Source: Apostichopus japonicus (lineage: Eukaryota; Echinodermata; Holothuroidea; Aspidochirotida; Stichopodidae). Taken from it: 64,000 nt of DNA. The DNA is taken from contig NC_092569.1 of assembly GCF_037975245.1 (NCBI RefSeq), positions 15,807,501-15,871,500 of the forward strand. Direction: 5' to 3'. The number at the start of each line of letters is the position of its first letter. Positions within the stretch are counted from its first letter, which is position 1. The translations under genes were made by a program, and so were the position numbers. Positions 1 to 64,000 of this stretch are shown piece by piece. Below the pieces are notes generated by a model. It saw only the letters and a list, made by a program, of their open reading frames with translations. It had not been told where the DNA came from and made no database searches.

Positions 1-1278
1 TCCCATCATTTTGCTTTCTGTTATCTCTACGAGGCCCTCATCTCCCTTCCTTCGTGACATACGCTACCCGACGAGATAACCTGCAACCATGTTTGTTATG
101 TTTATAACGTACGACCATCGTTAGTTATATCGACCGCCCGAAGTTATTCTGATATTGTTACTTGAAAGCTGCAGTATGATATATTACGTAATTTCAACAT
201 CTCCCGTGTGAACTCACACAGACTGATGAGTCGTTAGAATACGCCCATACAGATTTAATGTATTACAGAGGATGGACTATGGCGCTGGAAAACAGTTTTG
301 TAGTGGCTGGATGTAACCTCAATCGATGAAACTGACCGTCACATACAAATGTATTTAAATCATCATTATAGTAAATCATAGAATATGAGATAGCTTAAAC
401 TGTACTTTTGATAAATAAATAGTCCAAAACCAAATTAGAACTTCAGACAAAACAATTGAAAGGCCAAAACTTAACCCATTTATCAAAATCCCAGGCTGTA
501 CCATTTATGAATTTTAAGTTTATCCAAGTTCTAAATTTGTTTTGGCAAATAACAACTTTTACTGAATAAAGTAATCATCCAATTTTAAAGAAATGCATAG
601 TCTTTTGTAGAAAAAGTGTGAGCGATGCATTTATGTACTGTAGTATGAGAACAAAGCACACGGAGTTATCAGCTAATAGTATTTTGGCTTTATCCAAGCG
701 GGTAGTCAGAAGGCCAGTCACCCCCCCCCCCCCCCCTAAAAATGAGGAGAAAATGGGGACCATTAGCGGGGATAATTTGGAGAACAACGTACAGAGATTT
801 TACACAAAGTTTTAAAAATGTGGAAATTGGAATACCAGATTCACATCCATGACTAAAACTTTCTTTCATAGGCATTTGTATTTTCAAACTACTCAAATTG
901 TTTGCCTTTATTTACTTGATTTGGCTGGTGAATTCTCTAAATTTGGCAGTTTTTGTTACAGAAAATCTGACAAACCTGCTGTAGGCTATAAACTTCAAAC
1001 TGATATAAATATCGGCCGATTGTATCAAATTTCAAAGCCCCTAAGCCTCTGAAGTCCACCAAACTGTATAGCTTCCAGGGACTCCACCCTGGACTCCTCG
1101 CAGATAGCGCAAATCATGCTCGTTGACAAGTCATTAAACTGAATCCGCCCACCCCCTAAGATGAAATCCTGCATATGCGCTTGACTTTCTCTACAATATA
1201 TGAAGGTCATATTTCTAGTTGGACTATACCTTCAACAATTTAGCAGATGGAACTCAGAAAGTGAACTGTTTAATTTGG

Positions 1279-2766
1279 TTAAAGAAGTTATGAAATGGAA
1301 ATTTTTTTCTTTATCATCGTATTCTGTACACTAGTAGCTTTTCAATGATACCCAATTTGTGTCAAACGAAGCTTGCATCCTCGAGGAATAAAGGATCAAA
1401 AATTCGAGGGTAATAAAAACTTTCTAAAAATTGTTGTATTTACGGTAATGCGGCGTGACGTCAGTCGAGGAACTCAGCTCACTTCCGAGACGCTATGTTT
1501 ACATTCTTAAACGTCTGAGAACACACAACATTACACTGTTGCAGTGCTCCGTAGTAATTGAGATTCAAGGTGTTTGGAGTTTTGTTTTTACGTAAATTTA
1601 TCTCGTAACTGTTAAATATGCCGAGCCGATATGTGGTATCAGGTTGCTCTACCACAAGTAAAGACGGATTTTTACTGCAAGCTTTTCCAAAAGATGACAG
1701 AAATCGAAGAATTTGAACACGACTCGTTCAAAACACTACACATAGGCCTACACTAAGTTACGAGTGCCTGTAGGCCTATTTTGTTGCCAAATTACTTGTT
1801 ATGACCATAGCCTAGGCCTCCTTGATGCAGCAAATGACGATTTATTTTTTGGTTACCTAATATTTTGCACAAAACTTAAAGCCAGTTGGTTATAGAACAA
1901 TCTATACTAGATCTGCAAGTTTTCATTTGTGGTAAAACTGGCGTTGTGTTGTGATTTTACGTAACAGCTGGATGATACAATTACACGGGCTAGCCTGTTA
2001 TACGTCTATTAGTTAGGTCTAGACACCATGTTACGACTACTAGTACTATATGGTTGCACTTGCACTGTACAGAATGTCACATTTTCCTTGCACTGTAAGA
2101 CGCAAAATTCTGGAAGCTTCGCTACGAAGTTAAGTAGCAGGATCATCGACATTCGAGATAATTTAAATCATATGATGGTCTTAATAACGGTGGTTTTGTT
2201 TATGCTCAACCGACCAGTTCGGTTCAGGGTCGTCCGACCGTTCTGCTCGGGGACTTCGATCGGCAGCGACGCGTCTCGGCTATCGGGATTTACAATTCTT
2301 CTGCAAGGGGCTCAATTGATAGGGAAAAAACACCGATAATAACATCATCACCCTCGAAAACTATTTCCGCCCCTTCTTCCTCAAGAAAATAATTTTTGTC
2401 AAAGCTTACGAATGTCCTGCGTGGTGAAGTCCTATTTCCTCGGAATCGGAAGATTCGGGAGAATACTTTTCAATTGATGAGAAGAGTGTTGTGGTTACAT
2501 GTAGTAAACTGTATAACGCCGTATCGGTAAACAGCGGGGAGTCGGCTTTGGCTGAAATGGTTCCTTTGATGACGTCAGATGAACTGCGGTGGGAAGCTTT
2601 GCTTTTTTTTATGAGTGGCAGCTCGAGTAGTCTCTAGGGAATACTTTGACAGCGAATTTCTGGCGTTTGAAGCCGTATTTTCGGAAAGTTGTGCATGGGT
2701 GGTGTTGTAGTAATGTAGATAAACCATTCCAAGACATAACAATTTTCCATTTCATGACCTCTTTAA
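1279..2766. mobile_element. DNA transposon with TTAA target duplication, Kolobok-like, non-autonomous
   Basis: The insertion lies between two TTAA copies (1279-1282 and 2763-2766). Unit C keeps the empty site with a single TTAA at 35311-35314. The ends form inverted repeats: the left begins agaagttatgaaatggaaat, and the reverse complement of the right begins agaggtcatgaaatggaaaa. A THAP-type coding relic lies inside (1618-1740). TTAA duplication together with a THAP protein is typical of the Kolobok superfamily; piggyBac also uses TTAA but lacks THAP. No transposase core was recognised, so the copy is non-autonomous. It is absent from unit C; the corresponding piece of B is deleted. Confidence 0.75.
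1618..1740 (+). pseudogene. THAP zinc-finger domain relic inside the TTAA element
   Basis: The frame from 1618 reads MPSRYVVSGCSTTSKDGFLL, then QAFPKDDRNRRI and a TGA at 1714. Past the stop the same frame reads TRLVQN. The order Cys, Gly-Cys, short loop, phenylalanine-proline, then RRI followed by an expected Trp matches the N-terminal half of a THAP (C2CH) DNA-binding domain. The stop sits where the conserved Trp codon (tgg) is expected, so a single change may have created it. The rest of the domain, including the Cys-His pair, was not found. THAP domains are used by P-element and Kolobok transposases to bind their own ends. Unlikely to be expressed as a protein. Confidence 0.6.
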
Positions 2767-5700
2767 GAAACATTCATAACAGTACCGTTACCATAGTTTC
2801 AAGTGTTTGGGAATGGGTCAAATTGCAATGGTACGAAACTTGACCCAGCCACTCGAACTTTTTTCACCACTCCGCCAGCCCACGTCCCAGACGAAAAGTC
2901 TGGTGACGCTACTGCTAAAGTATAAACATATTTTACGGAAGTAAATCCTTAAAAGAGAAAAAAAACGTCCATATTTTATTATTATACCTTTCATAATAAT
3001 TTTCAGTTAAATATAATGCGTTCTTAAACTAAAAAAGAAGAACATTGAATTAGAAGACATTTGTACGACTGTAAACCTTAACGGTGTCTACAATGGAAGC
3101 ATCGAAGAAATTATTTTCTCTCGCTATGATTATTATCAAGTTAAATAAGTCTGACCAAACGGAGCGTGGTTGAATTGACTTTATGGAAAACAACCTAAGA
3201 AAACATTAAACATTCACTAAAGAATTTCTTGTTTGAAAGTGAATGACAACTTGAAAAATCAGAGCAAAGACATAACGGAGTTCAGTCTGTTTATTGTAGC
3301 ACATTTTGTAAAGGTTTATCCTTCGAACTTGGTAATTGTATTTGCTTGTTTTTTTTTTTGGTAGAAACATTATTTTATTGACATGTTTAAAATTGGGTAC
3401 GTATTATTCAAGATATGACGCATCGCCCCCAATTGTTTTAAAATAAATATAAAAACATAATATCTCAAATGCTCATTGTATAACGAGGGAACGAATCAAG
3501 AACTCACTGAATATCTGTCTTACATATTGCGAACATCCGGCAGTATCAGAAATATAGCGTACATCCCTGTTTTGTAACTACAAATAGCGGCTCCTTTTTT
3601 AATTGACGAGGTGTTAGCCAGTAAATGATATCCGCTTATTGAACGTTCGTTATATTTGGTATAATATTGGCACAAATATGGTCAATATTTTCTACGCTGG
3701 TATTAATATAGAAGGAAATATATGTCTATACTTATCTGAAATTTCAAATCAATTTAAAAATAACATATCGTTTTATTATATTCTTCATTCAAAATATTAA
3801 GCGCGTTCCACCTATTCATCAGTAATAACTATTCGTTGCGAATGATAGTAGCGGTGTAAGAAATTCCAGCAATATTTAATTACCATACAGAGCACACATT
3901 GCGCTTGTCTTGGTTGACACAGGTTATTACACGATGCGTTGTTACATTTCTCGTATTTTTTTTATTACATTTGCGTCAACATGTTATTACATAACTCGTT
4001 AAATGCGTTTTGCGCCAAAAATTAGTACACGTTCAGTTATGATTTTTTTTTTTTTGCGGCGAAACATATCTGGTTAACACTACATTTTGCGTCAATTATT
4101 ACATTTTTCAATGACGATATTCAATATATGATGACTGATGTACAGACTAAAGGGTATGTTGATAATTATGGGTATAGTTAATAATGTCACGGGTATACAG
4201 CATTCTTGCATAAGTTACCTCATAGGAATAGCAGTATCATCAAGCAGTGTGCTCATGCAATTAACATTCCAAACTCGGTGCAAACTATTATTCATTGTCA
4301 TGTATAACATAAAGCCCATGAAAGGACGTCCCATTATATTCCACTTACTTTATTATCTCAACTGTCAATAATTATGTTGTTTAACTATACTTCAGTAATA
4401 CATACCGTACCGGAAAATTACGACCATAACATTCAAACAGACCGATTTTATACATAGTCTGCTTACTTCAAAGTTAGATACATGGGAAAAACAACGTAGT
4501 ATCAGTCGTTAGCTTGAATATAACAGCAACGCACTGTGTTACGTACGGTGGTTATCACATGCTGGATTGTTTCTAAAACGATCAAGAATGTCGACATTTT
4601 CTCTGTATTCACATTTGATAATATCTAAGATGAAATATTATATCCATTTTCGATACCGCTGTACTAGTGGAGTGATCAGCTTCATGATGAACCATTTTGC
4701 TTGTGTTGTCATAAGTAAGGATTTCTTCATCATGAAGATAGAAATTGTATGATTCTTAAAATGCTATACAACCATAAATAAACTATATATATAATTTAAA
4801 AAAAAACGAAGATGAAACACGATCCCGTGTTCTGCTATATTGTACTGAAGTTAACACAGGCTGATCTCATTTGGTGTTAAAATATGACTTCATATTAACA
4901 GACGTCATTGTCAAATATATCTTCCTTTTAACAGAGGGCGCCAACGAACTTCAGTATTATGGTAGAATATCTAATATGGCTGAAAACTGTCCTTAATGAT
5001 GTCGGCGTACCACAACCATGATGGTTCCATTGACTTTATCCCGCGGTAGACCCGAAATAGAACTTGCGTTATCCCATTTTAATATTTTACCCATTCCGCA
5101 GGACCAATGCACAGGTTGATGCACCTACTTCTGTTCACTTTATTGGATTCTGACTGGAGCAATTTGCTAATGAGCGGTAATATTTTTAGGGGTATGCCGG
5201 TTTCCAGCTTGTATACAACATCTGTCTATAGTAATTTCCCACAACTTTGTAGGACGAGTTTTCGTCATCGCCTGGCCAGACTGGACAGATCAAGATTTAC
5301 ATTCCATAAATCAGGAAGGTCTGCATATGTTCTTTCTTATTTAACCTGGTAGCCAGATCGCAAGTTAGACTTTTGCGAATGAAATAGAAAATGTATCAAA
5401 GACTTTTTCCTTGGACTTCTTCACCCCCCCCCCCCCTCCAATTCAATTCAAGGTATGGTACGTGTACACAAAGAATAGTTAGCTTTTATAGTGTTGGGAA
5501 TTTTCATGTTTGTCATAAGAAAACAGTTTTTACATAGACTATTACTTTCTCGTTGTGCTTCAATAACGCACATTTAACACAACCCGTTTATCTAGATACC
5601 GTAAAGATTTGGAGTCTAGACATTAATATCTACGAAGTTAAATTACCACTGTTATTGTTCGGAAATGTTCATTTGTTTACGCTAGAAATTCTTTCCGTTT

Positions 5701-7267
5701 ATCATAAACTTCCCCAAAACAATAATCTGCACAAGGTTATAAACGTAATAGAAAATCACGATTGAAGAGAGACACATTTATATGTGTGCCAAATATGCAA
5801 TTTTATTTTGGAAAAAATAGTTAGTTTATAGGCCGTTAAGTAAAGATATCTTACAATGTAAATATGCAAGTATGCATACGCCTGGTATCTATAAGTTTAT
5901 CACTTCTTTTGTCAATGATACGACATTGCTAAGTTGTTAGGTAGCCAAAGTACCATTAAACTAAGCACGTTTGCAGATGTTGGCATGTAACTTTTTCTTT
6001 TGTGTTGTCGAAGCTACGAATTTTCCCTTTTGTTGAATGATGTACTACCAGCATAAACAGTACAAGGTAATACAGGGTTGGGTTCAGTTGCACAAAATCT
6101 AGCAACATACAAGCATACATCATGTATGCCGTGTAAGCCCTTATATAATTGGTAGAGTTCAAGAATCATCATCGCGTGGGATGAGGTAATGTCTTGCATG
6201 GCAGGCAGATAGCCAGCGTTCGTGATATGATGGAACAAACGAATCTTTATCACCATCCTAAGAGTCCGAGAACTAAGGTTTCATGATACGATGTAGGCTC
6301 TAACCTAGCGGGGCGAGCATATTTTTTTTTTGTAGTGGGAGGATAAGATATGTTACCGTCCAGAGAACGGTCTAAGCAGACATTTATCACCTTTGGGAGT
6401 TTTAGTAAAGACGGAAGGAGCTTAGATGCAACATGGTGCAATATTTTGCAACTTTTTAATAAAATGTTGAACGATTTTCGACTGCATATATATCAACTAT
6501 TAAAAGAATACTTCGTATTTTTTTTGTAAAAGTCTGTCTGTCAGTGGAAAGGAGTTGGGTGGGCTTCCTGATTTCTTCTGGGGATTGAAACCGCCAAATA
6601 TGTACGTTGTTGCACCCTTGATTTACCCTCTGTATCGATTTCAAATTTTAGTTGGGGAGGGGGGGGTCACCAAATTTGGCTTACATCCGTTATGGGGAAA
6701 GATCTTAGCAAACATGTTTACTTTGGTAAATGGGGAAATTATGATATTATTTCCATCATCTACAATACATTTTGTAGTAGAACTTCAAAACTACCCAAAG
6801 CACTTCCCTTTTTAACATTACAAGCACGTTGCATATGATGATAGTATAGACCGCGGAAACTAAAGTCTAACGAAAATGTAATATCATTATTGTTTCCTTA
6901 CATTTTTCAACTGTTCTAGGATCAAATTAAATACAAAATCTACATATTTCATGGAGGCAGATTTCTGTGACGCATAAAGTCGTACGGTTAAGTGTTTCAT
7001 TCAAACAAATGAGAATAATCTTGTTATAGTTAACCCGCATCCTTGCATTAAATAAACACATCTACAAAACTGTAGATGGCAAATTCTCGTACAATGTGTA
7101 AATATTTCCGCAACGTGACGTAACATGTAGCAGTCTTTCTGGACCGACTGAAGGTCATCATATGGGATGGGTGCCTTGGAATCCTTATCTGTTTACAACT
7201 GAAAGACGGTGTGACGACGTATAAGTACAATGCGATCTGGCTGCGAGACAGCATTATTTTACAACTT
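2767..7267. other. Intergenic DNA of unit A
   Basis: Apart from the FReD exon relic at 3053-3148, no coding region was recognised here. The stretch is AT-rich with poly-T and poly-C runs and aligns piecewise with 17215-22425 and 35311-40715. Short open frames are not conserved between the three units, so they are treated as chance. Confidence 0.6.
3053..3148 (+). pseudogene. Relic of a last FReD exon (unit A)
   Basis: The frame reads EDICTTVNLNGVYNGSIEE, then IIFSRYDYYQVK and a stop. NLNGVYNG followed by a Tyr-rich tail is the signature of the final FReD exon of genes A to C (NLNGVYNG then GEMIFS). Nothing resembling the calcium-site part (FSTHDRDND) or a splice acceptor was seen just upstream. 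The relic lies about 4.3 kb upstream of gene A, in the same orientation. A sister relic sits at 35581-35712 in unit C. It appears to be the tail of an older family member that decayed. Confidence 0.65.
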
Positions 7268-7275
7268 TATAAATA
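7268..7275 (+). promoter_or_regulatory. TATA box of gene A
   Basis: TATAAATA lies 106 bases upstream of the start codon at 7381. About 170 bases before it are unusually well conserved between the units, including acgtgacgtaacatgta and a stretch ending gcgagacagcattattttac. A start site about 30 bases downstream would give a leader of roughly 80 bases. Confidence 0.55.
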
Positions 7276-7380
7276 CACTTCATGTCATCCGTTGTTTTCA
7301 GAACATCGAGGAAATTTCTTACCTCTGGAGATACATTTCATTTGAGTTGTCATTCGTATTATAGCGAGACATTCATAAAT

Positions 7381-10300
7381 ATGGAGCTTTCCGTGGCTGT
7401 TCGAGCACTATTAACATTCTTGTGCACAACAACCATCGCCTTTACGTCCTCGGAAGAAACGGTGAGTTAAACGTTTTTCAGTTTCTGTTCTTCATTCTTA
7501 TAAATCACGTTTCTTTCTTGTTTGTTAGATGTTACCATTTAAACCTGGGTAGCATGTTTTAACGTGTTTCTTTCTTGCTTGCTGGATTATATAAATTCCC
7601 ACTAAAATTCAGAAAAGTTTTATTACTTGATAGCCTGTTTTACAATTTTTAATGCAACATTCTTTTTTTTTAGAAGCTGCCGTTTGAATATTGCGACTGA
7701 TATCATTTTTTTGGCGAGTTACAATTCTTCTTCAATAAATTCCTTCTTTCCAAAATAATAATCTATCTTCAGCAGCCTACAGAAGTGTGTTTTTGTTGTA
7801 AAATTTGCACTGCAACTTATCATAAAAAAATTGCATAACAAATTATATTTTCGGCTTAGCTACATTTGAAATTTTACCTTGAGGTTTTGCCTTGAGAAAC
7901 GTTCTCTCATATTTTCAAATAATATCGCACGTTATCGCTTATGTATCCCTAAATGTATCTATTTAAACACTCGTCGCTGATTTGTGCAATATAACACTAA
8001 CGCTTAAAACTAGAATCGTATGTTTTACGTAATGGCTTAGAACATAACCATTAACAATTTCAGAATAACATAAACATTTGTGAAAGTTATTTTAAGACAT
8101 TTGAACAGTTATATCCTAGCTATTTTAGAAATTTTGATGTTACAACGTAACTTTGATGTTACACTAAATCTCATTAACCATCATCAAGTCTCTATATTTC
8201 CTAACTAGATACGGATAACTGTCTCTTTACAAATCGATTTGACTACATTAGTACGCTAAGTATTGAAAAAAAACAGTATAGATTAATCGTACTCGAATAA
8301 AAAAATTAAAAAAAACCTTTAGCTTGAACTTTTTTAATTCTAGTTAAAAATATATAATATTAATAATAATCATTATAATTGCAGTCCGCTTTCTGTTACA
8401 TAAAATCACTCCACTTCTTGTCAAAGTAGGCGCCTTTGCCGTTACGCATGAACAAAAGTCAAAGTTAAATATTTTAAAAATCTATTGTATAATTGAGAAG
8501 ATAGGTAAAAATTCTTGATCATTCCATTTTTTTTTTCTCTTTGTCATATATGTTTTTAATTATTGCTGAGCGTTAAAAAATAAGAACTTATGGTCAATAT
8601 ATTAATATGATACTCAAAGAATGAACAAAGTTGTTTCAATATTACAGACGGAACTGTAAAATAATAACGTTGTGTGCCATTGTACAATCATAGACTTTCA
8701 CATAGTTACTTCGCAAATAACTACGGTGATAACTTAGAAATAACAAATAACCCTTTATGATAAATTGTATAATTCAAATTCGTCCTCTTTGTCCTTGTAT
8801 GTCCACTAACGTAATTTAACGAAACCGAGTTTATTTTCGGATTAAGATTACTTAAGTTTAATGTAGAAAGAACAAATGTTTTCAAAATTATCTACTATAA
8901 TTTACTAATATATTCCAAATTAGTTTTATTTGATATATTTCTTAGTAGGCATTGGTATATCTTTGAAAAATATATAAACACCAATGCATTTTTTGCCTCA
9001 CTGAATTGTTAGCAATTAGTTCCATGCAATACTGCACGGGTAAGCTTCACTGGCTTCAAATCTCTTGCAATAATATACTTTAGTCTATACCTTATTACCT
9101 TGTACAATTGTCAGAACTTTGAAATTATTGTTATTTAAAATTAATACTGTAATATCTTTGTGTCTATGTTTATCTCGTTCAAATTCGTCCTTCTCGTTGT
9201 CTTAAAAAGTACTTAGAAGTTCCAACTACCGCGCTTCCATGATTTTGAAGATTAATGCACAATTATAGAGTTTATGTCCCTTAAACTATCGAGCAATTAG
9301 TTGACAATAAGACCCTTAAATACAATATTTTGATACTCTTGTAATTTGACAAGTATCTGCATGGGAACTATACTATAAAGACTGTTGTCGACGATTTCGC
9401 ATTATGACGTTTACAACAATTGCATCCTTAATTCGTTTTACTGTTTGTGTAATGTAAGGTTAACTCGCGTTGTAACACAGATAAACCAGTATCGGATATT
9501 GCCAGGTACTTGCACATGTGTTATTTTTTAACGCCTTGGTATATTTGCAATTTAAAGCATAATTTTTTGTATTTGCATCGGCCAATATCTCATGTAAACC
9601 TATTGCATGCAATTGGTGCATTTCATACCGTTCCGTATTTCAACGTCAACCAATAGTGTACTTTCACTGTGTAAGAAAGGTCTTAAGTAATAAGTACAAT
9701 ATACGGTGTATACAACTCTTAATTTTCTTTCATATACTCAGTTCCATTTCCAAAGACATAGCATGTTCTTTGTGTTCGTTTTACACGTTAACACACGTGG
9801 TAAACTTTATTCATTGAAGTATTTGATATGTTTTACCACGCTAGAAAACACTGACAAATATTTTATAAACGATATAGGCTCAAATTATCATTTAACTCCA
9901 AGTCACGTCTTTAGTCTTCAAAAACATGACTTTCTTAATTGCAATCGTCGTTAATTTATCACCCCTGACAACGCTATACCGTGGACGATATCTGCGTAAA
10001 AGGTGTCAGAGGTTTTACTTTTGTATGTCAATTTGAGGATATGTATCAATACAAAAAGCATTGCTTTATTTCATTTCATGCAAACAAAATGAAACGATAC
10101 AATTATGATAACAAAAACTTTCATTGTAAAATATACCGGTTCATAAATGTTGGGACGTTGTCCACATTGCCATGTAGTGAATTCATCATTTAAAGATTAT
10201 TTGTCATGTTTTCTTCATACACCGAAGTTACTACTTCTATAGACAAAATACAGACAAATCTCGATCTTAATTATATGCTGGAATGACTGTTAATATAAAA

Positions 10301-13300
10301 ATTAATGTTCACAAACATATTTTGCCCACATTTGCGTTAATGTAAGAAAGTAAAATTCGAAATTATTTTCTATTAAGTTTTTATCGCTTACATAGTTTTG
10401 CGAAAAAATATATTCTATTTTCATCTGTTTTCCTTGAATGTATAGCTAATATATTTGCAATTTCTGGTGCAATTAAGAAAACAAGAATACTACACAAATA
10501 GATTGAGTTTAAATTCTAGCCAATGTTTAGTCACACACCTCCACTCACCTCCACACCCACCCCCCCCCCCAAAAAAAGAATTGTGTATGGGATATATTTC
10601 CAGTCAATTCTGATAGTTTTTATACTCATTTCATCAAGTTGGGTACACATTTCAAAATTAAAATTTAATAATTGTATCGCTGTAATGGATGAAGTTATCA
10701 AACATCCTGACATAGGCAAGAATGTTTGTGAGCAATCATTTAGATTATTAATCATTATAAAATTGTGTTTTCCAACATTCTTAATTTGCCTGCTCATGAT
10801 TATAAGATAAATGAGATTGCAAAAAAGCCACACGTTCTTTACAAACAGTTACAATAAATAAACATCTCATTTTGACATATATTTTTGATGACTCTTCTTC
10901 TCATTAAAAGAGTATTCATCGGAGAAGTTTACCTTCAACTGCAGAGGACACTCAAAGTAAGATATTTCACATTAACTGCTTTGTTTTTCATTCCATCTAC
11001 ATATATAAAAAAATACTTACCGATAATAAATGACTTTTGTTATTTCCAAGATAACTTTCTGTTTCTGTTTCTGTAATATTGACCGTATCTGTGTGAGACA
11101 GCATTTAGTATGTTACTTTCGATGACTTATAACAATGCGAAAATTACAACCTCTAATACCGTGAACAAGACAAGAAATTTTGTGACAAATGTTTTATAAT
11201 GTAAATAATATTGACCCCACCCACCGAAAAATATAATAAAGCAAAAAAGGGTTAGGGAATAGGACAGAGAGGGAGAGGAAGGAATGCAACGTATTCTAAC
11301 ACAGGAAATGGTATATGTACCAATTTTGATGTTAGGTTTTCATGTTACTTTTCAAGTTCCATCTTTCCTGTTGCGGTTTAAGTTATCTCCTAAAATCACA
11401 GAGAATTGCCGATTTCTTGCAGGATTTTCTTTAACGGTCGAGTAATGTATACGATGACAAGGTTTTGTTACAAATTGAACACAAAGCATGCATATTATAT
11501 AAGTTTTTAATGATTTTATCTCTTTATTACAGTGGCCCATTACTTCTTTTATCAACGTTCTGAATATCCAAAGGACTGCCGAGACGTTCAAAGTCAATGT
11601 GCTACGTCCAACTCTAGCGGAGTATACCTTATCAAGCCAGATGGATTTGAAGATCCATTTGAGGTGTACCGCAACAACAACGTTGGTGGAGGAGACTGGA
11701 CGGTACGTCTAAATAAAAATGTTGAAGTTATATTTCAAACTTGATAAAGCCTTTCGTTAGCATGTAGGTATTATGACTTGAAAATGTGTAGGGGTAATAA
11801 ATAAGTCGCATCCTTCACTCAGCAACGTCGAAATTGGGAAATAGATATTCTTTTCGGAGACGATCTTTCTTAATATTTACATAAATGGATAACACTAATT
11901 GTCCAATTTCCTACTCGAGTACAATGGAGAGAGTGTTTTAAGTCGTGATAGTGTACTCAATCTGTTTTTCTTCTGTTATAGGTCATACAACGCCGCGAAA
12001 GCGGAGCTGTTAATTTCAATAGGAGTTGGTCACAGTATCAAGATGGATTTGGTTTCCTCTCAACTGAGTTTTGGCTCGGCAATGAAAAGTTATCATATTT
12101 GACGAACCAAGCAGACTACGAACTTCGTGTGGATATAGAATTATCTAATGGAGCCTCTTTTTATACAACATACAAAGGTTTTCGTATCACTGATGAATGG
12201 GGGCAATATAAGGTTACACATATTGGACCACTCGAAAGTAATGCACGTAAGTAAAAAACTTTGTACAAAAGGAAAATCGAAACGTTAATAATAATACAAC
12301 CATAACTTTAATAATAATAATAATAATTATAATAATGATATTCCTTGTTTAATATAGCGCTTTTTACCAGCAGTAGGTTTCAAAGGTTTACAGACGATAT
12401 GTTACCCCTGATCAATGATAACCTGTTCCATAGACAATTCCTCTTCACACATATACATCTAAGTCGTTTTCTACAAACTGCATAATCTTTCAAATTAATG
12501 TTATTCCTTCTTATTTTACTATTTAACGGTATAATTAAGAAACGATCGTTTTTCATGGCAGAGGTATTCGCAAATATTCTTGTCAAAATTGCATGTATTT
12601 TCTTGATCTTACCAACTGACAGCTACATTGCTCTCTACATGTCCTACGAACATGATCTACGAAACATGTACTTGCCAAGCAACATGTGAAGATCCCAAAG
12701 GACAATCTGGTTGTAACAGTGACTGTTTGGGTAGTGAGGGTTGCACCTGTCCAGCTGGTTTCTTGATGCAAGGGAGTGACTGCATCAGTGCGAGTGAATG
12801 CGGTTGTTTTGTGGCAGAGGCCAACTTGGTTATACCAGTGAGTATATATATGACTGATTTCAATATCACGTGACTATGCAAACGAAACAGAAACGAAACT
12901 TAGGCTAAATGTCGTTGTGATCACACCGAGTATCAGAAAGAAAAATCAAATGTATAATAAATACTATTTGTTTATATGTTTATCAATTTAATTCTAGAAT
13001 GGAGAAACGTATGTTAACGATTACTGCACACAAAAGTGTACTTGTAATAATAACCGACTGATCTGTGAAGACTACAGATGCAGTACCGATGCTGTTTGTG
13101 ATGTCAGGAATGAAATACGACAGTGTTATTGTGATGAGGGATATGAAGGTGACGGTGAAACTTGTGAATCCTTGTATACAGACTGTCAGGATGTTTATGA
13201 CGCTGGACAAAGGCAAGATGGCATATATACAATCATGCCTACTGGGTGGCCTGGTTTACCATTCGACGTACATTGTAAAATGGAAAACGGCGGAGGATGG

Positions 13301-15555
13301 ACCGTAAGTCTTCATTGAAACTCTATGAATGTTTCAAGTATGTTTCCGTGTTTTTCATATATGTATTAGTCTATTGTAAACGGTTATGAAAGTACGAGTT
13401 CATGTTTTCGGTTTGGTTGCACGTTTATATTCCTTAGTGTTGATTCAGTATATTAAATATACTTGAGTAAATGAAAATGGTGATAATCCTTAAAATTAAC
13501 CTCCTCTTAAGAAAAAAAAAACAACGCTAAGAAATGTCTTAAGTTTATCAGACTGAAATATTATTCTCTAGATATATAGTTGTGGGGTATTCTTAAATTA
13601 ACTGTGTCTGTTAGCATGCTTCAACGACTCCCATTATTTTATTTCTTTCATTATTCTTACCCGCTAACCTTCCAGGTGTTTCAACGTCGTAACGATGGAT
13701 CTTCTAGCTTTGATCAAAACTGGGCTGCGTACAAAGACGGGTTTGGTGACAGCAGGAACTTATGGCTAGGAAATGAAAAGCTTCATTACTTGACTAACCA
13801 AAGAAACTACAAGCTTCGTTTTGACATCACTACTTCTAGTGGATCGGCTAAATATGCTGAGTATACAGAATTTCAAGTCGAGTCTGAAAGCAGCAAGTAC
13901 AGAATGAATAAACTGGGGACTCACAGTGGAAATACAGGTTTGTTGCATGTGTGATATTTGCGCCTTATCTTGGAAAATAGGTCAAGTTAAAGTTACTAGT
14001 GTGTTCACAATAAACTTCATGAGATAATGTTCGTCACGGTTTCAACACATCTTGATGTTAAATGATAACTCCAAAGTATGCTGTAAGTACACTGGATCAG
14101 AAACCCTTACAAAGATGGTTTGGTGTAACACCCCACACCTTTCACAAGCCACACCACCGTGTCTACGGTTGTATATACGAGATTAGTAAAAAGTCGATGA
14201 TCCATTTCTGGGTATGTATGATAAAATTCACGCATTAATTAGAACAAAAAACAAATAGAAACAGAACAAAAATGAATAAATAATACCACGCATATTGAAC
14301 CATCTTAATTAGTTGCAATTGACGTGATGAACCATCCTTACATTCGCCAGTTTTGGTGTTGTAATATTGGAAGAGCAAAGAAGGTTTTGTCCCGAACGGG
14401 ATTTGAGCCAGTGATGTGAACAATTGCGAAAAAAGTATCGTCCCATCTGGACCCGTTACTTTAAAGAACAGTACAGTGTTAGATATTTACCGTATCATCG
14501 TATCAGCTGGATACCGCTGGTATCATTACAACATATTAAAGTAGTCTGACTAGCCGATGAAAGAGAATATATGCTGAATGAGCATGCACCAGTCTAAGAA
14601 CAGGAAATGTCATGGAAGAGAAATACGACCATATATATTCATAGAACTATTAACAGAGAATAAAGGTTTCCAGTAAACACATACTACTAACAGAATAATT
14701 TTTTTTACAAGATCTGTGAAACAATTATACCAAGAAGAGCCACACACCGTGAGGACAGAGACAACCCTAGACAAAGATACAATTACAATGAGAAAATAAT
14801 AGCTAAAAACTAGTCAATGGAAAGCCTAGGATTTAGTTCTCATTTACAATCAAACACAATATTTACTAATTTAAACATAATATTTAATATCATTAGACAA
14901 TTAGTTCCTATATACAAGCCTAGTTTTCATATTAAACATCATCCATTTAAATTCAAATCAATGGTCAACTCCATTGAGAAGTAAACCTGATTAAAATAAA
15001 GAGCAATAATGAATAAATCAGCTTATAAAGTATTTATAATGATCACGGAATTATCCCATTATGAATGTATTCTGAATCTCTTTCAAAGTGAATCCTCACC
15101 CCCCCCCCTTCTCAGTATACTGTAAAACTTATTTTATATCCCATCAAAAGTGTCCAATATAACAGGATACTTACGCTATTGTTTAATGATCAAGTATTAA
15201 CCACTGATGTTTCTTGCTGTTTTCCAACACAGGTCATGAACTCTCGTATAACAAAGGAAAACAATTCAGCACGCATGACCGAGACAATGACGCATGCGAT
15301 ACCTCCAACTGCGCAGAGAAGCACAAAAGCGGCTGGTGGCACTCGAATACTTGGTGCTCTTGTTATAGTTATAGCTATTGCTATTATTTCCAATACAGCA
15401 GCAGCTGCAAGGCAGTTTGTACGGGTGACAACCTCAATGGTGTCTACAATGGTGGCGACGGAGAAATGATCTTCTCTTACAATTATTATTATTATCATTA
15501 TAGTGTATTCTGCAGCCCCCAGTTCGTTGAAATGAAAATTCGACCATCCTCTTGA
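7381..15555 (+). CDS. Gene A: secreted protein with two fibrinogen domains, TIL/TILa and EGF-like modules (8 exons)
   Basis: Exons: 7381-7461 signal peptide; 10911-10956 linker; 11533-11702 and 11982-12246 first FReD; 12623-12837 TIL; 12998-13303 TILa, EGF-like and FReD-2 start; 13676-13937; 15233-15555 to TGA. All introns are GT-AG and the phases close to 1668 nt (555 residues). The signal peptide is MELSVAVRALLTFLCTTTIA. FReD-1 runs from YPKDCRDV through EFWLGNEKLSYLT to HIGPLESNA and then stops; it lacks the calcium and pocket exon. TIL runs from STCPTNMIYETC to CISASEC; TILa from NGETYVND to ICEDYRC; the EGF-like end is GYEGDGETC. FReD-2 is complete: calcium loop FSTHDRDND, NCA, GWWH, NLNGVY and FVEMKIRPSS. 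Between GWWH and NLNG lies a Cys/Ser/Tyr-rich insertion. FReD-1 has Arg where B and C have Cys (FEVYRNNN versus FEVYCNNN) and Asp for Gly before its first Trp. FReD lectins bind acetylated sugars or other microbial ligands; that role is inferred here. Confidence 0.88.
7462..10910 (+). other. Intron 1 of gene A
   Basis: 3.4 kb, AT-rich, no exon recognised. It holds one copy of the roughly 1.2-kb block (about 8040-9240) that is repeated twice in B and three times in C, two copies of a 20-bp word (aactttgatgttac) near 8130-8165, and a poly-C run at 10560. Open frames at 9706-10193 and 10523-10833 are not conserved in B or C. Confidence 0.6.
12310..12450 (-). mobile_element. Short SINE-like insertion in intron 4 of gene A
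   Basis: Genes B and C read directly from caaccataacttt to acatctaagtcg; gene A has about 140 extra bases between these points. The insert starts with a (TAA)n run and continues with ttccttgtttaatatagcgc. A simple-repeat tail next to a short unique body suggests the 3' end of a retroposed element on the minus strand. Family not identified; no tRNA-like head seen. Confidence 0.5.
13938..15232 (+). other. Intron 7 of gene A
   Basis: 1.3 kb between the last two coding exons. It aligns along its length with the same intron in B (31339-32614), and its first part aligns with 63269-64000 in D; in C it is shortened to 751 bases (50174-50924). A poly-C tract lies near 15100. No exon or RNA gene seen. 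Confidence 0.6.
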
Positions 15556-16155
15556 GTTAATGACGGATAGTCTGTCATGTGATTTCTCTCGAAACCATTG
15601 TGGAAAAATGAGTAGTAAAATGAATAGATATTTTTCTTTATGAGAAACACAAATCAACTGGATGAAACGAGCCCTTCGTAGTATCTGAAAAAAAAAAAAA
15701 AAATTATGTTTCATCTTCGAAGATTTTAACCTCTCAAGAAAATTTTAATAAGGAATACTTTTTGGTCAAATGTGAGTCAAAGATTGAAAAACAGTCAATA
15801 TTCGTTAATCTTCAGACACAATGTTGAATATTTATTTATTTGCAATAAGTATCTAAACTAATTAAGCTCTCAATTGCAATGAATATGAATACACAAAATG
15901 GAACAGTATCATATGTGTCTTTAATTGGTTCATTGTGTTTATATCCCTAAAGTACAGTAACCAGCGGGGGCGGGGTTCGGGAGCTCCCCCTCCAGTCAAA
16001 TGTCTCCCCCAAAGACATCGGTGGCCAAAAAATATTGATCGAAAGTTACAAAATGCATTTAAGGCTCAGTTAAACCAGTTCGCAGTTGACGTTCATCCGT
16101 AATTGACGGGAATTATCAAATTTATACAAGCCAATTGCGTTTGATTTTAAATATT
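15556..16155. other. 3' flank of gene A and unit junction
   Basis: About 600 bases of 3' untranslated and intergenic DNA shared with B (32935-33544) and, less well, C. No clear AATAAA is seen where gene C has one; A and B have the related word ctcaagaaaa there. A poly-A run lies at 15688-15702. Nothing else recognised. Confidence 0.5.
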
Positions 16156-19100
16156 ATCCTATTATTTTGCCTTCTGTTATCTCTACGAGGCCCTCATCCC
16201 CATCCCTTTCGTGACACACGCTACCCAACGAGATAACATGCAACCATGTTTGTTATACCATGTGCATGTTTATAACTTACTACCATCGTTAGTTATATTG
16301 ACCGCCCGAAGTTATTCTGATATTGTTACTCGGAGGCTGCAGAATGATATATTACGTAATTTCAACATCGCCCTTGTGAACTAACTCAGACTGATGAGTC
16401 TTTAGAATACGCTCATACAGATTTCATGTATTAAAGAGCATGGACCATGGCGCTGGAAAACAGTTTTGTAGTGGCTGGAGCCTCAGTCGATGAAACTGAC
16501 CGTCATATAAAAATGTATTTAAATCATCATTATAGTAAATCATAGACAATGAGATAGCTTAAACTGTACTGTGGATAAATAAATAGTCCAAAACAACATT
16601 GGAACTTCAGACAAAACAATTGAAAGGCCAAAACTAAACTCATTTGTCAAAAACTCAGGCTGTACCATTTATGAATTTTTAAGTTTATCCAATTTCTAAA
16701 TTTGATTCGGCAAAATTTTACTGAAAAAAAACATCCAATTATAAAGAAATACATAGGCTTTTGTGGAAAAAGTGTGAGCGATACATTTATGCATTGCAGT
16801 ATGAGAACAGAGCACACGGGGTTATCAGCTAAAAATATAGTGACTTTATCCAAACGCGAAGCCAGGAGGCTAATGGGGGCTGTCGCCCACCTCCTAAAAA
16901 TTAATGAAAAAAGGAGGAAAAGAAAGAATAAAGGGGGAACATTAGGCAGGGAGAATTTGGAGAAAACGTTAAGAGATCTCACACAAAGTTTCAAACTATG
17001 GAAATTACCATACGTGTCTTCAAATAACCAACATTTAGGATACCTACCCAAGTGCAAAATTTATTTGTTGCCTTTAATCCCTTGATTTGGCTGGTGAATT
17101 TTCTAAATTTGACAGAATGTGTTACACAAAACTGGCAAACCTGCTGTAGGCTATAATCTTCCAACTGATACTAAAGCCTTCAAAGTCCACCATACTGTAT
17201 AGCTGTAAACTGAGCATTTTACGAAACATTTTTCGTAATAATTCAGAAGTTAAATTTGTCTGACCAAACGCAGCCTGGTTGAATTGTCTTTATGGAGAAC
17301 ATCCTAAGAAAACATTATACCTTAAAATTCAAAATTCACTAAAGAATTTCTTGTTTGAAAGTGAATGACAACTTTAAAAATCGGAGCAAAGACCAACAGA
17401 ATATTCATTGCTCTACTGGTGAGTCATTCATCACTGCAAATGACTACTGCGAGACCTAAGCAACACTAAAATTACAATAAACAAAGTATTAAGAAAAAAA
17501 AGTGTGTCGAGTTTTTATTTCAATTGTAAAAGCTTATAAAAAGAGAACCAGAGATAACAGTCGTACACACCATACACATCGAAATTCATAAATAGTTATT
17601 AACATAACATTGCGTGTAAACCTTATACTATTGGCATAAGGTGTAGTCTAAATGTGTCACATATATCTCACCCTTTTTTCGTATATACCCAGAACCCGCT
17701 CTATACATGACTAATTGAAATAAAGTGTTATGTTAACATTTGAAACATTACTCAACAACGTCTTCAACAGAATTAAGGTGAAAATGCCTGAACTTACATG
17801 ATTGGTACTGTTGTGTTTTCTATATCAAAATGCATTCGAAATACAGTTTACCGGGTATACATGTCTGTTGTACGAGATCCACGTAGTATGGACCTATTTT
17901 AAGTTAGACTGACCCTACGTAAGCTGGTTTGCCCGCCTGGAAAACAATAGCAGAGAAAGTTGGTATCCGTCACGTTTTTTTTTGTATTCTTTGCAGATAA
18001 TGAGGTACTGAAAGAGAGTCTATGGAACAATGTTCTCCCCACCCTTTTCAAAATACAACAAAGTCGTTTCTGATTATGTCACTGACTATTTCAACATTTA
18101 ACCTCTAATTTTTCAGGCTCAGCTTCTAATAAAATGCTTCAGTATTATTTGAATATAGTCATACTAAACTTTGAAAGAAGGTAATTCCAATATATCAAGG
18201 GATAGTTTAAATTTGTATTATTCTCATGTCTTTTTGTAATATCATAATGTGTTTAACATATTATGTGAAATGTACATCTGCGTGTATTCCCTAATCGTAC
18301 ACTATACCCACAAAACAATGACGTAATATATGAGATTTCAATTGAGGAAATATAGCCTACAATATACTTCAAATAATCGAGATGGTTAACCTCATATGTT
18401 ATTGTTTTCAAAATCGTACAGAAACGGCCTGTCTTTTATCAAGTATGTTGCTAATGAGGAACTAATTTAAGAACAAACTCAATTTTTTGTTTACATTAGT
18501 GATATAAATAATGAAATAACGGTGTTCAGTCTGTTTATTTTAGCACATTTTGTAAAGGTTTATCCTTCGAGCTTAGTAATTTTATTTGCTTGATTTTTTT
18601 GCAGAAATATAACTTTATTTTATTGACATGTTTAAAATTGGGTACTTATTATTTAAGATATGACGCATCTCCCCCCCCCCCCCTAGTGGAGTGCTCAGCT
18701 TCATGATGCACCATTTTGCTTGTGTTGTCATGAGGGAGGATTTCTTCCTCATGAAGATAGAAATTGTATGATTATTCAACTGCGATAAAACCATAAATAA
18801 ACTATGTATATAATTTAAAGAAAACAAAGATGAAATCTGCTATATTGTACTGAAGTTAGTATAGGCTAATCTTATTTGGTGTTAAAATATGACTTCATAT
18901 TTACAGAAGTCATTGTCAAATATATCTTCATTTTAACAGAGGGCGCCAACGAACTTCAGCATGATGGTAGAATATCTAATACGGCTGAACACTGTCCTTA
19001 ATGATGTCGGTGTACCTCAGCCATGATGGTTTCATTGACTTTATCCCGCGGTGGACCCGAAATAGAACTTGCGTAATCACTTTGTAATATATTACCCATT

Positions 19101-20301
19101 CCGCAGGGCCATAGCACTGATGGGTAAACATACTTATGTTCCATTGGAATGGCTTCTATCTGGAGCAGTATGCTAACGAACGGTAGTATTTTTAGGGGTA
19201 TGCCGGTTTCCAGCTTGTATACAACATTTGTCTATAGTAATTTCCCACAACTGTGTAGGGCGAGTTTCGTCATCGCCTGGCCAGACTGGACAGATCGAGA
19301 TTTGCATTCTATAAATAAGGAAGGTCTGCATATGTTTATTCTTATTTAACCTAGGAGCCAGATCGCAAGTTAGACTTTTGCAAATGAAATAGAAAATGTA
19401 TCAAAGGCTATTTCCTAAGATTTTTTCACCCCCCCCCCCCCCAATTCAAGCCAAGAAATGGTACGTATACACGAAGAATAGTTAGCTTTTACATTGTTGG
19501 GAATTTTCATATACGCAGATGTTTGTCATAATAACACAGTTATGCTTCAATAACGGTGATTTAACACCACTCGTTTATCTGGATACCATAAAGATTTGGA
19601 GTATAGACTTTACTATCTACTTACGTTAATTCGTCACTGTTATCTTTCGGAAGTGCGGATTTGTTTATGCTAGAAATTATTTCTGCTTATCATGAACTTC
19701 CTCAAAACAATAATCTGCACAAGGTTAAAGATGTAATAGAAAAGCACGATTGAAGAGAGACAAATTTATGTGTGCAAAATATGCAATTTTATATTGGAAA
19801 ATATAGTTAGTTTCTAGGCCGTTAAGTAAAGATATCTTACACAGTAAATATGCAAGTATGCATACGTTGGTATCTATAAGTTTATCCCTTCTTTTGTCAA
19901 TAATACGACAGTTGTTAAGTTGCCAAAGTACCATTAAACTAGGCACGTATGCAGATGTTGGCATATAACTTTTTCTATTGTGTTGTCGAAGCTACGAATT
20001 TCCCCTTTTGTTAAATGATGTAATACCAGCCTAAACAGTTCAAGGTAATACAAGGTTGGGTTCAGTTGCACAAAGTCTAGCAACATACAAGCATTGATCC
20101 TGTATAGGCTGTGTAAGCCTTTGTATAATTGGTAAAGTTCAAGAATCATCATCGCTTAGGATGTGGTAATGTCTTGCATGGCAGGCAGATAGCCAGTGTT
20201 CGTGGTGTGAAGGGACAAAACAAAAATTATGTCACTATCCGAAAAGTCCAACCGAGAGCTACAGTTTTATGATACGATGTAGGCTTTTACCTAGCGGGCG
20301 A

Positions 20302-20353
<52 letters not shown>

Positions 20354-21173
20354 TTGTAGCGGGAGGATAAGACGTTGACGTCCAGAGAAGGATCTAAGCA
20401 GACATTTATCACCTTTGGGAATTTAATTAAAAACAGAGGGTGACTAGATGCAACAAGGTGCTATATTTTGCAACTGTTTAATCAAATTATTGAAGGATTT
20501 TCAACTGCTTATACTTACTATTGAAAGAATACTTCGTGATTTTTTTGAAATTATCTGTCTGCCAGTGGAGAGGAGATGATTGGGCCTCCTGATTTCTTCT
20601 GGGGATTGAAACCGCAAAAGGTGTACGTTGGTGCACCCTTGATCTACCCTCTGTATCGATTTCAAATTTTAGTTGGGAGGGGGAGGGGGGTCACCAAATT
20701 TGTCTTAGATCCGTTATGGAGAAAGATCTAAGCAAACTTGTTTACTTTGGTAAATGGGGAATGGTGATATTGTTTCCATCATTTACAATACATTTTGTAG
20801 TAGAACTTTAAAACTTCCCAATGCACTTCCCCGCTCCTGATAAACCACTGGTTCTTTGTACGAATTTGCTGGGTGAGTATCAAAAGTACAAACACTAAAT
20901 AAGAGAGGGAAAAGAAATGGAGAGAGTAGAAGACGTTATTTCCACGAAATGTTCGAATTATTTGATACCTTTAACAAAGGCTGTATACCAATTGCTTGCC
21001 GTATATTTAACATCACAAGCACGATGTATGATGATAGTGTAGACCGCGAAAACTTAAGGCTAACGAAAATGGAATATCATTATTGTTTCCTTACATTTTT
21101 CAATTTTTCAACTGGATCAAATTGAATACAAAATCTACACCATATTTCGTAGGGGCAGATTTTTGTGACACAT
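16156..21173. other. Intergenic DNA of unit B, first part
   Basis: Collinear with 1-1280 and 3270-6960 of unit A apart from deletions. No coding region recognised. The frames at 16647-17085 on both strands are not open in A or C. A (TA)n microsatellite lies at 20304-20345, and poly-C runs lie near 18667 and 19428. Confidence 0.6.
20304..20345. repeat. (TA)n microsatellite
   Basis: About 21 uninterrupted TA units followed by a poly-T run. Unit A has only a poly-T run at this site (6320-6331) and unit C has lost the segment. Confidence 0.9.
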
Positions 21174-22126
21174 GTAACGCCCTTGCACCCCGGCCGAGCG
21201 GTAGCGTGGGAAATCAGGCAGCTGGAGGGAAAGAAGACTTATGCTAGCAGGGCTTGAACCAATACACAAAAAAAGAGAGAAGAATATAGTTAAAGAGAAC
21301 TGGGTCTCAAATCAACAATTTAATAGCTTAATTAACTTTAAACATACACTTAACAAAAATAAGGCAGTGACTTTCTGCCGTACACAAATATAAAAGCAAA
21401 CAACGGGCAGAGATTCAGTTTAAATAAATAGCAAATACACTACATACCAGGGCGTGGGCAGCACGGCTCTTAAGAATCACGAGAGTGAATACCCGACACG
21501 TGGCGCCAACGGCAGACTAAACAAATACTGCCTAATGTGGTCCCGCCCCGACTAACTTCTGCAATACCTCCGGGGAGAGCCCTAATTTGACCCTACCTCC
21601 GGAGTCTATAACATGCAAAGAAGCCAACCAGGACGGGAAATTATTAGTTGTACAATACAAAAGGAATGGCGCCCCGTAGTCAGCCCTCACTCTCGGACCC
21701 GCTCTCTTAAATGAACCTTGCCTTTAAAATAATACTATGCTGTAATTGCCGTGCTGCTCACCGCTGGTCTCCAGTTCTCTGCCCGAACTTCAACGAAATA
21801 AATTAAGTGTCCACAAAACAAAATACATAAGAAAAACAACGTCTTAATTAAACAAGGTAAAGAGAGCAAGTGAAAGTAAAATAGATAAACGCTTAACAGA
21901 ACAACTCGCGTAATAAAAGAGCGAATGCCTGTAATGCTGGTGATGGCAGACGACGGGGAGAGCGAAAGAGACCTGCATAATGAAACAAAAGTAAATGGAA
22001 TAGTGAATGAATGGACAACAAATCGCAGGGTAAATTATTCAAACAAAACGGGAAAACATATTCTTAGCAGCCCTGGGCGTGTTCGAAATACGGGGTACAC
22101 GCATCCCGAACAACCCAGAGCGTAAC
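21174..22126. mobile_element. 953-bp insertion, solo LTR or MITE, unit B only
   Basis: The insertion is flanked by ACACAT at 21168-21173 and 22127-22132. Unit A (gtgacgcataaag) and unit C lack it. It begins gtaacgcccttg and ends agagcgtaac, so the ends form a short inverted match. Read with one more base on each side it begins TG and ends CA, as LTRs do, which leaves a 4-bp duplication. It is noticeably richer in G and C than its surroundings. No coding capacity was recognised. Both classes remain open. Confidence 0.6.
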
Positions 22127-22425
22127 ACACATAAAGTCGTACGGTTAAGTGTTTTATTCAAACAATTGAGAATAATCTTGTAATACTTAACCCGCTTCCT
22201 TGCATTAAATTAACACATTTACAAAACTGTAGATTGCACATATCTCGTACAATGTGTAAATATTTCCGCAACGTGACGTAACATGTATCAGCCTTTCTTG
22301 ACCGACTGAAGGTCATCATATGGGATGGGTGCCTTGGAATCCTAATCTGTTTACAACTGAAAGACGGTGTGACGACGTATAAGGACAATGCGATCTGGCT
22401 GCGAGACAGCATTATTTTACAACTT

Positions 22426-22433
22426 TATAAGTA
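22426..22433 (+). promoter_or_regulatory. TATA box of gene B
   Basis: TATAAGTA in the same conserved context as TATAAATA of gene A. The distance to the start codon is now 1.3 kb, because the hAT element at 22514-23705 has been inserted between them. Confidence 0.45.
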
Positions 22434-22513
22434 CACTTCAGGTCATCCGTTGTTTTCAGGAACATCGAGGATATTTCTTACCTCTGGAGATACAAATCAT
22501 TTGAGTTGTCATT

Positions 22514-23705
22514 CAGTGGCGTAGCTAGGATTTTTTGAGTGGGGGGGCCATGGGGGGGCTGTTCTTTCTAGTGGGGGGGCCGGAGGTTACTATCTAAGCG
22601 GAGCGCCACCATGGTTGGCGCGGAGCGTACAGAGAAAATTTGAGATTTTCAGCACCCCCCAGATCGCAGGAGATGGCACCTGTGAGGCAAAATAGCAACC
22701 AAAAAAGATGTGCAACTTTGGTGACAGAAATGCAAAAAAAGTTTTTTCTCTTTCATGCTGACTGGCCTTGCCAACTCAACCAGACTTTTAACTTGAGGGA
22801 AGTTGGCATCATTTGTAGGAATTTCAGAATTCCCAATATTTTATATCTCTACCATACACAAGATGCAAACCAAATTTCATTACGGATGCGGTCCGTCTAG
22901 CTATTCATTTCGAGAGAAAAAAAGTGAAAACTACTTTCGGTCATATATAGTAACAAATTGTGACACGGTTAGACAGGCGCTTTGCGAGGAATTTGCCAAG
23001 GGAGGGGCAAAGCTTGTACCCAGACTTTCTAAGCGTAGCGCCACCATGAGTTGGCGCGAAGCGCAAAAGAAAATTTTGGCCGAAAATGCCTCCCAGATCG
23101 CTGGAAATGGCACTTCCCAGGCCTTGTAAGTTGCATCTAAGCATTTTCTGTTTTGAAATTACTAGCGATATCATAAAAAAATACAAAACATATGCTTAAA
23201 AAAAAACTATGCCACCAAATATTGGGGGGGATATAAGATACTATATCCCCCACCTAAAATATTGGGGGGACATGTCCCCCCCGTCCCCCCCCCCATGATC
23301 GCCACCCATGAATACCTGATACCTCGGCTCAGAACAAACGGAGCCAATCTTTTGATAGATTGTTGCGCTAGGTGGAAGCACTGAACATATTTTCAGCAGA
23401 TATCGCTATCACGCAGCACAACAAGGTTCGTGGTGTATGGTCGCAATCGTCGCATCGACCATTGCTATGCCATGCTGTGTGACCATTCTCGATTACTACA
23501 GATATTGTATTATTCTTATTCTGCCAGATGCAGACGAGAAAATTGTGTAACTCTATTTCCCAAATTATTGAACAAAAAATATTAGCGAATCGCACTGATG
23601 AGTGTTTTTTTTTACCCCATTCCCAGTGGGGGGGCCAGTGGGGGGGCCAGCCGATTTCATGGGGGGGCCTCGGCCCCCCCAGGCCCCCCCGTAGCTACGC
23701 CACTG
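22514..23705. mobile_element. hAT-type non-autonomous DNA transposon in the 5' leader of gene B
   Basis: The terminal inverted repeats read cagtggcgtagcta on the left and the same word on the reverse complement of the right end. An 8-bp target duplication, ttgtcatt, lies at 22506-22513 and 23706-23713. An 8-bp duplication and CAGTGGCGTAGC ends are typical of hAT elements. Inside, a segment of about 90 bases occurs twice (near 22593-22688 and 23029-23120; both contain gcgccaccat), and G-rich/C-rich runs lie at both ends. No transposase was recognised; the open frames at 22640-23187 lie in the repeats and are not credible genes. Units A and C have the uninterrupted site. Confidence 0.9.
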
Positions 23706-23739
23706 TTGTCATTCATATTATACCAAGACATTCATAAAT

Positions 23740-26700
23740 ATGGAGCCTTCCGTGACTGTTCGCGCACTATTTGCATTCTTGTGCACAACAACGATCGCCT
23801 TTACGTCCTCGGAAGAAACGGTGAGTTAAACATTTTACAGTTTCTGTTCTTCTTTCTCATAAATCGTTGCGTCCACGTTTCTTTCTTGTTAGATGTTATA
23901 ATTTAAACCTGGGTAAACATGTTTTTACATGTTTCATTCTTGCTTGCTGGATTATATAATTTCCCACAAAAATTAAGAAAAGTTTTATTACTTGAAAGCC
24001 TTTTTTACAATTTCCAATACAATATTTTTGTTTTTAGTAGCTAATGCAGTTTGAATATTGCGACTGATATATTTTTCTTGCGAGTAACAATTCTTCTTCA
24101 ATAAATTCCTTCTTTCTAAAATAATAATCTATCTTCAGCAGCCTACAGAAGGATGTGTTTTGTTGTAAAATTTGCACTGCAACTTATCAAAAATAAATTG
24201 CATAACAAATTCTATTTTCTGCTTAGTTACATTTGAAATTTTACATTGCCTTGAGAAACGTTCTCTCATATTGTCAATTAACATCGCACGTTATCGCTTA
24301 TGTATCCCTAAATGTATATATTTAACCACTCGTCGCTGATTTGTGTAATATAACACTAACGCTTACAACTAGAATCGTATGTTTTACTTAATGGCTTAGA
24401 ACATAATCATTAATAATTCCAGAATAAAACAAACATTTGTGACAGTTATTTTAAGACATTTGAACAGTTATACCCTAACTAATTTAGCAACTTTCAAGTT
24501 ACAACGTTTCACTAAATTTCATTAACCATTATCAAGTCTCTATATTTCCTAACTAGATACGGATAACTGCCTCTTGACAAATCGATTTCACTACATTAGT
24601 ACGCTAAGTATTGACAAACTACAGTATAGGTTAATCGCACTCGAATAAACATTTACAAAAAAAAAACTTTAAATTTGATTAATTAAGTATTAAACCTTAA
24701 GCTTAAAAGTCTTTAATAGTAGCGAAAATATATAATAATAATCAGCAGTCCGCTTTCTGTTACATAAAATCACTCCACTTCTTGTCCAAGTGGCGCCTTT
24801 GCCGTTACGCGTGAACACTAGTCAAAGTTAAATATTTTAACAATCAATTGTATAATTAAGAAAATGTGTAAAAATTCTTGATCATTCCATTTCTTTTTCT
24901 CTTTGTCATATATTTTTTTAACTTATTGTTGAGCGTTAAAAACATAGGAAATTTATTGTCAATATATTCATATCTAACTCAAAGTATCAACAAAGTTGTT
25001 TCAATATTACAAGCGGAACTGTAAAATAATAAGGTTGTGTGCTATTGCACAAACATAGACTTTCATATAGTTACTTCGGAAATATCTATGCTGAAAAGTA
25101 ACACATAACAACTAACCCTTTCTGATAAAGTTTGTTATTAAAATTCGTCCTCTTTGTCCTTGTTTGTCCATCAACGTCATTTAACGAGACTTGGTTTATT
25201 TCGGATTTAGATTACTTAATTTTAATGTAGATTGAACAGATGTTTTCAAAACTTGCAACTATAATTTACTTATATTTTTCCAAATTATTTTTTTTTTCTT
25301 AGTAAGCATTGGTAAATCTTTGAAAGCAAACATGAACACCAATGCATTTTTTGCCTCGCTCGCTGATTTGGACTTAACAATTAGCTTCCATGCAATACTT
25401 GCACGGGTAAACTTCAATGGCTACAAATCTCTTGCAATAATATATTTTAGTCTATACCGTATTAACTTGTACAATTGCCAGAACTTTAAAATTATTGTTA
25501 GTTTAAGCTAATACCGTAAAAGCTATGTATCTATGTTTATCTCGTTCAAATTCGTCCTTCTCGTTGTCTTAAAAAGTACTTAAAAGTTCCAACTACCGCT
25601 CTCCCATGATTTTGATTAATATTTTCAGAGTAATACAAACATTTGTGAAATTTGTTTTAAGACATTTGAACAGTTATACCCTAACTATTTTAGAAACTTT
25701 CAAGTTACAACGTAGATCTCACTAAATTTCATTAACCATTACCAAGTCTCTATATTTCCTAACTAGATACGGATAACTGCCTCTTGACAAATCGATTTCA
25801 CTACATTAGTACGCTAGGTATTGACAAACTACAGTATAGGTTAATCGCACTCGAATAATCATTTACAAAAAAAAAACTTTAAATTTGATTATTTAAGTAT
25901 TCTACCTTTAGCTTGAAAGTCTTTAATTGTAGCGAAAATATATAATAATAATAATAATAATAATAATTGGAGTCCCTTTCTGTTACATAAAATCACTCCA
26001 CTTCTTTTCCAAGTGGCGCATTTGCCGCTACGCATGAACACTAGTCAAAGTTAAATATTTTAACTATCTATTGTATAATTGAGAAAATAGTTAACAATTC
26101 CTGATCATTCCATTTCTTTTTCTCTTTGTCGTATATGTTTTTAACTTATTGTTGAGCGTTAAAATCATAAGAAATTTATTGTCAATATATTCATATCTTA
26201 CTCAAAGTATCAACAAAGCTGTTTAAATATTACAGACGGAACTGTAAAATAATAACGTTGTGTGCTACATCACTATCATAGACTTTCACATAGTTACTTC
26301 GGAAATATCTATGGTGATAATGTAGACATAACAAATAACCCTTTCTGATAAAGTTTATAATTAAAATTCGTCCTCTTTGTCCTTGTTTGTCCATCAACGT
26401 CATTTAACGAAACTGAGTTTATTTTCGTGTTTAGATAACTTAATTTTAATGAAGAAAGAACAGATATTTTCAAAACTTGCTGAAATCATTTACTAACATA
26501 TTTTCAAATTAGTTTTATTTGATTTTTTTCTTAGTAAGCATTGGTAAATCTTTGAAAGGAAACATAAACACCAATGCATTTTTGCTTCGCTTTATTGAAC
26601 TTAACAGTTAGCTCCCATGCAATACTTACTTGAGTAAACTTCAAAGGCTACACATCACTTGCAATACTATACTTTACTCTATACCGTATGGTAACTTTTA

Positions 26701-29700
26701 CAATATTCAGAACTTTGAATTTGTTAGTTTAAACTAATAATATCTCTGTATCTATGTTTATCTCGTTTAAATTTGTCCTTCTAGTTGTCTTACAAAGTAC
26801 TTAGAAGTTCCAACTACCGCTCTTCCATGATTTTGAAGATTAATGCACAAGTATAGAGTTTATGTCCTTAAACTATGGAGCAAGTGGTTTTTAACTTGAC
26901 AATAAGACCCTTAAGTACAATATTTTGATATTCTTGGAATTTGAAAAGTTTCTGCATGGGAACTATACCATAGAGATTGTTGTCGACGATTTCGCATTAT
27001 GACGTTTACAACAATTGCATCCTTAATTCTTTTTCCTGTTTGTGTTATGTAAGGTTAACTCGGGTTGTAACAAAGATAAACCAGTATCGGATATTGCCAG
27101 GTACTTGCACATGTGTTAATTTTTAACGCTTTAGAATATTTGCAATTTAAAACCTTTTTTATTGTATTTACTTCGGCCAATATCTCATGTAAACCTATCG
27201 CATGCAATCGGTGCAATTCATACCCGTGCCGTATTTCAATGTCAACCAGTAGTGTATTTTCAGTTTTAAGAAAGGTTTTACTTAATAAATGCATTATTCG
27301 GTGTATACAATTTTCTGTCATATACTCAATTCCATTTCCAAAAGACACCAAGTGTTTGTTGTGTTTGTTTTACACATTAACTCACGTCGTATACTTTATT
27401 TATTGAAATAATTGTTTTGTTTAATCAAGCTAGAAAAGACTTGCAATTATCTTATAAGCGGTAGGCTCAAGTTAACATTTAACTCAAAATCCCTTCGTTA
27501 GTATTCAAAAAGATTAACTCTTTCACAATTAGGCTTTTCTTAATTGCAATCGTCATTAATTTATCACCTCTGACAACGCTGCGATAGTACCGTTGACCAT
27601 CTCTGAGTATATAGTGTAAGAAGTTTTTTCTATCAATTTGAGGATCTTTATCAATACAAAAAGCATTACTTAATTTCACTTTATGCAACCAAATAAAACG
27701 ATACAATTTTGATAACATAAACTTTCATTGTAAAATATAGCGGTATAATTATATTGCGACGTTGTCCACATTGCAATGTAGTGAATTCAACATTTAAAGA
27801 TTATTTGTCATGTTTTCTTCATACACCAAAGTTACTACTTCTAGAAAAATACAGACAAATCTCGATCTCAATTATATGCTCTGATGACTGTTAATATAAA
27901 AATTAATGTTCACAAACATATTTTGCTCACATTTTCGTTAATGTCAGAAAGTAAAATTCGAAATTCTTCAATCTCTAATAAGTTTTCATCGCTTACATAG
28001 TTTTGCGAAAAATATATTCTATTTTCATCTGTGTTCCTTGAATGTATAGCTAATATATTTGCAAATATTTCTGGTGCAATTAAGAAAACAAGAATACTAC
28101 ACTAATAGATTGAGTTTAAATTCTAGCCAATGTTTAGTCAAACAGCCACCTCCACTTTCCTCCACCCCCCCCCCCCCCAAATGATATATGGGATATATTT
28201 CCAGTCAATTCTGATGGTTTTTATACTCATTTCATCAAGTTGGGTACACATTTCAAAAATTAAAATTTAATAATTGTATCGCTGTAATGGATGAAGTTAT
28301 GAAACATCCTGACATAGGCAAGAATGTTTGTGAACAACCATTTAGATTATTAATCATTATGAAATTGCCTTTTCCAACATTCTTAATTTGCCTGTATATT
28401 ATTATTAGATAAATGAGATTGAAAAAGGGCAATAGTCCTTTACAAACAGTTGCAATAAATAAACATCACATATTGACATATATTTTTGATGACTCTTCTT
28501 CTCATTAAAAGAGTATTCATCGGAGAAGTTCACCTTCAACTACAGAGGACACTCAAAGTAAGATATTTCACCTTAACTGCTTTGTTTTTCATTCCATCTA
28601 TATATAAAAAAAATGTAATTAACCAAAATAAATGACTTTGTTATTTCCAAGATAACTTTTTGTTTTTGTTTCTGTTTCATTGACCGTATCTGGGTGAGAC
28701 AGCATTTAGTATGTTACTTTCGACGACTTACAACGATGCAAAAATTACAACCTTTTATACCGTGAACAAGACAAGAAATGTTGTGACAAATGTTTTAAAA
28801 TGTAAATAATATTGACTCCACCCCGCCCCGAAAAAAATAATAAAGCAAAAAATAGTTAGGGAATAGGACAGAGAGGGAGAGAAAGCAATGCACCGTATTC
28901 TAACACGAAAATAATATATGTACAAACTTTGACGTTAGGTTTCCATGTAACTTTTCAAGTTCCATCTTTCCTGTTGCGGTTTTAGCTATATCCTAAAATC
29001 ACATAGAATTGTCAATTTCTTGCAGGATTTTCTTTAACGGTGAAGTATTGTATACGGTGACTAGTTTTTGTAAAAAAAATTGAACACAAAGCATGTATAT
29101 TATATAAGTTTTTAATGTTTTTATATTTTTATTACAGTGGCCCATTACTTCTTTTATCAACGTTCTGAATATCCAAAGGACTGCCGAGACGTTCAAAGTC
29201 AATGTGCTACGTCCAACTCTAGCGGAGTATACATTATCAAGCCAGATGGATTTGAAGAACCATTTGAGGTGTACTGCAACAACAACGTTGGTGGAGGAGG
29301 CTGGACGGTATGTCTTAATGGAAATGTTGAAGTTATATTTTAAACGTGACAAAGCTTTTCGTTAGCATGTATGTATTATGACATGAAAATGTGTAGGGGT
29401 AATAAATAAGTCGTATCCTCCACTCAGCAACGAAATTTGGAAATAGCTATAATTTTCTTAGACGATCTTTCCTAATAGTTACATAAATGGATAACATAAA
29501 TTGTCCATTTCCTACTCGAGTACAATTGAGAGAATGTTTTTAATTGGTGATAGTGTACTCAATCTCTTCTGTTATAGGTCATACAACGCCGCGAAAACGG
29601 AGCTGTTAACTTCAATAGGAGTTGGTCACAGTATCAAGATGGATTTGGTTTCCTCTCAACTGAGTTTTGGCTCGGCAATGACAAGTTATCATATTTGACG

Positions 29701-32700
29701 AACCAAGCAGTCTACGAACTTCGTATGGATATAGAATTATCTAACGGAACTTCTTTCTATACAACATACAAAGGTTTTGGTATCACTGATGAATGGGGGC
29801 AATATAAGGTTACGCATATTGGACCACTCGAAAGTAATGCACGTAAGTAATACAATTAATAAAAAGTAAACACGTATCGTTAATAATAATACAACCATAA
29901 CTTTTTTCTGTACATCTAAGTCGTTTTCTACAATCTGCAAAACTTTAAATGTAATTCCTTGTTATTTTACTATTTAACTGTCAAAATTGGATGTATTTTC
30001 TTGGTCTTACCAACTGACAGCTACATTTTCATCTACATGTCCAATGAACATGATCTACGGAACATGTACTTGCCAAGTAACATGTGAAGATCCCGACGGA
30101 CAATCTGGTTGTAATAATGACTGTTTTGGTACTGAGGGCTGTACTTGTCCAGCTGGTTTCTTAATGCAAGGGAGTGACTGTATCAGTGCGAGTGAATGCG
30201 GGTGTTTTGTGGCAGAGGCCAACCTGGTTATACCAGTGAGTATCTGCACGAATTTCACTTCAATATCACATGACTATGTAAATAGAACAGAAATTTAAGC
30301 TAACTGACCATGCGTTAACACTTCTCACGACACCCCCCCCCCCCCAAATTTTTAATGAATTACATTTTTATATTTTCATTAATTAACTTGTAGAGTGGGC
30401 AAACATACGTTAACGATGACTGCACGCAAAAGTGTTCTTGTAACGATAACCAACTGACCTGTGCAGCCTACAGCTGTAGTACCAATGCTGTGTGTGATGT
30501 CAGAGATGGAGTACGACAGTGTTATTGTAATGAGGGATATGACGGTGACGGTGAAAATTGTCCACCCTCGGAGTCCTATAGAGACTGTCAGGATGTTTAT
30601 GACGCTGACCATAGGCAAGATGGCGTATATACAATCATGCCTACTGGATGGCCTGGTTTACCATTCGACGTAAATTGTAAAATGGAAAACGGCGGAGGAT
30701 GGACCGTAAGTCTTCATTGAAACACTTTGAATTTTTCGAGTATGTTTCTGTGAATTTTTTGTACGTGTTAGTCTATTGTAAACGCTAATGGAAGTACGAG
30801 TTTATGTTATCGGTTTGGTTGCACTTTAATATTCCTTACTATGGATTCAGTTTATTTAAAGTACTTGAATAAATGATAACGGTGACAACCCTTAAAATTA
30901 ACCTCCTCCTAAGAAAACAAAAACAACGCTAAGAAATGTCTTAAGTATATCAGACTGAAATATCATCCTATAGATATATAGTCGTGCGGTATTCTGAGTT
31001 TGAGTGTGTCTATCACCATGCAACACTACTCCCATTATAACCTTTCTATCATTATTCTTACCCGCTATCCTTCCAGGTGATTCAACGTCGCAACGATGGC
31101 TCTTCTAGCTTTGATCAAAACTGGGCTGCGTACAAAAACGGGTTTGGTGACAGCCGGAACTTTTGGTTAGGAAATGAAAAGCTTCATTACTTGACGAACC
31201 AAAGAAACTACAAGCTTCGCTTTGATATCACGACTTCTAGTGGATCGGCTAAATATGCTGAGTATACAGAATTTCAAATCGAGTCTGAAAGCAGCAACTA
31301 CACAATGAATAAACTGGGCACTCACAGTGGAACTACAGGTTTGTTGCATGTGTGATATTTGAGCCTTGCCTTAGAAAATAGGTGAAGTTAAAGTTACTAG
31401 TTTGTTAACAATAAACTTTATGAGAAAATGCTAGTAACGGTTTCAACGCATCTTGATGTTAAATAATAATTCTAAAATATGTTCTAAGTACATTGGATCA
31501 GAAACCCTTACAAAGAGGGTTTGGTGTAACACCCCACCCCCTTTCACAAGTCACACCACCGTTTCTACGGTTGTATAGACGAGATATTTAAAAAGCCGAT
31601 GATCAATTTCTGGGTACGTATAATAAAATGCACGCATTAATTAGAACAAAACAGAAACACAAACAAAACAAAAATGAATAGATAATACCACGAATATTGA
31701 ACCATCCTAATTAGTTGCAATTGACGTGAAGAACCATCATTACATTCGCCAGTTTAGGTGTTTTAATATTGGAAGAGCAAAGAAGGTTTGTCCCGAACAG
31801 GATTTGAGCCAGTGATCTGAACAATTGCGAAAAAAATTATCGTCCCATCTGGACCCGTTACTTTAAAGAACAGTATAGCGTTAGATAGTTACCGTATCAC
31901 CGTATCAATTGGATACCGTTGGTATCATTTACAAAATATTGAAGTAGTCTGACTAGCTGATGAAAGAGAATATCTGCTGAATGAGCAAGAACCAGCCTAA
32001 GAACAGGAAATGTCATGGAAGAGAAATACGACCATATATATTCATAGAACCATTAACAGAGAATGAAGGTTTCCAGTAAACACATACTACTAACATAATA
32101 ATGTTTCTTACAAGATCTATGAAATAATTATACCAAGAAGAGCCACACACCCTGTTTGCAGACAAATACAACCTTAGACATAGATGCAATTACAATGAGA
32201 GAAGCCCAGGATTTAGAACTCATTTACAATCAAACACAATTATTAATTTAATCATAATATTTAATATCATTAGACAATAAGTTCTTCTTAGACAAGCCAA
32301 GTTTTCATATTAAAAATTAATCATTTAAATTCAAATCAATGGTCACCTCTATTGAGAAGTAAACCTGATTAAAATAAAGAGCAATAAAGAATAAATCAAC
32401 TCATGAAGTATCTATGATGATCACGGAAATATCCCATTAAAAATGAATTCTGAATCTCTTTCAATGTGAATCCTCACCCTCCCCCCCCCCTTCCCAGTAT
32501 ACTGTAAAACTTATGTTATGTCCCAACAAAAGTGTGCAATATAACAGGTTATTTACACTGTTGTTTAATGACCAAGTATTAACCATTGATTGTTCTTACT
32601 GTTTTCCTTCACAGGTTATAAACTCTATTATAGCAAAGGAAAACAATTCAGCACGCATGACCGAGACAATGACGCCTGCGATACCTTCAACTGCGCAGAG

Positions 32701-32934
32701 ACGCACAAAAGCGGCTGGTGGCACTTTGATTATTATTGCTCCTATTGTTATAGTTATGGCTATTGTTATTATTTCCAATTAAGCAGCAGCTGCCAGTCAT
32801 ATTGTACGCTTGACAACCTCAATGGTGTCTACAATGGTGTCAACGGAGAAATGATCTTCTCTGAGTTTTATTCTCATTATCAATACTACTGCAGCCTCCA
32901 GTTCGTTGAAATGAAAATTCGGCCATCCTCTTGA
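23740..32934 (+). CDS. Gene B: secreted protein with two fibrinogen domains, TIL/TILa and EGF-like modules (8 exons)
   Basis: Exons: 23740-23820; 28512-28557; 29138-29307; 29578-29842; 30021-30235; 30394-30705; 31077-31338; 32615-32934. Total 1671 nt, 556 residues, no internal stop, all introns GT-AG. The signal peptide is MEPSVTVRALFAFLCTTTIA. The linker reads SIHRRSSPSTTEDTQ and joins M-AHYFFYQRSEYPKDC. FReD-1 keeps the Cys lost in gene A and again ends after HIGPLESNA. The following intron is only 178 bases, so no third FReD-1 exon can be hidden there. The TIL, TILa and EGF-like parts match gene A; the EGF end reads GYDGDGENCPPSES, two residues longer than in A. FReD-2 carries FSTHDRDND and GWWH, then a Tyr/Cys-rich loop that differs from A (begins FDYYCSYCYSYG), then NLNGVYNG and FVEMKIRPSS. 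The start codon lies 26 bases after the hAT target duplication, so the leader probably contains the element. Confidence 0.88.
23821..28511 (+). other. Intron 1 of gene B
   Basis: 4.7 kb. It contains two tandem copies of the block present once in gene A: gacatttgaacagttata begins at 24455 and again at 25661 (period about 1206), and atacggataactg recurs at about the same spacing. A poly-C run lies near 28165. No exon recognised other than the linker that ends the intron. Confidence 0.65.
24414..26826. repeat. Two tandem copies of a 1.2-kb intron block (gene B)
   Basis: First copy about 24414-25620, second about 25620-26826. The junction lies near ccatgattttgattaatatt. The copies differ by scattered substitutions and small gaps, including the length of a (TAA)n run (short near 24733, longer near 25941). 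Confidence 0.75.
31339..32614 (+). other. Intron 7 of gene B
   Basis: 1.28 kb, aligned with intron 7 of gene A throughout. A poly-C tract lies at about 32474-32488. Nothing coding seen. Confidence 0.6.
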
Positions 32935-34810
<1,876 letters not shown>

Positions 34811-35580
34811 AATGAAAAAAGAAGGAAAAGAGACAACAAAGGGGGACCGTTAAGCAGGGAGAATTTGGAAGACAACGTAAAGAGATCTAACACAAAGTTT
34901 TAAAATGTGGAAATTCCCATACGTGTCTTCAAACTACCAATATTATAGGATACCTACTTAAGGGCAGAATTTATTACCTGCCTTTATTCTCTTGATTTGG
35001 CTGGTGAATTCTCTAAATTTGACAGATTGTGTTACACATATCTGGCAAACCTGCTGTAGGCTATAAACTTCCAACTGATACTGAAGTCCACCCTACTGTA
35101 TAGCTTCCAGGGACTCAGCCCCTGGATCCCACTCAGACAGCGCAAAGCGTTCTCGTTGACAAGTCATTAAATTTAATCAGCCCCACCCCCTAAGATGAAA
35201 TTCTGAATATGCGCTTGACTTTCTATACATTATATCAAGTGCCTTTTTTTCGGTTGGACTCTTCCTTCAAAAATTTCGCAGATGGATCTGGAGTCAACTT
35301 TTAAATTTGGTTAAGAAACATTCATAACAGCACCGTTACCATGGTTTCAAGTGTTTAGGAATGGGGCCAATTGCAAAGGTACGAAACTTGTCCCAACCAC
35401 TCGAACATATTTCACCCCTCCATCAGCCCCTCACCCCAGGTGAAAAGTCTGGTTACAACACTGCTAAAGAATAAACATATTTTACCGAGTAAATACCTTA
35501 GGATAGAGAAAACGTCAATATTTTATGATTATATCTTTCATAGTAATGCGTTGAAAAGTAAAAAGAAGAACTTTGAATTG

Positions 35581-35712
35581 GAAGACATTCGTACGACTGA
35601 AAACCTCAACGCTGTGTTCAATGGATGCAACGAAGAAAAGATTTCCTCTCGCTATTATTATTATTACTGGAACGTCCTATTCGTTGAGATGCAAATAAAA
35701 CCTTACCATTGA
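35581..35712 (+). pseudogene. Relic of a last FReD exon (unit C)
   Basis: The frame reads EDIRTTENLNAVFNGCNEEK, then ISSRYYYYYWN and VLFVEMQIKPYH to a stop. It matches the end of the final FReD exon of genes A to C (NLNGVYNG, Tyr-rich stretch, FVEMKIRPSS) and the relic at 3053-3148. It is better preserved at the C-terminal end than the unit A relic. The calcium-site part upstream is not recognisable. Open reading continues upstream to 35371, but that stretch has no FReD character. No companion exons were found nearby. Confidence 0.7.
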
Positions 35713-38700
35713 AACATTCACTAAAAAATGTCTAGTTTGAGAGTGAATGACAACTTGAAAAATCGGAGCAAAGACCAATAGAATAGTCACTGCTCTACTG
35801 GTGAGTCATTCATCACTGCAAATAACTACGAGACTTAAACACTACTTTAATGGCAATAAACAAAGTAATAAGAAAAAGAAAGTGTTTCGTGCTTTTCTTT
35901 AAATTGTAAAAGTTTGTAAAAAGAGAACCAGAGACACCAGTCGTACACACCATACACATCGAAATTCATAAATAGTTATTAGCATAACATTGCGTGTAGA
36001 CATTGTACTATTGACATAAGTTGTAGTCTAAATGTGTCACATATATCTCATCTTTGTTTCGTGTGTTTGGTAACCAGAACCCGCTCTATACATGACTTAA
36101 TGAAATAAAATGCTATGTTAACATTTGAAACATTACTCAACAACGTCTTCAACATAATAAAGGCGAAAATGCCTGAACTTACATGATTGGTACTGTTGTG
36201 TTCTCTATATCAAAATGCATTCGAAATACAGCTTACCAAGTATACATGTATGTTGTACGAGATCCACATAGGATGCACCTATTTTAAGTTAAGCTGACCC
36301 TATGTAAGCTTGTTCGCCCGCCTGGGAAACAATAGCAGAGAATGTTGGTATCCGTCACTTCTTTTGTCTTCTCTGCAATTAATCAGAAGACTGAAAGAGA
36401 GTCTTCGGAGCAATTTTCTCCCAACCCTTTTCAAAATACAACAAAATCGTTTCTGATTATGTTGCTGACTATTTTAACATTGAGCGTTTGATATTTCGGG
36501 CTCCACATCTAATAAAATGAATCAGTATTTTTTGAATATAGCTATTCTAAACTTCGAAAGAAGGTTATTCCAGTTTATCACCGGAGAGTTTAAATTTATA
36601 TTAACCTCGTGTATATGTATCATATCATAATGTGTTTTACATATTATGTGTAAGGTACATCTGCGTTTAGTCCCTAATCGCACACTATATTCACAAAACA
36701 AAGACGTTATATATGAGATTTCAATTGAGGGAATATAGCTTACAATATACTTTAAATAATCAAGATGGTTAACCACATATCTCATAGTTTTCCAAATCGT
36801 ACGGAAACGGCCTGTCTTTTATCAAGTCGGTTGCTAATTAGGACTAATTTCGGAACATTTCCAATTTGATGTTTACATTAGTGATATAAATAATGAAATA
36901 ACAGTGTTTAGTCTGTTTATTGTAGCACATTTTGTAAAGATATATCCTTCTAGCTTAGTAATTTTATTTGCTAGATTTTTTTGCAGAAACAAACTTTATT
37001 TTATTGACATGTTTAAAATTGGGTACTTATTATTCAAGACATGACGCATTCCAACCCCCCAATCTCCCCACCCGCCAATCTCAAATGCTCAATGAATAAC
37101 GAGGGAACGAATCAAGAACTCACTGAATATCTGTCTTAAATATTGGGAAAATCCGGCAGTATTAGAAATATAGCATGCATTCCTGTTTTGTAATTAAAAA
37201 TAGCGGCCCCTTTTCTAATTGACGATGTGTTAGCCAGTAAATTATAATCGCTTACTGAACTTTCATTATATTTGGTATAATATTTGTACAAATATGGGCA
37301 ATATTTTCTACGCTGGTATTAACATAGAAGGAAATATTTGTTTACACTTATTTGAAATTTCGAATCAATTTAAAAATAACATATCGTTCTATGATATTTT
37401 TCATTGAAAATAATATTAGGAGCGTTCCACCTATTCATCGGTAATAACTATTCGTTGCAAATTATAGTAACGGTTTAAGAAATTCCTGCAATAGTTCATT
37501 ACTAAACAGGGCACACATTGCGCTTGTCTTGCCACAGGTTATTACGTCATGCGTTGTTACATTTCTTGTTATTTTTTATTACATTTTGCGTCAACATGTT
37601 ATTACATAACTCGTTAAATGCGTTTTGCACCAAAAACTAGTACACGTTCAGAAAAGAAAACATTTTGCGGTGCACATATCTGGTTAACATTACATTTTGT
37701 GTCAATTATTACATTTTCAATGACAATATTCAATATATGTTGACTGATTCACAGACTAAAGGGTATGTTGATAATTCTGGGTATAGTTAATAATGTCACG
37801 GGTTTACAGCATTTTTGCATAAGTTGCCTCAGAGGAATAGCAGTATTACCAAGCAGTGTGCTCATGCAATAAATATTCCAAACTCGGTGTAAACTATTAT
37901 TGTCATGTATAACATAAAGCCCATGAAAGGACGTCCCATTATATTCCACTTACTTTATTATCTCAACTGTCAATAAATGTGCTATGTAACTGTACGTCAG
38001 TAATGCGGAAAATTACGACCATAACATTCAAACAGACCGATATTATAATAATTCTGTTTACTTAAAATTTTAGATACATGGGAATAGCAACGTCATATCA
38101 GTCGTTAGCTTGAATATATTAGCAACGCACTGTGTTACGTACGGTAGTTATCATATGCTGGATTGTTTCTAAAACGATCGAGAATATAGACATTTTCTCT
38201 GTGTTCACATTTGATAACATGTAAGATAAAATATTATATCCTTTTTCGATACCGCTGTACTAGTGGGGTGATCAGCTTCATGGTGCACCCTTTTGCTTGT
38301 GTGTCATAAGTAAGGATTTCTTCCCCATGAAGATATACATTGTTTGATTCTTAAAATGCAATCAAACCATAAATAAACTATGTATACAATTTTAATAACG
38401 AAGATGAACACGATCTCGTGTTCTGCTACATTGTACTGAAGATAACACAGACTGATCTTATTTGATGTTGAAATATGACTTCATATTAACAAAAGTCACT
38501 ATTAGTTATGACTTCGTATTAACAGAGGGCGCCAACGAACTTCAGTATTATGTTAGAATATCAAATATGGCTGAACACTGTCCTTAAAGATGTCGGCATA
38601 CCACAACCATGATTGTCACATTAACTTAACCCCGCGGTGGGCCCGAAATAGAACTTGCTGGATCCCATTGTCATATTCTACCCATTCCGCAGGGCTATAA

Positions 38701-40715
38701 CACTGATTGGTGTACCAACTTCTGTTCACTTTGGATTGGATTCTGACTGGAGCAATATGCTAACGAACGGTAATATGTTTTGGGGTGTTCTGGTTTCGAG
38801 CTTGTGTACAACATTTGTCTATAGTTATTTCCCACAACTTTGTAGGGCGAGTTTTCGTCATCACCTGGCCTGACTGGACAGATCGAGATTTACATAGACT
38901 ATAACATTCTCGTTATGCTTCAATAACGGTCATTTAACACAATCCATTTATCCAGATACCATCAAGATTTTTAGTCTAGACTTCAATATCTACTAACTTA
39001 AATTACCACTGTTATTGTTCGGAAGTGTTTATTTGTTTACGCTAGAAATTCTTTCCGTTTATCATAAACTTCCCCAAACAATAATCTGCACAAGGTTATA
39101 AACGTAATAGAAAATCACGATTGAAATGAGACAAATTTATGTGTGCCAAATATGCAATTTTATTTTGGAAAATTTAGTTTGTTTCAAGGCCGTTAAGTAA
39201 AGATATCTTACAATGTAAATATGCAAGTATCGTTGGTCATCTATAAGTTTATCCCTTCTTTTGTCAATGATAAGACATTGCTTAGTTGTTAAGTAGCCAA
39301 AGAAATAAGAAACTAGGCACGTATGCAGATGTTGGCATCAAGCTTTTTCTTGTGTGTTGTCGAATCTGCGAACTTTCCCTTTTGTTATATCGATGTGATG
39401 ATGTTCTACCAGCATAAACATTACAGGGTAATACAGGGTTGGGGTCAGTTGCCCAAAATTAGCAACATTCAAGCATACATCCTGTAGGCCGTGAAAGCCT
39501 TTATATAATTGGTAGAGTTCAAGAATCATCATCGCTTGGGATGTGGTAATGTCTTGCATGGCAGGCAGGTAGCCAGTGTTCGTGGTGTGAAGGGACAAAC
39601 AAACTTAAGGATAAGATGTTGTCGTCCAGAGAAGGGCCTAAGCAGACATTTATCACCTTTGGGAATTTAATTAAAAACAGAGGGTGCCTAGATGCAACAA
39701 GGTGCTATATTTTGCAACTGTTTAATCAAATTATTGAAGGATTTTCAACTGCATATATTTACTATTGGAGGAATACTTCGTGATTTTTTTGAAATTGTCT
39801 GTCTGCCAGTGGAGAGGAGATGATTGGGCCTCTTGATTTCTTCTGGGGATTGAAACCGCAAAAGGTGAACGTTGTTGCACCCTTGATCTACCCTCTGTAT
39901 CGATTTCAAATTTTAGGTGGGAGGCGGGGGCGGGGGGTCACCAGATTTGTCTTAGATCCGTTATGGGGAAAGATTTTAGCAAACGTGCTTACTTTGGTAA
40001 ATGGGAAATGATGATATTATTTCCATCATCTACAATACATTTTGTAGTAGAATTTCAAACCTCCCAATGCACTTCCACGCTTCTGATAAACCACTGGTTC
40101 TTTGTATGAATTTGTGTAGGTGAGTATGAAAATTACATATACTAAATAAGAGAGGGAAAAGAAATGAAGAGAGTAGAAGACGTTGTTTCCACGAAATGTT
40201 CGAATTATTTGATACCTGTAATAAAGGTTGTATACAAAATGCTTGCCGTATATTTAACATCACAAGCACTTTGTATGATGATAGTATAGACCGCAGAAAC
40301 TAAAGGCTAACGAAAATGGAATATCATTACTGTTTCCTTACATTTTTCAATTTTTCAACTGTTCTATGATCAAATTGAATACAAAATCTACATATTTCAT
40401 GGGGGCAGATATTTGTAACACATTAAGACGTACGGTTAAGTGTCTTATTCAAACAAATGAGAATAATCTTGTAATACTTAATCCGCTTCCTTGCATTAAA
40501 TAAACACATCTACAAAGCTGTAGATTGCAAATTCTCGTACAATGTGTAAATATTTCCGCAACGTGACGTAACATGTATCATTCTTTCTTGACCGACTGAA
40601 GGTTATCATATGGGATGGGTGCCTTGGAATCCTTATCTGTTTACAACTGAAAGACGGTGTGACGACGTATAAGTACAATGCAATCTGGCTGTAAGACATC
40701 GTCATTTTAAAACTT
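35713..40715. other. Intergenic DNA of unit C
   Basis: Aligns with units A and B in pieces. It retains both the segment missing from A (matching 17400-18520) and the segment missing from B (matching 3425-4668). No conserved open frame or RNA gene recognised. Confidence 0.6.
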
Positions 40716-40723
40716 TGTAAGTA
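40716..40723 (+). promoter_or_regulatory. Degraded TATA position of gene C
   Basis: TGTAAGTA stands where gene A has TATAAATA and gene B TATAAGTA. The surrounding promoter block is otherwise conserved. The change could weaken initiation or shift its start. Confidence 0.4.
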
Positions 40724-40829
40724 CACTTCAGGTTATCCGTTGTTTTCGGGAACATCGAGGATAGTTCTTACCTCTGGAGATACATTTCATTTGAGTTGTC
40801 ATTCATATTATACCAAGACATTCGTAAAT

Positions 40830-43800
40830 ATGGAGCTTTCCGTGGCTGTTCGAGCACTATTTGCATTCTTGTGCACAACAACCATCGCCTTTACGTCCTC
40901 GGAAGGAACGGTGAGTTAAACTTTTTACAATTTCTGTTCTTCATTATTATAAATCACGTTTCTTTCTTGTTTGTTAGATGTTATAATTTAAGCCTGGGTA
41001 ACATGTTTTACACGTTTCTTTCTTGCTTGCTGGGTTATATAAATTCCCACAAAAATTAAGGAAAGTTTTATTACTTGATAGCCTGTTTTACAATTTCTAG
41101 TACAACATTCTTGTTTTTAGTAGCTTATGCAGTTGGAATATTGCAACTGATAGGAAAGTAATTTGATTTTTGCGAGTAACAATTCTTCTTCAATAAATTC
41201 CTTCTTTCCAAAATAATAATCTATCTTCTACAGCCTACAGAAGGGTGCGTTTTTGGTGTAAAATTTGCACTGCAACTTATAATGAAAATATTGCATAACA
41301 AATTCTATTTGTTTGCTTAGTTAATTTTGAAATCTTACATTGCCTACAGAAACTTTCTCTTGTATTGTCAATAAATATCGCACGTTATCGCTTATGTATC
41401 CCTAAATATATCTATTTAACCACTCGTCGCTGATTTGTTCAATATAACACTAACGCGTAAAACTAGAATCGTATGTTTTACGTAATGGCTTAGAACATAA
41501 CCATTAACAATTTCAGAATAACGTAAACATTTGTGAAAGTTATTTTAAGACATTTGAACAGTTATATCCTAACTATTTTAGAAACTTTGATGTTACAACG
41601 TAACTTTGATGTTACAACGTAACTTTGATGTTACACTAAATCTCATTGACCATCATCAAGTCTCTATATTTCCTAACTAGATACGGATAACTGTCTCTTT
41701 AGAAATCGATTTGACTACATTAGTACGCTAAGTATTGAAAAACTACAGTATAGATTAATCGTACTTGAATAAAAAAAAATTAAAAAAAATATTTAGCTTG
41801 AATTTTTTTAATTCTAGTGAAAAATATATAATATTAATAATAATAATAATAATAATAATAACCGCAGTCCGCTTTCTGTTACATAAAATCACTCCACTTC
41901 TTGTCAAAGTAGGCGCCTTTGCCGTTAAGCATGAACAATAGTCAGAGTTAAATATTTTAAAAATCTCTTGCATACTTGAGAAAATAGTTAAGATGATAAC
42001 GTTGTTTGCTATTGCACAATCATAGACTTTCACATAGTTATTTCGGAAATATCTACGGTGATAATTTATACATAACAAATACCCCTTTATGATAAAGTTT
42101 ATAATTCAAATTCGTCCTCTTTGTCCTTGTTTGTCCATCAACGTCATTTTTGCAATCATTAACTAATACATTTTCAAATTACTTTCATTTGATTTTTTTC
42201 TAAGTAAACATTGGTAATCTTTGAAAAGAAAACCTAAACACCAATGCATTTTTGCTTCGCTTTATTAAACTTAACAGTTAGCTCCCATGCAATACTTGCA
42301 CGAGTAAACTTCAATGGCTACACATCACTTGCAATACTATACTTTGGTCTATACCGTATTCACTTGCACAATATTCAGAACTTTGAAATTATTGTTAGTT
42401 TAGACTAATAATATCTAATATGTATCTATGTTTATCTCGTTCAAATTCGTCCCTCTCGTTGTCTTAAAAATTACTAAGAGTTCCAAAAACCGATCACCTA
42501 TGATTTTGATTAATATTTTCAGAGTAAAACAAAAAAATGTCAAAGTTGTTATAAGATATTTGAACAGTTATACCCTAACTATTTTAGAAACTTTCAATTT
42601 AAAACGTAGATCTCACTGAATTTCATTAACTTTTATCAAGTCTCTATATTTCCTAACTAGATACGGATAACTGCCTCTTAACAAATTGATTTCACTATAA
42701 TAGTACGCTTAGTATTGACAAACTACAGTATAGTTTAATCGTACTCGAATAGCAAAATAATAAAAACTTTAAATTTGATTAATTAAGTATTCAACCTTAA
42801 GCTTAAAAGTCTTTAATTGTAGCGAAAAATATATAATAATAATCATAATAATTGCAGTCCGCTCTCTGTTACATATTATCCCTCCACTTGTTGTCCAAGT
42901 GGCGCCTTGCCGTTACGCGTGAACAATAGTCAAAGTTAAATATGTTAACAATCTATTGTATAATTGAGAAAATATTAAAAAATTGTTGATCATTCCATTT
43001 CATTTTCTCTTTGCTATAAATGTTTTTTACCTGTTGTTGAGCATTAAAAACATAAGAAACTTATGGTTAATATTTTCATATAATACTCAAAGTATAAACA
43101 AAGCTGTTTAAATATTAAAGGCGGAACTGTAAATAATAACGTTGTTTACTATTGCACAAACATTGCACAAATATCTATGGTGATAACTTAGACATAACAA
43201 ATACCCTTTCATTATAAAGTTTGTAATTCAAATTCCTCCTCTTTGTCCTTGTTTGTCCATCAATGTCATTTAACAAAACTGATTTTATTTTCGGGTTTAG
43301 ATTACTTAATTTTAATGAAGAAAGAACAGATGTTTTCAAAACTTGCTGCAATCATTTACTAATATATTTTCAAATTAGTTTTATTTGATTTGTTTCTTAG
43401 TAAGCATTGGCAAATCTTTGAAAGCAAACATAAACATCAATTCATTTTTGCCTCGCTTAATTGAACTTAACAGTTAGCTTCCATGCAATACTTGCACGGG
43501 TATACTTCAATGGCTACAAATCTCTTGCAATAATATACTTTAGTCTATACCGTATTCACTTGCACAATTGTCAGAACTTTGAAATTATTGTTAGTTTGAA
43601 CTAATAATATCTCTGTATCTATGTTTATCTCGTTCAATTTCGTCCTTCTCTTTTTCTTAAAAAGTACTTAAAAGTTTCAACTACCGCTCTCCCATGATTT
43701 TGAAGATTGATATTTTCAGAGTAAAACAAACATATTTGAGAGCTATTTTAAGACATTTGAACAGTTATAACCTAACTATTTAAAAATTTCAAGTTACAAC

Positions 43801-46800
43801 GTACTAGATTTCACTAAATTTCATTAACCATTATCAAGTCTCTATATTTCCTAACTAGATACGGATAACTGTCTCTTTACAAATCGATTTGACTACATTA
43901 GTACGCTAAGTATTGAAAAACTACAGTATAGGTTAATCGTACTCGAAAAAAAACCTTTAAAGTTGATTAATTAAGTATTCTACCTTCGCTTGAAAGTCTT
44001 TAATTGTAGCGAAAAATATATAATAATAATAATTGCAGTCCGCTTTCTGTTACATAAAATCACTCCACTTCTTGTCCAAGTGGCGCCTTTTCCGTTACGC
44101 GTGAACAATAGTCAAAGTTAAATATTTTAACGATCTATTGTATAATTTGAGAAGATATTAAAAATTATTGATCATTCCATGTCTTTTTCTCTTGTTATAT
44201 ATGTTTTTAACTTATTGTCGAGCGTTAAAATCATAGGAACAAAGTTGTTTAAATATTAAAGGCAGAACTGTAAAATAAGAACGTTGTTCGCTATCATAGC
44301 GCACTATCATAGAATTTCACATATTTACTTCGGAAATATCTACGGTGATAAATTACATATAACAAATACCTCTTTATGATAAAGTTTATAATTCAAATTC
44401 GTCCTCTTTGTCCTTGTTTGCCCAGTTAACTTCGTTTAACGAGACTTGGTTTATTGTCGGATTTAAATTACTTAATTTTAATGAAGACAGAACAGATATA
44501 ATATATTTTCAAAACTTGATGCAATAATGTACTAATATATTTTCAAATTAGTTTTATTTGATTTTTTTTCTTAGTAAGCATTAGCAAATCTTTGAAAGCT
44601 AACATAAACACAAATGCATATTTGCCTTGCTAAATTGCACTTAACAATTATTTTCCGTGCAATACTTGCACGGGTAAACTACAATGGCTACAAATCTCTT
44701 GCAATAATATACTTTAGTCTATACCGTATAGTATCTTGTACAATATTCAGAACTTTGAAATTATTGTTAGTTTAAACTAATATTATCTAGATGTTTATCT
44801 CGTTCAAATTCGTCCTTCTCGTTGTCTTAAAGAGTACTTAGAAGTTCCAAATACCGCTCTCCCATGATTTTGAAGATTAATGCACAATTAAAGAGATTAT
44901 GTCCTTAAACTATCAAGCAAGTAGTTTTGAACTAAACAATAAGACCCTTATGTACAATATTTTGATACTCTTGGAATTTGAAAAGTATCTGCACAGGTTC
45001 TATACTAGAAAAAATATTTCTCGGCGATTCGCATCAGAAGTAAACAACAATTACACCCTTAATTCGTTTTACTGTTTTTGTAATGTAAGGTTAACTCGGG
45101 TTGTAACACAGTATCGGATATTGCAAGGTACATGCATATGTGTAATTTTTTTACGATTTAGTGTATTTGCACTTTGAAGCATATTTTTTTCTAGTAACAT
45201 CGTCAATATCTCATGTTAACCTAACGTATGCAATTGGTGCATTTCATGCAGTGTCGTATTCCCATGTCAACCAATAATGTACTTACACGGTGTACGAAAG
45301 GTCAGGTACATCCCTCACTACCCAAACAGTCACTTTCACAACCAGATTTTCCGTCGGAATCTTCACATGTTGCTTGGCAAGTACATGTTCCGTACATAAT
45401 GTTTGTTGGACATGTAGATGACAATGTAGCTGTCAGTTGGTAAGACCAAGAAAATGCATCCAATTTTGACAAGAATGATTGGAAACACCTCTGCCATAAA
45501 ATGAGATCGTTTCTCCATTTAACAGTTATATAGTAAAATAAGAAGGAATTACATTGACAAATAGGGAGATTGTAGAAACGACTTAGATGTATATGAATAA
45601 AGTTATGGTTGTATTATTATTATTAACGTTTCGTTTTTACTTTTGATTAAGTTTTTAACTTACGTGCATTACTTTCGAATTGTCTAATATGTGTAACCTT
45701 ATATTGCCCCCATTCATCAGTGATACGAAAATCTGTGTATGTTTTGTAGAAAGAAGCTCCATTAGATAATTCTATGTCCACACAAACTTCGTAGTCTGCT
45801 TGGTTTGTCAAATATGATAACTTTTCATTGCCGATCCAAAACTCAGTTGAGAGAAAACCAAATCCATATTGATACGGTGACCAACTCCTATTGAAATTAA
45901 CAGCACCGCTATCGCGGCGTTGTGTGACCTATAACAGAAGAGGAACATATTGCGAATAATATAACCAATTAAATACACTCTCTCGAATGTACTCGAGTAG
46001 GAAAAGTACAATTTAATTTATCCATTTATGTCACTATTAGGAAACATCGTCTCCGAAAATAATAGCTATATCCCAATTTCGACGTTACTGAGTGGGGATG
46101 CGACTTCCTGATTACCCTGCACATTTTCAAGTCATAGTACCTACATGCTAACGAAAGGCCTTATCACGTTTAAAATATGACATCAAAATTTCCATTTAGA
46201 CGTACCGTCCAGCCTTCTCCACCAACGTTGTTGTTGCAGTACACCTCAAATGGTTCTTCATATCCATCTGGCTTGATAATGTATACTCCGCTAGAGTTGG
46301 ACGTAGAACATTGACTTTGAACGTCTCGGCAGTCCTTTGGATATTCAGAACGTTGATAAAAGAAGTAATGATCCACTGTAATAAAGAGATCAAAACATTA
46401 ACAAATTATATAATATGCATGATTTGTGTTCAATTTGTAACACAAACTTGTCACCGTATACAATACTTGACCGTTAAAGAAAATCCTGCAAAGAAATTGA
46501 CAATTCTCTGAGATTTTAGGAGATAGCTAAAATCGCAGCAGGAAAGATGGAACTTGAAAAGTAACATGAAAACCTAACATCAAAGTTGGTACCTATGTCA
46601 TTTCCTTTGTTAGAATACGTTGCATTCCTTTCCCTCCATCTTTGTCCTATTCCCTAACTATTTTTTGCTTTATTATTTTCTTCCGGGGTGGGGTTGATAT
46701 GATTTATATAATAAAACACTTGTTAAAAATTTCTTGTCTTGTTTACAATATTATAGGTTGTAAGTTTTGCATTGTTGTAAGTCGTCGAAAGTAACATACT

Positions 46801-49800
46801 AAAAACTGTCTCACATAGACACGGTCAATGAAACAGATATAAAAACAGAAAGTTATCTTGGAAATAACAAAACTCATTTATATTGGTAAATTACACGTTT
46901 GTGTAGATGGAACGACAATACAAAGCAGTTAAGGTGAAAAACCTTACTTTAAGTGTCATCTGTAGTTGAAGATAAACTTCTCCGATGAATACTCTACTAA
47001 TGAGAAGAAGAGTCATCAAAAATATAAGTCAATGTGTCATTTTGAAATTGTTTTTCCAACATTCTAAATTTGCCTGTACATGATTATTAGATACATGAGA
47101 TTGAGAAAATCAACAGTTCTTTACAAACAGTTAAAAAAAAAGACCTATTTGACATATATTTTTGATGACTCTTCGTCTCATTAATGAAGAATTCATTTAT
47201 TGTAACTGTTTGTAAAGAACTATTGATTTTTTTCAATCTCATGTATCAAATAATCATGTACAGACAAATAAGGATTGTTGGAAAATAAACAATTTCAAAA
47301 TGACACATTGACATATATTTTTGATGACTCTTCTTCTCATTAATAGATTATTCATCGGAGAAGTTCAACTACAGTGGACACTCAAAGTAAGATATTTCAC
47401 CTTAACTGCTTTGTTTTTCATTCCATCTATATAAGAAAAATGTAATTCACCAAATTAAATGACTTTTGTTATTTCCAAGATAACTTTCTGTTTTTGTTTC
47501 ATTGACCGTATCTGTGTGAGACAGCAATTAGTATGTTACTTTCGACGACTTACAACAATCCAAACCTTACAACCTTTAATATTGTAAAAAAGACAAGAAA
47601 TTGTTGACAAATGTTTTATAATGTATGTAACATCGATCCCAACCCCGAAAAAAAATAAAGCAAACAATGGTTAGGGAAAAGGACAGAGAGGGAGAGAAAT
47701 GAATGCAACGTGTTCTAACACAGGAAATGATATATGTACCAAATTTGATGTGGTTTTTCAAGTTCCATCTTTCCTGCTGCGGTCTTAGCTATCTCCTAAA
47801 ATCTCAGAGAATTGTCAATTTCTTGGCAGGATTTTCTTTCACGGCCAAGTATTGTATACGTCGACAAGTTTTTGTTACAAATTGAACACAAATCATGCAT
47901 ATTATATAATTTGTTAATGTTTTGATCCCTTTATTACAGTGGATCATTACTTCTTTTATCAACGTTCTGAATATCCAAAGGACTGCCGAGACGTCCAAAG
48001 TCAGTGTTCTACGTCCAACTCTAGCGGAGTATACATTATCAAGCCAGATGGATTTGAAGAACCATTTGAGGTGTACTGCAACAACGACGTCGGTGGAGGA
48101 GGCTGGACGGTACGTCTAAATGGAAATGTTGATGTTATATTTTAAACGTGATAAAGCCTTTTGCTAGCATGTAGGTCTAATGACTTGAAAATGTGTAAGG
48201 GTAATCAGGAAGTCGCATCCCCACTCAGTAACGTTGAAATTGGGAAATAGCTATTATTTTCGGAGACGATCTTTCCTAATAGTTACATAAATAGATAACA
48301 TAAATTGTACATTTCCCACTCGAGTACAACCGAGAGAGTGTATTTGACTGATGATAGTGTTCCCAGTCTGTTTCTCTTCTGTTATATATAGGTCATACAA
48401 CGCCGCGATAGCGGTGCTGTTAATTTCAATAGGAGTTGGTCTCAGTATCAATATGGATTTGGTTTTCTCTCAACTGAGTTTTGGATCGGCAATGAAAAGT
48501 TATCATATTTGACGAACCAAGCAGACTACGAAGTTCGTGTGGACATGGAATTATCTAATGGAGCTTCTTTCTACACAACATACAAAGGTTTTCATATCAC
48601 TGATGAATGGGGGCAATATAAGGTTACACATATTGGACCACTCGAAAGTAATGCACGTAAGTTAAAAACTTAATAAATAGTAAATACGTTAATAATAATA
48701 CAACCATAACTTTATTCATATACATCTAAGTCGTTTTCTACAATTTGCATACATTTTCAATGTAATTCCTTCTTATTTTACTATTTAACTGTAAAATTGA
48801 GGAACGATCATATTTCATGGCAGAGGTGTTTGCAATCATTTTTGCCAAAATCGGATGTATTTTTCTTGGTATTACCAACTGACAGCTACGTTGCCATCTA
48901 CATGTCCAACGAACATGATCTACGGAACATGTACTTGTCAAGCAACATGTGAAGATCCTGACGGAAAATCTGGTTGTAAAAGTGACTGTTTGGGTAGTGA
49001 GGGCTGTACCTGTCCACCTGGTTTCTTTATGCAAGGGAGTGACTGTATCAGTGCGATTGAATGCGGGTGTTTTGTAGCAGAGGTCATCTTGATTTTACCA
49101 GTGAGTATCTGCACGAATTTCATTTCAATATCACATGGCTATAGAAATGAAACAGAAATCTAAGCTAACTGACCTTGTTTTAACACAAAGTCTCAAAGTC
49201 TGAGAAAACAAACCCACAATGTTTAACAAATAGCATTTTTATATTTTCATTAAATAACTTGTAGAGTGGGCAAACATACGTTAACGATGACTGCACACAA
49301 CATTGTTCTTGTAACAATAACCAACTGATCTGTGAAGACTACGTCTGTAATACTAATGCTGTGTGTGATGTCAGGAATGGAGTACGACAGTGTTATTGTA
49401 ATGAGGGATTTGAAGGTGACGGTGAAAATTGTCCACCCTCAGTGTCCTATAGAGACTGCCAGGATGTTTATGACGCTGGCCATAGGCAAGATGGCGTATA
49501 TACAATCATGCCTACTGGATGGCCTGGTTTACCATTCGACGTGCATTGTAAAATGGAAAACGGTGGAGGATGGACCGTAAGTCTCGATTGAAACTATACG
49601 AATATTACAAATATGATTCTGTGGGTTATTATAATTTAGTTTATTGCAGACGGTTATGGAAGTAAGAGTTTTTGTTTTCAGTTTTGTTGCATTTTTCTTT
49701 CAATTCTTACCTGTGATTTATTGTATTAGATTTATTCTAATAGATGCGAAGGGTGGCATTCCTAAAGTTTGCCCTTCCCCTAAAGTGAGAAAAAAAAACA

Positions 49801-51229
49801 AAGTAAATATGTTGTCGGGCTCTATTTCTTAAATTAAGCTTGTCTGTTGGAATGCTTCAGCAACTTTCATCATAATCTATCTTTCAATATTGTTACCCGC
49901 TATATTTTCAGGTGTTTCAACGTCGTACCGATGACTCTACTAATTTCTACCAAAACTGGAATATGTACAAAGACGGGTTTGGTCACAGCGGGAACTTGTG
50001 GCTAGGAAATGAAAAGCTTCATTACTTGACAAACCAGAGAAACTACAAGCTTCGATATGACATCACTACTTCTAGTGGATCTGCTACATATGCTGAATAC
50101 ACAGAGTTTCAAATCGAGTCTGAAATCAACAACTACAGAATGAATAAACTAGGCACTCACAGTGGAGATACAGGTTTGTACATGCTTTGTTATTTGAACC
50201 TTGCAATGGATAATACTTCAACATAAAGTTACTAGTATGTTCACAACACACGTCATGGTTTCAGCACATCTTGATGTACACTGGATCTGAAAACCTGCAA
50301 AGAGTTTGGTGTAACAACCCCCCACCCCCTCTCTCCCATTCTTTCACACTTTTTTTGTACGGTTGTATAAACGAAGTAATTATATAGTTTGGTATCCAAT
50401 TCAGGGTATGTATGATAATTGAAAAGCAATAATTACAATATTAAAACCAATGGAAGCAACTAAACGTGATGAAATAATACCAACCATATTCGAACGTCTT
50501 AATTAATTGCAAGGAATGCGTACGCTATCGTTACATCTGCGAGTTTTTGTTCTATAATATTGAAAGAGCATAGTTATCTGAACAATTGAAAAAAAACTCG
50601 TCCCACATGAACTCGTTACTTTAAAAAGACCGAAAAGTCTTGATGTCCTATCAGCAAGATTGATTTGTATGTTAATATAAATTAGCTAATTGAAATCCAC
50701 TTCACCTCCAAGTCTAATTAAAATCAAGAAAAATAATAATTCAGCACATTAAATATACAACGATAACACAATTCCAATGTGACCCACCCCTCCCCCTTAC
50801 TTTCCAGAATATTGTAAAACGCATTTTATGTCCCAACAAAAGTATGCAATATATCAAGATACTCACGCTATTGTTTAATGACCAAGTATTAACTGCTGAC
50901 TGTTCTTGTTGTTTTTCTTTACAGGTCATTATCTCTCTTCTAGCCGAGGAAAACAGTTCAGCACGCATGACCGAGACAATGACGCATGCGGTAACTTCAA
51001 CTGCGCACAGCTACACAGAAGCGGTTGGTGGCACTATGATCACTCTTGCTCTTATTGCTGGGGTTCTAACTATTGCTCAAATGCCCAATACAGCAGCAGA
51101 TGCAAGTCAAAGTGTACTTATTACAACCTGAACGGTGTCTACAACGGAGGCAACGGGGAAATGATCTACTCTTCTCTTAGTATCTGCAATCCCCATTTCG
51201 TGGAGATGAAAATTCGTCCATCTTCTTGA
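40830..51229 (+). CDS. Gene C: secreted protein with two fibrinogen domains, TIL/TILa and EGF-like modules (8 exons)
   Basis: Exons: 40830-40910; 47347-47386; 47940-48109; 48392-48656; 48886-49100; 49265-49576; 49912-50173; 50925-51229. Total 1650 nt, 549 residues, no internal stop, GT-AG introns. The signal peptide is MELSVAVRALFAFLCTTTIA. The linker is six bases shorter than in A and B, in frame (ends RRSSTTVDTQ), and joins M-DHYFFYQRSEYPKDC. FReD-1 is complete over its two exons and again lacks the third. The TIL exon ends EVILILP and is the most changed of the three. FReD-2 has FSTHDRDND, NCA and GWWH, a distinct loop (YDHSCSYCWGSNYC), then NLNGVYNG and a shorter tail before FVEMKIRPSS. 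Intron 1 is 6.4 kb and contains three repeat blocks and the left arm of a large palindrome; exons 2 to 4 and part of 5 lie in the right arm. A splice across this structure must be assumed; transcript data would settle it. Confidence 0.82.
41520..44880. repeat. Three tandem copies of the 1.2-kb intron block (gene C)
   Basis: The word around catttgaacagttata recurs at 41549, 42554 (as gatatttgaacagttata) and 43752, and atacggataactg recurs with it. The first copy is about 200 bases shorter than the others. It resembles gene A most, including an extra 20-bp minisatellite (three aactttgatgttac words at 41588-41637; two in A, none in B). Confidence 0.75.
45303..46993 (-). pseudogene. Inverted partial copy of exons 2-5 of the gene family
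   Basis: On the minus strand: linker 46993-46948, first FReD exons 46375-46206 and 45928-45664, then a TIL exon starting at 45429 and cut at about 45303 by the palindrome boundary. The splice sites are kept. Both FReD exons are open (DHYFFYQRSEYPKDC; FGFLSTEFWIGNEK). The linker has an in-frame stop (GAT GAC ACT TAA). Some FReD residues differ from all three genes (Arg to Cys in YEVCVDIEL). There is no signal exon upstream on this strand and no second FReD, so it cannot make a family protein. It lies inside intron 1 of gene C, antisense to that gene's own exons. Confidence 0.85.
45303..49013. repeat. Large palindrome: 1.8-kb inverted repeat with 69-bp spacer
   Basis: Left arm about 45303-47133, spacer 47134-47202, right arm about 47203-49013. 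At the centre the left arm ends ttacaaacagtta and the right arm starts taactgtttgtaaag. At the outer ends caggtaca (45303) mirrors tgtacctg (ending about 49013). The arms hold the same exons in opposite orientation with scattered differences. The left arm replaces about 1.2 kb of ordinary intron 1 that A and B keep. Either a real inverted duplication or an assembly fold-back; the divergence between the arms argues against a simple artefact. Confidence 0.88.
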
Positions 51230-51411
51230 GTTAATGACGGATAGTGTGTTTTGTGATTTCTCTCGAAATCATTTTGGAAGAAAGGTTAACTGTAAACTGA
51301 ACAGATATATCTCGTTGTAAGAAAGGCATATCAACTAGAAGAAGTGAGCCCGTGGTAGTAATTAAAAAAAAAACCTAAGATATGCATCGTTTTCAGGTAT
51401 TGGAACCTCTC

Positions 51412-51417
51412 AATAAA
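51412..51417 (+). promoter_or_regulatory. Candidate poly(A) signal of gene C
   Basis: AATAAA 183 bases after the stop codon. Genes A and B have aagaaa at the aligned position, so the canonical hexamer may be specific to C. Confidence 0.4.
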
Positions 51418-51815
51418 ACTTTAATGAGGAGAATACTTGCTCAAACTTGAGTCGCAGATTGAAAGAAAGGGAAATATATTTTGATCTTCAGACACATTGT
51501 TGAAAGTACCTTTATTTGCAATGAATACCCTTAAGTGATTATGCTTCAATTGGACGAAAATAAATAAACAAAGTGGAACATGAGCATATAAGTGTATTTA
51601 TTTGGTTCCTTATATCGTGTTTATATCCCTTAAGATAACGATGTAACCAGCGGGGACAAGTGGCGGATCCATCCCCCCCCCCTATCAATCAAATACCCCA
51701 TCCCTCATTAAATGGTATTGGTGGGAAAACGAAATATTGGAAGAAAATTACAAAATGCATTAGAAGGCTCAGTTATACCCGTTCGCTATTGAAGTTAATC
51801 CGTAATTGTCGGAAA

Positions 51816-52489
51816 TGCTACCCAACGAGATAACCTGCTTCCATGACTTTTATAGTATGCGTATGTTTATAATTTTATACCATCGTTAATTATACCGCCC
51901 TTCCGAAGTTAATGCAATATTGTTACCTGGAACTTGACATAACTAAACTTTCTTCCAGTGATATAAATAAAGAAAATATAAATATAAAATAAAGAATAAA
52001 GAAAGAATGACAATTACCCGCTGTAATCAGATGAGATAAGATGCCTTTTCACCGACTGTGGAATCACCCATACATTATCCAAACTACACCACAATCATGT
52101 GCCCTAATATCTATCTATATTTTTTATAGACAATATATTGAATGCCATGCAAGGTACTGACACATAGATGATTATCGTTAAATAAAGTAATGTAATACTT
52201 AAATCATCGTTAGTATGCTCTTGAATAGTTCATGCATTGATCTTGTTCTTATGATTATTGAAGATCTGAACAAATTGTCTCATCGATTGTAAATGTGATC
52301 TCTCACATGATTCTTTTCCTGTGACGTGACGTGAAAACGTTCGACAATTCTTGAACGTTTGGGAGTGTCCACAATGGATAGATTCCTTTGAACCCATATC
52401 GATTTACAAACGAGAGAATGTTATATGAAATAATATGACAGAACAGAGTGAGGTTGCTAAAAGTTACCATTGAAAAGAAAAGTATAAGC
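51816..52489. other. Start of unit D with decayed promoter
   Basis: The block-start motif at 51818 and, from about 52320, a weakened copy of the promoter block of genes A to C (gtgacgtgacgtgaaaacg; later cgagagaatgttatatgaa). No TATA box is kept. No gene seen. Confidence 0.5.
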
Positions 52490-52570
52490 TCAGAGCCTTC
52501 CGTTGCTTTTCGAGCCGTATTTGTATTATTTTGGACAATATAGATGACCTTTTGGTCCTCGGAAGAAACA
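52490..52570 (+). pseudogene. Decayed signal-peptide exon (unit D)
   Basis: 81 bases, exactly the length of exon 1 in A to C, ending ttggtcctcggaagaaaca like their acgtcctcggaagaaacg. The ATG has become TCA, an in-frame TAG interrupts the hydrophobic stretch, and the donor gtgagt has become atgagc. The exon is therefore dead. Gene D, 6.9 kb further on, uses an unrelated first exon. Confidence 0.75.
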
Positions 52571-55369
52571 ATGAGCTAAATAATGCTTCTTTTTTTTATC
52601 ATATTTGTTCTTGTTCCATTCAAACCATTGCTTCCATGTTTATTCTTTGCTTGTTAATCCGAAATTAGTGTTTTACTTAATTCTTAGTAAAGTGATTCAA
52701 ACTGGCTGCTTTGTGGCTAATTCAATACTTTATTCAAAATTCTTGCAGTGAGCGTGATTCAAACGTTCTTCAAAATTTTTAATAAATACAAGTCTTACTA
52801 GTAATCTTAGTTTTCATGCAGTTCGACCATGTCGACTAATCATGTAAATGAGACTTTACGATTTGTTCTCTCAATATGAATTCATAGTACACTTATTCAT
52901 AGTGTATAACATTTTCATATATCCTTATAACGCCCCTGTACATGCTCGGGAGTCTGCTTCAATGACCCAGGATACCTACCCCTCACAGTCAATAGAAGAA
53001 GTAATAAATATAAACTACAAAAGTTCCTATTCATCGCTTCGGTGTTCATCTTTTTCAAAAGATAAGAGTATTATTTTAATTGTTACAGATCCTTTAATTT
53101 AACAATAGATCTCTATTTGGAAATATACTGACATATTATTTAATTTCCATGTCAATTTGAGGGTCTATAGCAATTTAAAATAAATATCTTTTGCAATTAG
53201 TACTCTTCATTTTGTTGCACGGATATGATACAATTTTAATACTTTTATTTTAAAATTGTAATGACTGCATGCTTTAAAGGTGGCTGCAATGACAACATAA
53301 TTTTACCTTACGTTTTTTTTTCACTTATAGTTACAACTTTTCATCAATAAAAATAAGGCAAATGAGTGATTGAAACCATTGTCATAAATTTTTACAAACA
53401 TGTAGTATTCACTAGCATATTCCTTAATTAGGTAAAATATAGAATTATTTGTATCCCCAGTCGTCATTAAGTGATCATCGTTAATATAGCTGCACCGATA
53501 AATATATTTTGTTCTTCACATTTCCATATGCTTATATTCCTTTTCCCACGTAGCCAATCTCTGTTGTTTGGTAAGCGGTGCAAAAACTAACAGAAAAGTT
53601 ACCTAACTAACAATAATCATAATTGAAATTAGTAATATTATTCACCAGAATTTGGTTCCAAAAAAAAAGGCGAAAGATGAAACTTAAGAAAAGAAATATG
53701 TTAGGTTATATCGGGAACATAGTGACGCTTCACAAAATATAACATATTGCATGTTTGCGTACATGCGAGCTGTGTGTCGACCCAAAAAAAATAATATAAT
53801 CAACATATAAGGTACCGTAAATAATTCATTTGTAGTCGAAATCAGGATTCAGCATTTCGAATATTTACCAACTGACAATCACACCTTATGCACAGGAGGT
53901 GCTTTTATCACTTATTATTGCCGATTACCTGTTTTATATTGCTCTGAAAATATTGATTAAGAACAGTAAGAAACAGGAAATAAATTGGGCAGCTTAACAG
54001 TAGATGTATGCCATTAATGTTGAATGTTAAGTTCTGAATACCACTGTCTAACTGGTACAGATCATCTCATCTCAACCAAGAAAACTCATCTGTGGTATTC
54101 TATTCACATTATTAATACATATACATCAATCTACATATTAGGTGATGTATGCAGCTAGTTTTTAATGGTATCTAATAATAAAGCAGAGGAAATTAAAAAC
54201 TAACGAAGATCCAGATTGTCCCTTTATGTTCAATATCAATTTCTTCCTACTCCATTCGAAACTTGTTTTAAGAGTACAGCCTCAATTTTCGTTTGGAACT
54301 TTGGACTATACTAAGAGATCATATTCTACGTTCTTTCTCTTCCCTTTACAAACTATCCCTTCTTCGTTTATACAGTAATTTGTACGTTCCAGTGGTTTGG
54401 TGATCCCAAATCAAGTTTCTGTAAGTTTGGAATACTATCTTACGATTTTCTTCCAGTAGCATCCCGTACTTAACTGACAAATAACTGATAAATAACTGTC
54501 AGCTGCATCATACTCGATAGCCCGTAGCCAAGAATTCTGTAATATGGACACTATATTTGTGTAATATAAGTTGTAAAGTTATATATGATACAGCACTAGA
54601 TCGTTATACTTGCGGTAAACTAATTTTAAACAGTGCAAATATTCGACAAGAAAGAAACTTACGTCAATTAAAAGCCCTATCGACATTAAATCACAAATAT
54701 AATGTGGTTTCTGCGTCTAAATAGAGGTTCTTATTAGATAAATGCTACCCATCACTGGATAGATGAAAAGTTAACATTTTATGGCATTATTATTACCGCA
54801 TGTACTTCCATTCATGTTCTTTAACATGCAAGCCATAAAGATATGAAAAACGATGTCATCTTACGGCTTTGTGACACTTTTCCAGAAGGAAAATATTGTG
54901 GCGGATTGGTATAGACTATAAACGGAGTATGACACCTAAGGCCTGCAATCTGGCATATAGCATGGCTTGATTCTGGTGTGCAAGATAAGATCATATCGTT
55001 ACGGTACTCTACCTTCTAACCAATAAAAAGTTTGAAATATTAGTATGTTAGAAGCTCTGGTAATTTTGTTAGCGAGCCCTGGATAAATTCACAAGGGTTC
55101 ACACGTCATTGAATTGTGCCTGTCGGACAAAAACAACTATAACAGAAAAATGTATGATCGCGTGTGCATATGTTTATTACAGTTAACCTTGACCTCAATT
55201 TTATTACATCTCCGCTTCCTCGCGTGCAACTTGAAGCTGTTTAATTGAAATCATGCATGATGCTTTTCTATAAGTGTTTGTTCTCATCAAAATACAGTTC
55301 CTTTTTCAACTATTGCATAAAGCATAGTTGTGATTAAAACAATAAGTCAGTTCTCATTGCCATTAATAA

Positions 55370-55832
55370 AAATACTAACTGGCATATTGAACACAAAAGA
55401 AAAGTTATAAAAGGAGCCACTTTTTAATGTTAGCTACCTTGAACTGACATGATTATCGAGAGATTAATAGCTAATACAATTCTAATATAATGGTTTTGTT
55501 ACTGTCTTTGTTGCAGTTGCCGCCAATGAATACACTTTTTGATATGCTCAGCTCAGGAAAAAACTGTATTAAATACGTAAATTTTCTTCAATGTTATTGA
55601 CAGTGAGTAACAAAAATTTCATTTCATTTACTACGTTGTTGATTTCTGATAGGATGATATGCAGATAAACCTCCACTGCTGTAATTTAACGAGAGTTTTA
55701 GCTATCAATTCATCACATACATTAATGAATATACTTAATTGTATATTGAACACAAAAGAAGAGGGTAGGAATCGAGTCCCGGACCTTGTGTCACAGAGCG
55801 AAGTTCGTACCACTTGACCACAGTGATTCTAC
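55370..55832 (-). mobile_element. tRNA-derived SINE-like copies
   Basis: On the minus strand an A-box-like word (tgtggtcaagtggtac, 55807-55822) and a B-box-like word (ccgggactcgattcc, about 55769-55783) stand at tRNA spacing, followed by cttcttttgtgttcaatat. The last word recurs at about 55384-55401 without a tRNA head, in the same orientation. The region may therefore hold one full and one truncated copy, or one element with a direct repeat. Outer limits are approximate. Confidence 0.5.
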
Positions 55833-57783
55833 TGATGTGTGAAGCGTATAAAGTGGCTTTGTATAACTGCTAATGAGGGCGTATTACCCAATTGTTATGA
55901 TTGTACAGAGTGCACCCCTGGTGCTTTTTTATCTGTAAATGTACTCAGATTACCACTTTTTGTAGGCAAACCAAGTCGTAAATAAGTAATAAATGTGTAG
56001 CAAGTGGTATTTACATCAACTTAAATATTTATAATCAATTATCTTCAATGTTTGCTGTTTTTGCATTAAAACAATGCTTAGGATGTTCACTATCTTCCAA
56101 TAAGGAATAGATGGCATCCTACGCAACATTTCTATTCCAACATTAGTTGAAATATGTTTATACCTGTAAGAGTGGTAAATATTCTATATACCCTTCAATT
56201 AAAGAAAAATTATGCATACATAGGCTATGAGATTTACAGCAATTAACTACTCTATTGGGTTAGGACAATTCTACGACGTTTGTAAAGTAAATTGTTCCTT
56301 TTTTATCTTGTAAGCTCATTTTTTTTAAGGAATATAAGAGTGCAGTGGCTTTGCTCAGGTCTGTTGACACTTCTGTAAAACAGACGCTTCGCCGGTACCA
56401 TATATTGCCCACAATTGAGATTAAAAATATGAATCGTAGGTTCAATGTCAGATTAATCGTTTCATATATGGCTTCAATGATGAATAAATGAAGCGCTTTG
56501 CCTTGGGCAGACAAAGAGTAATTTTCGCCTCAGTATAGACATAGCTATGATAGTAAATATCAAATCAGTGTTTCAGCTCACTCTGAATGTCTTAAGTACT
56601 GTGGACAGGTATAATGTCGGTAATCATCTAATCTGCTGAACATTTTAAATATGATTCTTTCCAGACACTCGTTGTATATGAGGTCTAAACAATATTACAA
56701 ACTTAATGCGGCGATCTTAACAAAGTAAGAGCTCTAAATTTTTTGGCAATTCTCTGTGTATATTGACTATAGTTTATTTTCATGAATGTGTTTTTAGAGT
56801 GTTTTATAGGACGTCTATTACAATAAAATGAAGTTTTGACAAACATGATTAGGATTTCAATATTATATGATGTTTTTTATATGTGCTTTATTATTTGAAA
56901 ATATAAACTCAGGACCAGGAGAGCCTGGTCGATATATAGTAATACCATGTAATATTACGGTTGAATAAAATTTGCCCCAACTTTTAATTTGCCAATATGT
57001 AATTTTTCATTTGATATCAGAGAGGAATAAGTCATTTGCGTTTCCAGGTTTAACAAATTTTCCGTTTCATCGTCAATTGTTCACTGTAATTTTTCAGCTT
57101 GTTGGGTCTTAGAAAAAAAGAAAAAGAAAAGAAATGATAAGAAAAGAAAAAAAAATGTCATACTTTCACCTTTTACAAGAACAACTCACCTATTGCAAGT
57201 GCACGACTGGTGTTAAATGGGAACAATTAATGCATTGGGTGGAAAACCCTCACCCCCACACTTTTTAATTTTAAACAAAAAAGGAAATATTTTTCAGCTC
57301 ATGCTCGTGTTTAGAACTACTCACTTTCAATCTATTAATAGCCTATACCTCGCAGTGCATCATTTGTCGTCCAAGGTTTTTGTTTTCTTTCTATAAACCT
57401 CCCTTACGTTAATGACCCCAGAGTCGCTTCTGCTTCTATATAAAATCCTTTATTCGCCTCTGGCCCTTTCATAAAGGTTGAATTTCCCTATGCACGTCAC
57501 TGTAGTATTCAATACACTATAAATAAATCTCTTGGTGATATTCCTTTCTCCATGTATTCCTTGTTATGTAGGGAGTATTACCCACATGTAAAGATATCCC
57601 AGTCCTAGAAGTGTTGAGCCCGTTGTCGAGTTTGGTGAGTGAAGCATACGTTTAGTTGGTTCTGTTGATGCAAAGAATTATTTTCACAAAAAGAAATCTT
57701 AGTTAGTTCAGTATGCAGAGCACAAGGCTTTTAATACTCAGAGAGATAGTTGAATCATTTTCCTGGCCAAAAATATAATAAAA

Positions 57784-57807
57784 TAATAATAATGATGATG
57801 ATTATGG

Positions 57808-57846
<39 letters not shown>

Positions 57847-57862
57847 CGACGACGACGACGAC

Positions 57863-57940
<78 letters not shown>

Positions 57941-58071
57941 CATGACGATCATGACGATCATGACGATCATGACGACCATGACGATCGTGACGATCGTGAC
58001 GATCATGACGATCTTGACGATCGTGACGATCGTGATGATCATGATCATGATCATGATGATCGCGATGATGA
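57784..58071. repeat. GAT/GAC compound microsatellite
   Basis: About 290 bases: (GAT)n, then (GAC)n, (GAT)n, (GATGAC)n, and finally CATGACGAT-type 9-mers that decay into gatcatgatcatgatc. Both strands appear open across it only because the repeat lacks stops. Confidence 0.95.
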
Positions 58072-59387
58072 TTTCACTACTAATTATCAATTTAAATTTA
58101 TAGAAAACCTCATCGATAATTGGACTTTGTTCATTTCGTTCGCAATCATAAATATAGTATTTCATATAAAGAATGAGAAAATTGTAGAGATGTCCTTTCC
58201 CGTTGTTGTAAACAAAAATAGATATCTTGCTTTGAAAAAAAACTGCTTCTTAATGAACACATTATCAACATCTAAAATGAAAGAGGCAGTAGCTGGATAT
58301 ATCCAAAACAAGTGCTCAATATGCTCAGTTCAATGTTACAAATGAGACGCTAATCATATCTTGATAATTGTAACCTGAATAAACTAAAAGTTTCTCATAG
58401 CAAGATAATCCACAAGATACCCCACAGTCTAAAACAGTAGGCATAATATATTCAAATAGCACAAACTTTAGCTTCATCAAATGAAATTTCTGAAGAATGA
58501 AATTATAGAAAAACTAACGATAGAGATAGATATATATTCACAGTTCCTGCAGTGTTAGGTGAAGTACTCATTGCACTACTTTATTAATACATGTCATTTG
58601 GCATATAAGCATATAACCACTTTGGACCAATTTTGTATCTACATTATATTGGTATACTGATATTTACTTAAGAATGAAGGTGATCGTGCAAAAAAAAAGA
58701 AATGGATGCTCATTGAAAAATTGTCATGAAACCTCTAAGGCAGTTCTCTTTTTAATGATTTGCTACAATCTGTGTAATCATTAATATATATGATGTAAGG
58801 AAGGTAATTAACCAGTTTCTCTATTCAGAGTCATTAAATTGCTAACACTTCAACTCCATTCAGTGCTTCAAATAACGAGCATATGCCTTTTCAGTGACAT
58901 TTTGTTAACATTCAACCTCTTTTTTAATTACTTTTCGAATTCATAAAGAGCTTGTCTAGTAACAATAGCGCGTCTGCCTTAGCTGGGAATAAATAAAAGG
59001 TTATCACATGAATCAAATAAGAAACGGTTCAAAATATATCTACTGATCATGAATAGACCGGAAGCTTTACCAAGCTTTATCTCTTGTATAAGTATACGTT
59101 ATATATTGCTGGAAGATTGAATTTTTGTCTAATTCTAATGAAGATAACTAAATGTAAACCTAAGTGACAAAAGCTGATCATACGTCAATGACGTAATCAC
59201 ATCGTTGTACAATTCGTGTTCTGATATTGATACTTATTCGTTTCGTCCATTCAGCTTTAAGTTACATGTACATATTTGTTGAGACTATGTTATTTATTCT
59301 ATATTAAAGACATCACATCATCCAACTCGGTCATTCAAAAGTTTACGGAAACACCAATTACAAGTAGAGCGGTCAACTTAGAACACA

Positions 59388-62300
59388 ATGGAGAGAAATA
59401 TTTTTTTTCAGCTTTTCAATTTGGCACTAATCCTCATCGATATGACGGATGCAGGAAGTAAGTATATATTTTTACATGATAATAAGAGTTACGGATTCCA
59501 TTTTCTTTCTATTTACCAATAACAATATGTTGAGTCTTTTGAAGTTCCCATGGGGTTGTCAGGCTGTCTTGGTTTAGGGGTTTGGGAATACAGAAAGTAT
59601 ATTCTGTTCTGTTTTAAATTGTGTTTCTGTTCGGTTAACTATGTTGACTTCCAATTTTCTATATCACATCATTTTTAGACATAATGCAGCAGGTTTGAAG
59701 TTTTATAAAAGGCTTATTTTGGCAACCTTGTGAATTTAAAGCAACGTGAGCAAGGCAACTTTCAGCAAATTTCGAGCAAGGGTTCTTCAAGAATAATTCA
59801 CTTTCATGGGTACTCGAGCTACTTGAATATTAACATCATTACCCCTCCCTACATATAGCTAGATTATAGAACAGTCTAGATTACAGAACTTTGATGGTAA
59901 AATATAAACCATCGGCAGGCTTACCTATATTCTATTAACTTCTGCATGTCTAATTGGAGTTTTCTTGTGATATTATAGTCACACCGGTTGGTATCTAGGA
60001 ATATGTTGTTTATGGTTCCTAGGGTTATTGATATATGACAATCGTATGTTACTTAATGACCGAGTTCTGAGTGTTCTATCACCCTTTCATCTATAAGATA
60101 TTTAATACCCAGTAAACTGTAGTTCGCATATGATATTGGTAAGTTAAAGTTTAAAGTTGATTTATTTTAATCCTAGACCCAATGCTAAGTCTAAGGTTAG
60201 GATAACTGTTATCGCGCAAACAGTTAGGCAGACTATCTAAAAAATTGATTAATCTGCTGTTAGCGGTCAATGGGGGTGTCGCTATGTACGGGAGAATGTA
60301 TACACCAGTCATCCAAAGGTAATATCAACACATATCGCCACAAAAGTCAACCTTTTGTTTTTCTTCAAATGTTTGCCCACTTCAAATATTCCCCAACTTC
60401 ATTCCGATCTTGGTTTAATTTGCGCAGTCGTTACACAGTGCATTATTTGTAATGGACTGACTGATTACGTTATACATGTCGTCTTAACTTAAGTCTAGTT
60501 CTAAGTATTTTTTATCAGGGATGCAATGTCACAAAACTGCCAAATGGATTAGTTGTCTAAAGTTATACCACATAACTGTCCATCATACCTAGAAAATTTC
60601 CTCACTTTCAGTACAGCCAGTTTAACATGTACAGAAAACTATATGGACTGGGATATGCAGTACGAGAACTGCTACCAGAAACTTAATTTATGTTTTGACG
60701 ATTTCAATATTGGTTATCTATACCATCCATTTTATTTAACCTTTATACATTTACTTCTTTTGTAAATTTTGCAAAATTTCCATATAAAGGAAGCCACTGT
60801 TTACCTTCAACTTGTAAAAGTAAGTAAAAAGTAAACAGAACACAGAATGTTGTCGAATTATTATTTACAAATTATTATTTGTCACAAAGTTGATGTATTT
60901 CCTGTGTCTGTGATTTAGGTGGTTTTCAAACTTGACGTCTTCCTAGCTTGTTTAATTTTTCATTTAAACCAAAAATACTAATGCAAAATACCATTGTTTC
61001 AGAGACAGCATTTAATATCGGTATGTGTTGGTTCGTCATATAAATTGACAGTATTATCTCTTTATGCTCTGAGTGCATGATTTCACGAGTTAAACTTTAT
61101 ATAACAAATTTCGGTCACCAAATACATTTCATCCTTCTCACCTCAATTTGAAAGTATTCTTTCAATCATTGTAATTTTTTTGGGAATATAAATTATAGGT
61201 CAATGTGATATTACCCCTTTAATGATGTATGATCTTACAATTTTCGCATTCATAGCAACATTTTGTCTATATAGACAGCCTTTTTAAATATCTGCTTATC
61301 TTTATTTTGGTCTGTAAACATAACATAATAACGAAAAGAAGACCACTAGATTAGTAAATGATAATACACGGACATATTATTATCTGGTTAGAGGGGAATG
61401 CGTTATCAATTTAGCTGCTAAATTAATTGTGTTGTTAATTTTCATTTTCATTTTAAGATTTTCCACTATCATTCATATGTTCGATTCATATGTCTGGTTA
61501 ATCATATTCTTATTTTTCACCATCTTAAACCACTTTCATTTGAAAGCATGATGTGTCTATAGTCAAAAATGTAGTGCAAACTAACCAGAATGAGGGCTTA
61601 GTTCAACACAGTACTATTTATATTTAATTGAACCGACTTAACAGTATTGATATTGCTACAATATTGTTCATAAACATCATTCCTATCCTATTTTAGGTAA
61701 GACAATGCAAAAATCAGAGGAACCAACTACTGCAGTCACTACTGAACCACTAGGCACGACTCTAGGTAAGTCCCGTATCATATCAAGCGCCCTGCTGATA
61801 TCATGTGATAATAGAATAAATCACATTAATTTTGCATTAATGTGCATTTTGATTTAATTTACATGCTCTCTCTAAAGTCGCAATCAGCTTTCCGCCGTTA
61901 TTAGGATGTTACTACATGGTAAAAATGAAACAAAACATAATAATCATGATATTTCAAAACTAAACTGCTCTTATCTCTATGCAGGTTCTTCGATATATAC
62001 GTGTCCTCCGAACATGATCTATGGAAACTGCACTTGTGAAGCAACATGTGAAGATCCCAAAGGAGAGTCTGCTTGTAACAGTACCTGTTTAGGTAGCACG
62101 GGCTGTATCTGCAAAGCTGGATTAATGCTGAATGGAAGTGACTGTATCAGTGCGAGTAAATGCAGCTGTTTCGTTACAGAGGCCGAGTTGGTTATATCGG
62201 TGAGTGCTGTGACATCTATTTAAATGTAAGATGACATTTCTTATGGATATTTGAGCACAGAATTAAATTTTATCTGACAACTATTTTTTTCTTCCAACCT

Positions 62301-64000
62301 AAAATTTTACATATGATCTGTTTTAGAATGGAAAAACATACGTTAACGATAACTGCACCCAGAAGTGTTCCTGTAGCAATAACCGACTGATCTGTGAAGG
62401 CTACAGATGTGATACCAATGCTGTGTGTGATGTCGAGAATGAAGTACGAAAGTGTTATTGTTAATGATGGATACGAAGGTGACGGTGAAACTCGCGAGTT
62501 ATTGTATACAGACTGTCAGGAAGTTTATGACGCTGGACAAAGACAAGATGGGGTTTATACAATCATGCCTACTGGATGGCCTGGTTTACCATTCAACGTA
62601 TCTTGCAAAATGGAAAACAACGGAGGATGGACTGTAAGTCTTGAATGAAGCAATATCAATATTTCAAGTATGCTTTTGTGAGTTTTTGTTGATTAAGTAT
62701 ATTGTAGACGGTAATGCACAAGTCAAAGTCCAAGATTCTGTTTTCGGTTTGGTTGCACTTTAATAATACCTCACCAGGTATTCAGTGTATCGAAATTGCT
62801 TTAGCGGAAGCAATGTGTGACAATCCTAAAATTGCCCACCCCCTAAAGTAAACAAAAACAAAGAAAAGTCTTACATATGTCTACTGAAATAGTATTCTAT
62901 CAATATATATTCGTGCGTTGTGTCTTAAATTAAGTTTGTCTGCTAGCATGCTTCACGACTCTCATCATTATCTTTCTTTTATTATATTTACTTGCTATCT
63001 TTTCAGGTGTTTCAACGTCGTACTGATGGCTCTACGAGTTTTGATCAAAACTGGGCTGCGTACAAGGACGGGTTTGGTGACAGCAGGAACTTATGGCTAG
63101 GAAATGAAAAGCTTCATTACTTGACGAACCAAAGAAACTACAAGCTTCGCTTTGACATCACTACTTCTAGTGGATCGGCTAAATATGCTGAGTATACAGA
63201 ATTTCAAATCGAGTCTGAAAGTACCAACTACACAATGAATAAACTGGGCAATCACAGTGGAAATACAGGTTTGTTACATGTTTGATATTAGAGCCTTGCC
63301 TTGGATATTAGGTCAAGTTAAAGTTCCTAGTATGTTCACAATAAACTTCATGCGAAAATGGTCGCCGAGGTTTCAACACATCTTGATATTAAATATTACC
63401 TACAAAATCTGTAAAAAGTACAGAAACCCTTACAAAGAAGGTTTGATGAAACACCCCCCTCCCCATCCTCACCCTCTTTTCAAAATTCACGCACAAAATT
63501 TCTACGGTTGTATATACGAGATAATAATCAAGTTTATAACTAATGTGAAGAACCATTTTTACATTCACCAGTTTTGGTGTTGTAATATTTGATGCGCAAA
63601 GAAGGTTTTGTCGCGGACAGGATTTGAGTAAGTGATCTTCACAATGACAAAAAAATATCGTCCCATCTGGACCCGTTACTTTAAAGAAACAGTACAGTGT
63701 TAGATATTATTGTATCATCTTATCAATTGGATACCGGTGGTATCATTTACAAAATATTAAAGTAGTCTGACAAGCCGATGAAAAAGAATATGTGCGGAAT
63801 GAGCAAGCACCAGTCTAAGGACATGACATATCATGGAAGAAAAATACGACCACATATCTTCACAGAACCATTAACAGAGAACGAAGGTTTCCAGTAAACG
63901 CATACTACTAACAGAATAATGTTTCTTACAAGATCTGTGAAACAATTATACGAAGAAGTGCCACACACCTTGTTTGAAGACAAATACAACCTAAGAAATA
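59388..64000 (+). CDS. Gene D: related secreted TIL/EGF/fibrinogen-domain gene, cut by window end, frame broken
   Basis: Exons seen: 59388-59457 signal peptide (MERNIFFQLFNLALILIDM, phase 1 end); 61697-61765 Thr-rich linker (EEPTTAVTTEPLGTTL); 61985-62199 TIL (YTCPPNMIYGNCTC to CISASKC); 62327-62633 TILa, EGF-like and FReD start; 63007-63268 FReD middle (WLGNEKLHYLTNQRNYKLRF). The last exon should lie about 1.3 kb further, outside the window. No first-FReD exons were found between the linker and TIL. The fourth exon is 307 bases, against 306 in gene A: an extra T at 62461-62462 turns tgt-aat-gat into tgt-taa. In the same exon the last EGF Cys is Arg (GDGETRELLYTDC). The FReD exon is nearly identical to gene A. 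Either a young pseudogene or a base error in the assembly; the exon 1 call is less certain than the rest. Confidence 0.7.
59458..61696 (+). other. Intron 1 of gene D (2.2 kb)
   Basis: No family exon recognised. A Cys-containing open stretch follows ttcctcactttcag at 60612, but its open frame does not fit the phase left by exon 1. Confidence 0.45.
63269..64000 (+). other. Start of the last intron of gene D
   Basis: Aligns well with the first part of intron 7 in genes A and B (shared words include atcgtcccatctggacccgt), including a poly-C rich segment near 63452. No exon before the window end. Confidence 0.65.

Follow-up and report, generated by a model that had tools for sequence, protein, structure and literature searches.

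A copy-variable, cysteine-rich loop at the predicted binding face of the terminal FReD in tandemly duplicated animal genes

Results

Tandem FReD genes in the window

The window, by which we mean the whole 64-kb stretch of DNA analysed (GC 34%, no N), contains long repeated units in self-comparison and carries three paralogues, A, B, and C, of a gene for a lectin-like protein with a fibrinogen-related domain (FReD), in tandem on the + strand. Their last FReD exons start at 15233, 32615, and 50925 (+), a spacing of ~17.4 and 18.3 kb, and a fourth copy, gene D, is truncated by the window end. The exon order in A, B, and C is half-FReD exon 2; TIL; TILa with EGF-like and the FReD start; FReD exon 2; and the last FReD exon. 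Joined, the five exons form a single open frame of 457 (A), 458 (B), and 453 (C) codons including the stop. In each gene AG precedes every exon and GT follows the first four, from which we infer the splicing.

Gene A
11982..12246, + strand, upstream half-FReD exon 2, phase-matched to the TIL exon
12623..12837, + strand, TIL exon
12998..13303, + strand, exon with TILa, EGF-like, and FReD start
13676..13937, + strand, FReD exon 2 (Pfam Fibrinogen_C 2e-25)
15233..15555, + strand, last exon, FReD P subdomain, from an AG acceptor to a TGA end (Pfam Fibrinogen_C 3.1e-07)
Gene B
29578..29842, + strand, upstream half-FReD exon 2 (with a match to exon 1 at 29164-29310)
30021..30235, + strand, TIL exon
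30394..30705, + strand, exon with TILa, EGF-like, and FReD start
31077..31338, + strand, FReD exon 2
32615..32934, + strand, last FReD exon
Gene C
48392..48656, + strand, upstream half-FReD exon 2
48886..49100, + strand, TIL exon
49265..49576, + strand, exon with TILa, EGF-like, and FReD start
49912..50173, + strand, FReD exon 2
50925..51229, + strand, last FReD exon (20.5 bits alone)
Gene D
61985..63268, + strand, TIL, TILa/EGF/FReD start (with a frame shift), and FReD exon 2; the last exon would fall beyond the window end

Nine stretches were scanned with Pfam, in which the cut-off for Fibrinogen_C (PF00147) is 22 bits. FReD exon 2 scored 90.4 bits in A and 88.2 bits in D; the last exon scored 30.9 bits in A and 32.9 bits in B, and that of C taken alone fell under the cut-off. 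By tblastn, FReD exon 2 of B is 92% identical to that of A, and that of C is 80% identical to that of B. Pfam supports TILa in A and B and TIL in D, TIL was recognised in A, B, and C by tblastn, and the EGF_3 match lay under its cut-off. No IgSF match was found in the nine stretches; the modules seen ahead of the FReD are TIL, TILa, and EGF-like. The canonical C7, C37, C160, and C196 and the terminal FVEMKIRPSS are invariant in A, B, and C, as is the P-subdomain motif DRDND, a predicted calcium site. We conclude that A, B, and C are tandem-duplicated genes, from an animal to judge by their domains and introns, with predicted multi-domain products (half-FReD, TIL, TILa, EGF-like, FReD), which are probably extracellular and would be secreted.

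The junction is in phase 1 on both sides in all three genes: half-FReD exon 2 stops at C before GTAAGT, and the TIL exon opens directly after CAG. Between these two exons we detected no P-subdomain exon of the upstream half-FReD in A, B, or C. An upstream FReD that lacks its P-subdomain exon thus appears to join in phase to the TIL-TILa-EGF-FReD series, an arrangement newly recognised here. In the first half-FReD exon of gene A a conserved Cys is lost (VYRNNN, where B has VYCNNN and C has VYCNND), and GGGDW stands in place of GGGGW.

The rest of the window holds several degraded or repetitive elements. Exon 1 of gene D (62327-62633) is one base longer than that of gene A and its reading frame switches, so gene D may be a pseudogene or contain a sequence error. 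Between B and C, 45300-47043 carries partial half-FReD and TIL exons in inverted orientation, the TIL match being broken by an in-frame stop. The last FReD exon has left two relics, at 3059-3136 and 35579-35703; their matches begin at the loop end or just beyond, and the tail of the relic at 35579-35703 is Tyr-rich. A (TAA) array of ~78 units, 99% matching, occupies 34281-34513, 3′ of gene B. A GATGAC-type repeat array at 57794-58071, whose long open frames have many D, H, or M residues, is probably not a gene.

The loop, the tail, and their cysteines

In the last exon of each paralogue an insertion follows GWWH and runs up to a canonical Cys, as placed by alignment to tenascin-R and FIBCD1. 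A second variable segment, the tail, immediately precedes FVEMKIRPSS.

15295..15297, + strand, gene A, extra Cys directly after the calcium motif (DRDNDAC)
15343..15417, + strand, gene A loop, 25 codons, SNTWCSCYSYSYCYYFQYSSSCKAV
15478..15522, + strand, gene A variable tail, containing an extra Cys and a run of TAT
32677..32679, + strand, gene B, extra Cys directly after the calcium motif
32725..32802, + strand, gene B loop, 26 codons, FDYYCSYCYSYGYCYYFQLSSSCQSY
32863..32901, + strand, gene B variable tail
50987..50989, + strand, gene C, extra Cys directly after the calcium motif
51035..51112, + strand, gene C loop, 26 codons, YDHSCSYCWGSNYCSNAQYSSRCKSK
51173..51196, + strand, gene C variable tail, short form

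An earlier note on this DNA had claimed that about 30 residues follow GWWH where ordinary FReDs have only a few, and both halves of the claim held: the translations match, the WW-NLNG spacing is 30 (A), 31 (B), and 31 (C) residues, and it is 7 in FIBCD1 (WWYRNCHTSNLNG) and in tenascin-R (WWYKNCHRTNLNG). The insertion relative to these two proteins is therefore 23-24 residues. Among solved sequences, the best profile match ends at profile position 170-178, which is the loop start, in all 60 of those listed from 68 matched. Five of these alignments were examined. The alignments of FIBCD1, from this profile search, and of tenascin-R, from a separate comparison, lie on both sides of the site, and neither protein has such an insertion.

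Each terminal FReD of A, B, and C contains ten Cys, four canonical and six extra, the latter comprising four in the loop, one after DRDND, and one in the tail. (The last of the five Cys between WW and NLNG is canonical, so the loop adds four.) The Cys columns of loop and tail are invariant, 5/5 across A, B, and C, with a hypergeometric chance of 3e-4. Extra disulfides had been proposed; the six extra Cys, an even number, agree with this, and the number and constancy of the Cys suggest that the loop is probably held by such bonds.

Divergence among the copies

We compared the copies column by column; amino-acid pair comparisons drop gap columns, the three-copy column count scores gaps as variable, and the single codon gap in A was positioned to hold Cys in register. 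Across A, B, and C, 31/41 columns of loop and tail are variable, vs 17/67 elsewhere in the exon (Fisher P = 4e-7). The same excess appears in each pair: A and B differ at 16/38 amino acids in loop and tail vs 9/67 elsewhere in the exon (P = 0.0016), A and C at 20/33 vs 14/67 (P = 0.0001), and B and C at 21/34 vs 14/67 (P = 0.0001). Thus, the claim that loop and tail differ far more than their flanks was confirmed, while the companion claim that the flanks are almost identical fits A vs B (9/67) and fits C less well (14/67 vs either).

At the nucleotide level, dN for loop and tail was 0.31, 0.44, and 0.44 in the three pairs vs 0.076, 0.101, and 0.094 in the 326-328 other codons, so replacement change there is 4-5 times that elsewhere. 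The ratio of dN in loop and tail to dS in the rest was 1.57, 1.37, and 1.78 (Fisher P = 0.12, 0.25, and 0.035), significant in one of three pairs. dN/dS was 1.33, 0.80, and 0.62 for loop and tail together, and 0.91, 0.69, and 0.61 within the loop.

For the A-B pair, intron 3 and downstream DNA (254/2538 differences) served as a yardstick. Introns 1 (50/151, 0.331) and 2 (56/362, 0.155), with A-B divergence above the yardstick, were left out. Against this yardstick, loop and tail show an excess both of replacement differences (25/97, P = 1e-5) and of total mismatches (24/113, P = 7e-4), and the loop alone shows an excess of replacements (13/64, P = 0.019). Synonymous differences in loop and tail (3/17) show no excess (P = 0.24), with few sites, and A-B synonymous change is so scarce that a mutation hotspot is still compatible with these counts. 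In a window-by-window scan, 258/3539 windows elsewhere equal the span from loop to tail in divergence; they start only in the 100-base bins 12700, 12800, 12900, and 13300, which surround introns 1-2 and the mosaic breakpoint described below. We rejected a deaminase-hotspot idea, for which the signal was too weak (WRC+GYW per 100 bases: loop 21.2, 5′ flank 16.4, middle 11.1, tail 13.0, end 2.2).

The excess of loop and tail over the flanks is firm. The excess replacement change that the earlier note had looked for is present, at 4-5 times that elsewhere; selection for replacement is unproven, as the ratio to exon dS is significant in one of three pairs. Positive selection on loop and tail is plausible, though not proven, from these three copies.

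Mosaic history

At 886 informative sites exactly two among A, B, and C agree. Left of A position 13270 the AB/AC/BC counts are 91/73/104, and right of it they are 433/104/81; B groups with C just left of this point, and A groups with B to the right.

13200..13340, no strand, mosaic breakpoint, best near 13270 (limits are an estimate)

The one-break log-likelihood gain was 54, and 300 shuffles reached no more than 8.4. A further break to the left, at ~12262, gave a gain of 10.7, a value with no shuffle reference, with AB/AC/BC counts of 37/40/76 between the breaks. The paralogues are mosaics, which is newly recognised here, and the breakpoint separates 5′ modules of one history from FReD exons 2-3 of another. 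Such a pattern would be expected from gene conversion or unequal crossing-over; a 3′ half of C taken over from a more distant copy would fit just as well.

Predicted position on the FReD fold

According to the available sections of PMC3908420, Y405, H415, Y431, A432, and W443 make up the acetyl pocket (S1) in FIBCD1, together with the main-chain nitrogens of C414 and H415, which a cis-peptide, N413-C414, positions; TL5A and L-/M-ficolin have a Tyr at the W443 position. Contacts of the extended pocket are N413, and H396 with R412, in the sections available of PMC10825690. We transferred FIBCD1 numbering onto the profile alignment by counting from C401 and C414. The loop is predicted to map between W410 and C414, with the insertion at R412-N413, in extended S1; the extra Cys155 aligns one residue past the position of H396, and the W443 wall lines up with the variable tail. 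The two variable segments, with 20 mostly conserved residues between them, would thus come together at one site. AlphaFold2, run on the gene A last exon alone with B and C as the alignment, returned pLDDT 35.4 and pTM 0.20 and did not give the loop position; because this model is unusable, the position rests on homology, which places the loop at the predicted binding face.

The pocket itself is altered. All three copies carry H, T, M, and I at the places of FIBCD1 Y405, H415, Y431, and A432, respectively, and the W443 place is V (A), Y (B), and S (C) on our reading of the profile alignment. Four of the five S1 side chains are thus changed in all three copies (two of these tentatively), and the fifth is Tyr in gene B; the C-terminal alignment is weak (second match 7.1 bits), which makes the Y431, A432, and W443 placements tentative. 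With most S1 side chains changed, canonical N-acetyl binding by A, B, and C appears unlikely, and no ligand can be named. The earlier note had set the insertion beside the predicted ligand pocket: the FIBCD1 alignment agrees with that location, and a working acetyl pocket beneath the loop is, for the same reason, unlikely.

Discussion

We propose that loop and tail form a diversified recognition surface in the terminal FReD, which we regard as the best explanation and hold with a probability of roughly one half. The 25-26 residue loop would replace the short turn that bears the extended S1 contacts (FIBCD1 R412-N413) and, with the variable tail at the S1 wall, could build a new Tyr-, Ser-, and Cys-rich binding surface where the acetyl pocket had been, while the FReD scaffold and the calcium motif are retained. 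Point change, whole-codon indels, and segment exchange among paralogues would give every copy its own loop, and with a loop of their own the copies probably bind different ligands. A bolder version, which we consider unlikely, holds that this FReD family swapped its acetyl pocket for a Cys-knotted, Tyr/Ser-rich hypervariable loop acting as a germline-diversified CDR, with loops spread by segment exchange and possibly differing among individuals. Bovine ultralong CDR H3 likewise places a long, Tyr-rich, Cys-knotted loop at a binding site, and is diversified somatically; its fold is unrelated, and the comparison is an analogy only.

The pattern might also reflect relaxed constraint, with a surface loop that has little function beyond folding, Cys kept for stability, and the remaining positions drifting approximately neutrally. 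That none of the within-loop dN/dS values exceeds 1, and that dN in loop and tail is not significantly above exon dS in two of three pairs, is what such drift predicts. However, A-B replacement in loop and tail (and in the loop alone) tops that in intron 3 and downstream DNA, the variability sits in both segments of a single predicted site, and the open frame and the loop Cys are kept in three copies; we judge this reading possible but unlikely. Adhesive or matrix proteins offer a different role for a Tyr/Ser/Cys-rich loop, namely cross-linking or protein contacts in matrix or mucus rather than contact with foreign ligands. TIL, TILa, and EGF-like modules, all present here, occur widely in proteins of the extracellular matrix and of mucus, and the solved sequence relatives include tenascins, angiopoietins, and MFAP4. 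A structural role does not, however, explain divergence among copies in just these two segments, and we think it improbable.

Mutation alone was considered as well, with loop and tail as decaying triplet repeats (TAT/TGT/AGT) varied by slippage and free of selection. Tandem repeats are indeed present at 15482-15501 (ATT × 6.7) and 32743-32770 (TATTGT × 4.7), length differences come in whole codons, and the triplet-complexity of the A tail and B loop falls in the top 6-7% of the window background. Yet neither the loops of A and C nor the tails of B and C are low-complexity outliers, A-B loop differences are mostly substitutions (15, with one codon gap), and slippage would not spare the Cys. We consider this reading improbable, and we reject slippage as the sole cause because only the A tail and B loop stand out from background; it can account for part of the change in length but not for the full pattern.

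FIBCD1, ficolins, and tachylectin-5A have in common with A, B, and C the FReD scaffold, the calcium-motif region, and the canonical Cys pair (NC ... CxxxNLNG), and the Tyr of gene B at the W443 place is the residue of TL5A and L-/M-ficolin; they differ in lacking the 23-24 residue insertion and the six extra Cys, and in their S1 residues, most of which are changed in the three copies. Among solved chains, the FReDs of tenascin-R/C and angiopoietin-1 match best in sequence. Angiopoietin-1, like A, B, and C, has a Cys just after the DND motif, although its second nearby Cys is missing from A, B, and C, and one tenascin-C sequence has His at the Y405 place, as they do. In the alignments examined, tenascin-R/C and angiopoietin-1 show no loop insertion.

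Biomphalaria FREPs are, like A, B, and C, an expanded and diversified invertebrate FReD family, with a fibrinogen domain that is relatively conserved compared with the IgSF domains, according to the available sections of PMC7588048; in A, B, and C, by contrast, the variation lies inside the FReD, and the nine scanned stretches gave no IgSF match. In Apostichopus japonicus a cluster of 21 tandem-duplicated FREP genes has been reported (PMC5638244); it shares tandem duplication with A, B, and C, and the accessible part of that paper describes no loop, Cys, or TIL architecture. As a guess, such a cluster in sea cucumbers makes it possible that the window comes from an echinoderm. FReD insertions as such are not new, since the part of PMC2429915 open to view reports that one fly FReD has a short loop insertion. 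Our literature search found no cysteine-loop insertion in a FReD in the listed titles and opening lines of abstracts, with subscription papers mostly outside its scope, and the accessible text of PMC13228809 contains nothing on the loop. Profile scans with FReD-start patterns confirmed 0/39 and 0/32 candidate stretches in prokaryote and virus contig collections, respectively; given these collections, and patterns taken from the FReD start rather than the loop, the scans say nothing on animals.

FReDs are a widespread animal lectin fold. If our proposal is true, the FReD itself can scaffold diversified recognition, with its sugar pocket replaced by a Cys-held, copy-variable loop, in contrast to the snail FREPs, a well-studied diversified family in which, in what could be consulted of PMC7588048, the FReD is conserved relative to the IgSF domains outside it.
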